64,000 bases of DNA from Gracilaria domingensis (Eukaryota > Rhodophyta > Florideophyceae > Gracilariales > Gracilariaceae), in the NCBI GenBank assembly GCA_022539475.1, contig VCMS01000007.1, positions 89,011-153,010 on the forward strand, given 5' to 3'. The number at the start of each line of letters is the position of its first letter. Within the stretch, counting starts at the first letter, position 1. The notes beneath the pieces are model-generated. The model searched no databases, was not told where the DNA came from, and was given only the letters and a program-made list of their open reading frames with translations. Made by a program: the position numbers and the translations under genes. Below are positions 1 through 64,000 of this stretch, piece by piece.

Positions 1-2
1 GC

Positions 3-122
3 CGGTTGGAGGAATATGCAATTATCCGTTTTGGGTTTGTCGCAGCGGTCTACGCTGCTCATCCCATTCCTGCCGAGAGTAACGTGCACGGCCGTTCATT
101 CGATACCAGCATGCAGCGTTAA
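3..122 (+). CDS. 3' end of an unknown gene cut by the window edge
   Basis: An open frame enters from the left edge and ends at TAA 120-122, giving 39 residues of ordinary composition with an alanine/valine-rich stretch. No start or family motif is visible. It may be the C-terminus of a host or transposon gene, or a chance open frame. Confidence 0.3.
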   Translation, partial: RLEEYAIIRFGFVAAVYAAHPIPAESNVHGRSFDTSMQR

Positions 123-508
123 ATAGAACACAGCCTGTTCAAAATGTCTCCCTCCGATGCGTAAACCAATATCATCACTGCCTTACGCGGTTCCCAGTCC
201 GGACGAGTTGGGATACTCTTGTTGGGTACAGTTTAAGTCGCCCCTGTTAGCATTTATACACAAGCCGCAACGAATTCTTGATCAGCCCACAACTCCATAT
301 TGCATAAATGCATGTCCGAGCTTCTTTGTACACGTCTGGCTCTCGATCTGCAGTCCGTAAGGAACAAATCAGCGCTTTGAGAAGAAATCTTCTCAAACAA
401 AAAGGGCGCAAAGCTCCTTGGCTCAAACGCTTTAAATGTATTTTTTTTAACAATAATCGAACTTTTAATGTTTTAAAAATAGGTTTTTTTACGTTAAATA
501 AATAAACT

Positions 509-535
509 GTGAATGTTCTGTTACAGAACATTCAC
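509..535. repeat. Hairpin in R1 copy 1
   Basis: A 27-nt inverted repeat with 13-nt arms around one central base. The equivalent in R1 copy 2 is 42115-42141, where the arms carry changes. It lies near the outer end of the repeat. Confidence 0.7.
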
Positions 536-1102
536 ACTTTGTTTTCCAGCATAGCTGTAGCTATCTCCGCAAAGGAACTGTCGGATTGTTCTCCAAAAGT
601 ATGGGAGCTTTGGAGAGAAATTTAAAACTTTTTGAGGTTCTAACTCCGAAAAATAGTGCTTTTCTTGGTTTTTCGAGTAACGGTTGGAAAAAGATCTACA
701 TTACAAAAAAAGCGGAAGAGAATGTGAAAAGTATTGTCTAGGTTTACTTTTGTAAGGTTTCAGGCACTTTTGCAAAGATACTGTAGAACGAATACAATGT
801 CAAAAATATGAAACTTTCTGCCAGATAATAGAGCTAAGCTTGTGAAAACTTCATGGTTTTTATAAAAAAAAAGTAGATTATAGAAACCATGGATTAGTGA
901 TGTTTAATATTAAGAGCAAGCATTGTATACTTAGAAAAAGTTGGCAGTTATGGATACGTAATATGTTTATAGAGGGCTGTTAGTGGAATGTAGAGGAAGC
1001 ATACTGCCAGAATCAAGGGTTAGCAGATGTTTCTTTTACTTGAATTTTAATTTGTGGGAAAAAGTTGATCCTTTCTAAAGGGTGTCTCCGAGAACCATGC
1101 AT

Positions 1103-1127
1103 AATGCGCCGTGTGACACGGCGCATT
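1103..1127. repeat. GC-rich hairpin followed by a T-run in R1 copy 1
   Basis: A 25-nt inverted repeat with 12-nt arms (core GCGCCGTGT/ACACGGCGC) and one central base, followed directly by a T-run. The same structure is present in copy 2 (41506-41530) and copy 3 (28347-28370), each with a single arm mismatch. It resembles a hairpin terminator, but no transcript is known. Confidence 0.7.
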
Positions 1128-1345
1128 TTTTTAATTGAAAATATGCTTGTATTGTTGCTTGTTTGAGAGCTTTTGGACAAATCTATATATAAGCGGGGGG
1201 TTCTCAAAGACACCGAACATTGCCAATAGACAGCCAAAAAAGCGGTAGATAATAGTATATTATTTGATTTTGATGAATTGGCTCAGCATTTTGATCCGAT
1301 TTGCCATTTTGCAGGGGTAGTAGGAGCTTTGCTATTAGGCCTCCA

Positions 1346-1838
1346 AGAGCCTTCAACTGCGCGTTGTAGCCAAACGGCACCTCATCCAAAACCCTCCCGG
1401 AAGGTTGGTCCCTCTGCCCTGTTTCTCATCTACCTCCGCCAACGTCATGCTCTATCTCCTTCCCCCATCTCACCCGTATCAGCGTCCGACGTTGCGCATT
1501 TCGCAGTAGACTAGAATCATTTCAGTCTATCACACTACGTAGTTTCTCACCTCCAATCGCCCAGAGTTACTTTCGGCATTCATGTTAAGTGATTGTAGCC
1601 GAGAAAGACAAAAGGAAGAAGTTTTGCGAAGATCTTAGCAAAAGGTCTAGAATATCTGTTCTCGATGCTAGATTTCTTTTGCACGGACTTTTCCAGGCAC
1701 GTTTCTGCCATTTCCATCACAACCACACTCGTCACTCTCAGTATATAGCTTTCCGCTTAGAACCAAAAGACAGAGAAACGAAACGAGGCTACTGTTTCTT
1801 TAGAGACAATGGGTGCCCAGAGACAAGCACAATATTAA
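1346..1838. other. Unassigned stretch between R1 and the split ORF
   Basis: A pyrimidine-rich stretch (about 1380-1470) is followed by low-complexity coding-like sequence. Short open frames lack a convincing ATG and family motifs. It could be a promoter and 5' region for the ORF that follows, but nothing can be named. Confidence 0.3.
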
Positions 1839-2033
1839 GGGACCCCAGTATTAAGGCCTCTTTCCAGAAGAGCGCCCTACGCATTTGAAGAAATTGAGTC
1901 CTACAACGAATACGAAGAACCAATTTGGATCCATTCCATTGAAGTGCTTACTGCCTCTGATATTGCGGGTAGACAGGCTTGTGGAGGTTGTAGATATATC
2001 ATTTCAAAAGGTTTAAATGGAACAAAACCTCCG
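1839..2033 (+). pseudogene. 5' part of an ORF split by retrotransposon T1
   Basis: After TAA 1836-1838 the frame is open for exactly 65 codons up to the T1 target site. It resumes in the same frame at 7040, after the duplicated CTCCG, and runs to TAG 7211-7213. The uninterrupted empty site would be open for 123 codons, with a CxxC motif near 1978-1990. No ATG is seen, so this may be an internal exon or part of the transposase-like gene downstream (7265-10129), which lies in the same orientation. No family is recognised. Confidence 0.45.
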
Positions 2034-2246
2034 TGTAATAGAGTGAAGCTCACTCTCTATTAGAACAACAATGACAATGACTTTTTACAGGTCAGACCAG
2101 GACGCTGGCTGATCTATCACGAGAGCAACTTGAGTTGCAACTCTTATAGAGGCTAAATGGTTGTAGTTTGAATTCATGATTCAAACTACACACAAAACGT
2201 ATGGTCGTATTCTAATGACGACCGTTCTATCTCTCATTATATTACA
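2034..2246 (-). repeat. T1 3' LTR
   Basis: A 213-bp terminal repeat, nearly identical to 6822-7034. The short inverted ends TGTAAT/ATTACA match the TG...CA rule for LTRs. In the element's own sense it lies just after the polypurine tract. Confidence 0.95.
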
Positions 2247-2260
2247 TTCACCTCCCTTTT
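2247..2260 (-). other. T1 polypurine tract
   Basis: On the minus strand this reads AAAAGGGAGGTGAA and abuts the 3' LTR. This is the expected position and composition of the plus-strand primer of reverse transcription. Confidence 0.8.
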
Positions 2261-5200
2261 GAACTTGTTGTCCGCGACAAGTTTTCAAATTCTCTTATGA
2301 GGTCTTTGCAGTTCTCAAGCTCAGTTTTGGGCTTCCAAATTGCGTCTTCGAGACTATCTCCTTCAAATTGAACCAAGTAAAAGACATTCCGTCTTTGTTT
2401 TTTCTTCTCCAGTACAGCCACAACTTCTTGTTCCACATTTCCTTCTGGGTCAATGACGATGGATAATGGTTCGTTATCATCCTTTCGTCTATGGAACCGT
2501 TTGAGACGTGACACATGAAATACGTTGTGGGCCTTTTTCATACCTGGTGGGAGTTCGATCTTGTAGGTGACGGGACTCATGACTTCTAAAATAGCAAATG
2601 ACCCCATCCATTTTGGTTGCCATTTTGTTCCTGTTCCAGAACGCTGAGAAATTTTTGTTCTTTCTGTTTTCAAAAGTACCAAGTTTCCCACTGCAAAGTG
2701 TACATCTCTTCGCTTCTTGTTAGCATAGAACGTTTGTCGAGCAATTGCTGTTGTGAGTCTATCCTTCGCAAGTTGTCTGAATGCTCTTCGGCGTTCAAGC
2801 ATGTCAAAAGCGGCTTGACACTTTACCATGTCCTTCTTGATTGATCTGAAAAGTTCGGAGTGTGGAAGTTTTCCCATATCGACTTCAAAAGGTGTAAGCC
2901 CTGTACTCTTGTTAGGACTTGAGTTGTGATGATATTCCATTTCACTTAAGACTTTGTCCCAATTGGTTGGTTGTTTCTGTACGACGCTTCTTATCATAGA
3001 CGACAACGTGCGAATTGTGTTTTCCGATTGACCGTCAGTCTCCGGGTGGTCCTTCGTCGCCATGTTCAATTCTACGTTTAGTAGGCGCGATACCTCTTTG
3101 AAATAATTTGCTTTGAATAGTTTGTCTCTATCAAGTACGATTGAGTGTGGCATCCCATACTTTGAAAACACGTGATCAAACAGCATCTGTACTACCTCGG
3201 TTGATGTGATAGTCTTCTTCGTGGCAATAAAAAGTGCTCGCTTCGAAAGTTTTTCCACAATCACGAGAACAGAATCTTTCTCTGATTCCGTAGTTGGAAG
3301 ATCTGTGACAAAATCCATACAGATTACATCCCAACATTCTTCTGGAATGTCATGGGGATACAATTTTCCTTTTTTCAGGGTCCGTTCCTCCTTGTTCGTT
3401 TGACATTCTTGGCAGGAAAGCACGAACTTCTGCACATCGTCATACATTCTTTTCCAGTAAAAATGTCTCGTGCAAATGTAGTACGTCTTCTCGGAGCCAA
3501 TATGTCCAGGCATGTGTGATTCTTCCATAATGTTTTCACGTAGCCTTGCATCGCTCGGCACGTAAATACGTTCAGCACTCGATCCTCTCCAATACAATAT
3601 TCCATCTCGAAAGGAATAGTTTCGGACATACATGGCTGTCTTCTTATTCGGTGGTTGCTGTTTGTGTTTAAGAACCTGTAAAAGATTTTGTGCCCATACG
3701 TCATTTGTATACAATTGTTTCAATGACTCTAGAAGCTTGGGATTACGTAGTTGGAGACCTTTCAGTTGTGCTTCTGGTTGCTCCATTCTGCTTAACGCAT
3801 CCGCTGCTGTGTTCTTACATCCAGCAAAATGTTCCACTTCAAAACTATGGCACTGAAGTTCATCAAGCCACCTACCTTGTCGTCCAGACAGTCTGCTTTT
3901 CGATTGAAGATACTTGATCGGTTCATGATCTGTACGCAGTTTAAATGGTCGATCTCGGAGATAGACTGCTCATTCGCGTAGTGCAATCATTACTGCCAAC
4001 AATTCTTGGTCACCTGTGTCCCATCTCGATTCTGTTTCAGACAATCGATGGGATAGAAATGCCACCGGGTGACCGTCTTGTTCCAGTGTTGCGCCTACAG
4101 CGAACTTAGAAGCATCGGTTGTTACCACGAATTTATGTTCAGAGGTTGGATGTCTCAAGACTGGTGCACTTGTTAGGTTATCTTTCAGACATTGGAAGGA
4201 TTTCTCTTGTGCTTCATTTCATCTGAACACCTTGCTTCTCAATATATCCGTTATTGGTCGTGCATGGTCTGCATAATTCTTTACAAACCTTCGATAGAAA
4301 TTTGAGAGGCCTAAGAACCTTTGCACGTCCTTTATCGAGGTAGGAGTTGGCCAGTTGAGTACAGCATCGACCAACCTTTTCTGTGTCTGGATACCCTTCT
4401 CATTAATCTTGTATCCAAGGTAATCCACCTCGTTTGCACCAAAGCTGGACTTGCTCGGTCTGATGTACAACTTGTTCTCTCTTAAAATTTTGAACAGTTT
4501 CTGTAGGTGTTTCTTGTGTTCCTCGTTTGACCTGCTGTAGATAAGGATATCATCCAAGTATAAAACCATGCAATCGCCATGCAGTTCTCTTAGAACATGA
4601 GCCAGTAATCTTGAGAAGGCTGCAGGGGCGTTTGTCAGTCCGAAGCAAAGTACTCTCCATTCAAACGACCCATATCTGGTTCGTATTGCTGTTTTATGAC
4701 AATCTTCGTCCTTCAATCGCATTTGATGATAACCCCATATCAAGTCAATCTGTGAGAACACTTTTGCTCCAGCAACTTGATCAATCGTCTCGTTGATGAG
4801 CGGGATTGGACTTGCATCAGGAATGGTGATTTTGTTTAGAGCTCTGTAATCACAGACCATTCTCAAGTCTCCGTTTTTCTTCTTGATAAAAAACACTGGG
4901 GCGCCATACGGTGAGGCTGATGGGCGCAACAACCCCTTGTCCAAGTACTTCTGAAGCTGACGCTTTAGTTCCTTCAGTTCTTCCGGTGAAAGCCTAATGA
5001 CAGGTCTGACTGGAGGTTTAGATCCAGGGACGAGGTTTATTTCGAATTCCATACCACGTGGTGGAGGCAACTCATCAGGAAGTTCTTCTTTGAAGACCTC
5101 CTCAAACTCTGTCAGCAGTTCTTTGAATTGAGGTGCACACTTCGTACTCTTCGGAGGTTGTTCTTGGGGTCCGATTTGAACGGAGTAAAGTTCACAGTCT

Positions 5201-5745
5201 CCTTTCTTGACTTCTTTAGCCATTTTCTTCAGGGAAATATGTTTGAATTGCATTGACTTCGTAGTGTTCCCTGCAGCCCTCCTCGGTTGTATTCGGACCA
5301 CAGTTCCGTTCTTTCTTCGAAGCGTTATGGATAGTGTCTCCCAATCGATCTCTGGGTTATGGCTCTGCAGCCAAGTTCGACCCAAAATCAAAAGTGGACA
5401 ATCGTTAGATTCTTTGTCGTCAATGAGGTACATGTCTTCTTCGCTAATATAACCATTGATATTCAGCAAACCTTTTGCTGTACCTTGTACTTCTATCTCT
5501 GACGAATCTCCCAATTGCACTTGCAATTCGTGCACTTTCTGTACTTCTAATCCAAGTTTGTGAGCATCTTCCTTCGAAATGAAGTTGTGGGACGCAAAGG
5601 AGTCCACTACAACTTTGACTTCTTTACCATTCAAATTCGCATTATACATCCAGTTCTCATCATCTGTAATACCTAGTGCGGATAAAAAGAGAGTACTACA
5701 GTCTTCAATGTTCTTCACAGCCGCACTGCCGTGCGGCATGTCTAG
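2248..5745 (-). pseudogene. pol: T1 pol polyprotein, two in-frame TGA codons
   Basis: The frame is -1 relative to gag and runs about 1166 codons. Domains in order: aspartic protease, with DSFAS where the family has D-S/T-G-A; reverse transcriptase with the YLDD motif intact (LYLDDILIYS, near 4550); RNase H (TTDASKFAVG, later LRTDHEP); integrase with an H-H-C-C zinc site and D, D, E in MDFV, LDRD and GQSEN contexts; and a C-terminal chromodomain (YLVQFEG, 2250-2420). TGA at 4219-4221 lies between RT and RNase H and TGA at 3970-3972 within RNase H; both fall where related elements have Trp. The frame is otherwise uninterrupted. Loss of the protease glycine would be expected to impair processing. 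Confidence 0.93.
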
Positions 5746-5751
5746 TTTTTT
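5720..5751 (-). promoter_or_regulatory. -1 ribosomal frameshift signal at the T1 gag-pol junction
   Basis: Gag ends TCA AAA AAC TAG, so the slippery heptamer A AAA AAC (5751-5745) sits in the correct phase right against the gag stop. A 7-nt spacer follows. Then comes a stem-loop with a perfect 7-bp GC stem and GGCA loop (5737-5720), extendable by three pairs across a bulged base. A -1 slip enters the pol frame exactly. This matches the known retroviral architecture of heptamer, 5-9 nt spacer and stable stem. Function is inferred, not measured. Confidence 0.85.
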
Positions 5752-6770
5752 GAAGAATGAGTGTTTTGTCCTGCATTCTTCCTACAAGGATGATCTGCGT
5801 CACTCCATCCTTTCATGCCACACTTGAAACATCTGTCGTTTTGTCTGTAATGGCCATGTTCGCCATTTTTAGCCTTTCCCAATGAGACTGCTTTGGGATC
5901 CTTTGAATTCTTCTCTTGAGCGTTCGAACTCCCAGAATCATTGTTTAAACCACAGGTCTTGGAACTATTGTTCTTTCTTTTACCGTAAGGTTTACCAGAC
6001 TGATTCTGTTCTTTCTGAGATTCTCCAGTCAACTGCAACGATAATTCCAATGTTCGGGCATAGTCGTAGGCAGGTTGAATAGAAGGATTTCCAAATGTAT
6101 CCACAGGTTGAGAAGTAGGAAATTTCTCAGCGAATTTTCCTTTAAAGGCTCTCGGTAGACTGTTAAAGAAGTAAATATATGCTTCATTATCAGCAGTACC
6201 ACAGATAGCGACAAGGTCTTCAAACTTCGTACTATGATCATTGAGGCAGTTTGAATCTTTCATTCGTAAGTCCATTAACTTGACTCGTGATGCAGCTTTC
6301 TCATTAGCTGGTACAAATTCATTCACCATTGCCTTCTGAAGTTCCTCTAGTGATGTGGGTTTGCGATTGTCTTTCTCCAGTCGCATCATCCAAGAGGCCG
6401 CTCTGTCTTGCAAATAACATTCAGCAAGATCTAACATGCTATCTTGCGAGTAATTGCAGAGCTTTCCATATTTACGAATCGAATAGAAGAAGCTTTTCAC
6501 CTTCTCCGAGCTCCTGTCTGTTGTCTTGCCAGAAAACACTGATATTGGGGGAGCTTTAACAGAGTTCCTACCCACAGTCGGCGTTTGGCGTTGCACTGAC
6601 GTGTTTTCTGGATCGCCAAGTCGAGATTGTAACTTTTCAATCAGTTCTGATTGAAGTTTTAACGCATTTCTCATAGTTTCTAATTCATCTTGCAAACCAC
6701 TGAGTGTAGCGCTCTCTTCTTGGAGGTCTTCGTTATCCATGCTGCTTCTACTTCTCGTATTGCGCGGCAT
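5742..6770 (-). CDS. gag: T1 Gag
   Basis: An intact 342-aa frame from ATG 6770-6768 to TAG 5744-5742. It has an N-terminal predicted coiled coil (about 15-50), a central retrotransposon gag/capsid-type region (about 80-230, including AASWMMRLEKD) and a basic Ser/Asn-rich tail. A Cys/His cluster near the C-terminus reads CFKCGMKGWSDADHPC, which departs from the CX2CX4HX4C knuckle. It would form the particle and bind element RNA. The last codons are also the frameshift heptamer. Confidence 0.9.
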   Translation of the reverse strand: MPRNTRSRSSMDNEDLQEESATLSGLQDELETMRNALKLQSELIEKLQSRLGDPENTSVQRQTPTVGRNSVKAPPISVFSGKTTDRSSEKVKSFFYSIRKYGKLCNYSQDSMLDLAECYLQDRAASWMMRLEKDNRKPTSLEELQKAMVNEFVPANEKAASRVKLMDLRMKDSNCLNDHSTKFEDLVAICGTADNEAYIYFFNSLPRAFKGKFAEKFPTSQPVDTFGNPSIQPAYDYARTLELSLQLTGESQKEQNQSGKPYGKRKNNSSKTCGLNNDSGSSNAQEKNSKDPKAVSLGKAKNGEHGHYRQNDRCFKCGMKGWSDADHPCRKNAGQNTHSSKN

Positions 6771-6801
6771 GACGTACTGAACAATTCTTGTCGAAAAAGA
6801 G

Positions 6802-6819
6802 TTCCCTTAGATGCTACCA
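6802..6819 (-). other. T1 probable tRNA primer-binding site
   Basis: Two bases inside the 5' LTR, the minus strand reads TGGTAGCATCTAAGGGAA. The TGG start fits complementarity to a tRNA CCA end. Chromovirus D has TGG at the same two-base offset. The tRNA was not identified. Confidence 0.55.
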
Positions 6820-6821
6820 AT

Positions 6822-7034
6822 TGTAATAGAGTGAAACTCACGCTCTATTAGAACAACAATGACAATGACTTTTTACAGGTCAGACCAGGACGCTGGCTGA
6901 TCTATCACGAGAGCAACTTGAGTTGCAACTCTTATAGATGCTAAATGGTTGTAGTTTGAATTCATGATTCAAACTACACACAAAACGTATGGTCGTATTC
7001 TAATGACGACCGTTCTATCTCTCATTATATTACA
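6822..7034 (-). repeat. T1 5' LTR
   Basis: A 213-bp direct repeat of 2034-2246, with matching TGTAAT/ATTACA ends and followed by the second CTCCG. It is the promoter-proximal LTR for the leftward transcript. Confidence 0.95.
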
Positions 7035-7213
7035 CTCCGCTGGACTCTGCTGTATTGCGTGTTAGCGCTGATGTGCGCAGTGTGGTTCGAGTGAACCTGG
7101 GAGCTGCCGGACGAACCCTCAGGAGGTTCTGTCTCAGCGTCTTTTATATGTTTTATTGTTTCCAATTTAGGAAACACTCTGCTAAGCTACTAAATAATTT
7201 AACTATTACGTAG
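7035..7213 (+). pseudogene. 3' part of the ORF split by T1
   Basis: It starts with the duplicated target CTCCG. From 7040 the frame continues that of 1839-2033 and ends at TAG 7211-7213. The product is basic, with a short aromatic stretch near its end. A possible splice donor (CAAGTAAGA) lies at about 7249-7257, so the ORF could once have joined the gene starting near 7265, but no matching acceptor was identified. Confidence 0.4.
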
Positions 7214-7264
7214 CACTATAGACTATTTCTTGTCCGCTATAATATTAGCCAAGTAAGAGCTTGA

Positions 7265-10129
7265 CACTCTCTCGGATTATCTCTGACATTGCGTTGTGCA
7301 ACTGACCGATGTTTTGTGGAATGTGTTCTGTACGCTCTCGATTTAGCTAAAAATCCGAGCTCTCATTTCGTGTACATGCGTGGCCATGACCATGACCATA
7401 TCCTGCAACATGCAAAAGCTCTTCGTGATGATGTTGTAGCCTCTTTTTCAGATGCTGCGGAAGCACGTTTTCTTCCCGTCTTTAAAGTGCAAAATCTTCG
7501 CAGTAATTTTCATACACTTAATATGGACGGCTCTCGAGACATTTGTAAGAAAACAATAGAGTCCAGAATACGACCGGCTTTGGCCTTCAAAGGCATTTAC
7601 ATATTCGCACTCTCTCGAAAATTTCGCTGCTATGCTCTACATGACTCACTCTCTTGTGTAGTCCATGTGGTTGCTACACTCTACAGTAAGGATGATGTAA
7701 GACTTTCATCGGGTCAGAGGAGAAGAATGATATCCGATGTCGGCGATTGTTTTGTTGCGAATAGTGAGAAATATCGGCGGCAGCAATGGAAGCTTTCAGA
7801 AGAGATCTGTGCAATTCCTGCTAAGCTTTGGTCGTCATTGGTCACGGAAGTTATTTCCAAGAAGCAGTTTGCGTCGCTGAAGATTACGTCGGCTGCGAAG
7901 CGAATTCTTATTGTGGAACTTTTTCCCATTTCAAATGAGAGAAAACAGGTTCGAATTGAAGAGCTTGACAACTTTATGGCTTTGTCAAATATCTCTCATC
8001 GTGCTGAATCGAACATACTAAGAGCGGACTACTTGGTTTGCATCAGGGAGCCTAAGGTGTTAGAGCAAATGGCCTTTTCTCGTTCACGTTTCTTTGTGGG
8101 CCCATTAACGTCTACACTTTCTATTGCTGGCATGATGGAATGTACTCCATTCTGGCGCAGTGTGTTGAACTCTTTGGGAATTCTCACTTCTCAAGACAAC
8201 TGCGATGACTTTCGCAAGCGCATAGTAAGTGAAAGAGAGCAGGCAAAAATGGGAGCGTTTCAGAATGTCACAGTGGAAGACAAAATTGTGACTGTCCAAA
8301 TGGACAACTTTGATATCTACTCGAAGCACTGTGTCCAAGCAGCGGGTAAACCGTTGCCAATGATTAGTGCCACTGCTACACAGAGCATCATTCAGGCAAG
8401 GAAACGACAGACATCTACACAGTCATTGGATGCAGTACCGGGCCGAGTGCATAACGAGGAACCACACGACATATGGTTAGACCCTAATAACTCGTTCAGT
8501 AATCGACAGAGTTTTGTGGCTTCCTTCAATACTGAAGAAGATAATGATGTACTTCAGGACTTCTCTGCCTATGTGTTTGGGGTTGTGTTTGAGAATCGAA
8601 AGGAGCTTATGTCTGTATCAGATTTGAAACACACGTACAAGAGGGGGGAAAAAGAGCTAGGATACAAACATCAAGGTTTAAACTTTCGGCCTCTGCTGCT
8701 GTCTTGGTTTCAACCACACGGCGGTCTGGATGCCGGTCATCCATCTCTTTATGATGAGGAAGTACTTTTTGTTGACTTTTGTCGCATGAGCGCAGCCGAA
8801 ATTCTTACAATACACGAGAAGGTTCATCTTCTCTCGCAATTACTTTCTCCAGGCAAGCCTGGAGCTTCACGGCATATTACAGTGTCTAGCGACCAATCGA
8901 CATACAGGATGCTGGTGAAGATCTTGAGAAATTCTTATCTTGAGGCGAGAAGGGATTCGAGAAACCAAGGGTCTTCCCAAACATTGCGTTAACATGAGTG
9001 GTTGATACCATTTCCCGGCTTTTTCCATATAGAGAAACAAAGCATCTACCCTCTATGTAAGGAAATGCTGCACGGCTTAGGATTACAAGAGTTGGCTCGA
9101 TGTTCTTTACTTTCGGATTCTGAAATCGAAAACATTCGTCATCATGGTCATGCGCGCAATAACAGATCTCTCATATTTAGTCTTTGTGCGGCTTTAGTGA
9201 TTCACACCTCTGACATCGTACTCCCTGAAGACCCAGATATCCAGGATATGATTAACAGAATCACCCGTTTGAAAAGCCATGAAGAACTTCAGAACCAACC
9301 ATTGATGAAGTCCAAACTGCGCACTTGTACAACTAAAAGGGTTAGTGCTCGTACTGCTGCAATTGGAAGAATTCTGAGAGACAAAGTATCCTCGTTCTTC
9401 TCTGAGTCGGGCCCGAATGGCAGACATATTGTTAATACTGCACTGTTTACATGCCTATTGCCAGTAGTTGGCTTTCACGTTCTCTCTAGAACCGGACATT
9501 CTCATGTGGTGGATAGCTTCTGGCTCCGTATCAATAACGTGCTACATGCCTCAAGACACCTTCATTATCAACATCTTTACATGTTTTATGGTTTTCTTCG
9601 AGGAACGATGCCAAGGATAGTGTTCGATGATCTATACAAAAGCAAACCATGGGCGATGGTAGCTCGAGTACCGTCTTTCACTTGCGCAGGTGAAAGTACT
9701 TACGACGCTAGAGGTTGGACGTACGTACACTAGGAAGAAGCCCTTGAGATGCTACTAGTGAGGCTTCTAAAGTCTTTCAACGTTTCAATGCTTCACTATC
9801 TCGAAAGCGCAGGAGCATGGCTACTCAATGTATCTCATGCTAGAATGCTGATGCGAACGATTGCTGCAGCTTCGAGATCTTTTCAGCGATTTCGAGGAGA
9901 CGAGAACGCAGAGGAAGAGCTTACACCGCTTGCTGGGTACGATAAGTACGCTGCTCAAACATCTACAGTGCGCGAGATGGGCAATCTTATGCGGCGTAAA
10001 AGCTTCTTATACGCAGAAAGCTGTCCAAAATTGAAAAGCGTTTTGGGTGCAATGGAAAAGACTTTAACGAATGAAGAAGTACAGACCCTCATTCTGGACA
10101 TTGAAAAGCACGGGCAAAATGTAGTATAA
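7265..10129 (+). pseudogene. Large transposase-like protein, three in-frame pieces
   Basis: One reading frame of about 955 codons is broken only by TAA 8990-8992 and TAG 9731-9733. Both would be Gln by a single C-to-T change. Candidate catalytic landmarks are an Asp-Asn at 8303 (QMDNFDIYSKH), a second Asp at 8891 (SSDQSTYRM), then an FPGFFHIEK segment after the first stop. This spacing recalls RNase-H-fold DDE transposases and the uncharacterised DUF6589-type proteins of fungal mobile elements; that link is recognition of pattern, not a search result. No TIRs were identified. Alternatively it is a decayed host gene. Confidence 0.55.
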
Positions 10130-10574
10130 TGGCACAGGTCACTAAGCACGGTAGTACCGGTTCAAAGAATGAGGAGCCAACGGCTACACGACTGGTAAAA
10201 AGGTGCAATGGGCGGGCGCTGTTCGTCGAGCTTACACAAAACGGCAAGCAATGTAAAGACGGATGAAAAACCTTACGGTCCTTTGTAGTTGCTAACCTAT
10301 GGTGTCAAATAGTTGCGAAGGGGTCTCCTGCTTTACTAAAAAGGAAAAGAGCAACGCGAGCAGGCTAAGTATCGGTTCTCCGGCCCCTCGACCTTTAAAG
10401 CAATGCGTTGTAATGCAGAAAACCATGTTAACTACCTATTCTACCTATGATATGAACATAAACAATTTGAAGTTAGTTTCTAAGTACATACGGTGAAATT
10501 GACCTGTAAGACCTGTTATTTGCTCCATAACTACGCTCTACTAAGGAACAACAACCGGCAAACAATGCTAAACA
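10130..10574 (-). repeat. Possible LTR of chromovirus C, left limit unknown
   Basis: A purine-rich tract on the minus strand (10586-10575) is followed by TGTTTAGC, which has the layout of a polypurine tract and 3' LTR start. The sequence contains no ORF of note. No second copy exists in the window, so the LTR identity and its left end cannot be verified. Confidence 0.35.
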
Positions 10575-10639
10575 CCTCCTTTCTTTGACTTCGACGTCTC
10601 CGTGAAGTACATTGTTTCCAAAGTTTTCTTTTCCACTAT

Positions 10640-12845
10640 TTGGTGGCGCGAAATACACCCTGTGCCATCTTCTCGAGGTCGCTATGGATAGCGCTGGAAC
10701 TAAACGCCGTCGTCTCTAACTTGATGACGTCCTGGTGCCGCGTTCATCAACGGCTTCCAGCTCTTCCAATGCGGCCCGTTCTTCACGCGGAAGTCATGAT
10801 TATGGCGCTGCGACCAGCACTAATGGCTCAGCCGTCCCGTTTTGGTGATCTTTATGACCATATTAATGGCCGCGGGCCTAGGAACGTCTGATACGTCAAC
10901 ATTTCATACCCGATTCATATGTACCTGGAATTGCAGGAGGAGGTCTTCGATGCTCGCCGCTTCGCTTCGGTTCCACTCGGCCCGGGAGGACCTAAGCGGG
11001 GAAGGGTCGACGCGTGATACCAAAGGTGGCTACACTGCCCCATCAATGCGGAGACAGTTCCGTTCTGTGTGGGGTACACCCGTACGTACATGCCTTTCGT
11101 TCGTGTCGCTGCGGAGGAAGGGTATCAGCGGAGAGTTAATGAACTCCTTGACACATTATATGCCACATTTCGTGATTCTCTGGTACCATTTCCTTCAATC
11201 GATCACAACTTGCTGGGGCTGATGAGTTTTCCGTCGCCATATGATTCCATGTATTGGATGAGAGACGGGAAGCGATGGAACGAGATGCACGAGCCCGAGA
11301 GGAGAATGAGAACCAACTTGAACTACTTCTTCTGTTGGCACCAAATCGAGTTCCATGATTGGGAGCCCTCAGACCGCGACGGACTGTACCTGGGTCTTCT
11401 TTGCCTCGATGACATCGATTGGCAGGATTTTTGGCCCGTTTCTAATTTACTTGCAGTTCCCACTCCTTCTCTGGTGGGGTACCACACGCGCCAGTTGATC
11501 TCGTCCCCGAACGATCGTTGAGCGTAGTTGACTTGGCAGGTGCTCACCCAGGCCAAACTCGTTAAGGGAAAACTAAAGGGCTTTCAGTAGACTTGCAGAC
11601 AAAGTGACTGGTGTAGTAAGGTAATATGACCAACTTCATTGAAAAATAAGTACGTTTTTGTTTCACTGACATTTCCATGAGTGTGATTTTTTGAAAAAAT
11701 TAAAGTCCTCGAAAGTGCCATTACATTTTATTGAAAGGAATCAATTTCATTTATCGCCGCATGATGATTCAATGACAATGGGTTTTTCTAGGGTCACAGT
11801 GGAGTGGGCTGTGTTTGTATTAATGTCGTTTCTAGACATAGCCAAGTATGGGGTGCGTTGCAACATTAGAACAAAGGACTGGAGAACGTGGAGCGAAGCG
11901 GTAGACTACCCAAGCCCACGGGGCCGGCTGGTGCGCTTGCCCCGCATGATGAAAATATACATCAGAGAATTAGGCATTAAAAACACCGTGCGGGGTACCG
12001 AACATCGAGCAACAATGGTTGAGAGTCTTCTGGACTATGTCTCCCAAGTGAACTGGGCTGATACACCAGGCTTCCTGTGGTACGATTATGACACAGACAA
12101 CTTCCTTCCCATTCCGAGGCACCCTTCTCAAATGGATGACGGAAGGGCGTATCCAGCCTTCCCAGTCAAGCGTCGCTTCGAAGCGGTGCCAAAAAGGATA
12201 GTAGCCGACTACTTTTCCAGGGCAGCGGGCTTCAGCCCTGATTGCCCAACCTCCAGCGGTACCTCTTTAGCCCCACCTGTGCTTCCAGTCGGTGCAAGTG
12301 GACAGACAGCGTCTGTGAATAATGAAGCTAAACTTCCCGCGGCAGAGATCGAAGCACCATCGGTGGAGAAGCCACTGCTTCATGCGGACGTGAGCCTGGC
12401 GAGAGGGGTTGTTGCGAATCAGTCTGGCGAGAGGCTCCTGCCGTGTGCCGCCGGTGGCAAGATGAATCATTCCGAGTGGCATTCACGGTCAGCAGCCGCT
12501 TCTCCAAGTGTTGGTACCGCAATCCCCAACGCGGAAGAAGCGTCACTTGCTTCCAATCTGGGACACGTTGAGGGTCCTTCCGTTGAGGTTCAGCCCCGAG
12601 GAGATGTGGTGATAATCCCACCCGCCACAGCCGCCGCGTTAGATTCCTTGGCTCAGGAGATGTACGCCCATGGATACCAAGGTCTGTACCGACTCGGAGA
12701 CATTGCAATAGGTGCTCGCTCTTGGTTGCGGCGCTCTGTGAGGTACGAGGCCTTGTTGGTTGAGCTCGGCGCGCTGCGCAGCGGCTTAGATGCCATATTT
12801 CTCAGGAACTCAAGTCTACTTTCTCACGAGGTAACGGCAAATTAG
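10640..12845 (+). pseudogene. Antisense ORF (aORF) region of chromovirus C, divergent
   Basis: Several plus-strand open segments in different frames (10640-10891, 11069-11521, 11691-12845) lie opposite to element C. The best-preserved part, 11691-12845, resembles the aORFs of A and B in one block (about 11930-12130): an Arg/Leu-rich helix, then a motif ending VNWADTP and a YD-x-D stretch that aligns with DWSTVP and DWNEVP of the others. The N-terminal half does not align convincingly by eye. The C-terminal half is Ala/Ser/Pro-rich. Function unknown. Confidence 0.45.
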
Positions 12846-13477
12846 AACCAGCGGTTGCAGAACAAGGGGCACGAGCTCTCGGACTCAGAAGAATCTGACA
12901 TTCTTCCCGCGAACACACCTCAGCCCAGTGCTGGGGGACGCTCCAAACGTCTACGACGTGTCCAGCAGGAGGAGAGTTGATCATATAGCTGTCTTGCGAG
13001 GCTGCTGGGAGGCCATTGGCGTGAACAGGCGACGGTGAGGGCTGCAGTAGATCAAATAAAGTAATTAGAGCGATTTTTTGAGATTTGCCATCCGTAATCG
13101 CGCGCGGCGCTGCGCGCGAGTTGCGCATCGCTGCGGTAACCCGCAAGATAACGCCAGTTTGAGCACATTTGGGATATTCTAAATCCGGTGTGGCCTTGTC
13201 TGTGCGCTGCCTAGGAACCGAGATATAGCCAATTCTTTGTTTTCGGGCAAAAACTCGAGTGGCAGGCGGTTTCAAAAATTGCGCAATAACCATTGGATTT
13301 TTTGGCACGCCGTGCGCCGTTGCAAGCGGCATGCGCGCATTACTCAGGCCAATGGTTTTGCGCGTTGCCATATTTAGCCAGTTAAGTTGATAGTTAGGAA
13401 TGCATACAGCGAAAACATTCGCTGGAAATGTCAGACGGTGTAAATCTTTTCCATTCTGGACAGCGTGGCTGTGTGTG
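12846..13477. other. Spacer between aORF and pol end in chromovirus C
   Basis: A minus-strand frame is open for much of this interval (12802-13659), but its product is basic and low in recognisable structure. It overlaps the chromodomain in another frame and is probably fortuitous. Comparable 0.45-0.5-kb spacers occur in A and B. Confidence 0.4.
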
Positions 13478-13784
13478 CTACGAATCATACGCCCCCTGCT
13501 TAAAGACGCGCTCCGTGCGACCCTGCTCGTTCCAAAACCTTTGGATAAAGTTTTCGGGGATGTGCTTCCTTTGTTCCCACTGGTCAAACTCCGGTGGATA
13601 ACCATACCATCGGACCTTATAGATGACATTACAGACATCATCGAGACCGGCGGAAACAATGTGGTCTACCACATACTCCTTAGGTTAGACCTCTTCTGGT
13701 AAATCCATCGTATCCAGCGGACCAAAGCCTGAAGGAGAAGGTGCTTCAACCTTCTTCAAGCTGCGGCAGTCGATGACCTGGGAA
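13478..13784 (-). pseudogene. pol: C-terminal chromodomain of chromovirus C pol
   Basis: The frame enters from the truncated side at about 13784. After a short Pro/Ser linker and one in-frame TAA near 13692-13694, it encodes a chromodomain: YVVDHIVSAG, then YKVRWYGYPPEFDQWE and a terminal helix, ending at 13478. Chromodomains on retrotransposon integrases are known to guide insertion by binding chromatin marks. Everything upstream in the polyprotein is missing. Confidence 0.75.
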
Positions 13785-13867
13785 TATCATGCTCCCTCGC
13801 GGAAGACGGCTCGAGCGATGCCGAGGAAGATTCGTAAGGATGGGACATCTACGATGCTGTTTCAGCC

Positions 13868-16696
13868 GTGTCAGACAGGCGCCCAGAATCGGGTTCTTTC
13901 GTACCGATCAAGCCAGAAGGACTCATCCGGGAACAGCACACGGACCGTTTTTGTACGGAGATTCGTAGCCGTTTGAAGGGCGGAACACGGCTGCCTTTGG
14001 CCGAGAACGACCAAGGATTCCTCATCCAAACTGTCGGACACAGGCAACAGATTGTGGTTCCGCACTCACTTCAGTCACGAGTACTGCATCTGTCGCACTA
14101 TGCGAAGCTCTCAGCCCACCCTGGTGGCAGGAAGTTGTACTACAACCTAAGGAAGGACTTCTACTGGCCAGCGATGGCTTTCGATGCGTATTCTACTGTT
14201 CGTGGATGTTCTGATTGCGCAAAGAGCCGCGCCAAACTGCGGAAGTACTCCAAGAAATTGGTACTCTTCCCCGCTAGGGCTCCACTCGAATTCGCGGCTA
14301 TTGACTCGCTGGGTGAGTTCATTCGCACTCGCGAGGGAAACCGGTTTCTACTTGTGATCACCGACCGCTTTTCTAAGCTGGTACGGACTGTGCCTTTGAA
14401 GAAGGTTACCGCCAGTGCGGTCGCCCAAGCTTTCGTTACACACTGGGTTTTTGTCTACGGACCGCCGATTGATTTGCTATCGGATAATGAACCGCAGTTT
14501 GCGGCTAAGTTCTTTCAGGATGTCTGCCGCATCTTGCCGATCCAAAACTGGTTCACGACAAAATATCATCTCCAGAGTAATCGGCAGGTTGAACGCTTTA
14601 ACCGCACAATGCTCAATGCATTACGGACGTTCGCTGCCGAGCATCCGTCGGAATGGGATCCATACACCGATGCGGTGACATATGCCTACAATACGCAGGT
14701 TCATCGCACTACTCACATCTCGCCGTTCGAGCTTGTGATATCACGCGTTCCACCGTCGGTGGTCATCGAGCCACAGCCAATTCTGGATCAGTTTCCCTCG
14801 CCCCGCCTACATAGAGACGCGTGGAAGGGCTGTCTCACGAAGATTATTCCTATGGTTAAGCAAAATATTTCTAAGGCACAGGCCGCTTGCAAGCGAGATT
14901 TCGACGCAAGAGTGCGCAAACATGCCCCTCAGATTATGGAAGGTAGCTATGCCTTCATACGGAAGGAATACTACAATCCCGAGAAGGAGAAGCGCCACAA
15001 GCTTTCTCCTATCGCGGATAGTCCCTACAGGGTCATTTCCGTTACCGACCCTACCGTTTTCCTTGACATCAAGGGAGAGCACGAGCGTTTTTCGCGGGAT
15101 CGCGTAACGCCTGCACCAACGCGTGCTTCTCAGGAAACGCAACGGGAAACGCCGGATACCACTACGCCTACTGAGGCACCAGCCGCCGAAGCGGGAGCGC
15201 GCACTTCGTTGTCAGTATTGCGGCATCCCAACCGCGGACTTGCTGATTTGCCGGATAAGCCGGAATCTCACCAGTCAGTCTCTGCTGCCGCTCACGTACG
15301 CACGCGGATACTGGCCCCTCCGGGGATACTTACCACCGCCCCCGACGCTCCGACTGAGGAGAGGGAGGAGGATGCAAATCGCTCGCTGTCGTTGTCGCCG
15401 TCGTCAACGGAATTGCCGTTGCAGGCCTTAATGTCGAACGCAAGTCGTGGTGAACGCCCGAGGACGCGCGACGCACAGCCGGACAATCGGAAAGACGCAA
15501 AGAACGCGCAGCTATCGCGGAAGCCTGAGGAGGAAAGCACCACTTCGGTGGAGCACGAAGCCGGACACCCGGAAGAGTACCAGAGTGTAGCTGCTGGAGA
15601 AGGCGCCGCTTTGCCCGCGGACGGTACTGTACTGCCGTCACAGACGGAAGAACAAGAGCCTGCCCCGGATGTGCAGCGTGAGACCGGTGCGCCGGAGAAG
15701 AGTGTGGTAAACACCGCAGCAGCCGCGTCGAATGCGGAGAATACACCCGCGCTGCAGTCGGAGCCCGCGAGCGGGAACCCAAATGCATCAAGGAAAGCCG
15801 GAAGTCCGGAAGAAAAGTTAGTCAAAAGAGACCGTGCTGTTACGGCAGACCCGACTTCGGGAGATCTTAGTGAAACATCGATTGATGAAGCCGTTGAAAA
15901 CATGGAGGAAACCGCCGCAATGGCGTGCCGATACGCTACAGTAAGTGGGGAGCAGCACAATGCTGCACGCGCGCACACAACGCGCCGAGTGTCTAGCTTC
16001 GCCGGCGATCCGCCTCCAGTGGAGGACAACAGCACACGAGCCCGTCACGTGCCCGCTGTAAGGCTGGCGGCCGCCGAAAATGGAAATTCGGAATTCGAAT
16101 CGGCAGCGCACAGCCGTGCAACGGCGCAGGCCCCATCACCCGCAGTGAGTGGCGAAACGTCGCCACGGCGCCCACAACAGCACCACTTCATGGCGCACCG
16201 CAATGCGTACAGTTCACTCTCACGACGGGAGACCTCGCCGGAACGCCGGAAGCTCGCTATTCGAGAAGACCAAAGTAAGGTCACAGCCCGACAACACGGG
16301 AAGGAAAGCCAGAAATCTGGAAGCTTGAATGTCAGGAACACACAATCCTTCCCAGGACCACCAGGCGTACAGAACGCACTGCCGTCAGAACGGAAGCCGT
16401 TTGGCAACGATGCCCACGACGGGAAATTACTCAACGACACCTCAGAAGGGGGCACAATAACCGAACCGCACTCTGAGTGGCGTGTACTCGACAGGGAGTA
16501 CGTTATGAACCGTCTGATTAGTCAAGGCTATGGCTCTGATGTAGAGCTATTGTATCGAGTCTGTTGCTACGGCTGTCCTTCTTCGAAGGATACACATGAG
16601 CCTATCGAGCATCTTCCTCGCTCTAAGGTCCTACAGTACTACCGTCGCACACGGATACCAATACCGGATACGCTGGACAGAGCCCAAGTGGGTTGA
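13868..16696 (+). CDS. pol: Chromovirus A integrase with long linker and chromodomain
   Basis: A 942-codon open stretch; an in-frame TAA at about 13834 precedes it, and the listed start is a GTG, so this is a pol fragment rather than a complete gene. It contains the integrase zinc site (HYAKLSAHPGG to CSDCAK), the core with D in AIDSLG, D in LLSDNEPQF and E in RQVERFNR, and a GPY/F-type module near residues 366-410 (RKEYYNPEKEK). Then comes an Ala/Glu/Pro/Ser-rich, probably disordered stretch of about 450 residues. The end is chromodomain-like (871-942, YRVCCYGCPSS, HLPRSKVL). B has the same unusual layout. Confidence 0.88.
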   Translation: MSDRRPESGSFVPIKPEGLIREQHTDRFCTEIRSRLKGGTRLPLAENDQGFLIQTVGHRQQIVVPHSLQSRVLHLSHYAKLSAHPGGRKLYYNLRKDFYWPAMAFDAYSTVRGCSDCAKSRAKLRKYSKKLVLFPARAPLEFAAIDSLGEFIRTREGNRFLLVITDRFSKLVRTVPLKKVTASAVAQAFVTHWVFVYGPPIDLLSDNEPQFAAKFFQDVCRILPIQNWFTTKYHLQSNRQVERFNRTMLNALRTFAAEHPSEWDPYTDAVTYAYNTQVHRTTHISPFELVISRVPPSVVIEPQPILDQFPSPRLHRDAWKGCLTKIIPMVKQNISKAQAACKRDFDARVRKHAPQIMEGSYAFIRKEYYNPEKEKRHKLSPIADSPYRVISVTDPTVFLDIKGEHERFSRDRVTPAPTRASQETQRETPDTTTPTEAPAAEAGARTSLSVLRHPNRGLADLPDKPESHQSVSAAAHVRTRILAPPGILTTAPDAPTEEREEDANRSLSLSPSSTELPLQALMSNASRGERPRTRDAQPDNRKDAKNAQLSRKPEEESTTSVEHEAGHPEEYQSVAAGEGAALPADGTVLPSQTEEQEPAPDVQRETGAPEKSVVNTAAAASNAENTPALQSEPASGNPNASRKAGSPEEKLVKRDRAVTADPTSGDLSETSIDEAVENMEETAAMACRYATVSGEQHNAARAHTTRRVSSFAGDPPPVEDNSTRARHVPAVRLAAAENGNSEFESAAHSRATAQAPSPAVSGETSPRRPQQHHFMAHRNAYSSLSRRETSPERRKLAIREDQSKVTARQHGKESQKSGSLNVRNTQSFPGPPGVQNALPSERKPFGNDAHDGKLLNDTSEGGTITEPHSEWRVLDREYVMNRLISQGYGSDVELLYRVCCYGCPSSKDTHEPIEHLPRSKVLQYYRRTRIPIPDTLDRAQVG

Positions 16697-17137
16697 CCAC
16701 CCACAACTTGTGAGTTGTGCCGTCTCAGACGGAAAATTCTTCTCCATGCGGACATCCATGGCTGAACAAACAAGCCGCAAAATGCGGAATACACGTACAG
16801 TGAAGAAGAAGATGAAGAAGAAAGAAGCCTAAGTGAAAGGAGAAGAAGCCAGGACACTGGAAGGAAGACTAAGAAGTTTTATCGCTACAGACGCTTCTGC
16901 GGAAAGTGAGCCCCCTCTTGTGGGCCATTAGTAACAGCCTCGAACGAGATATTGCCCTCTGAGAAGGGGGAGAACAAGAAAAAAATGTGAGCCAAACCAG
17001 CAAGGCTGGAGAAGTTTACCTCTAATTATTGAGTTCGCCCCTCATCATCGGGGTCTATTACGGACTACTGTAGCCCGTCAGGGATCGCAAGCCGGAGAAT
17101 TACGGGCCGGACGGCCCAGCACCTGGGGGTGCCCCCA
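16697..17137. other. Spacer between pol and aORF in chromovirus A
   Basis: A 440-bp interval holding the convergent ends of pol (plus) and the aORF (minus). It includes a short Lys/Glu-rich open stretch and GC-rich sequence around 17040-17130, and shows no motif. It could carry the 3' ends of both transcripts. Confidence 0.4.
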
Positions 17138-18922
17138 CTACCGGGAGCCCCGGAGAAGCGCTGTGCCGCTAGCGCTTGCAATTCCGACTCGTCGGTCACC
17201 GGGAACATCGGGAACGGCCACTCCCACCCCTCGGAGGAAGTCGCGAATGACCGGCGCTCGCGGAGTGAGAGAGGAACTACCGCCCCCGGCGGATGCCATG
17301 TCCTGAGTCCACGGGCCGGTCGGAGCGGGAGCCGCTACAGCGGGTTGGACAACAACCACGATTTCGTCGTCATCTCCCATAGCTTCGGGCTCCGGTACAA
17401 CCTCCACGCTCTCTGGGCTCCCCTCATCCATGGGGCTTCCTCCCTCTGCAGGGTCATCGCCGTCGTCATCGACGTATACGAACCCACGCGGGTGCCCTTT
17501 CGGGATATGACGCTCCTCTCGGCGGCGACCAGCCGCCTCAGCGGGACCAATTATCTCCCAAATCCATGAGTCAAAGTATACGAAGTCGCCGGCATTGACG
17601 TTCCCTCCGGGAGAACGGTCCGACTGCCGACGAACCCCGTCGGAAACCTGACTAGCAGGCACCTCATTCCAGTCAATCTGGTCAATGACGTCCACCAACG
17701 CGCTGGCCTCACCCGCATTGCAGACCGGGTCGAGCACTTCGGAGAGGTCCAGTGCCCGGATCGCTTGCCGGATGAGCTCCGGGATAAACCACACCCGGTA
17801 CGAATCATATGCCTCGATGAGGAGGAAAGCCGCAACGCGGACGGTCTATTCTGTAGCAAGGATGCTCCAAAGGCCGCGAGGCGGATCATTCATGAAATAG
17901 GAGCCTATGTAGGTTAGGCAGGGCTGCAGTTCTACGTGACACCCTCGTGGGACTTCGATCGCAAGCCAGAATGACGGCAGCGGCAGGTATCGCCCCGTAT
18001 GGGAGTGTCGCGCGATGCGCTCAACCTCCGTGCATTGGTACGGCACCAGTACCCCGAAGCTGGAACTCCATTACCTCTCGAATCGGAGGCCTTCATGGAA
18101 TTGAGACCGTGCTGGACGGCGAAGAAACCGGAACTCGGCACGAAGAATAGGCCGAGCCCACAGGACCAGCTCCTGCTGCGGCTGAACGGTGTCCGAGTAT
18201 CGGTCGATTTCGTCCAACGCATTGGCTAGATGGTCGCCGTAGCCGACCTCGCCGAAAGTTCGGTAGCGTGTCACGTCATACTGGTACTGTGCCGGCACCG
18301 GATGCTCGTTCGGAGCTCGAAAGTGTGGCGCGTACCCGATGCGGGCCATATCATTGCGAGCAAATTGTCTCGTCTCGTTTCGACCTACGAACAGGCAACT
18401 CGGTGTAACCGCAACGCGGGCGATCCAGTCCCAGGAACGGGTAACGTCAGCAGGGAGCCCACCAGAGAGTTAACCGTCGACAGCGTACGACTCGACGAGC
18501 TCGGTATCCCAAATGGCCTCGGCGTCAAGCCAGGGAGCCTGGGCAAAAAGGAAACTCTGCCGGTGCGGATCCCGGATGCGTAGCGCGCCTGCAGTAGGCC
18601 ATCCACCCAGCGTAGCTGGCATCTCGGCGTTGAACCAATCTCATACGTGCGCGGGGGTCGCCTGAGCTGGTGCGTGATCTTGTTCGGAAGAACCCGGCTG
18701 GGAGGCAGCCGCCGACTGCGGAAGAGGTACAGACCAAAACAGCGGGTTGGAAACTTGCATACGTGCCGTCGAAGACGGATGGGCGTTAGGTGTGTTGGAC
18801 ATCGCGGGAGGGCTCGAGATGGCGAGGTTCGCTATTGACGCCGGAGGTGTTGGTGGTTCCGAACAGTTCTCGGCAGACCCGTCTTGGGAAACTTCCTTAT
18901 ATACCTCCATAGCGAGGCGCAT
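17138..18922 (-). pseudogene. Antisense ORF (aORF) of chromovirus A
   Basis: One minus-strand frame of 595 codons from ATG 18922 to 17138, with four in-frame stops (18641, 18470, 18071, 17846). It starts 42 bp from the 3' LTR and runs against pol. It aligns with the aORF of B through much of its length: SWDW...RVAV, LPLPSFWLAIEVPRGC, then RVAAFLLIEAYD and IDQIDWNEVPAS. The C-terminal third is acidic and Pro/Ala-rich. The stop at 17846 lies where B has Trp. No known domain is recognised and no signal peptide or membrane segment is evident. Shared protein motifs despite decay argue that the ancestor was a real gene. Confidence 0.75.
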
Positions 18923-18963
18923 CGAGCCGACGGTGTCGGTGTCTCAGCTCGAGAAGGGGGAGA

Positions 18964-19817
18964 TGTAGAGCAAAACGCCCTGCAGAGGGATGCACCGAGG
19001 TGCTTTTCATAGTTTGTTGATCCGTTACCGGCTTTAACAACTCATGTTATGAGAGGTTACTGTAGTAGTGCCCTATTTTGGGGTATGCCTAGGAAGGGTA
19101 GTGTTTCTGCACTCGTGTGGCGTGTTGGCCTGATGCCGGGTGCGCCGTGGCAAACCTGCGACGTTTTCACACGTGTAGAGTGTTGGCCGGCAGAGCCGGA
19201 TAATTAGATATTTTTAGTTGATATTTTCGAGTGCCCTACATAAGTGGGGGCACTTGCCGCCACTGTACTGGAAGTAAACCTCAAGGAGGCCTTTGGCTCT
19301 AGCTTCTTGCCGCGTGCGAACGGTTCTTCGACCCTAACCGGGCTATACCGCCGCATCCTCGGAGTTGCTATCCACCTCTGTCCCCGAGGGGTTTTAGTCC
19401 GTCGTTACGGCACTTTTCTGTTGTTTTATTGTTATTATTTCCGTCATACGGCTCTTGTTTTTCTTCCCTGTTATACAGGTTTGGCCCGCTAGTCTCGGGA
19501 CTTATTCCCGTTTATCACGAGTCAATGCTCCGCAGTGTGGCTCGTTTGCTGATCTTTTGTTGCCCCCTACCGTTGGGCTGGATACCCCCACTCGCTGTGG
19601 CTCGCCGGACCACCCGGATACCTACGCCGATTCTTCCCCTCCACCTCTGACTGCACGCTCAGATCGGGGCCACCCGGACTTACACCCGGCATCGCGCTGG
19701 CCCTATCAGAGGGTTCTACTGCTGCATCTACCTCTATAGAGAGCAGGTTTCGGACACCCTGTAGGTGCGCTTTCCACGACGCGGTTCTTGTTTGCCCACT
19801 CGTGAGATTGCACCACA
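18964..19817 (+). repeat. Chromovirus A 3' LTR (LTR A1)
   Basis: 854 bp, beginning TGTAGAG after a purine-rich tract (18951-18963) and ending CACCACA. It is closely related to 20415-21270 and 60081-60873. A TATA-like core at about 19238 is flanked by inverted GAGTGCCC/GGGCACT. It is the right end of element A. Confidence 0.9.
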
Positions 19818-22256
19818 TGCCTTATCTTTACAATGCAGAACACACACTCAGTTCCAACATCAGTCTCGCCGATCATCGCGGCATTCCAGCCCCGCACTCC
19901 AGTCTCTGCCACCCCTGTTCCTGTTCCCATTCCCTTCTCTACAGCAGCCGAACGATTCTTCGCCCAAAGGAGCCGGTGGCGCCAAGCACAAGGTCCACCA
20001 TGTGCTTAGCACCGCAAACCGCAACCAAGATTGCCGCGAGGATGACCACCCATTCTCGCGATCATGGGAACAAGAACATCATATCAAAAAGCGTGTCACA
20101 GTTTCTACACCTCTTTCGCAGCAGTATGAAGGCAAACTTGATGAAGGCAGGCCGCTTGTGGCGTACAAAGCACGACTACGTCGAAAAAGAGGGTGGGTCG
20201 TTGACTTGAGGAGCTTGCACCTCAATCACTCGCAGTACCCACATCGGGGTCAAGAGAGCCGACCTCAAAGCGCGCCAAGGAAGAGGACCCAAACCCAGAG
20301 TGTGGGTGAACGCATTGCATCTCGACATGTTCGAAGAGTTTGACAGACTTGGCAAGTTAGGTGTTAAATTCAACTGGAAAACACTCCAACAAATGGCATT
20401 GCAGCTCATTAAAGTGTAGAGCAAAACGCCCTTTGTGGGGATGCACCGAGGTGTGTTTCATAGTTTGTTGATTCGTTACCGGCTTCGACACCTCATGTTA
20501 TGAGAGGCTACTGTGGTAGTGGCCCTATTTCGGGGTATGCCTAGGAAGGGTAGAGTTTCTGCACACGTGTGCTGAGTTGGTCCGATGCTGGGTGCGCCGT
20601 GGCAAGCCCGCCACGGTTTCACACGTGTAGGATGTTGGCCGGCAGCGCCGGATAGTTAGATATTTCTAGTTGACCTTTTCAAGTGCCCTATATAGGTGGG
20701 GGCACTTGCCGCCACTGTACGGGAAGTAAACCTAAAGGAGGCTTCTGGCTCTGACTTTCTTGCCGCTTGTGAACGGTCTTCGTCGCTAATCGGGCAAGCC
20801 GCCACAATTCCGGGCTAGTCATCCGACCTCTACCACTGAGGAGTTCTAGACCGTCGTTACGGCATCTTTTGTTGTTTCTTTGCTATTATTTCCGTCATAC
20901 GGCTCTCGTTTCTCTGCCCTGTTATACAGGTTTTCTGCCCACTAGTCTCGGAACTTATTCCCCTTTATCACGAGTCAGTGCTCCGCAGTGCGGCTCGTTT
21001 GCTGATTCCCTGTTGCTCCCTACCGTTAGGCTGGATATCTCCATTCGATGTGGCTCTCCGGAACAACCGGATAACTACGCCGATTCTTCCCCTTCACCTC
21101 TGACTGCACGCTCAGATCGGGGCCACCCGGATTTACACCCGGCATCGCGCTGGCCCTCTCAGAGGGTTCTACTGCCGCATCTACCCTTTGAGAGAGCAGG
21201 TTTCGAACACCCTGTCGGTGCGCTTTCGACGACGCGGCTCTTGTTTGCCCACTCGTGGGATTGCACCACATAAGGAATAAGAGAAGCCGACGTATCACGA
21301 AATTTTGCTGGACGCGTCGGACAAGAACATTTTTCTATGCATCACGCGCAAGTGGATTCAATCTTTCACGGACAGGTACCGCATAGTCAGCAGATCAAGA
21401 ACGGGAAAGCACCTTCTCTCTCTTGCGAAGACCGAATTCATTCACAAAGAAGTCGCCTTCTACTTAGGGCCCTTGCGAGAGCATTTCGTGAGAAGCAATG
21501 GAATGAGAATGATGTAGAAAAGGTTGACAAGACGCATTTTATGATCAATAATGACAACGGAAAGACGCTAGGCTTCTGTGGGGACAAAAGTGTTAAATAC
21601 GCGGATGTCGTATCTGGTGATGAAAGAATGACAATGGTTGGGAGAATCAGTGGCGGGAGGGACGCAATGACCAAGCCGGCGTTCATGGTTTTCAAGAACA
21701 CGAACAGGTCTTATCCCATACGCGGTGTTCCAGATGACGTCAATAATGTTTTGTATCGGAAAAGACTGAAAGAATGGATGGATACTATCGTCATGCCGCA
21801 GTGAGTGGGTGAGAAGAAGTAATCCGCGCTTTTCCAAACAACAGAAAGCGCCTTCTTTATGTGCATAATTGTAGCGGACACAATCTTACATCGGATTTGC
21901 AGGAAGGGACAAAGAAGATCAATACAGAGATAAGGTATTTCCCTGCGAACGCAACCAATTTCGTACAGCCTGCTGATTCATTCATTTTGCAGAAGATAAG
22001 GAGTGCGTGGAACACGCGATGGGAGAGGTATAATATGGAAATGATGAAGAAAAGCTCATGCGCAGACTCTGGGAAGGTCGTCAATCCAGGAAAAGGGGTT
22101 TTCCTTCGTTTGGCGGCGTTGGCTGTTCGTGATGTAAACAGTCAACGAGACTGCCACGGCGTCACCTACGCAAGGAAAGCGATGGTACGCACCTGTCTTG
22201 CACTCAATGTGAATGGCTTATGGGAAGAGAAGCAGCTATTCCCTGAGTTGCAGTAA
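19818..22256 (+). pseudogene. Pogo/Tc1-mariner type transposase, split by a solo LTR
   Basis: The coding trace runs 19818-20414 and 21271-22256, interrupted by LTR A2. The first part ends in a helix-turn-helix segment (FNWKTLQQMALQLIK). After the LTR come a second DNA-binding region of CENP-B/Tc5 type (RKWIQSFTDRY) and the DDE_1 catalytic domain: Asp in EKVDKTHFMIN, then VHNCSGH where the family has VDNCSGH, and Asp in NFVQPADSF. The middle Asp is thus His. There are also frameshifts near 21510 and 21800-21850. The gene is dead. Confidence 0.8.
20415..21270 (+). repeat. Solo LTR A2 inside the transposase gene
   Basis: 856 bp, TGTAGAG to CACCACA, same family as A1. The flanking 5-mers are TAAAG (20410-20414) and TAAGG (21271-21275), a target duplication with one mismatch. 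Transposase coding sequence continues on both sides. A solo LTR is the expected product of recombination between two LTRs. The TATA core (about 20689-20694) sits between AAGTGCCC and GGGCACTT. Confidence 0.9.
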
Positions 22257-22521
22257 ATTATTGCAAGGCATCGCGTCCACTTCGACGGTCAAGTGGTGGA
22301 ACGATAGATTTCTTTGTATTTGAGCTCCGACCACATTATTTGGGTCGTACGTATGTAGCGTGCGTCACAATAAATTGGTACGTCCCTTAATTAGTGTGGT
22401 ACCGTGGATAACGTAGGCCACACTTCTTGGTGTTTTAGAATCTCCAAATCCTTTACCTTAAATAGTGGGACCCACATTGTCTGCAGTCCCTGGGTGTAGA
22501 GGATGAGGCCCAATGACACGT
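22257..22521. other. Non-coding tail after the transposase remnant
   Basis: AT-leaning sequence with no open frame or repeat recognised. It may contain the 3' end of the pogo-like element, but no TIR was identified. Confidence 0.3.
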
Positions 22522-23513
22522 TTAATACTGATCTCTGACAGAAACAATCTTTCTTGGGTCAAAACGAGAAATGTCAACACGTTCCTTCTTCCCCTGCGCC
22601 AAGTCCAAAAGACATGCTCCTATCAACGGAGCAAAACTGAATGCTTGTTCTGATACTCCGAATAGAACCACCTGCGATTTACCAGGTAGGAGCCCAAGCA
22701 CAAAGTCGTGCGAAGGTGCAAAGTACGATTTGTATTGCATTTCAACAACATCTCCAAGAATGGGCCAATGACTTTGCACGAATGATTGAATGTTCCTATC
22801 CAACCTTTTCTCAATCTCTCTGTTGTTTCCCAATGGAACGGAGGATCCCACCGTAGCACGAGGGGAGTATAATCGGTAGCCAGCTTCACAACACGGCTTG
22901 TTCTTGCTCCTTCTTCCGATTGGAAGGCTAGAAAGCCGTAGTAGAGGCCAAGCTGGTGTCGAGCCTCCACCAATGGTTGGTGGGCAAGAGATTGATTGCG
23001 GTAATAGTACCATTGAGGTAAGTCATATACATCATCCGGTAGCTCGAAGTGACCCCAGGCCACCATCTGCACGTTTGTGCTCATGTTGAGATTAAATTCC
23101 TCCTTCACAATCCTCTTGGTACGTGCCCCGATCGTAAGCACCAGTTTCTTTTGAACTTTGATCACTCTCCTGTCATTCAAGAGAAGCAGTGAATGCGAAG
23201 GCCTAAGATCATCTGTGTAGAAACGGAGCACAGTGGTTCTCTCTCGAAGAGTCACGACACGATCTGTAGCAAATTGTGCCATTGCCCAGCATGGAGAAGT
23301 GGCATCTATGGATCCACCCTTATCTGAGAAATAAACAATATCATCGTCTCCGACCCGCAGACCTTGAAACCGATTGCGTAGTTCTTCACTACTGCTTGTA
23401 ACTTCGATCCCATTGGTTTTCATTGTTCCGGTCGCCCCATGATTAGTACCATCAGCAGCCTCTTCTACACCCGAAGAACCGAAATAAAGGAGCCCATTGT
23501 TTGGCCTAACGTT
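22522..23513 (-). pseudogene. FAD-dependent amine oxidase (sarcosine oxidase-like) remnant
   Basis: A minus-strand frame open from about 23513 to 22623 continues in a second frame to TGA 22522-22524, after a one-base shift near 22,810-22,830. Features resembling DAO/sarcosine-oxidase family proteins: YFSDKGGSIDATSPCWAMAQ (inner FAD-binding region), VLTIGARTKR (the usual NtaGaws position), YYGFLAF followed by VVKLATDY, and a C-terminal block GLLPGKSQVVLFGVSEQAF...FAPLIGACLLDL, like the family's closing glycine-rich segment. The N-terminal GxGxxG dinucleotide site is absent. The family call is by eye. Confidence 0.55.
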
Positions 23514-23716
23514 TTACTTTCCGAAAACGTTTTGTAGTCTCAAGAACTATTTCGTTGCAACGATTAGTCTTTATATCATGTGTAGTAAAGGAGATATGAC
23601 AGCTTTAAATTAATGAATGCGGCGTACTTCTGGCGGTATTTTTCCTCGGAAAAAGATACATCGTGCACTACATAGTGCATACTTTAGGCTGACACTATGC
23701 CTTAACCCTTGTCGAA
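23514..23716. other. Intergenic stretch
   Basis: No coding or RNA signal recognised. It precedes two palindromes. Confidence 0.3.
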
Positions 23717-23742
23717 TACATGGAAGAGATCTCTTCCATGTA
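23717..23742. repeat. Perfect 26-bp palindrome
   Basis: TACATGGAAGAGA and its exact complement with no loop (axis at 23729/23730). Related in sequence to the longer inverted repeat 22 bp downstream. Confidence 0.85.
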
Positions 23743-23763
23743 GGGGTTTTCTCGGAATCGCTA

Positions 23764-23804
23764 CATGGGAGAGCTCTTCCAGCGGCTGGAATAGCTCTCC
23801 CATG
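23764..23804. repeat. 41-bp near-perfect inverted repeat
   Basis: Outer 12-nt arms CATGGGAGAGCT / AGCTCTCCCATG enclose a second inverted repeat TTCCAGC g GCTGGAA, with one mismatched pair between them. As RNA this would be a continuous short hairpin; as DNA, a cruciform. Its CATGG...AGAG outer arms echo the neighbouring palindrome. Confidence 0.85.
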
Positions 23805-24853
23805 CTTGAAATCTTCATACAAATTAACAAAATTCTTTTTTGTGCTACATTGCTGTTAACCGCATTTTGCACCGGAAAATGTTCTGAGCCGAGCTATCTG
23901 GCTGAGTCAGAACGAGACAGAGATGTATCGCTCGCCAATATTAAAGGTAGCGAAGTCAGCATATACGTCAATAGTGGCAAGTTTCCAAGAAAGTAGAAGA
24001 GAATTGCTTCAAAAATGCAGCTCACAGATGACTCCGTTGTTATAGATAAAGACATTTATAATGTTAAAACTTGATACATGCTTTCTATATACAGCACAAA
24101 CTGTAAAAAACCTTTAATCCTTTGAAGATGCATAGTGTTTGCGGCAGCTATTTAAAACAAAAAATGTCGTGTGGGGTTGAAAACGATGTTTTCGGCCAAA
24201 CAAAGATGATGATCGATTTTCTATCCAAATGAAGAATTATAGTCATAAATGTGAGGAACCAATTACATGGAAGTGGTATATGCCCCACCCAATTGTGTGA
24301 ACTACCAATCAAATTTCTCAACAGCAAGCCAATGAAACTAGCGCAAAGCAAAACGCCACCAGCTTCCACAGTTTCGCTAGGGTATTTCAGCTGCCCGCCA
24401 CCCCTGATTCACCCCATCCATCCCCACCATCACCGCGAGCTTCGGCGTCCTGCGTCATCGGCTCGCGCCGTCATTGCGCGTCGCAGCACAACTCCGCCTA
24501 CCAGCCGCGCCGGCTTCCCACCGCGCTTGCGGCGCGCCATGATTCGGTTCTCGCGAGCGATGATGGTGACTACTGCTGGATGATGGTGACTACTGCTGGA
24601 CGATGGTGGCTACTCCTTGGTACTAGACGTTAGCGATGACTGTGGCTACTGCCAAGTGCTGGACGCTGGACTTTGGTGTAAATCCTGCTACGTGGTGACC
24701 GCTGAAGCTGGGTGTGTATACTTCTAACTCTATCGTCCGCGCAGATTGGCAAAGGATGGGGCAGAGCGTGATATTTATTCAAGAAGGCAGCAAGATGAAA
24801 TTCAAGGCAACAAAGAAGGGGACGCAAAGCAAGGAAACAGGACGAGGGAGGGT
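23805..24853. other. Gene-poor interval with a 20-bp minisatellite
   Basis: Only short unsupported open frames. At 24559-24619 a 20-bp unit (TGATGGTGACTACTGCTGGA) is repeated, two exact copies then a degenerate third. A further weaker copy lies at about 24634-24662. Pro/His/Arg-type codons upstream (24390-24550) reflect GC-rich low-complexity DNA. Confidence 0.5.
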
Positions 24854-25258
24854 TCACGTAGACGAGACAGACTTAACAGTTCGATAGATGGTACGAAGTG
24901 CCTTAGCAGTCGACGCCGATCTGCGTCCCATCATTGAGAGCGCAAGGCCTAACCCAACTCCTCGAACGAACAACGCTGGTAACTCCTGCACACTAGTCTT
25001 CCAATCGTCCACGGATACTCCTCGATGGTGCAAGAAGACATGTAATGCATCTTAACATGCCAGTATTTCCGCTTCAATCTTCTCTTCCAATTCATCTTCG
25101 TCTTCCTCTGCCGCCACTGCAGCCTCCTCCTCCTCGGCAACTTCCTTCGTAACTTCCTCAGCTTCACGCTCAATGACGCAGGTGGACCGTGCCGGGGGCA
25201 CGTCAGACCCGGCGGTGTCGTCGTCGGTCATTGCGGCCAGAGTGTCTCTAGCGGACAT
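24854..25258 (-). pseudogene. Small acidic coiled-coil protein gene with one internal TAA
   Basis: From ATG 25258-25256 the frame is 135 codons to TGA 24856-24854, broken only by TAA 25054-25052 at codon 69. The first half is very acidic, with Glu/Ala-rich coiled coil (EEVTKEVAEEEEAAVAAEED). The second half is neutral to basic, with a Gly/Leu-rich segment (VRGVGLGLALSMMGRR) that could be a short hydrophobic helix. Continuity of sensible sequence past the stop suggests a recent nonsense change (CAA to TAA would do), a sequencing error or readthrough. Family unknown. Confidence 0.5.
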
Positions 25259-26340
25259 GTTGAGACGGGTGGTGCAATTGACTACTGGGATAGAAGAGAA
25301 TGACGACACCGCTATCTAAATAAGCAAATGGAGCGTGACAGGTCACTATGCCAGCAAAGCACCAACCAGCCGCAAATTGACAAAATGTATCGACAGGAGC
25401 GAAAATCGTGGCGCTGCGTGGGGCATGGATAAAACATGAACATTCCAACAGAAGACCTAAGCCACCAAGTGAGGATTGGCGAGCCACCGATTACTAACCG
25501 ACATAACGAAGCATGGTAGCGCGCCATAAGAGGACACGGTAGAACATGGTGAGCCGAGATAGTGTCCTTGGCAAAAGGCGATATTCAGCACATTACTTCA
25601 GACGGACAACGAGTCATGAACGTGCATATAAACCCCCAAGCTCGAGCATCCTCCGCAAACTCAGGGTTGGGCAGACCACTTCCCCCCTTGACGACCCCCC
25701 CCCATCCTTGCCTCTCTCGCCTTTCTTCCTCCCTTTCCGTCGTCACCAACCTTCTTTCCTTTGGCAATCCCATCTTCCCTCAGCGCAGTCTGCGCCCCTC
25801 TGCCACCAACCTTTCCCCCTTCATTTTCTTATTCCCGACGGCCCGGTCTCGCGCCGTTCTTTACACAGTCGCCTTGTGCTGCCCTCCATTGGGCATGTGC
25901 GCACATTGCGATCATATCTACATCTCCGTTTCCCCGGACGGGCGTGGGAAGTGGTACGCATTGCACAGGTTCTCTTCCTGTCGTCACCTCGCCTGGTTAC
26001 TAGGTTTATGGTGGCATCGACGACAGAATCGAAGGCCTTAGGCGTCCTCGTTCTTCCATTCCGCCGACAGCCTTGGTGTGTTGGTCTGTTGGCGCTGCAT
26101 TCTGTCGTTGTGATGGCATTCGGCATCGAACGCCGAATCATACTCTTGTTTAATTACTCTCTCCGCTCTTGTTAGCGGAGAGTTTCTACTATCTTGGAGT
26201 TATCTTGTCTGCTTCTGCATGCATCTGAGCAACGTTAACTTGTCGCCCCTTTTGGGCTGTTACTCTTGAGCATTTATTATGTCGCTCTCCTTGTGTTTGT
26301 CACCACCCGCGTCGCTTCCCCCAGAAATAGCGTCCACAAA
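25259..26340. other. Interval with pyrimidine-rich promoter-like DNA and an uncertain ORF
   Basis: A strongly CT-rich stretch (25680-25850, with a run of 10 C) precedes ATG 25894, which opens a 49-codon frame (MCAHCDHIYISVSPDGRGKW) ending near 26041. The CxxC and WYALHR motifs are suggestive of a small zinc-binding module or a first exon, but nothing further supports it. The interval up to 26340 shows a small inverted repeat at about 26156-26182 (CTCTCCGCT/AGCGGAGAG). Confidence 0.3.
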
Positions 26341-27389
26341 AAACATGCAAACTTGAAGCTTTATTGGCGTCTTGAAAAAGGACGACCATATAAAAGTACA
26401 CGTAGAGTTTAAAAATAGTATATTTCATCATTATCATTATTCTAGAAGTATCGGAAGCAACTAATGACCGAATTTCTTCTCATGGCTCAAAAAAGCGTTT
26501 GCCATCTTGGAAACGAAGGTCAAGCATGGCCATAATCGAGAAACAGCAGAACTGGAAGCCTGATAGGAGGGCTCCAAGAAGGATATTTGAGGATAAAATG
26601 GAACCGAAGAATACAAACTTGCATAAAGATAAAAAGGTAATTAATGGATGCGCTAGGCCTTATTCATTTACAAACTTTTAATTTACCTTCGTTTTGTTAG
26701 ATTCGGGGTGCGATCGTCTGAGTTGTACGTAAGAATAGTTAATAGAGACATGCTCAGCGTTTTACTAGATTGGAATGACTGAAACAATGTGACATCACGT
26801 TTAAGCTTTCTTTGTCGACGGCATTGGCAGCTTTCTTTTTTTCATGACGTTCTACTTCTTCTTTCATGATCACGTAGAACAACTACTGAGTGCATTGTAA
26901 AAATCTTTAACTTTGAAATAAAAAAAGGCCTACAGCAGTGCAAAAACTCTTATATTGTGCACATGGAAGAATACCTCTTCAATTTGGAATAGTTGCTATT
27001 CCAAAAATTTTGAAGAGAATGGGTTCCAAAAACCGGTTGAGTGGAGCTTTTGGATGGTTCTTTCAAAGCGCGCATAAATTTATAACTTTTTACTTGTCAT
27101 TCACTTCAACGACAGCAATTGAAAGAAGGACAAATGAGCTACAAGATGCATCGATTTCCTTCTTCCTGCGTAGAACAGCAAAGGAATGGCGTGAGGTTTA
27201 AAGTAGCGTTTTTCACAAATTTTCTACGTATTCCATGTTCTCCTGACAAGTGCTAATTGAAACACGAACCGAATCACGTAAGTCGTGGAACGGACCTATG
27301 TCAAAACAACAATGTTCTACTGTAATAACAAAAGTATTTGAAAACGACATATTAACTAAAATGTTCGAACTCGAGTCATAATATCAGAG
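26341..27389. other. AT-rich intergenic DNA
   Basis: Contains an 87-codon open frame (26938-27201) without a recognisable family, and a hairpin at 26975-27017. No promoter or RNA gene is recognised. Confidence 0.35.
26975..27017. repeat. 43-nt hairpin
   Basis: Arms CTCTTCAATTTGGAATAG and CTATTCCAAAAATTTTGAAGAG pair around a TTG loop, with a 4-nt bulge in the right arm. It is a third strong inverted repeat within about 3.3 kb, unrelated in sequence to those at 23.7 kb. Confidence 0.75.
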
Positions 27390-28575
27390 CTTCGAGAAGC
27401 ATGCTTCTCAAAGAATAGGTCGCAAACCTCCTCCAGAGAGAAAGAATTTGTGCTTTTAGTAAAGCATAGCTACAAATGTTTGCGAAAACAAATTAAAACA
27501 AAGCGTTTTGATCTCGAGAAAAAAGGTCTTTACATTATAGAAAGAAAAAGTTTTTTGTTAAGGTATTCCATTGAAGATTTTTTTTATCCTTACTTACTGA
27601 CCTGACAATTTACAGATTTAGTTTTTTAATGAAGTTTTAGCTCTCGGAACTATACTATTCTTCAACTTTAACAATGTATGCATTGACAAACATAGAATAG
27701 TAGAATGCTTTAGCAATAGAGCTTGGCAGCCTCCTTGCTTTCGACAGTTCTTCTGAAAACTTAAATTAAATGTAAAAAGAAAAGAAACGCAAATCCGTTG
27801 TTGCGAAACATGCAAGAAAGACGATATTTATCTATCTTTCTTTAATAAATACTGATCTTTCTATTATATATACGCATTCAAAAATAACTGCGGTTGTTTT
27901 GGTCATCTGCATAAACAAATTTAAATTTAAATTCTAAATGCTTTGCGAGATATTTGTTGAACTTCTGTTCAGAGACTTCTTACAAAAAACAATCAACAGA
28001 AAAATTCTAAATCAGATTTATTTTTGTAAGCTCGAATCTACGTGTAAACTTTAGAAATCTGTACTCGTATCTAAATGAAATTAAAAAAAATCTTTTTTCT
28101 AAGGAAACAGTAGTTAAACGACAAATCCTATTTGTTGTGAGCTATGTGGCACATATTGAAATTTTCCAATTTCGGGGAGTGTTTTCAAAAAACTTCTTAG
28201 TCAAAGTGACGTGTAGCCTTAAGTTTGGATACTAGCTAGAGGCATCTTCCAAAATTGTGCATGCAAGGAATTCTTTACTCCTAAAATTTTAATGTTGTTA
28301 GTATGGTATTGATCGAATGTGGAGGTTATGTCCAAAAAGATGGGCAAATGCGCCATTTGACACGGCGCATGTTTTTTAATATTTTTACTTGTTTGCTGTA
28401 TCTTGTATGAAGGAATAAAGCCTATTCTAAAAATAAGCGGTTGCCTACGAGACCGTTTCAAATTTCGGCATATTGCCGCCAAAATGGAAGTAGACAGCCT
28501 TTTAAAATAGGTTGGTTCTGCTAATGAGCTCCAGATTAGATTTACGCCTATACCAGTAGGAGCTTTGCTATTAGC
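27390..28575 (+). repeat. Dispersed repeat R1, copy 3 (divergent)
   Basis: The right part (28240-28575) matches the right half of R1 copy 1, including the GC hairpin (28347-28370), AATAAGCGG, and the terminal AGTAGGAGCTTTGCTATTA. The left limit is approximate, based on weak matches near 27396-27480. It is much older than copies 1 and 2. Confidence 0.55.
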
Positions 28576-28916
28576 CTTTGCCGCCCGTCGCCGATGCCTG
28601 CATCTCCCTGTTGTAAAATTAAATCAAAAATTTTCGCGTTAACCAATGATATTGAGGAGTCTTCAAGACATGTGGGGATGAGCCGGTATACGTGTCGGCG
28701 TCAGAAAGAATTTCCTCTCGTGACTGGCGTTAGGCTCCACTAGGTGGAAGTTGTATTTCTTTTTCTCTCAGTTGGCATAGGGTGTTTGCCAGCGCAGCCA
28801 GACATTCCATTGGCAAGAACACCACATCAGCGAGTTGCAACTCTATCCTAAAAGTCATCTTCCCCATCTCTTGTCCCGCTCCCTTCTTCTCCCTCTCCCC
28901 GTCTATCGGTTTTCCA

Positions 28917-30551
28917 ATGACGTCCGAAAGCCGAGAAGTGGCGAAGACAATCGCCGCTTATGAGCACCTTATCAAAACATACAACGACTGCGATGCCATG
29001 GTCAACCTGTCGTATTTCCTTCTCTACAACAAAGACGCCCCATTCGATTATGAACGTGCGATCCAACTGCTTCAACGTGCAGCAAAGCAGGGTAACCATC
29101 AGCGCGCCATGTACCGATTGGCCATCCTTCATCGTGACTATGGAAATGATGAAGAGCGTTCTCAGGTAATCCCTCTTCTTGAACGCTCGGTTCTCGTCAA
29201 GGAGAAGCAACGAGCACTCTTCCATCTGGCGAAGACTTTGGTGTACGACACTGGCAATGCCAGAGATCCTGTGAGGGCTGCACAGTTGCTGCGGAGAGCT
29301 TTGAGACGCGGCCGAGATTCTGATTGTTTGGCAGCTCTGGGTAAAATTGTTTTAACGGAACCTAGCGTCAAGGGTGACACTACAGAAGGTTTGGCGTTAT
29401 ACAAGGAAGCCATGCACTTGTCTTCTCATACTTCGTACTTGAATAGTCTTGGCTGGATGTACACCACTGGTGCTCACCGTCTGGAAAGGTCCTACTCTCG
29501 GGCAGTTTCATTATTCAAAATGGCGATTGAGAGAGGTAGCGTAACTGCTGTCCTTAATTTTGCCGATCTTCTTGATAAACAGGGTTCCCAGTTTGGTGAA
29601 GATCATAGTTTTGTAATTTCCAAGCTTGAAGAGCAGCTCAACATCAGCGACAACCGGGTGATGTCATCATTGTCTCGTTTAGTTCGTATATACGGACAGT
29701 GGGAAGCAGTACGCGACTATAATCGGGTTTTCGAATTGTGTGAAAGGGGAGTGAAACAGTACCGCTCGTCGAGAGCGTTAATTCAATGGGTCCAATTGTT
29801 ACTTCTGGGTCATGATGGTCTTCCAGTGAACCTGAACAAAGCCATGGCAGTTTGCAATAGATACACGACATTTGGTCCGTTCCCTTCAGTGGTTCTATCT
29901 TCCATATTGTGGACCGGCACAGAAGAAGTGCCAGCGAATCCTCATCGCGCGCTTCTGATTTGTCGGCAACTGCGAAATGCAAAACCTTTTCTGCTTGCTT
30001 CAATGTTCCGGTATGGAGCATCGAAATTTCCTTCGGATCGCGGCAGAGCAAAAAGTATATGCATGAACCCCGTGTCAGATGAAGAGAAGCTCATAAACGC
30101 AGTGCTTTTGAGTGAAGAGGAAGATAGTGAATCAATTCGAAAGGCAGAAAAAAGGTTCCGCAAGTTGAAACGAAAAAACGAGGGTAGCTTAGTTTGGGTG
30201 CCTCTGTATATTCGAAGAAGCAATTTCTCTCTCCCATTTCATGGAGATCCGAAGCGTCTCAGATGTATCGCTATGAAGTTCGAATATTTATGCCATGTGG
30301 CCAGTTTGAACCTTGCCATGTTGCTTCTAGAACGGAAGAAGAGAAAGTCAGAGTCACGAGCAGAAGCTCTAACAATTCTCAATTCTCTGCTTGAGACGAG
30401 ACTAAAGGAGGTGGCGCAGATAAACTTAGCCTATATATTTTGGAATGGAATAGCTGGTTTCGAACAAAATAGAAAAAGGGCAAGGAAGGTCCTAGAAGCA
30501 GACGAGGGTGGCAGAGTGGCAGAGTTGTTCAAAGATTTTTTGGGAGATTGA
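28917..30551 (+). CDS. Sel1-like repeat protein
   Basis: 544 aa from ATG 28917 to TGA 30549-30551. The frame is open further upstream but has no earlier ATG with a better context. Helical repeats of Sel1 type recur through the protein (ERAIQLLQRAAKQGNHQRAMYR, then AAQLLRRALRRG, SRAVSLFKMAIERGSVTAV), of the pattern A...LY..AA..G...A...L. Such repeats build solenoid scaffolds, often in ER-associated degradation or signalling. No signal peptide or membrane helix is seen. After the stop, another frame (30508-30711) continues with a repeat-like segment (YDIYQAIKLLIDNAMVKIR), so the ancestral protein was probably about 50 residues longer and a frameshift near 30,540 truncated it. Confidence 0.8.
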   Translation: MTSESREVAKTIAAYEHLIKTYNDCDAMVNLSYFLLYNKDAPFDYERAIQLLQRAAKQGNHQRAMYRLAILHRDYGNDEERSQVIPLLERSVLVKEKQRALFHLAKTLVYDTGNARDPVRAAQLLRRALRRGRDSDCLAALGKIVLTEPSVKGDTTEGLALYKEAMHLSSHTSYLNSLGWMYTTGAHRLERSYSRAVSLFKMAIERGSVTAVLNFADLLDKQGSQFGEDHSFVISKLEEQLNISDNRVMSSLSRLVRIYGQWEAVRDYNRVFELCERGVKQYRSSRALIQWVQLLLLGHDGLPVNLNKAMAVCNRYTTFGPFPSVVLSSILWTGTEEVPANPHRALLICRQLRNAKPFLLASMFRYGASKFPSDRGRAKSICMNPVSDEEKLINAVLLSEEEDSESIRKAEKRFRKLKRKNEGSLVWVPLYIRRSNFSLPFHGDPKRLRCIAMKFEYLCHVASLNLAMLLLERKKRKSESRAEALTILNSLLETRLKEVAQINLAYIFWNGIAGFEQNRKRARKVLEADEGGRVAELFKDFLGD

Positions 30552-30712
30552 GAAGACTTTCCTAGAACAAGTTCACGACGATGAGGGAGATTATGACATT
30601 TACCAAGCGATTAAGCTTCTAATAGACAATGCAATGGTAAAAATTAGACATAGCGGTACGCAGCAAATGTCCCGACTCTCAGTCAAGTGTCATTGGCTGT
30701 ACCAAGGGTAAC

Positions 30713-31039
30713 ATGAAAATTTCTCTTCAAGAAATTGGTGATAAACTTTTTAAATCTTGGCACTTTGAGAATTATAATACATATTTATTTATTATTCTGC
30801 TTTTATGCGTTATTCCGCAGAGTTTCTCCAAGATTGAATTTGTTTTATCTTTTTCAATCGAAGAAACGTGCAAATTGCGAACGTTTTCGGACCAAAAACT
30901 TTTTCTCCTGACATTTTCTATTCTTCTGCTACTGCTTTTATTTATGAAACAATTCAAAGGCAGAAAAGCTCAACCTATCGCAGATAATTACATGAGTACA
31001 AATGACTTCGGAATACCTGAGCGACACGCCTCATTGTGA
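30713..31039 (+). CDS. Small membrane protein, two predicted helices
   Basis: 108 aa from ATG 30713. Two hydrophobic stretches are seen, at about 24-42 (YLFIILLLCVIPQSF) and 66-82 (LLTFSILLLLLLF), followed by a basic polar tail. It starts two bases after the stop of the repeat-like tail that follows the Sel1 gene and in the same orientation, so it may instead be a 3' exon of that gene; Sel1 proteins such as Sel1L are membrane anchored. No homologue recognised. Confidence 0.4.
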   Translation: MKISLQEIGDKLFKSWHFENYNTYLFIILLLCVIPQSFSKIEFVLSFSIEETCKLRTFSDQKLFLLTFSILLLLLLFMKQFKGRKAQPIADNYMSTNDFGIPERHASL

Positions 31040-31260
31040 AAAACAAGAACAAATTCTGTATCGACGAGGAATACAAACTGCCTGATCTAGCAAGCCTATT
31101 CTTTTCTCATAGTTTTAATGAAAGTTCGATGAATAAATGAGGGTAGGTGAATGAGAAATTGGAACTTACAGATATGAAGAATGGTTTGGGTGTCTAATTG
31201 ACAACCGGCAAAGCAAAAACGACAAAATCGAGTACTAAAGCGTTACAGAATGCCGTTCCA

Positions 31261-31806
31261 ATGAAAACCGAGTTTATCAACAAACTTCTCGCCCTGGAGT
31301 TGTTTTTCAAAATCAATCGGCAGATTATTGAGAAAGCCTTTGACCCGGTGCAATGGAACGAGTCGTTGCATTTAAAAAGTCGTCATTTTATCGATTTTTG
31401 GTTAGAGACAGGGCTTCTAGGGATTCAAGGTAATGCAGATTACGGCGTTTCTTATGCGTGGATGCAACTGAAGTTTAATCGTACTCCTGAATATTCTTCT
31501 ATGGCAATTTTCGAAAAAATTAGTTCCCTGAAAATTTTTGAAATACTTGCTTCCGCAACAGCTTCGGAGTGCAAATGCGGTGTAGTCCTTTCTGAGAACG
31601 AAATTTCGAGAAAAGGTTTAGGCTCGAAAGATGACCTAGATCCGGAGGACAGAGCCAAAATCATTGCTGAGGTTCTTGGACAAATCAAATACGGTGCGGT
31701 ATCTGTTGTCAACAGCAAGGAACACAACTTTGTGACTTTGTTTGCAGCAGAACAGAACCGTCAGGAACTACCGACTAGAAATGAAATACCTACGATTCAA
31801 TTTTAA
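31261..31806 (+). CDS. Unknown protein
   Basis: 181 aa from ATG 31261 to TAA. The open frame extends to about 31198, so an upstream exon is possible. It is mostly alpha-helical in character, with Leu/Ile/Phe-rich segments, one CxC (SECKCGVV) and a charged segment near 140-155. No family is recognised and no signal peptide. It lies between the membrane-protein ORF and the integrin-like gene, all on the same strand. Confidence 0.45.
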   Translation: MKTEFINKLLALELFFKINRQIIEKAFDPVQWNESLHLKSRHFIDFWLETGLLGIQGNADYGVSYAWMQLKFNRTPEYSSMAIFEKISSLKIFEILASATASECKCGVVLSENEISRKGLGSKDDLDPEDRAKIIAEVLGQIKYGAVSVVNSKEHNFVTLFAAEQNRQELPTRNEIPTIQF

Positions 31807-32286
31807 ACTTATCTTCTACAGAGCATAAATTTAATTAGCAACTAAGAATAGGAGTAAAGAATTGCACGTTGTGCTACACAAAACTGGTTTTTGATGAACA
31901 ACATAAACTGAAAACTTTCAAGTTTTTTTAGAATACACCTCATCTTTGCACGATCTACGGCGCACAGTTGCTTCCGGCTTAAAGCATACCCTTGTAGTCG
32001 TGCTGGCCTCCCTGAGACTCCCTATGCCAAGTTCTGTTTGAATGTCATATCAGAATGGCAGTTAATCTGCGATAAGATGTTCCTCGTTCAAACTACTGCC
32101 ATACCACGCGGGCCATTAAGATTAAGAGCAACACATTTCGCACACGTCGAACGCACCGCAAATGAATTAAGAAGGCGCAGAAGTTCCTCTATCGTTCTCA
32201 ACAGAACAATGTTCTTCGAACTTGCGATATCATCATCAATATATCCGACGACGTTCGTTCTTGAGTGTACCACATTCTGAGAAGAT

Positions 32287-33613
32287 ATGAAGCCCACTGT
32301 TATTGTTCTCCTTGCGCTATTCTGCATCTCACGGGGTGCACCACGATGCCGTCAGGACATTGTTTTTCCGTTCGTTTCATGTGAGACGGGCTGTGCAATT
32401 CATCCGCGCACAACGATTAGAGAGTGTTGGGCAAAGAATCAGTTTGGATGTCGGCTGCAATGGTGTCCATCGAATAGTGGCTTTCGATGCACTCTCGTCA
32501 ATTTCTCCGGTTTGTCCCGACAATGAGATTCCAGTAGAGGAAGTTTCACTAGCACCGAACAGACCCGTTGAGTTCAATCTTGGGTTTCAGTTGGATGAAT
32601 TACTGATGGATATCATATTGCTGATCGATGCCAGTTCATCCGCTAAGACAGCTTTGGATAGCGTTAAAGATGATCTCATCAAGTTTGTACGCAACGTGAC
32701 TTCGACGTACAATGTGGGTATCGGTATTTATGGATCTGAAGAGAAGTTTGATGCTTCAGGCTTCTCAGTCTTGCAGACGATGACATCAAATGCCGAAAAC
32801 GCTGTACAAGCGTTGCAGAACATTCCTGTATTTCCGGACGGACCTCGAACATCTATCCAGGCACTTTCCGCTCTTCTTGGTGAACGAAATGTACCAGGGG
32901 CGTCAGAGAAGTTTGGATTTCTTTCTCGAGAAAGGGCGTTTATTCTTGTGGGAAACAGTCCAGGAAGGGAGATTCCGTGCGACGCTCCTTATTTTACGGA
33001 TATCAGGCAAAGTCTCAGCAGAGATCCCATTCCGCCTTTTACAACGCATCGGATCATGACCGCGAGCATTGGAACGCCAGGACTGAATTCCGCACTTCCG
33101 TCTCTACACTGCGACAATTACAACATCCCAGAGGCTCGGGATCCTATTGCAGAGGGCCAAGCCGCTGCTATCTCTGATCCAGATGGAGAAGTGCAGACGC
33201 CTTTAACGTTTGACAAGCTGTACGCCACATTCGATCGGAATCGCAGGCTGCCGTTCGGTGGTTACGCGCCAGCGCCTGGGGAAGCGTGGGGAAGGAGGGT
33301 GTGGGTGACGCAGAACACCACTGGGAGGGAGTTCCCGTTTTTCCAGATGCCCTTCCCGGTTCCCCAGTCTGATGGATGCAACGAACGAGTGAGGTTGACC
33401 ACACCGGTACCATGGGCAGTACCACACCAGATCCCTACGGATCAGGTTGGGAAGATACGTCTCTCTCTGGCGCCCGGGGGGTGTAGCAATGGGCGATTTA
33501 CATGTGAAGTGGTGATTAAGGATTCTAGAGTTGGTCATTTTAGCTCTCCATCTTCGTTTTTGTCCATCCTAGACGGACATGTGCATATTGTCAAGGTTAA
33601 CGCCTTATGCTGA
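32287..33613 (+). pseudogene. Integrin-beta-like secreted protein (PSI + VWA/I-like), frameshifted
   Basis: ATG 32287 opens a signal peptide (MKPTVIVLLALFCISRGAP) and a Cys-rich module with CETGC, WCPSNSGFRC spacing like a PSI domain. This frame closes at 32526. From about 32,500 the next frame continues: CPDNEIPVEEVSL, then an I-like/VWA domain with MDIILLIDASSS, a DxSxS metal site (D at 32627), followed by VGIGIYG, as in integrin beta I-like domains. About 350 residues follow to TGA 33613. One base added or lost near 32,500-32,520 joins the frames; a very short intron or sequence error are alternatives. No transmembrane helix is seen, so it looks secreted. Confidence 0.65.
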
Positions 33614-33812
33614 TTGAAAGGCGTATAGCTGTTGGCGGCAACGTGCTCCGTGCAGCTACATGGAGCTCGTTGATGCACTGAAAACCGGTAAACATTACGA
33701 CAAATGCGTTCGTTTGAATGATGCTTGAAACACGCTCATGAGGACACCACTGGGAAGGGGACGCGCTGTAGGGAAGCTGATCCGCGTGTGAGTTATCGAC
33801 AGAGAAGACGTT
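33614..33812. other. Intergenic
   Basis: No ORF or repeat supported. Confidence 0.3.
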
Positions 33813-33934
33813 ATGTTCCGTTTAGTGGGAACAAAGTTTGCCCGGCTAACAAGGCGTTACCGCCAGGCGGTGAGCGACGGAATGAGCGACTGCGCACGGA
33901 CAATGCCTGTCTGGAAACGCGCACAAAATTTACA
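33813..33934 (+). pseudogene. Short ORF interrupted by the MULE
   Basis: ATG 33813 opens a basic, amphipathic frame that reaches the MULE target site at 33926-33934. Skipping the element and one copy of the 9-bp duplication, the frame continues beyond 40437 without a stop for about 90 codons (to 40716). The segment past the element is Arg/Ser/Pro-rich and overlaps the promoter of the next gene, so only the first part looks like protein. Possible small gene or first exon. Confidence 0.35.
33926..33934. repeat. MULE target duplication, left
   Basis: AAATTTACA, repeated exactly at 40428-40436. Nine bases is the usual duplication length for Mutator-like elements. Confidence 0.95.
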
Positions 33935-34159
33935 GGGTTGCGGCAAATCTACGCACTGTAGAGTATGTAGAAATAGAAGCCCAGAACCTACCTGATTTTG
34001 AAACGGTTCCTACCAAGAACCTCTGTCACCCTCCGTAACTCTCTAGGCCCGTTACCTTGCGCCCAGGCCTCTGCTCGTCGTCAAATCCTCTGTTCCTCCC
34101 GCTCCTATTGGCTGCACGCCCCGCAGGGTCGTGACAGCCACACTTACCCAACGTCACGA
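33935..34159 (+). repeat. MULE left TIR
   Basis: Begins GGGTTGCGGCAAATC and is the reverse complement of 40203-40427 over 225 bp with no difference seen. It probably contains the promoter and transposase binding site. Confidence 0.95.
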
Positions 34160-34211
34160 CCGACGAGAGCGCAAAACGCAATGTCACGACCGACGAGAGC
34201 GCAAAACGCAA
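34153..34211 (+). repeat. 30-bp tandem duplication at left TIR edge
   Basis: Two copies of a 30-bp unit starting GTCACGACCGACGAGAGCGC. The first overlaps the last bases of the TIR. It is absent from the right end, so it arose after or beside TIR formation; it could alter spacing of protein binding sites. Confidence 0.85.
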
Positions 34212-34337
34212 GCAACAAGTTTCGAGACCCTCGGGTTCTTAAGGATACCAGTCACCCACTGCAACAACGACGCTTTCATTGCGTCTCCACCAAAGCGTTT
34301 CATCTAATTGTTCGTACCGCTGCCGTTCAGGATTGCT

Positions 34338-37300
34338 ATGATATCGTTTAAAAATGAATCCGATCCATCTGTTTCTTACCCACCTTGCGATCCGCTTGAC
34401 TCAATGATTGTAGGATTCTTGGACCCGCGCAATGAGAGTTCAGGTGATGAGGTAGATGAAAATGGAAATCCCATCAAAACCACCGATGACATTTCCAACG
34501 AACCTTGTGCACGAGATTTGACAAAAGCGGAGATCAATTCAATCACTGTGATGACAAAAGTTATTTCTAGTTTCTTGGAACAGCTACAGCGCAGAACTAG
34601 TATTCGTTTTAATCGCAAAGGACCTCCCGGCTTTAATGAGCTTCGCAGACTTTGGTATCACTTGATCATTATTCGTCAAAATGCTACTGATCATAAGGGT
34701 AATGTAGGCACTAACCTAATTGGATCGTGTGAACCAAAGCAATGGTTTTGTAACGTTCTTCTTGGTGCTGGTGTTATGGAATTGGAACCAAATTGTGGGG
34801 TTGTTTTCGTTCCGGTTGATGCTGGTGTTCGCATTGGAAGTTCTGCAGGATTGTTCAAGAATCAGAACAGCAAGGATCAACTATCTCTTCTGAGTCGCTA
34901 TGAATGCTGGTTTCTACAGAAACTATATCTCAGTCCTGGGGATATCAGAACAGTTGTGGTTCCAGTTGGAATAAGAGGCGTACATTGGGGCTTGTTTGTT
35001 GCTGAACGGATATCAGCTGGGAACTGGAGGATGTATTGGGGGGACAGTCTTGATTGGGACTGCCCGGAAGACATGCGAGACTTTATCTCGCGCATAATAG
35101 AACATGCTCGGAAAGAAAGGATCACGTGGACGTTTCCCACTTCGAACTATGTGTTAGAGGTTCTAAACTACGAAATTCAGAAGGATGGTTACAGTTGTGG
35201 GGCATATGTTCTATCTGTTATGACTACTTTTGCTCGGACCACTGGGGTCATTCCGAAAGTACGTTTTGCGGAGGGTCATCCAAAACACCTCACTGAACAA
35301 TATAGGTGGGCTTGTGCAGAAGCACGCATAAGGATGATCATGTCTACCAGTCATATTATTCCCATCAGTGATACTTTTGCGGTGGATAGTATCCAGATGA
35401 GTCGTCGGGAGGCAGTGTTCGCTTCCCGACACAGAGCAACAGAACCTCCAAAACGACAAGCTAAAGAAGCTCAGGCGCGGAGAGGTAAGCGTAAGCGTGG
35501 TTTATCAAAGTTGACAGTGCCGGGTAGGGGTGCTGCTAAGTTACGTGGGAAGGAAAGTGCTCCTGAAGCGCCCGAGGAGGACGAAATACGCCGTTTTCCT
35601 GGGAAGAACGCAATAAGTGCTAAGAAAAACTTACGATATGCAAAGCCGATTAACAATCGTGGGACAAGGCGACTGCGCAGCATATCGCTGGTACCTAATG
35701 CGGTGTTAGAGAAGAACGTCTCTTCGAACAGAAACTTTATTGCGAAAGACATTTTGAACGACGTACTGGACTCTAGTTTGAAGCCGCGAAAGAAGTCGTG
35801 CTCTTCACGGCAGCCTGATGATCCTAGTGTTCAGGGAGGCACATTGTACGATGCACGTTTATCAACAGGAGGGAAGAGTGCAAACAGTCAGAAAGCTGGA
35901 GTGAACTCCATAAAGAAAGAGCACGCTAGGAGAAAAGACAAGAATGAGGACTGTGTCTTGATCGGGGAAGTTGAAGAGCAGGATTCAGGGAGAGAGGAGC
36001 TCAATATATGGGATCTACCTGGCTACGTTGCCGCATTATGTGCGCAGGACGGGTATGAGTATGGGGTTCAATTTTGTAAGCAAGTCACGAAATCCAAACG
36101 ATATCGTCTTAACGCCAGGCTCCGCTGTCTGAGATACAAGTACTCCCATCCAGGGTGTGGCTGTAAGGCGGCCTTTATGGCCAAAGCGCGCCGGGATGAG
36201 CAAGGATGGCTCGTATCTGAGTCTACAATGCACAATCACGAACGTGTTGGAGAACGACGTCGCTCTCTTTCTGAGAAGAGGAAGAAAGCCGTAAGAGAGG
36301 CAATACTGAAGAATTGTCCGGGTAACTTTCGTATTCCGTTCATTAATTACACTCCTCCTGCTCTCAAATCGACATCAAGGGTAGCGGATACCGATGAAGA
36401 TGACTTTGTGGATGACGTTATCCCTAGCCGTCCTCTGGAGGTGCAGAACAGGATCTGGAACACTAAGCATGTAGATGATGTTAATACCATGAGTAGGTAT
36501 AAGGGCAGTGTTCGTGGCAATGTTCGGAGCAAGGTACAGATAATTGAAATAGAGGACAATAATGAAGTCGGGGGTTCTACTCTGAAGAAGCCGAAGTCTA
36601 CTATTGAAGCTCCGCTGTCTGATGACAGTTCTGTGATAGACGTCACCGAGAGGCACATGGAACTCCAGAAAGGAGGATTGCAGGTCATTTCGGTAAGAAT
36701 GTATCCTATACATGCCTTCCCGTGCTCATAGTTCTGACCATCTACCGACTCTGTGGTTTTTCTTGCGCATTGCAGATGCAACAAGTGTCACGTAACTCTC
36801 CGGAACCTCTTGAAGGAATCGCTTTAGAGGCACTGAAACAGGGCTCCTTTGAACAGGACCCAAGTAGAACTGGTACTGAAGAGGAGGAATCGGTTGCTTC
36901 TTCCCAATTGGAAGGTAGCTCAGAAGAGGAGAGCGTAAGACGTATTTTTGTCGCTTACCTAGAGCAGGTTGCTAATGCCCGTTCACAAGATGTGCTGCAG
37001 CATCTGCAGTATATTGCAGAAGGTTACGGATTCAAGTTGTGTATAAGAGACTCGAAGTATGGGAAACAGTCCGGACGGAAGGTTCTAAATCGCGGTTATC
37101 TAATATGCTCTTTGTCGAGCCACGAGCAGTATAACTGCCCATTTGAGTTCAAATTACGAAGAGTGAAGGTGACTAGCATGAGCGAGCAACATGCCTTCTC
37201 GGCTACATTTGCGAAGGCATATCATAATCATGAGCCTGACAGATCCTCTGTCGTGAGAAAATTATCGCCAAGTATGGAACGAGAGGCTCACCACTTACGG

Positions 37301-39505
37301 AGCACACTACATCTACACTACGGAACTGTACTGGCTCTTGTTGAGGAGAAGTTTGGCGTCCAGGTAGATAGAACGCGCTTCCGGAGACGTCTAAAATACA
37401 TTGAAGACTCGCGCTATCCGAAAGAAAAAGAATGCCTCAGGTTGTATCAGAACCTGATTCAACTACACTCACAGAATAATAGAAACAAAATCTACTGCAC
37501 CACTGGAAGCAACGATGGGCTTCAGTTTGTAGCATGGTGTCTGGAGGAGTGGGCATTGGATTATGAGCGGTTTGGCATTGTCCCTGGGGTTTCTGTTGAT
37601 TGCAAATCTTCGGCGAATCGGTTCAATCTACCTCTGATCACTATGAACGGAAGAGACAATAACGGTCATCTAACAACTTACTTTATGGGATATATAATGA
37701 ACGAGACTGAGGAGAGTTTTCTCTGGGTCCTTGAACGATTCAAAGAGTGTTATCGCGTATCTCCGAGCTGCTTCGCTATAGACCAATGCGCTGCATTAAT
37801 TGGCGCACTTCGGAAAGTATTTCCTTTATCCTCAATTACCCTCGACGACTGGCACCTGAACAAGAACCAGGCCCCCAACACGGAGCGATGGTGCAAGCAC
37901 ATACAGCAAGCGGCATGGGGAAAGGATATGGGAGACGCGTTACATTCGTTGAGAAGGACAAGGAGCCTGGAGGAATTTAACACAATGCGCTCTACCCTGG
38001 AGCATCGATTCTTCACCAACTTCAACGCTCCGTTACCACGATGGTACAAGTTTCTTTTTCATGAAAATCCAGACATGGTTGTCCGCTGTCTAAAAGATAT
38101 CGCACTCCCCCGTCGTTTCTTCTTTCAGGGGAGTGGATTTTCTGAGTCCTCTCACAAACGATATCAGCAATATATCATCTCTAAGAATGTCCCATTTTCC
38201 GAGGTTCCTATGGTTATGAAGACCATAACACAAAGACTGCAAACAGAAAGATCTCAAAAGGCGACAATAGGTGACACTGCATTACGCAACAAGCTCGTTA
38301 CGTCAGGTCTACCGCTCACAATAGCCACGTCGAACCGAATGATTCAGAGGTTTACACCCTACAGCATCACGAAGTTCCTCGAATGTAGCGTTCGATTCTC
38401 AGCCTACTTTCAAATTATCGACGCTAGTGTACTTCCAACTCGGGATGCTCCGTTCAATTTCGACTTGGATATGGAGGACTTGGACGCATCCTCTGAACAA
38501 CCATTAGCAGTGTTCACCATTCGAAGAGCACACGATCCCAACCTGAACGCACCCGAAACCTATAACGCGTACCTCTCAAACGCAGTGATTACTAGGGACG
38601 AGACAGGGGGCGTTATCGGCAATTGCAGCTGTCGCGATACCACCGCTTGGGGCCTCCCATGCCCGCACCTCACGAGGTTATTCGCGGTGTTCCCTGAGGT
38701 GTGCGATCGTTGGCCCGCAATTCGGACAGCCGTCTCAAACCGGTTCCGTATCGAACATATCTGGCATGACTACTGGCTCCGTGATGTCAACTCATGGACT
38801 CTAGAACACGTACTTCAACTGCGTTCAAAGATGGGGACGCCAAACACAGAGCTCCAAAACGAAATTCATTCCCGACTTGCCCAGGAACCCCAACCATCGA
38901 ACACTGCTCACCATACCCAGAATGAGGGGAACGGCACACAATATACAGATAGTAAGAGTCGTGTGGTGCAGCTACAGAAGATCCAAACTGAAGAACTTAG
39001 GTCTTATGCAACCTATTCGGACTGCAAAGCATTGGTGGACCAGATGCACCGCGTTGCCCAAACGTATGGACAAGTTGCCGTAGATAGTCTCAAAAACTAT
39101 TTACGTGACGGTCTGCAGCTCTTAAACAATGGAAGGTACCCGAGCCAATCCCAGAGAGCTCTTGCAGCGCCAGACAGTGTTCCGGGATTGCCAATGATTG
39201 ATTGCAGTCCAACGCGGAATATTAATAACCCAAATGCAGGACTCGGCCGATCGCAGAAGCGCAAAAAGTCTTTTCTAGAGCGCAGAACACCGGCAAAGAA
39301 ACAAAGGCGAACCACTAGCAATGAATCCCAATTCTTGGCTTCGAGTGCAGACATTATAAACCCTGTTGGTTCCAACCGTCCTATGCGGTTCTTTCCTAAC
39401 CAACAAAGCCATGATGAGTTGGCTCGAGTGATAGGTACACCACAACACGCCATTGCTCGCGCTCTCAACGTTGTAGATAATCCGGACAATCAATATAACA
39501 CATAG
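34338..39505 (+). CDS. Ulp1-protease / FAR1 / MULE transposase fusion, two exons
   Basis: Exon 1 34338-36692 and exon 2 36776-39505 join in phase 0 to 1694 aa. Residues ~150-320: C48 (Ulp1-type) cysteine protease with His216 (VHWGLFV), Asp236 (YWGDSLD), Gln281 and Cys287 (QKDGYSCGAYV), spacing close to that of yeast Ulp1. ~330-555: basic linker. ~559-640: FAR1-like C-C-H-H DNA-binding domain ending MHNHE. ~865-945: a second one ending YHNHEP. Transposase core with Asp1060 (VSVDCKSSANRF) and Asp1121 (FAIDQCAAL), then WHLNKN. ~1402-1418: SWIM zinc finger (CSC...LPCPHL). Basic NLS-like tail (KRKKSF, KKQRR). Plant MULEs with captured Ulp1-like genes are known; a single-chain fusion with two FAR1 domains is unusual. 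Confidence 0.88.
36693..36775 (+). other. Predicted 83-bp intron in the MULE gene
   Basis: Donor TCG|GTAAGAAT and acceptor CGCATTGCAG|ATG, with a pyrimidine-rich stretch before the acceptor. It removes a TAG at 36729-36731 and joins two frames in phase. Without splicing the protease part would end 12 residues later, so retention could give a short protease-FAR1 product. Confidence 0.7.
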
Positions 39506-40202
39506 ACAGATATAAGAGCAAGGATAGAAAACGTCAGTAAATGAAAGCAGTATGGGCCAAAGTAATAGATTCAAAACTTACCATTGGTACTGAACAAATT
39601 GTAGCATTGCTTCTTATCTACAGCCCCAGCGTCACATGCATCTTTGCGGTCTGCAGGGTCACGCCCACCAAGTCGGCGTCAATGGAGGGGGCAATGCCGG
39701 GCACGACGACGGTTTTCTAAGTGTACTTGAGCTTCAACGGCAGTGTGGGCGGTGTTCTCGGTGATTTCAAGGCGGCCTGTAGTGGCGCGCAGGGCAGCAC
39801 GGGCGACAAGAGTAGCAGAATTACGCGGATAATCACATTGCATTATGAAAGCGGTGAAGGCTAAAGAGAGGGGCTGTGGCGGTAACAGTAGTGACCGCAG
39901 CGGTAGCGGTACCACAGCGGAGGCGAGACAGAGTGGCGGTGGCACTGGCGGCGGTTATGATAGACACGAGACAGAGTGGCCGTAGCGGTGGTGATAGAAA
40001 CGGTAGCGGCACCACAGCGGAGAAAAGAGAGAGTGGCGGGTGGCGGTGGTGGCGTCGATCGCGGCGGAAGCGGCAGCACGGCGAAAGAATGGGTGACTAG
40101 CAAAAGCGCGGTAAAGAAGTCGAGAGGAGCTGAAACATGATGGGAACTGCACGGTCAAGATAAGCATAAGCGCGCGCAATTTTTGAACTTGAGGAGTACG
40201 AC
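39506..40202. other. MULE 3' region with GC-rich degenerate repeat
   Basis: No ORF in the sense of the element. At 39899-40045 a motif close to GGTAGCGGCACCACAGCGGA is repeated with variations, interspersed with GAGAGTGGCGG. Likely 3' untranslated and subterminal sequence. Confidence 0.5.
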
Positions 40203-40427
40203 TCGTGACGTTGGGTAAGTGTGGCTGTCACGACCCTGCGGGGCGTGCAGCCAATAGGAGCGGGAGGAACAGAGGATTTGACGACGAGCAGAGGCCTGGG
40301 CGCAAGGTAACGGGCCTAGAGAGTTACGGAGGGTGACAGAGGTTCTTGGTAGGAACCGTTTCAAAATCAGGTAGGTTCTGGGCTTCTATTTCTACATACT
40401 CTACAGTGCGTAGATTTGCCGCAACCC
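40203..40427 (-). repeat. MULE right TIR
   Basis: Reverse complement of 33935-34159 over 225 bp. Followed by the second AAATTTACA (40428-40436). Confidence 0.95.
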
Positions 40428-40643
40428 AAATTTACAACAAAAAGCGGAATTGAATCTTTTCGGCCAAAGGCGCCTTTGTTGCCACGTGTGCACGCGAGAC
40501 AGCTCGCAATCGCGCACACAAGGGGCACCGTGCAGTCGCCCTGCCCCCAGCCCGCGATGCCCCTCCGTCATCATCGTGATGGTGGCGCGACGAGCTTCAG
40601 GTGCAAGAAGGCGTGGAGGAATTACGTGCCCATCTCTCCGCCC

Positions 40644-40650
40644 TATAAAA
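40644..40650 (+). promoter_or_regulatory. TATA box of the secreted-protein gene
   Basis: TATAAAA within CCCTATAAAAAGGG. It lies 63 bp before ATG 40713, allowing transcription to start about 30 bp downstream. The MULE ends only 217 bp upstream, so its TIR may influence this promoter. Confidence 0.65.
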
Positions 40651-40712
40651 AGGGCGCACCGCCAGCAAGTCATCCTTCCCAGATGTTCTCGCTCATCATC
40701 ACACCCACGCGC

Positions 40713-41243
40713 ATGATGGCTCCCTATTTCTTGGCGCTACTCCTCTCCCTCGCCCTCGCTCCCGCGCACTGCACGGGCTTCGGAACCCCCGACTGGTGCC
40801 AGCTGGCATACGACGACTGTCAATTCCGCTTCGAGAACCGGCCGCAAGTGCCGTACTTCACGCTGGACGCGCCTGCCGACCTGCCGTACTCGACGCAGAT
40901 CATCTCGCGCACTGCGAGCGAGCGAATCGGAATCTGCCACTCCAGCGGCATCTACCCTCAGTTCATCACGTCCGGCTACAACGTGCGCTCGTTCGACATG
41001 GTGTACGGCGCGCATTACTCGGAGAGCCAGTTCAAGCCGCTCGCGATGCCGTACCAGATCGGGTCGGCCATTGGCCACGAGATGTTTGATAACAACAGGC
41101 CGCCGCTTGGGTCTTGCGTGCGCGTCTATATCACAAGTTATCAGGTGCTGGATGGCGAGAATCCGCCGTCGGTTCACAACGTCAACCTGAGTAGAGATGA
41201 TGCCATTAACCAACGCAAATGCGTTGTGTTCCGCACAACGTAG
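40713..41243 (+). CDS. Small secreted protein of unknown family
   Basis: 176 aa from ATG 40713. An in-frame ATG at 40683 is also possible but leaves almost no leader after the TATA box. It has a classic signal peptide (MMAPYFLALLLSLALAPAHC), probably cleaved near residue 20. The mature part has several Cys (DWCQLAYDDCQ, GICHSSG, GSCVRVYITSY, KCVVF) that could form disulphides, and many Tyr/Pro. No lectin, protease or toxin motif is recognised. It is more GC-rich than its surroundings. It probably acts at the cell surface or outside the cell. Confidence 0.75.
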   Translation: MMAPYFLALLLSLALAPAHCTGFGTPDWCQLAYDDCQFRFENRPQVPYFTLDAPADLPYSTQIISRTASERIGICHSSGIYPQFITSGYNVRSFDMVYGAHYSESQFKPLAMPYQIGSAIGHEMFDNNRPPLGSCVRVYITSYQVLDGENPPSVHNVNLSRDDAINQRKCVVFRTT

Positions 41244-41301
41244 CTTGGGAGAGCCTTTCCTACTTGAGTTGGAGTTAATTTATTTAATTTAACTTTTTAA
41301 T

Positions 41302-42285
41302 AGCAAAGCTCCTACTACTCCGGCAAAATGGCAAATCGGATCAAAATGCCGAGCCAATTCATCAAAATCAAATAATATCCTAGCATGTACCGCATTTTTG
41401 GCTGTCTATTGGCAATGTTCGGTTTTTTCAGAACCTCCCGCTTAAATATAGATTAGTCTAAAAACTCTCAAACAAGCAACGATACAAAAATATTTTCAAT
41501 TAAAAAATGCACCGTGTCACACGGCGCATTATGCATGGTTTTCGAAGACACCCTTTAGAAAAATCAACTTTTTCCAACAAATTAAAATTCAAGTAAAAAA
41601 AATAATCTGCTAAACCTTGATTCTGGCAATATGCTTCCTATTCATTCCACTAACAGCTTTCTACAAACAGATTACGTATCCATAACTGCCAACTTTCTGG
41701 AAGTATACAATGATTGCTCTTAATATCAAACATCAATAATCCGTGGTTTCTAAAATCAACTTTTCCTTTAAAAAAACCATGAAATTTTCATAAGTTTATC
41801 TCCATTATTTCGCAGAAAGTTTAATATTTTTGACATTATATTCCTTCTACAGTATCAGCGCAAAATTGCCTCAAACCTTACAGAAGTAAACTAAGACAAT
41901 ATTTTAAACATTCTCTTCCGCTTCTTTGTGATGTAGATCTTTTTCGAACTGTCTCTCGAAAAACCACAAAAGTTCTATTTTTCAGAGTTACAAACTCAAA
42001 AAGAAACAAATTTTTCTCCGAAGCTCCCAGATTGTTGAAGAGCAATGCCACAGTTCCTTTGTAGAGATGGCTACAGTACCATGCAAATTCAGCAGTTGTG
42101 CTGCTAAATAAAGTGTGAATGCTCTGTAACAGAACACTCACAGTTTACTAATTTAACGTAAAAAACATATTTTTAAAACAAAAGAAAGTCCGTTTTTTGT
42201 TTTCTCTTTAAAACAAAAATACATTTTAAGCGTTCGAGCCAAGGAGCTTTGCGCCATTTGTTTTGAAAAGACTTTCTCTCGAAGC
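41302..42285 (-). repeat. Dispersed repeat R1, copy 2 (inverted)
   Basis: About 984 bp, matching 370-1345 in reverse orientation throughout, with both hairpins at corresponding places (41506-41530 and 42115-42141). Copies 1 and 2 face each other across 40 kb. No coding capacity. Confidence 0.75.
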
Positions 42286-42768
42286 AATGATAAACGTTAC
42301 GAAACGTTTTTAGGAATCCAATTCGTTTCTAGATGGGTTGCGGACAATCGAAACACTTTGACGAATGTCAATAAATACCACTAGAACCTCTTTTTCTATG
42401 ATATCATTAGGGTTTGAATCTGCTTTACGCTATTCACGCCATGCGAAGGCTTTTAACCCATTAAATTAACCCAAGTCAAAAAGATCCTTTTTTTCGTAGT
42501 CTCACTAGTTTATGGCATCGTTAAGTGTGATTAATTATTGTAGCTTCTATTCTAGCCACTCACAGATCCTCTAAGTTCATTTAAAAAAGCGCGTCACTTT
42601 TACTGAGGCACTGAAAAACAATCTTCATAGTTTTAGACCCTATCTTCGAGGATCTATCTCTGACGTGTTGACATATCAAATCCAACCGATATGTTATCAC
42701 TCCGAGACATTCGTGTCCTTATTCTCCGCTAGGCATCGGACGATCTACTAGATAATTTTGTTTTTAGA
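42286..42768. other. AT-rich intergenic DNA
   Basis: No feature recognised. A pyrimidine tract plus TTTTTAG immediately precedes the MULE-like fragment and resembles a splice acceptor (about 42757-42767). Confidence 0.35.
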
Positions 42769-43032
42769 TTGTTGGACCCTCGCAACCACGATGACGAAGA
42801 AACCGAACATGAAGTCATGGACCAAAAATTAACCGCTGCAGAAAAGCGTACTGTCAAAGGCATTCTGATTACTATATCTCCACTTCTGCTTACTGTGAAG
42901 AAATATACTCAGCTCAATATTGAACGCACCACCCCAAAAGAAGTTTGCGACTTTTACGGTAGTCAGCACTACGTGATTAACAAGATTCTTACTCCTTCTT
43001 CTTTACTGTGGACAACAACTTCTAATTCCTAA
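42769..43032 (+). pseudogene. Fragment related to the N-terminus of the MULE fusion protein
   Basis: An 87-codon frame. It starts LDPRNHDDEETE, then LTAAEKRTVKGILITISPLLL, which parallels LDPRNESSGDEVDE and LTKAEINSITVMTKVISSFL at residues ~25-75 of the MULE protein. The match ends after about 60 residues; the rest is absent. It sits next to R1 copy 2 and just before the LINE. Probably the remnant of an older MULE. Confidence 0.55.
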
Positions 43033-43048
43033 GTTGTAGTAAAACTTT

Positions 43049-46000
43049 CTACAGAACGTTTTCTCTCTTTAAGAAGGCCAACGTTCTGTGCGGAAATTGT
43101 CTAATCATCTCTGGAAGGCTAAGATTTTGCCTTTCGGCCATTGGAGGTACTGTTTCTCGGCGTGAGGCGTTTGTCAGCGAGCAGCGCAGGACTACATGTT
43201 CCGCGTCTCTTTTGACATTTGCGCCACATACGCACCGTTCGATCCGTCCGTTAAGGTAAGAAGCTACTGGATGTAACCCTGGAACATGTCCCGTGTAGAA
43301 CTGTGACAGAATCACCTCCGCTTTTCGCATACCGACTTCGTTTTTCGACGATTGAGGCCAGTTCGTAAGAAGAGGCTAGAATTTTTCTCTGATTACAAAC
43401 TGGGCCTTCGCGTCTAGGAAATCGATTTGGACCGCAGTTTGGTCGCTCAACGGCAGTTTAAGTCCCGATTTAGCCAAAGAATCCACGCGTTTGTTGCGTG
43501 GAACTCCGCAGTGGCCAGGGATCCAGACGACATACACCGTGCAACGAGAGCTCAACGCATGGAGCGCATGTGCGAGCTGTTGGACATAGTGTTGTTGCTT
43601 TCTCAAGCTTCCTTGTAGCGCGAGAATGACTGATTGAGAGTCTGAAAAGATTCGTATTACTCCTTCAAACTGCGGCGGAATCTCCTTCAGTGAAGCCAGC
43701 ATCGCGAGTATCTCGGTTGTGTATGAGCAGACGTTGACCTCTCCGGGGAGAACCAGGCTCGTATTTGTGATTAGATTTTCGAGCAAGTCCAAAAGTCAAA
43801 GTCACTCAAAAAAATTCGTAGTCAGTCACATTTAGTCACATTTTCCTTGGTTCTTTCTCTAAGTGCGTTTGCTTAGAAATTAAATTTCGCTGCCCTTGGT
43901 CGGAGATATATAGGTATGTATGTCAATTTGCTTAGGCTCAAACAAGATATATTCGTTCTAAAGAATGTTATTATCAAACTTCAAATTTTAGAAAAGTTTT
44001 TAAAAATGAGCAAAACATTGAAAAAAACAGCAAAATCAATCAAACAAAGGAATATCTTAACAAATTGATAACTTTGTTTACTACATATAGTCAAAAATAA
44101 ACTTAAAGACTTAATTTGAAAACCATTTAGGCTACTATATTACACACGTGTAGGAAAATTAGTGGCTATGAATGTGACACGTATGTAAGTGGCCAAATGT
44201 ACTGCAAATGACTAAATGTGACTAGAACTTTATTGCATTTGCTAGTCAGTCACTAGTAACTTATTTTTTATTAAATCAGTCAGTCACAAATACGGGCCTG
44301 AGAAGAACGCCTTGCTTTCCAAGGGTTCCATCTGCGCACCAGATCTCAAATGCCGCTGCGTCTACGTTCGTGGGATTTAACAGTCGTACTTTGAGTTCGC
44401 CTCCGTCATCGTCGGTTACCTTTGTGCTGTCTGCGCTCAAGTCATATGCCATTTTAAAACCGTCATCGCAATGTATCCATAAGGATGGGCGCTTTCCTCT
44501 ACGCTCTGTGAAATGATCTACAGTGTCATTTTTGGTGTGCTCCTCACAGTAATACACTGTTCCACAGTACCACCCAGGATTCCATTCAACGGCTGCTCGT
44601 CTGCTCCGATTGTCCTTTCCAGAGTATGGACCCACCGATCCGTCACACCAGATATCCTAATCTCCTTTAGGGATGCTTTTGATGAGGTCTTCTGACTCTC
44701 TTCTCTGGACATCCAATGGATCTTCTTTGCTGCATGATGCAAGGAAGAAATTGATCTTAGTGAGATGAATGAGGCCCATCTCCGTTTGGCTTGGTGTGCG
44801 CAAGAGTTGGAGCAGGCCATGATCGGCGAGGTGTTTTTGTGCGAGCCTCTTCAACGTTGAGTATTTTTTTCACACTCTACTAGACGCCATTGTCATTAAT
44901 GACTTCTTCAATAGCGTATCAGTGTCATGGCGCATCGTTCTTTCATATAACAGGGCTGCTTTCTGTTCACCGACAGTTGTCCTTGTGGGCGCTTGGACTA
45001 GTTCCCTTAATCGGGTGATTTGTGTTGATGCAATGCACCCAGTCTGGATTCGTATGGCTTCGTTTCTAACACGTTCCAGTGATTGAATCGCTGACTGGGG
45101 TGCGTTGGGGATTACTGTTCCAGCCGCGTATGCTGCGATTGGTTCAGCGAGTTCTTTTTGCACTATCCCAATTGTTCTCCAGTCTGAGCCCCATGATTTG
45201 CCAGATAGAGATCGCATGACTCTGTTTCGGTGTCTATATTTCTGTACCACATTTTGTATGTGTGCTCTAAAGCTCAGACGGGAGGCAAGAAGAACGCCTA
45301 GGAACCGTGCGCACTCGCTAGGTTCGAGGTCGTACCCGCCAATATTCAGCTTATATTCACTCGCGTTCGCTTTCCACTTCTTGAGCGTGAATGGCGCCAC
45401 GACCGTCTTATTTGGATTCATTGTTATGTCATTTTCGCGGCAATAAGCGGACACTGCGTTTAGAGCGCGTTGGAGTTTTTGTCTGCATTCAGATGCAGAG
45501 GTTTCAGACACCCACATGACGGTGTCATCAGCGAACAGGTTGAGTTCTATGGAGCTCTCTGATCGTTGAATTATTTCCGGCATATCCTAGATGTAGGCAA
45601 TCCACAGTCCAGGAGAGAGTGTTCCTCCTTGGGGTAGTCCTTGTGGGATGAGTCTGTTCGCCGTTGTGTTGGAACTCCATCGACATCTCCATTGTCTGTC
45701 CATAACGAACCCGCGAATCCAATGCTATAGGTGGGGGGGCATTCCATTACGCTTAATTTGATCATCAACAGGTGGTGCGACACGCAATCGTAGGCCTTAG
45801 AAAAGTCGAATGGCAGTATATTTAGTTTAATGGTCGCAAAAAGCTGAGAGCGTTTGTTTTCTCTCGTCCCATGCGTTTCTGATGCTTTCTGAGATGCCGG
45901 CTACATGCTCCTCTGTGTTCCTTCCCATTCGAAACCCAGCTTGGTGTGGGGGGAGTTTTGGCTCCAACCATTCCATGAGTACTCGGTTTACCATCCTCTC

Positions 46001-46585
46001 AGCAATTCTGGCGATTACTGGGGCTAGTGATATTGGTCTGAACCTTCCGCGCGCTCCTGGTTTGGGAATGGGAATGAGGGTTGACAGCCTCCATTTCGTT
46101 GGGCATTCGCTACGATTGAGTGTCCGATTAATCAGTGCCAGCAATCTTTGTAACGAGTAGTTCGGCAAGTGTGTCATAAACGCTATCTCTACATCATCTG
46201 GCCCTGCTGCTTTGCTTTCATCCATCTCGGTTAGAGCATTGGCCAGGTGTGTCTCAAGGAAAACAATTGGTTCGGTATCTTCTACTTTCTTGTTACACCT
46301 TCTCAGGTGTTTTCTGTATTCCGTCGTTCGTTGTGTGTGTCGACCTAGAGGCGAGATGCAGATCCAAGAACTCTGAATACATACCTCTGGCAGGTGGGAT
46401 GTCAATGCAGATGGGGTATGCTTGAAAATGGATGGTGGCAGGGATGGAGAGAACAGTGTTAATGCACGTTGAGTTGCAAACACGCCAAATGTGTGAACGT
46501 TACTGGCATAAAGTCGAAAGAAAGGCATATGCGAAATGAAGTTGGTCGTAATTAGCGACGAGAGGTTACAACGTTTGCTTGTCAA
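43049..46585 (-). pseudogene. LINE (non-LTR retrotransposon) RT-RNase H remnant
   Basis: Minus-strand coding trace with several stops and shifts. 46585-45827: RT start with ESKAAGPDDVEI and PIPKPGARGRFRPISL. About 45650: LPQGGTLSP. 45583-44870: catalytic LFADDTVMWV and NPNKTVV. 44695-44276: region leading into RNase H with ADGTLGKQG. 43792-43376: RNase H continuation (EILAMLASL, IFSDSQSV, VVWIPGHCGVPRNK). 43330-43049: C-terminal Cys/His module (CVCGANVKRDAEHVVLRC). The upstream endonuclease is missing, i.e. 5' truncation near 46,585. Layout fits RNase H-bearing clades such as I/R1-like elements. Confidence 0.82.
43796..44285. mobile_element. MITE-like AT-rich insertion inside the LINE RNase H
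   Basis: About 490 bp without coding capacity separates the first RNase H motif from the rest. Imperfect inverted ends share GTCACATTTAGTCA (43830-43845 and, complementary, 44208-44222), and GTCAGTCAC occurs repeatedly at both sides. Borders are approximate because no clean target duplication was found. A 16-nt inverted match (43757-43772 / 44285-44300) also brackets it. Confidence 0.5.
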
Positions 46586-46663
46586 CTATAGTGAGCTGCA
46601 CTCGCATTCTTGAAATTTCAATGGGCTGATGTTTGACGAGTAAAAACATGTTCAGCAAACTTG
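46586..46663. other. Short gap
   Basis: Between the truncated LINE end and the next ORF; nothing recognised. Confidence 0.3.
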
Positions 46664-47231
46664 ATGGCGCTACGCACGGACAAAGGAACACTAACCTGGT
46701 TGCGTTCTGTGGGATTGAGCGTGATGGGACGCTACGACTTGCAAGCGGCGTTGGAGCTGATGCGCCTTTGCTCGGGGCTGAAAGTGCTGCGGATAGCGGA
46801 CGCTGAAGATGATGTGTGTGGATAAATGTTATTGGATGAGAGAGGTGATGAAGAAGGTCTCGCGCGTAGTGGCGGTACGAGAGGAAGGGTGTGTTATCCG
46901 GTTGCGAGTCATCGTTCCTACAGTTGGCGACAATTACAAAGCGTACTTGACGTCGAGAACCACCGCCCGACCGGCGACGTAGGTGACTACAGCAACCAAA
47001 GCACGCATTTTGGTTGGAAACTCATCAGTGCTCATAAAAGTGGCGAACATTACGCTACCTGCAACTGTGAGAAGCGTGGGCATCGTGGCGGATCGGACGA
47101 GCAGTACGTTTCTGAACTTGCTGCCACCCTCATCAGATGTGTTGGCCAAAGATGCGGCGGCATCGGGAGTGGGGCGCTTAGAAAAAGCGTTATGTGGGCT
47201 CAGGCGGAAGGGATTTGCGCAACAGGAGTGA
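46664..47231 (+). pseudogene. Decayed gene of unknown family
   Basis: ATG 46664 opens 53 codons (YDLQAALELMRLCSGLKVLR, helix-rich) to TAA 46823-46825. The same frame continues (SYSWRQLQSVLDVENHRP) until an extra T in a run at 47010-47013. After that the neighbouring frame is open to TGA 47229-47231 (VKVANITLPATV-type beta-rich text, then RLEKALCGLRRKG). In the second copy at 47581 the T run is one shorter and the frame is continuous, which supports real coding. No family recognised. Confidence 0.45.
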
Positions 47232-47466
47232 GCGTTATTATCAAGCAATGGATGCATGCGGCAATTAATGCGCGGAGCAATGGATGAATTGAGCAATAGA
47301 TGCATCGATCAATGGATGCGCGAGAGAAGGGAAGCCTCTGTCTGAGAATGAGATGATAGAGATAGGGTATTGACGTGCCGTTGTCGCACGCAAGACAATC
47401 AGGCAAACGCATTCACAGCAGGTAGAGCTTTCGGTAAATGAGAAGGGAGAGAACGTTATATTGACT
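46958..47466 (+). repeat. 0.5-kb direct duplication, copy 1
   Basis: Matches 47581-48086 with only four small length differences and no base substitution seen. It includes the 3' part of the decayed gene and 240 bp beyond. Confidence 0.9.
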
Positions 47467-47553
47467 ACGACTGCCACGCCGGGACAGCTTGAGAGCTGGG
47501 ATAGCGCCCTTTGGCAATCGGGTGGCTGAAAGTCTAGCCGTACCTTGACGTGG

Positions 47554-47580
<27 letters not shown>
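47467..47580 (+). mobile_element. 114-bp insertion ending in poly(A)
   Basis: Unique sequence between the two copies, ending in a 27-nt A run (29 including two A shared with the next copy). It looks like the tail of a polyadenylated, reverse-transcribed molecule with the long duplication as its flanks. Source unknown. Confidence 0.55.
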
Positions 47581-47584
<4 letters not shown>

Positions 47585-48086
47585 ACCGCCCGACCGGCGA
47601 CGTAGGTGACTACAGCAACCAAAGCACGCATTTGGTTGGAAACTCATCAGTGCTCATAAAAGTGGCGAACATTACGCTACCTGCAACTGTGAGAAGCGTG
47701 GGCATCGTGGCGGATCGGACGAGCAGTACGTTTCTGAACTTGCTGCCACCCTCATCAGATGTGTTGGCCAAAGATGCGGCGGCATCGGGAGTGGGGCGCT
47801 TAGAAAAAGCGTTATGTGGGCTCAGGCGGAAGGGATTTGCGCAACAGGAGTGAGCGTTATTATCAAGCAATGGATGCATGCGGCAATTAATGCGCGGAGC
47901 AATGGATGAATTGAGCAATAGATGCATCGATCAATGGGATGCGCGAGAGAAGGGAAGCCTCTGTCTGAGAATGAGATGATAGAGATAGGGTATTGACGTG
48001 CCGTTGTCGCACGCAAGACAATCAGGCAAACGCATTCACAGCAGGTAGAGCTTTCGGTAAATGAGAAGGAGAGAACGTTATTGACT
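47581..48086 (+). repeat. 0.5-kb direct duplication, copy 2
   Basis: Second copy, starting AACCACCGCCCGACC directly after the A run. It encodes the uninterrupted form of the beta-rich C-terminal segment (to 47853). Confidence 0.9.
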
Positions 48087-48634
48087 CCACCGTCCACGTC
48101 CAAAGACAGCAATGACTGGGTACCAACAAATTCAAGATCTGTAGTAGAAAAGGGGACCAGCGAGGCTCGCTCGCGGTAGAGAAGAAATGGCAAAGTGAAT
48201 GTTCGTGCAACGATCCAAATGGATTCCATGCTGATGCTGTGGGTTTATCGAGTAGATAAGGAAACGATCGTACCGCCGCGGTTTTTTCCGTCATAGTCTA
48301 TCTAATATCACTCCTATCGCAACGAAGACTGTTTACAAGTGACCCATGTGGAAGCCTGTCAGTATTGACGCAGCGACTTTACAGGAAAAGTTTGAACTTC
48401 TTCGTGCAAGGGAAAGGGGGAAGTACGGTTAGGGTAGAGTACGAATATGAGCACGTCCCAGAATTCAAGAAAACCTCAAAAGCAATGGTAGTAGATACGG
48501 GTCAATTACGGGACTAGTCTTGGTAAATTGAACATATGAAATTTAATTTACCCCGTACCTACTACGTATAGTCCCTACGCTCTCCATACTACCCCGTACA
48601 GTACCCGGAAATGTCACCTATGATTCTTCTAGGG
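48087..48634. other. Intergenic up to the truncated LTR
   Basis: No supported gene. Contains an inverted pair of short TAC/GTA-rich motifs (about 48421-48450 and 48552-48606). The 5' LTR of chromovirus B starts abruptly at 48635. Confidence 0.3.
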
Positions 48635-49064
48635 CGGACCGTTGTTTTACTCTTCCTCTCTTGCAGATTACTGCTTACCTATGTCAGGTGGTTTTTCCGT
48701 CTCTGTACAGAGTTACTGCCCCGTGCGCTTAATACACAACCCCCGTCTCCCGCCGCCGGGTCTGTTGCCGCTTCTCGCACGCCCCATCGAGAGTTCCTTC
48801 TCTAGCTTACCCTTCCTTTTCCACCTTTTACCTAGGTCTCACTCCGCTCTACCGTACCTTTCGTCTCCACCATTCCGTCACTTTTGCCGGACTCCTCTAT
48901 CAGGCTCGTTCACCCATCAATCTCCGTAGGTATTTCCTGTACCACGGACGATCTTACACCCGCACTATCCGTGTTCGGGGGATTCACTACTGGTTCTCCT
49001 CGTCTAGAGGGAAAGGACTCGAACGCCTTGAGAGACGATCCCATCCCTGGGATTTTGCTCTACA
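48635..49064 (+). repeat. Chromovirus B 5' LTR, 5'-truncated
   Basis: 430 bp aligning to 59649-60080, the 3' half of the other LTR, ending CTCTACA. The first ~540 bp, which should hold the promoter, are missing. The sequence just inside (AGTGATCTTCCGACTTAG) corresponds to the primer site AGTGGTCTCCCGACCTAG of element D. Confidence 0.9.
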
Positions 49065-49281
49065 AGTGATCTTCCGACTTAGAACGGGTTGGATTCTTTC
49101 TTTCGTTCTCGTTCTTGTCGAGGAGTTTCACGATTAGTGATCAATTGATTTTTGGGAAGCTACTGTAAAACAGTGGACTCTCTAGAGTGTTTTTTTTGTT
49201 TTTAGTTACTTATTCTTTGGAGTATCGAGACCTCTCCTTATTAATTTCATTTTACCGCTGTTCGGTACACCATGGCCTGGT

Positions 49282-51378
49282 TTGGCGCCACCTGCGCCGA
49301 ACTCTCGAAACGGTGTGGCCAGAGATGCTGGTGTGCCTCCGCCTAGGCCTACGCGTTCTCGCGCTTCCGTACCTGCAAGGTCGCCTGACAATGAACAGGT
49401 CCCGGAACCCCGGAGATCTTCTTCAGTCACGTCGGGTCCGATGGCCGCTTCTACGGCAGAAACTCCGCCCGTTACGGGTACTCCGGCCACGAGGAGACCA
49501 GACGATGTGGTTGAAACCCCTGGATACTCGTTCCTCGAGGTTAAACTGCGTGTCAGTCAGCTCGCGCAAAACTCGTTGTTCGAGGATCTGCAGTATCTCA
49601 GACGGAAGCTTGACCAAGCTGAAATCGGAGATCCGACCAATGACATTCGTGTCTTACGTCAGGACGTGAATTCCATTTTGGAAAGTCTGGGTGCACCAGC
49701 TGCTTTTGTTCAAGCTTACCATTCCTCTATTCAGGAGCATCGAGCTGAAATCGATCGCCTAACCACTCGGTTGTCTACTCTCGAAGAGATCATCCGGATG
49801 GATAACGCATCCGATGCGAAGAATGCTAAGGAAGAAGCTTCTAAGCGCTCGGCACGCCAGTCTCCGTATCACGGAAATCGACGATCCAAAAAGGAACTCC
49901 GTTACGACTCGGATTTGTCTAGTTCCAATTCTAGCGTTCGCTCTGCGAAATCTACTTCATCCAGTTCTTCGGACAGTGAGGAAGACCGAGAACGGTATGG
50001 GAGTCGATCCTTCGGAACGAAGTCGAAGGCTACATATGCCATTCAAGGAGTGATTCGCTCTCGCGAGAAAGATAGACGTCATCTTGGACTCAAGGAGTTG
50101 ATATCAACGAATCTTTTCTACAGGAAGCTGTTATCGTATCGTTATTACCGATTGGACGATTCATCGTCAAGTCGCACCTCGCGAAGCACCAGTAAGGTGA
50201 AGGACCACATCAGAGAACTGAATATCTTCTTTACGAAGATATTCGATGGCGAAGATCCAATTCTGGTACTGGACTTCCTGGCCCGCTTTGTGCAGGAAGC
50301 CGACATTCTCGGTATGAACGAGGCGCAAGCGTTTCTCGCTTTACCCTATTTTCTGTCAGGAATGGCTGAAGATCAGTTTAACTCGGTCCGAGTATCGTCC
50401 CATGCATCTGAGGGAGGTGTCAGTTGTTGGCCGGAAGCGGTCCAATACCTCCTGGGGTCCTATGCAAGAGGAAGCGCGATTCACAACTCGACGCTCGCTC
50501 TACGAGATACTAAACAGAAGACTGAAGAGACCGAAACGGTTTACTCAACTCGGTTGAACAAAGCGTTTCATCGCTGTGGAAATGTGTACTCCGCTCAGGA
50601 GAGATGCACGATGTTCGTAAATGGGTTGGACCCTTCTATCAAGGCTTTGGTGGCGCGATATCGCGAAGAGAAACGTAGGATTACGTATCTGGAATTGGTC
50701 CAGTACGCCCAGGCTGAAGACGAAGTCCTCCGTGCTCGGCGCCCGCCGAAACCCCGTCGCTCAAGGGCGTTGCTCGTCAACCAGTCATCTCCATCCCTTT
50801 CCTTGGAACGTGGAAACTCCGTGAACCCGGATCTGGATAACGTCCACTTCGTTGGAAGTGCTCCCGATTCGTACGGGTCTTCTGACATTCCGTCGTCGTC
50901 AACTCCGATCTCGGAAGGTGACCCCGCACTCTATATGGGAGGAACACGGGTACAGGCCGCTCCACTCGCTTACGCGACCAACGGCAGCCGTTTCTTACGC
51001 CCAGGAAGGGTGCATGCGCAACCGCAACGACGGCCAGATGGTAATCGATCTTTCGATAAGTCGGTGACGACCATCTGTCATATTTGTTACTGACCCGGTC
51101 ATATTGCACCTGTGTGCATGTTGCCCGCTCGGGAGTTACCGAAATTTATCGGGTGGTACGAGTCCTTGTCACCAGCTGACCGTGCTCGTGTTCCGAGTAA
51201 GAATTATGAAGAGCAAAGGGCCAAGTTTGGCAATCCTGTTACAGGACAGAACGTTCGAACTGAGCAACGTCGGAACCAGGCTGAACAGGTAACTGTGACC
51301 AACCCCAAACCCGAGAATTCTGTTTCCCAATCTGAGCAGAGTTTGCCGTCGCCGGCCAATCGCGCCCAGAAAAACTAA
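49282..51378 (+). pseudogene. gag: Chromovirus B Gag
   Basis: Frame of ~699 codons with one stop, TGA 51091-51093. No ATG is in phase at the position where element D has one (62519), so the start is lost. Layout: Pro/Arg-rich N-terminus, coiled coil (~95-180), Ser/Arg/Asp-rich linker (~190-250), capsid-type region (DPILVLDFLARFVQEADIL to TYLELVQYAQAEDEV) and a zinc knuckle. The TGA falls inside the knuckle CHICY*PGHIAPVC, where CGA would give a perfect CX2CX4HX4C. The frame ends CAG AAA AAC TAA. Confidence 0.88.
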
Positions 51379-51432
51379 ACTTAGGAGTTCCCCCTGCGGG
51401 AGGAGCGTCTCCTGAGCCGAAGTCGGAGACGC
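51369..51432 (+). promoter_or_regulatory. Probable -1 frameshift region of chromovirus B
   Basis: The gag terminus CAG AAA AAC TAA has G AAA AAC (51369-51375) where T1 has A AAA AAC, in the same phase against the stop. The pol frame is exactly -1. Downstream are a weak stem (about 51388-51404) and an 8-bp perfect stem GCGTCTCC/GGAGACGC (51405-51432). One base change from A to G would explain a weakened heptamer. Confidence 0.55.
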
Positions 51433-54400
51433 CCGAGGCGCCGCCGCTTCGCTCCCAGGTCTCTTTCCTTGAGAGGAAGATCCTTACGAGGAAGATGGCT
51501 CAATCTGAGGTAGACTCAGAGCTTTTAACGGTTCTCCGTCGTCCGTGGGTACGCTCCTGGAATTTCCGTAACCCGGATATAGTCCTTGTGATGGCCACGA
51601 GGAATTAGAAGGTTTACGCCGATCTCGGCTTATCACACCAGTTTATGGTTCGTCAACTGTCTGTGTTGGACACGGGGGCTGCGCCCAATCTCATTCACTC
51701 TTCGTTAGTGCCCCCGGCACTTCTGGAATTCGTTCGCTATGGTCCAGGCTTGGATATCGCTGACCCGAACAATAACCCGTTGCGCACGGTTGGTTACTTA
51801 ACTCTCACAGTGAGACTTGGCACCTACGTGGTGAAACTTGAATTTGTTGTTCTGCGATTCACTCGCTGCACCGGTTATACTCGGTTGTGATTTTTGCGAC
51901 CGCTTTGTCGAAGCGATACGCCCAAGGGAGAAAACCGTGGAAATAGAAGACGGTACAACCATTCCGATCGTTCGGAAGCCGTTGAGGCGCGCAATCCGGA
52001 AGCGCGTTCCATTACCTGTGGCTCAGGAGGTTCCAAACGTGGATCCGAAATCAACAAAGCTTCGCATAGCGAAATCCGTTTCAATCCCGCCGGAATCCCA
52101 GGTGTGGGTGCAGTGCGTCTCCAAACAACGTGGAATTCGACTAGTTCAACCGTCTTCATCGTTATACGATCAGCGACAGCTCGCTTTAGCTAATGGTGTC
52201 GTTTCTATCAAACCCCATCAACCTTTCCAGGTACTGGTTGCCAACTTTGGCAGAACCACTCAGTTGCTAGTCAAAAACCAGGTACTGGGTTCGGTCCTGC
52301 CGCATCCAAAGGCGCTCGTACAGACGAAGATCCCGACGTCCGAGGCTCTCGGTGTGCCCGAAGCAAAGGAGGGGGAGGTGCGTCCTGGAAACTCCGTTTT
52401 GTCGGATTCCTCCAGAAATGGAAACTTCGCCGTACCGGAAGCAGTCGCTACTGAAGAGGTGAATCTAGTTAGTTCGGGCCACGAACGACCGTTCATTCCG
52501 GTTATATCAGCGCTACCCCCTGGCACAGAACAGACAAATCCTGTTGAGTAATTAGAGAAGTTGAATCTGAACCATGTCCCAGCGTCTCATCGCGAGAAGT
52601 TGCGAGACATGCTGAGAGAATTTACTCCCATGTGGGACGGTTCCCTTGGAACAATTGGATTTACGGAGCAGCGTATTGATCTGCTTCCAGATACTCGCCC
52701 AATCGCGCAACACCCGTATCGGGCTGGCCCGAAAGCGCGGGAAGAAGAAAAGTCTCAAGTCGAGAAGATGCTACGTGCCGACGTAATTGAGCCAGCTCAG
52801 TCGTCATAAGCATCGCCCGTTGTAACTGTTCCGAAGTTGGATGGATCGTGGCGTTTTTGCATGGATTACAGGCGCCTTAACGCCGTTACCGTCAAAGACG
52901 TGTATCCGATCCACGGATGGATGAGTACATCGACTCGCTGGGAAGATACAGAGTGTTTACCACCCTTGACGCCAATTGGGGTTACTGGCAGGTTCCAATT
53001 CGAAAGGAAGATCGCGACAAGACCGCATTTGTATCTCACCAAGGACTGTACCGTTTCAAACGGATGCCCTTCGGGCTAACGAATGCTCCCGCTACATTTC
53101 AGCGCGCGATTGACATTCTGTTGTATGTCTTATGTGAAGGAAGTGATGCAGGTTCTGCGAGAGGCAAGTTCTGCGTGACGCAGGTGTTACCTTGAAGCTC
53201 AAGAAATGCGAATTCTTTACCGACTCGGTGAAATACCTGGGCCACATTATCCGCCCAAGGAAACTCTTGGTCGACGAGGTAAGGTTGAAGTCGCTGAAGG
53301 AAGCGAGACATCCGACAACTCAAACGGAACTCCAATCGTTTCTCGGTTTGTGTAATGTCTACCGTCGGTTCGTCCCGAATCTCGCTGATACTGCAGCTCC
53401 TCTCAACTCCCTCCTCAGGAAAGGACAGCCAGTTAAACTGGAACCATTCGGCGATGCGGAAGCATGCGCCTTTTCGTCGTTAATCGACGCAGTTACGTCT
53501 CCGCCGATTTTGGGGTTGCCCACTCCAGGGCTTCCATATGAAGTTGATACTGATTCTAGTGACCACCAAGTGGGATGTGCATTGTTTCAAGTCTCGAAGG
53601 AAGGCGAGCGACGTCCAGTTCGATACTGGTCTTGTTCATTGAACGTGCATGAGCGTAATTACTCAGTCTCTGAGAAAGAGTGTCTCGCCGTCGTTTGGGC
53701 GCTGTCTACCTTAAGACCCTATCTCATGGGAACCAATTTTCAGGTACATACCGATCATTCGGCTCTCCGCTGGCTCATGGAGATCTCCGAGCCGTCGGGT
53801 CGCCTTATGCGTTGGCGTCTCCGCTTATCGGAATTCGATTTTGATGTCCGGTACAAACGGGGCACCCCGAATATGCAGGCTGATGCGCTTTCCCGTTTAG
53901 GAACGTCTGGTGAAGCAGAACCTGTCGACGACGACGACATACCATGCTTCTTGGTAGAAGACCGGGAGAAAGACTCCGAAATTACGGATGACGTTTGTGA
54001 CGATATTCTCGCCGCAGAAACGGTCGAGCCACCGCCTGGCTCATTTGAACCCATTACCGCTGAAGAGGTAATACGAGAACAACACGGGGATCCTTTCTGT
54101 ACTCAGATAAGGGCCCGACTCAACGGGGGATTCAAGATACCCTTTCTAACCAACGATCAGGGATGTCTTGTTAGGATTGTTAGGCCACGCCCTCAAATTG
54201 TGGTTCCACACTCCCTACATTGGAGGGTTCTCCATATGTCCCACTATGCAAAGATTGGGGGAGACCCTGGTGGCAGGAAGTTGTATCTAACTCTCCGAAG
54301 AGACTTTTATTGGACAGCTATGGCATTCGACTGCTACGCAGTACGCCGTTCATGCACGGAATGCGCCAAGAACAACGTCAAACTCCAAAGAAATTCGAAG

Positions 54401-54970
54401 TCGATGACGCTGTTACCAGCCCGGGCTCCTTTAGAGTTCGTCGCTATCGACATTCTGGGCGAATTAATTCGAACTGCACGCGGTCACAGGTACCTCCTGG
54501 TTATCACAGACAGGTTTTTGAAGTTAATCCGAACGGTTCCGTTGAAGCGGATCACTGCAGCAGCAGTTGCAAAAGCATTTGTGGCGCATTGGGTCTTCAC
54601 TTACGGGCGACCCGTTAATTTGCTTTCAGACAATGGCTCGCAGTTTGCGTCAAAGTTCTTTATGGACGTATGCCGTATCTTGGATGTCAAGAATTTGTTT
54701 ACAACAACCTATCATCCTCAGTGTAATGGGCAGGTAGAACGATTTAATCGTACAATGCTCAACGCATTACGATCCTATGTTGCGGATCACCCAAAGGATT
54801 GGGACTTGTACACCGATGCTATTACGTACGCGTATAACACCCAGGTGCATCGGGTAACGAAGCTTTCGCCCTTTGAACTCGTTCTTTCGAGCATACCGCC
54901 ACCGGTAGCAATCGAATCACAACCGAAGCTAGAGTCTTTCCCGTCACCACGGATGTACAAGGACACCTGA
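51375..54970 (+). pseudogene. pol: Chromovirus B pol: protease, RT, RNase H, integrase
   Basis: Protease with intact VLDTGAAPN (about 51664); a TAG at 51606-51608 precedes it and a one-base shift follows at about 51,855. RT (from about 52561) has TAA at 52807-52809, a shift near 52,915, WGYWQVPI and [10 protein letters not shown], but the segment that should hold YxDD is gone between about 53,120 and 53,180, where the frame moves into LKLKKCEF. RNase H (VDTDSSDHQVG, HTDHSALRW). Integrase zinc site and D (AIDILG), D (LLSDNGSQF), E (NGQVERFNR) intact. TGA 54968-54970 stands where element A has Trp. Confidence 0.9.
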
Positions 54971-56825
54971 AAAAAGTGGTTAACCAAGATGTTACCGGTA
55001 GCCCAGAAGGCCATGGACAAGGCACAGCTTACGTACAAGCGTAATTTCGATCTCCGAATTCGCGCTACACCAGTGGTGGTAGAGCCCAACAGCTTTGTGT
55101 TCCTTCGGAAGGAGTATTACAATCCTGACAAGGAAAAGAGACATAAGCTCTCCCCCATCGCTGATGGACCATATCACGTCATTTCCGTCAATCCGGATAC
55201 CGTCGTACTCGACATTGATGGACGTCATGAACGAATCTCGCGTGAGCGCGTTGTGCCCGCCCCGACGCCACCCACCGCAACCGGGGCCACCTCAACCAAT
55301 ACCCAATCTGGGGATCCTCAACAGGAGGCAGAGCCGTCAACATCCGCTACACTACCGTCGTGCCCGGCGATTCTTCCGCACCCGGATCGAGGATTAATTG
55401 ATCTACCTACAGTAGGTACTTCTGACCACAGAACTGAACTTTCTACTACTTGGAGGAATTCCAACTACTCTGCACGAGTATTTACAAGAGTAACCCCTCC
55501 ACTCCATCTTCTGATGGAGCCCGTGGCGCCACCTAAGGAGGGGGAGGATACCGCAGCTGCTGCGAGTGGCACTGACGCTCCGTTGTCGCCCGGTTCCCCA
55601 ACCACGGGAAATGTGATCCACACTGACAATCCAGTTGCTCCCGTGGGAGAATCTAGTGGCACAGTTGCCTTGTCGCACCCCAACCGTGAGGACTCCGCCG
55701 TATCGGTCTCCGTTACAACGGAACGTGCCCGCGAGAGACGCGACGCTGTCGCAGAAGCAGCTACCGACTCTGGGACCTCTAACCAATTGAACTTGCGTAT
55801 CCGCGCTGAGAAGCACAGCCGAACTGTGAAAACGGTTTCCGCTGATCCGGACCAGCCGCTGCACGCGAAAGAATAGCATTGCAACCCTGGAAGGGGAAGC
55901 CTCGTGAACGAGTTGTGCTGAGTATCACCACTCATTATGGATTCCTTTGTGGGACTTTTAACGCTTTTTTGGAAGCCGACACTCACAGTGTGAACGACAT
56001 TGCGTGTGGAGACTTGGAACTTCGCCACCCCTGCAAGAAGTGCAATCTCCGTGACACGGGGCCTGACAGAACCAGGCGCGTGGCACGCGATGCACGTTAC
56101 AACGTGGAAAGCCCTAATGAGCGGTCGGAGACCTTTCGCGAACGGATGGCCGAGCACCGCACGCGCACGATTGTCGTAGTCGCCAATCTGTGGCGTAGAG
56201 TCAATCAGAGCTCTTGGCACAAGCCCCGTGGACCGGGTGAACCGCCGCCCTGCCAAGGGAGTGCCGTACGCACCTCCCTCACCGAAACGGTTATCCCCGT
56301 GAAGACCGGGAGATTCGTCAACCGGAAGTACTACCGTTTGTCGGTCCCTCGACTCTCGTCGAATAACGTGATACCGTTGGACTCATCTGATCGAGAGCTT
56401 TGCAACTACCTCTCTAGCTCGAGGATAGGACGCATAGGACGCGAGTTACAGTATGGCCGCCGCAGCGGAATGCGTGGAAAACCGCGGAAGTAAGCCCGTC
56501 TCCGACACTTGGAAAGCTTCACCTGCGTGATTTTAGGCAGCTACAGAACCTCTCTAGGTGAAACTACGTCAGCAGGAGTGGCCCATACGCCATGGAGGCC
56601 CGCGAACGGGAAGTGTTACCACAGGAATTCGTTATCGAACGCATCGTGAGTCACGTCGTGAACCCCGATGGGGAGACAGAATACCAAGTCCGTTGGTACG
56701 GATACTCCCCTGAGGAGGATACTTTCGAGCCGATCGAACATCTGCCTCGATCGAAGGTTCTCGCCTACTACCGGCGCAAGCGCTTACCGCCACCTCCAAA
56801 CTTGGACGCAGCCCAGGTAGGGTGA
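54971..56825 (+). pseudogene. pol: Chromovirus B pol tail: GPY/F module, linker, chromodomain
   Basis: Continues the pol frame to TAG 55874-55876, with RKEYYNPDKEKRHKLSPIADGP, then a Pro/Thr/Ala-rich linker; moves through another frame (55879-56493); and ends in a well-preserved chromodomain (56592-56825: FVIERIVSHVV, YQVRWYGYSPEEDTFEPIEHL). The distance from the GPY/F module to the chromodomain is about 450 codons, as in element A. Confidence 0.85.
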
Positions 56826-57310
56826 CAATACTACTGTGCCGTGAGGTGAACCGACGGGCTCATTTGTGGGAGAATTATTGATGGTATTACCAAGAAGTTT
56901 GGGTTGTTCCTACGGAAGGAAGTATTGAAGGGATGAAAGAAGAAAGATGAATTCCGTGTAACGGACTCCGACTTATCGGAAAGAAGCGAACTATCGTCTA
57001 ACAACCCGTGTGAATACGTCGTGAAGTTACACGCGTAATGGAGAATCGTATTGGAACGATGGTGCGCTAAAGGCATTGAACCATAATCCGGTTATGAAGG
57101 AACTGATATCGGAGTCGACTTTATTCTAAGGAGAAGTTGTACCGCTAGCTATTGCGAAGTGCGTTTGTCGCACAGCCTACCACAGCCCATCATAAAGGGA
57201 ACCCACCGTTGAGATCACTGCCATCCTGCCGAAGGACCGGTACCTCCAGGGTTGGACGGCCCCGCTTGGGGAGGCTGACTGGTGAAAGCCTGCGCGCCTA
57301 ATGCCAACAG
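56826..57310. other. Spacer between pol and aORF in chromovirus B
   Basis: 485 bp with no ORF of note, at the convergence of the two coding directions. Confidence 0.4.
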
Positions 57311-59029
57311 CTAGCCGAGGTCATACATATCCGGTGGAACCGGCACCCCAAGTCCGAGGAGTTGGTTGCGCATCGCTATCACGCGAGGGTCAATGTTCCC
57401 CTGCGAAGGGCCCACGTCCCAACCGATAAGAGCAACTGGCGCAGCCGCCCCTCCGACAACCGGAACTTCTGCGGAAGCCGCCGACGGACCTCCTGTTGCC
57501 GGGTCTTCCACAGTCTCATCCACTATTGGATCGTCCTCCTCTGCTACGGAGTAATAGTTGTCGGAAAACATGAACCCAATAGGGTGATCGCTCGGAACCA
57601 CTCGAGCAAGTCCGCGTAGGACGAAATCCCGCTCCTTGGGGACGGTAACTCCCTCCCAGGGATCGTATTACACGAAGTCATCGGCACCCGGATGTCTTCG
57701 CCCCGGCGAACGGTCGTAGTGCGAACTAGTGCCCCTGGGGACGTTTTCCGCCGGAACGGTACTCCAATCAATGGAATCGACGAGATCGATAAGGCTGATG
57801 ACCTCGCTGACGTTGTTATCCAAACCGAGCGCGGTGTATAAGTCTAGTGATCTAATCACATTCCCTAACCTCAGAGGCAAATACCAAACACCGTCCTGGT
57901 CGTATGCTTCCCATAGGATAAACGCGGCAACGCGAGCGGCCCATTCGGCGATGAAGAGCATCCAATACTCCGAGTGCGGATTCGCAATCATGCGTGACCC
58001 CACATAAGAGATGCACGGAGGCAATTCCGGGAAACACCCGCGCGGTACCTCATAGTGAGCCCACCACGATGGGAGTGGAGCGAATCGACCCGCTAGTGCG
58101 TCCGGACGCAAACGTTCAACCTCCATGTTCTGGTGTGGAATCAGATACCCGAACCGGGATCGCCATTTGCGTTCGTTTCGCAGTCGGTCGAAGAAGCTTC
58201 GCTCTCCCGAAGGGCGATGTAGATATCGGAACTCCGATCGCAGGATAAGCCTGTTGAACAGGAGGATGTCCGCCGGCATCGACTCCGGGAAGTTTTCCGC
58301 CGGTTGGAAGTTCGCGGGGTTCGCGCCATACTTGATCTCTCCGTAAGTTCGGAACCGGGAGAGGTCAAACCCCTATGACTCGGGAATCCTCTCGGGGAAC
58401 GAGGCTCGGTCCTTTCGAAAATATGCCAATCGCGCCATAGCCGCGCGCGCTTCATCCAGCGTTTCGTATCCACGGCCGCGCCGTTTTCGTGACAACACGT
58501 GGGGTGCGACCGCCACGCGGTGTCTCCAATCCCAGGAATCCACCATATCTCGGTGTAGGCCGCCAGGCAGCATACCGTTCTCGGTGTACGAATCCATCAA
58601 CGCACCGTTGCGAACCGCTGTCGGTTGAAACCAGGGCCCTCTGGAATAGGCCCAGCTTCCTCCAGTAGTCGGATCTTGAACAAGGAGCGATTCACGCGCT
58701 ATCCATCCAGCTGGAGTCGCCAGCAAGGGCACCGCCTGAGCGGAATTTCACGCCGCGACGTCGACCGGGTTTGGTGTAATCGTGTGATGTTGACTCTGAG
58801 GCAGAGGAGCAGAGGCGAAACCGCCGAGATACCCTGTCGCAGGAGTTGCGGTACCCGAAACGTTCGCAGCCCCGGCTTGGGAATGCTGCTCGTCGCCCTG
58901 GTGAAAGTTCATCGAATCGTCGATCGCAGAGAAAACTTCAGGTACTGAATCGTCTGAGTGCAGAGAAGTTGAGCGCGCTTGCGCATATGTCTCGTTGTGA
59001 CGAGGAACCGGAATCTCGGATATGTCCAT
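57311..59029 (-). pseudogene. Antisense ORF (aORF) of chromovirus B
   Basis: 573 codons in one minus-strand frame from ATG 59029-59027, 81 bp from the 3' LTR, to 57311, with only three stops: TGA 58748, TAG 58373, TAA 57668. All could come from Trp or Gln codons by one transition. Ser/Thr/His-rich N-terminus (~1-95), a Trp-rich central region (SWDWRHRVAVAPHVL; APLPSWWAHYEVPRGC; PELPPCISYVGS; EWAARVAAFILWEAYD), a helix-rich block (VISLIDLVDSIDWSTVP), and an acidic C-terminus. Aligns clearly with the aORF of A. No known family recognised. Confidence 0.78.
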
Positions 59030-59109
59030 GGTGGACCACGCTTATATATTTGCTCGCTGATGAGTCTTCGCTTGCAAACCGGATGTTTCCTGCCCTAAGG
59101 AGGGGAATA

Positions 59110-60080
59110 TGTAGAGTAAAACGTCTTCGCTCGGTATACGGGGAAAGATTTCATAAACCCCTGGTAAGGATGATTCCGGGTATTCGGAAGGTATGAGTAT
59201 TGGCCCACGGATGGGATACTTTTTGGCAGTATTGAGGTATGGCACCCTGAGAGGTCGGCCATGACGTGGCGCAGGTGAGTATTGGTCGCGTGTACGCGTG
59301 TGAAGGAATGGCTGTGTTCACACATTTCTTGTTATGATTGTCGGATATTTTACTGGCCGCTGCCGCGGGTTGTCACGTGCACCACGTGTATGGACCTGCT
59401 TAGGTGTGCATTCGATTATCTAATTTAGTTTAACTAATTTATCGGTTACGATTTAAGAGTTGACCTCCCGGTCACCTCCTCCTTCAGTAAAGAGTAACCG
59501 AGTCCGGCTCTGAACTAAGTTCGCCTGCGCAAAGTGCACAACTCCCTCAGGAGGGTCACCGCGTACGGTACGGACTGGATTCATCCCTCGGGATCATTCA
59601 GGCACTACTGACCTACACAGCTGTTGCCCTCGGGCTCATTTCCGTCTTCGGACCGTTGTTTTACTCTTCTTTTCTTGCAGATTACTGCTTATCTGTGTCA
59701 GGTGGTTTTTCCGTCTCTGCACAGAGTTACTGCCGCGTGGGCTTAATACACAACCCCCGCTTCCTGCCGCCGGGTCTGTTGCTGCTTGTCGCACGCCCCG
59801 CCGAGGGTTCCTCCTTTGGTTTTCCCTTCCTTTTCCACCTTTTACCTAGGGCTTACACCGCTCTACCGTACCTTTCCTCCCGACCATTCCGTCACTTTTC
59901 GCCGGATTCCTCGATCAGGCCCGTTCACCCCTCAACCTCCGTAGGTTTATCCCGTACCACGGGCGGTCTTACACCCGCACTATCCGTGTTCGGAGGGCTC
60001 ACCACTGAGTTCACCTCGTCTAGAGGGCAAGGACTCGAACGCCTTGAGAGACGATCCAATCGCTGGGGTATTTCTCTACA
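59110..60080 (+). repeat. Chromovirus B 3' LTR
   Basis: 971 bp, TGTAGAG to CTCTACA, preceded by AAGGAGGGGAATA. It is related to the D LTR and more distantly to the A LTRs. It interrupts an A-type LTR. Confidence 0.93.
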
Positions 60081-60873
60081 TTACCGGCTTCGACACCTCA
60101 TGTTACGAAAGGCTGCTGTAGTAGTGGCCCTATCTGGGGGTAGGCCTAGGAAAGGTAGTTTTTCTGCACACGTGTGCTGAGTTGGCCCGGTGTCGGGTGC
60201 GCCATGGGAAGCCTGCCACGGTTTCACACGTGTAGGATGTTGGCCGGCAGCGCCGGATAGTTAGATATTTCTAGTTGATATTTTCAAGTGCCTTATATAG
60301 GTGGCGGCACTTTCCGCCACTGCACGGGAAGTAAACCTCAAGGAGGCTTCTGGCTCTGACTTTTTTGCCGCTTGTGAACGGTCTTCGTCCCTAATCGGGC
60401 AAACCGCCACAATTCCGGGCTAGTCATCCGACCTCTACCACTGAGAAGTTCTAGACCGTCGTTACGGCATCTTTTCTGTTGTTTTATTGCTATTATTTCC
60501 GTCATACGGCACCTATCGCTTTGCCCTGTTAAACAGGTTTGACCCACATTGTCTGGGAATATTTTTTGACCTCGCGAGTCAGTGCACCGCTGCGCGGCTC
60601 GTTGGTTGCCCGTTTTGTCCAACACCGTTGATTTGGATATCTGCACTCGCTGTGGCTCGCCGAAACTACCCGAATTTTACGCCGATTCTACTTACCCCAA
60701 TCTCCGGCTGCACGCCGAGGACGGGGCTGCCAGGATTTACACCCGGCCTGTGTCAGCCCTATTGGAGGGCTCTACCACTGACCCTATCCCTATAGAGAGC
60801 GAGGATCGAACACCCTGTAGATGCCCTTTCCGCGACGCGGCCCTTGTTCGCTCACTCGTGGGATTGCACGACA
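60081..60873 (+). repeat. Remainder of an A-type LTR (A3)
   Basis: Begins TTACCGGCTTCGACACC, matching A2 from about 20476, and continues to the LTR end GCACGACA. The first ~60 bp of the LTR are not present on the other side of B, because B's left end is truncated. It shows that B inserted into an existing LTR. The TATA region (about 60294-60300) has the same inverted AGTGCC/GGCACT flanks. Confidence 0.88.
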
Positions 60874-61374
60874 GTGTAGACACGTCTATGGTCGCAGTAG
60901 CTCACGTTAGCATACGTTAGACAAGTACGTATGATGACGCAAGTATCACCGCGCTTCGGTGTTTGCCGTGCGGTCTAAAGGCGTCCGAATGGACCCAACG
61001 CGCCCTGAACGACGGGCAGGCGTCTGGTTGAAGCTCACTGCGTCTCCCTCCTCCGTTTTGCTCCACATTTTTTTCAATCAATGAACCAGCTTCAGTAATC
61101 GTTGAGGCTGTAAGCCCGTGTGGGTTCTCGGGTTTCGCATGATGGCGAGACGAAACAGCTGGCGGTTGTGAAGACTGATGATTCTGCCGTTCTGGAGTTG
61201 GTGGAGGAGTGTCTATGATGGATCTAGCTCGGTTTATCGCACTCGTGGCCGTGCTCGAAGGATCTGTTTGAGTCTTAGAAAAGCGTTGTGATGTTGGTAT
61301 CAGGTCTGGGGACATCGCCGTGGCGCTGGTCATGCTTGCAGTACAGTGGTTCGCTGAAGCTGACGTGCCTCTGG
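60874..61374. other. Interval between LTR A3 and chromovirus D
   Basis: A minus-strand frame (61384-60917, ~155 codons, Ser/Thr/Pro/His-rich) is open but overlaps LTR D at its start and has no family motif. It resembles in composition, not in alignment, the N-terminus of the aORFs. Probably the trace of another element. Confidence 0.3.
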
Positions 61375-62353
61375 TGTAGAGCAATCGCGATTTCGCGTTT
61401 GTGACGCGTTCCGTCTCATAACACCTCGGCCTTCCGAGATGCCTCTACAGCAAGGTTATGAATTTAGGTGGCATTTTGACGCTATATGGCATGGTGGCAC
61501 CCGATGGGGTCGATGAATTGGTAACTGGTTGTGGCAGTGGATCGCGTGTACGCGTGTATGGATTGGCTCTGTTACAGAGAAAATTGGATTGTTTATTAGA
61601 ATTAGTGGCCGCCGAGGCGGGTCTGCACATGTGCAACACGTGTGTGGCTCTGCCGTATTTGGCACTACTTAGTTTAATTATTTAGTTTAATTTGTGGAAA
61701 CTTACTTAGGTGATGGCGACCTCGCCGTCACCACCACAAAGTAAACCCAACCTTGTCGGCGGCTCTGACTTGAGCGTCTGCGCGTAGTGCACAACTCCGC
61801 GAGGAGGGTCACCGCGTACGGCTTCGCTTATTTCATCCCCAGGAGATCACTCAGGTACCCTGATCTAACACTACGTTTGTCTTCGGACTGTGTTCGCACA
61901 TTTATTTGCAGGTGTATGCTACTCTGGTGTTCAGATATTGTATCGACTCTGTATAGAGGTCTGCCGTGTGGGCTCAATACACATCGTCACCATCAGCCCG
62001 GGTCTGTTGCCGCTTGTGGCACGACCCCGCCCTCGGGTTTGCCCCTTTCTCTTCTATTTCCTTTCCCCCTTTTCCCATCTTTTTCCCTATCTTTTCCCTC
62101 TTTTTCGGGGCACAGCGTTGACCTGGGTTCCTCCCCTTCCGCCTCCGATCAGAGATGTCCGACTCTCGGACGTTTGCTTACGGATTCCTGCTTGGCGATT
62201 CCCGCCGTCACCTCCGTGGTATTTCCGAAGTACGGGCGGATTTACACCCGCGCTATCCGTATACGGAGGGCTCTTCTGCTGAGTCTACCTCCCAAGGGAG
62301 CAAGAATTCGAGCACGTTGAGTGTCATTTCTCCCAAGTGGGATTTGCACTACA
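61375..62353 (+). repeat. Chromovirus D 5' LTR
   Basis: 979 bp, TGTAGAG to CACTACA. It shares blocks with the B LTR, e.g. GAGGAGGGTCACCGCGTACGG (61800-61820) and the pyrimidine-rich 3' half. It is followed by AG then TGGTCTCCCGACCTAG, the probable tRNA primer site. Confidence 0.9.
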
Positions 62354-62375
62354 AGTGGTCTCCCGACCTAGAACG
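62354..62375 (+). other. Chromovirus D probable primer-binding site
   Basis: Two bases after the LTR: TGGTCTCCCGACCTAGAAC. Same offset as in T1. The matching tRNA was not identified. Confidence 0.5.
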
Positions 62376-62518
62376 GATTCGTTCTTGAATTGATTCCGAT
62401 TTGGAAGTGTTTCCTATTGGAAGTCTTGAAGGTTTGGTTGTTTTGAACACTGGTTTTCAGTTGTCTTGTTATATTGTCCCCGCTCTTGGGAGTATCGAGA
62501 TCGATTATATCGTTTCCG

Positions 62519-64000
62519 ATGCCTACAGGTGATCAGGTATCCCGATATGGCACCAATCGCAGCGTGGGAGGTTCATCTGCAGTACTGCCTGCTCCGCCGC
62601 GATCCCGGCTGTCCGTCCCGGAAGACTTGAACCGTGCTGAACCGACTCCAGTGACCCGAAGAGCACCCTCGGTTGCGTCTGCGCCTTGGGTGATCGCTGC
62701 TACAGCGAAAGCTTCACCTGTTGTAGAAACGCCGTCTGCAGCTCAGCCAACTGGCACTGGCTCACCCGAATTTAACCTCTTGGAAGCGCAACTCAGAGTG
62801 AGTCAACTCGCTCAGAGTTTCCTCTTCGAGGATGTCCATTCCCTTCGTAGGAAGGTGGATGAGGCCCAGCTTAGGGACTTCTCAGAAGATATACGTCTTC
62901 TGCGACGTGACTTGAATTCCATTCTGGAAAATCTGGGTTCCCCAGCAACGTTTGTCGAAACGTACCGATCCTTCATGTAGGAATGTCGTGAAGAAGTGAA
63001 CCGTTTCCGTCTCCGGTTGAACTCCCTTGAGGAAATCATCCGTATGGATACCACGGCTAACGCGAAGGATGAAGAAGATGAAGGCTCGAAGCATTCGACA
63101 CACCGTTCGTCGGTTAAGGGACACAGAAGGTCCAAGAAGAAAGTCCGTTACAATTCGGATTCGTCGAGTACCGACTCAAGCATTGGCTCTGTGAAGTCGT
63201 CGTCCGACTCGTCTGACAGCGAGGATGATGGTCGTCGACACCGCACGCGGTCACGTGCTACAAAGTCGAGAGCGACGCAAGCCACTCAAGGGGCTATTCG
63301 CACCCGTGAGAAGGGTAGGCGCCATATTGGCTTAAAAGAGTTGAAACAAACGAATCCTTTATACAGGAAGCTGCTTTCCTATCGGTATTACCAATTGCAC
63401 GATTCGTCGTCTGACCGCGGTTCGCGAAGCACCGGCAAGGTGAAAGACTACATCAAGCGATTATACATCGTCATGCAAACGTAATTCGATGGCGAAGACC
63501 CAATCATGGAGTTAGATTTTCTCGCCCGGTTCGTTCGGGAAGCCGATATACTCGGAATGAGTGAAGCTCAAGCGTATCTCGCTTTACCGTACTTCTTATC
63601 CGGCATGGCGGAGGATCTATTGAATTCTGTTCGATTTTCCCCGAGAGCCTCCGAAGGTGGAGTTACTTGTTGGCCAGAAGCGATACAATACCTTCTCAGG
63701 TCGTACGCAACTGCCAATGCGATCCAAAACGCGATCCTCGCTCTCCGAGATACCAAGCAGAAGCCTGGTGAAACCGAAACGGTATATTCAACTCGTTTGA
63801 ATAAAGCGTTTCATCGCTGTGGAAATGTGTACTCTGCTCAAGAGAGATGCACGATGTTCGTGGATGGACTTGACCCCGCGATACGGGCTTCGGTGGCTCG
63901 TCACCGTGAAGAAAAGCGTCGAATCACTTAGCTGGAGCTCGTCCAGTATGCCCAGGCAGAGGGTGACACGCTTCGTGCGCGACAAGAACCGAGGCGCCGG
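62519..64000 (+). pseudogene. gag: Chromovirus D Gag (partial, three stops)
   Basis: ATG 62519 (MPTGDQVSRYG) followed by a single frame aligning with Gag of B. Stops: TAG 62978-62980 where B has Gln, TAA 63482-63484, TAG 63929-63931 where B has Tyr. Coiled coil about 80-160, Ser/Asp/Arg-rich linker, then the capsid-type region (ELDFLARFVREADILG). It continues past the window end, before the zinc knuckle. Confidence 0.88.

Follow-up and report, generated by a model that had tools for sequence, protein, structure and literature searches.

The window analysed here, a stretch of 64,000 nucleotides of red-algal DNA, contains long reading frames on the strand opposite to gag-pol of Ty3/gypsy elements, and raises the question of whether such a frame is a gene and, if so, what its product does for the element. 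Element B extends over about 48635-60080 on the plus strand, and its components are listed in the Table together with those of elements A and C. The segment 57215-59029 (-) is a decayed copy of an antisense gene of approximately 600 codons, which belongs to a Ty3/gypsy element with a chromodomain and occupies the interval from pol to the 3' LTR. The first-pass annotation had placed a frame at 57311-59029; its location and its start close to the 3' LTR are confirmed, the ATG at 59029 being separated by 80 bp from the LTR start at 59110, but its end has to be revised, since position 57311 corresponds to a premature stop and the alignment with intact relatives continues to 57218, with the TGA following immediately. 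The in-frame stops are found at codons 94, 219, 454 and 573 of 604.

Table. Elements B, A and C: coordinates of their components in the window
Feature	Position	Strand	Remarks
Antisense accessory gene of element B, decayed	57215..59029	(-)	ATG, 604 codons, four in-frame stops, then TGA
Chromodomain, 3' end of element B sense coding region	56592..56825	(+)	Pfam Chromo 48.8 bits, cut-off 25.1
RNase H and integrase part of element B pol	53147..54970	(+)	Pfam RT_RNaseH, Integrase_H2C2, rve
Gag-position frame of element B	49186..51093	(+)	Pfam: no match
5' LTR remnant of element B	48635..49064	(+)	ends TTTTGCTCTACA; 5' part not found
3' LTR of element B	59110..60080	(+)	starts TGTAGAG, ends TCTACA
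Antisense gene of element A, in pieces	about 17138..18835	(-)	tblastn with nine relatives
RNase H/integrase part and 3' end of sense frame, element A	13757..16696	(+)	Pfam Integrase_H2C2 above cut-off, rve just below
Divergent antisense gene of element C (element on minus strand)	11018..12845	(+)	C-type relative matches two pieces, 41% and 61%
Remnant, end of element C sense coding region	13173..13752	(-)	80% identical to same part of C-type locus L060, 585 bases

The insertion of element B is old, as its 3' LTR and the remnant of its 5' LTR share 89% identity over 430 aligned bases. The start of the LTR, TGTAGAGTAAAA (59110-59121), and its end, TTTTGCTCTACA (5' copy, 49053-49064), form a nearly perfect 12-base terminal inverted repeat. 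Just upstream of the truncated 5' LTR, about 510 bp are duplicated in tandem (46958-47466 and 47581-48086, 99% identical). Directly 3' of the 3' LTR, the region 60081-60873 is 79-83% alike to LTR-like sequence at 19025-21270 and is perhaps an LTR of the element-A family adjoining element B. The last part of the window, 61542-64000, holds the beginning of another related element, whose LTR-like sequence and gag-position frame resemble those of element B at 68% and 59%, respectively; a match to the antisense gene at contig position 160246-160851 (-), past the window end, may represent the antisense gene of this element.

The arrangement of element B is also found in element A, across 13757-18835, where the antisense gene shares 35-42% protein identity with nine relatives. 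Element C represents the 3' end of an element on the minus strand, and its frame is thus antisense too; the two pieces matching a C-type relative bear out the suggestion of the first-pass annotation that this element carries a divergent version. Taken alone, the element C protein displays only a weak likeness to the A/B type, with a best blastp E of 4.5e-4 and an HMM E of 0.11 that misses the inclusion threshold. A profile-profile comparison of three C-type with seven A/B-type antisense proteins yields a probability of 95.4% (E 2e-8), whereas 20 controls with shuffled columns do not exceed 1.39%. A small minus-strand Ty3/gypsy element (2034-7037; 216-bp LTRs 98% alike; matches to protease, RT, integrase and chromodomain) lacks the antisense gene; its pol frame ends directly at an LTR and leaves no space for one. 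The window further contains a MULE-type DNA transposon (33935-40427) with fully complementary 225-bp terminal inverted repeats, a MULE transposase frame (36722-39505) and a second long frame without Pfam match (34308-36731), as well as a 589-codon frame with Sel1 repeats (28782-30551) resembling an intronless host gene; a tRNA scan of the window found none.

In the 77.9-Mb, 680-contig red-algal assembly, no fewer than five element lineages carry the antisense gene on the strand opposite to pol, and its intact open frames there span 608-755 codons. Among the best 150 of 1023 matches to the element B gene, at least 36 have an uninterrupted frame of 660 aa and at least five an intact frame of 608 aa; among the best 150 of 955 matches to the element A gene, at least 49 have a 610-aa frame, two with a stop inside the match and 47 without. 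Many of the best 107 of 427 matches to the C-type gene have long frames, and the three loci taken for detailed analysis contain intact frames of 628, 688 and 755 aa. With long frames preserved intact in dozens of copies across the genome, the antisense frame is more than a chance opening. The shared motifs pointed out in the first-pass annotation are largely invariant across seven aligned copies, whose conserved core comprises RPI(L/I)RAEFR, EVP(R/K)GC with another invariant cysteine further on, and VAAF, the termini of the protein showing little conservation. In the same assembly, 10 of 12 phycobilisome matches fall on one contig, which we took to be the plastid genome, and this identifies the host as a red alga rather than a land plant.

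The position relative to pol is equally regular. Pairs of gene and pol are on opposite strands in 46 of 46 cases in the element-B-type search (median distance 2713 bp) and in 71 of 72 in the element-A-type search (mostly about 2200 bp) among the matches listed, and the distance is nearly constant in both sets. These counts come from the best 74 of 3284 pol matches (46 of 74 with the gene) and the best 101 of 2447 (72 of 101), and are lower bounds. Two pols of the C-type loci (L059 and L060), containing RT, RNase H and integrase, converge on the antisense genes of 688 and 755 codons; the third (L061), with 1777 N, was used for orientation only. According to the first-pass annotation, a lack of the frame in most intact family members would have spoken against a gene; among the matches listed, the gene adjoins pol in 18 of 22 and 19 of 23 elements with a long pol frame, and 16 of the latter 19 carry an antisense frame of at least 590 codons. 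Like an aORF-3R, it is thus situated between pol and the 3' LTR, antisense to gag-pol, in most of the listed long-pol copies. The place is also the usual one of an env-like gene, and an envelope-like third gene was considered; it is made very improbable by the antisense orientation seen in both pair sets and by the hydropathy of seven antisense proteins, which reveals no clear transmembrane stretch (highest 19-residue value 1.41-1.73).

A total of 57 pol matches (28 + 29) have no listed gene beside them; since the searches score the best candidates, a missing listed neighbour does not prove absence. Eight of these were inspected, all with long pol frames. Three (L066-L068) possess the gene with frame breaks, one (L062) retains its C-terminal end only, and one (L069) has no antisense gene at the place inspected beside pol. 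The remaining three (L063-L065), together with L073, form a sub-lineage of the element-A type in which the pol frames measure 1896-1899 aa and the antisense gene is missing: where it would be expected, L063-L065 are about 99% alike, with no match to any antisense protein, and in L073 no antisense gene is found from the end of pol to past the LTR-like sequence. The long pol frames of this sub-lineage indicate that the gene is not strictly needed in cis.

Is the antisense frame maintained as a protein? We compared variants among 40 copies, namely 39 of 40 fetched group-1 loci (L045 was left out due to coverage and span limits) and the window copy. Variants found in a single copy have an N/S of 2.65 and include 48 stops out of 1062, where neutrality predicts an N/S of 2.34-2.88 and 3.7-3.8% stops; these changes look neutral, like decay after insertion. 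Variants present in two to three copies, a class possibly inflated by near-identical duplicates such as L013/L014, have an N/S of 1.61 and 14 stops, and those present in four or more copies an N/S of 0.57 (33 to 58) and no stop at all. The difference between singleton and shared variants is associated with a Fisher p of 7.5e-12, which serves as a guide rather than an exact probability because related copies are not independent. Setting private against shared variants in a single genome is a direct test of selection on the antisense protein, and its answer is clear. Wherever dS is computable, comparisons between sub-lineages give an NG86 dN/dS of 0.10-0.29; dS between lineages is near or at saturation, and eight between-lineage pairs gave no dN/dS for this reason. 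Within sub-lineages dN/dS is 0.26-0.77, the mix expected from selection before insertion and neutrality thereafter. The past selection claimed in the first-pass annotation is therefore upheld, and the neutrality of the antisense frame, named there as the opposite outcome, is not what the shared variants and the between-sub-lineage values display.

Two other readings of this pattern have to be weighed. The antisense frame might be a mirror artefact, open merely because the other strand codes for protein. Shared variants bring no such decrease of N/S in four of the five other reading frames of the same DNA; the mirror frame on the pol strand shows a weaker one (0.87), as would suit this reading, because its third positions coincide with those of the antisense frame. 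Between intact copies of different lineages (36-73% protein identity), the antisense frame has no stop and the differences lie mostly at its third codon positions, whereas in 12 pairs every other frame, the mirror included, contains 14-55 stops per pair. The artefact was rejected on these grounds and is exceedingly improbable. Alternatively, the functional product could be the antisense RNA and not a protein, for instance through dsRNA control of the element; gene and pol do converge, and such roles of transcripts are discussed for other elements in PMC7264820. Constraint that tracks antisense codons, with the low shared N/S and no shared stops, makes RNA as the sole product hardly credible, an additional RNA role being possible. 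We conclude that the antisense frame is almost certainly a selected protein-coding gene.

The gene also appears to have a long common history with pol. In four elements, compared with the antisense gene taken from an intact relative in the case of B and A, pol identity is 66% and 61% within groups and 42-46% across, and the antisense protein shares 43% and 34% within groups and 20-22% across. Both sequences thus divide into the same two groups with one deep split, and the antisense protein evolves faster than pol. To judge from these identities, the gene has probably been travelling with pol since before the split of the two element groups.

The identity of the product was addressed by profile and sequence searches of Pfam, PDB sequences and IMG/VR, which yielded no credible match and agree with the earlier remark that the protein resembles nothing recognised. 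Weak Pfam lines, such as Cyclophil_like2 (best E 0.042) and Prominin (0.071) among others, were rejected as lying below cut-offs or having E above 0.04, and so were two PDB chains with E of 0.82 and 0.99; in IMG/VR, 69 and 50 pattern stretches include no relative of the antisense protein. The antisense proteins contain no conserved basic cluster and no recognisable domain, and two AlphaFold models built from the window sequence have a mean pLDDT of 35.9 and 39.8. An origin from gag is unsupported, the comparison with the elements' own gag-position protein giving an hhalign probability of 0.1% or less. Capture long ago of a host gene or of a gene of another mobile element, which is compatible with the selected accessory gene favoured here, is easily read from a separate gene on the opposite strand; no source gene is found in Pfam, PDB sequences or IMG/VR, and we regard this origin as possible and somewhat doubtful.

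The most parsimonious interpretation of the product is as a soluble accessory protein, translated from an antisense transcript. The gene, converging on pol from the opposite strand, was kept by selection as long as the elements were active, and after insertion the copies decay neutrally. Translation would proceed from the gene's own antisense transcript, presumably begun in or just inside the 3' LTR; group 1 and L049 have a TATA-like sequence 20-25 bases upstream of the ATG, which is not clearly present elsewhere. Less surely, the soluble, fast-evolving product may act in trans and in the nucleus on the expression or the silencing of the element itself, a mode of action that others have proposed for antisense ORFs of plants. 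Taken as a whole, including its inferred steps, we consider this explanation likely. Its functional part, a regulatory or anti-silencing role, is proposed tentatively, by analogy with the plant antisense ORFs, of which the Grande product is reported in PMC7264820 to be located in the nucleus and expressed from a promoter of its own. An accessory protein with a structural or particle-associated role, aiding packaging, transport or integration and not expression, would equally be soluble-looking, abundant among young copies and linked to pol while evolving faster than it. The lack of likeness to the gag-position protein and the fact that a separate antisense transcript would require its own timing argue against this role, which seems rather unlikely.

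Going further, the antisense proteins could constitute a superfamily not described before, ancient and present almost throughout a deep red-algal clade of chromodomain Ty3 elements, of independent origin and acting in trans in counter-silencing or self-regulation, with the gene-less sub-lineage borrowing the protein from related elements; this wider picture is speculative and less probable than not. That sub-lineage is in any case a natural comparison for the function of the antisense gene, and its presence beside lineages with intact genes makes the question of function approachable.

The label chromovirus given to element B rests on the C-terminal chromodomain in a Ty3/gypsy pol and is provisional, and chromodomain Gypsy elements outside the chromoviruses are described in brown algae (PMC12477816). 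Among the other elements, L059 has a chromodomain match of 22.0 bits, below the Pfam cut-off of 25.1, and none is detected at E 1 in the decayed frame of element A or in L060, whose frame ends early. Plant Ty3/gypsy groups with an antisense ORF in this position, mentioned in the first-pass annotation, are indeed on record as Grande and Retand (PMC7264820, PMC11963269). They resemble the red-algal gene in position, in antisense orientation, in presence in most recently active copies and in a function that is not known; as presented in these two papers, the case for the plant ORFs rested mainly on presence and similarity, with function unproven. However, Grande and Retand are non-chromovirus elements of flowering plants, whereas the present ones combine a chromodomain pol with a red-algal host. 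Moreover, 97% of the Retand clusters encode Transposase_28 (TRP28, PF04195) according to PMC11963269, whereas the antisense proteins examined here, seven of A/B type and three of C type, have no match to this family at E 1 or better; judging from sequence, they are apparently unrelated to the plant ones. No red-algal case of an antisense ORF was found in the open-licence literature, preprints excluded. The layout itself is known from plants; what is new is a pol with a chromodomain, a host among the red algae, and a protein in which neither Transposase_28 nor another domain is recognised. Among the closest known systems is also the antisense ORF of the fungal element Boty of Botrytis. The antisense genes of deltaretroviruses, HBZ and APH-2, likewise start near the 3' LTR (PMC7264820, PMC11963269); their products are described there as nuclear regulators, a role that is conjectural for the red-algal one, and no homology is claimed. 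The finding of an unrelated-looking antisense protein in red-algal chromodomain elements suggests that the antisense strategy arose more than once.
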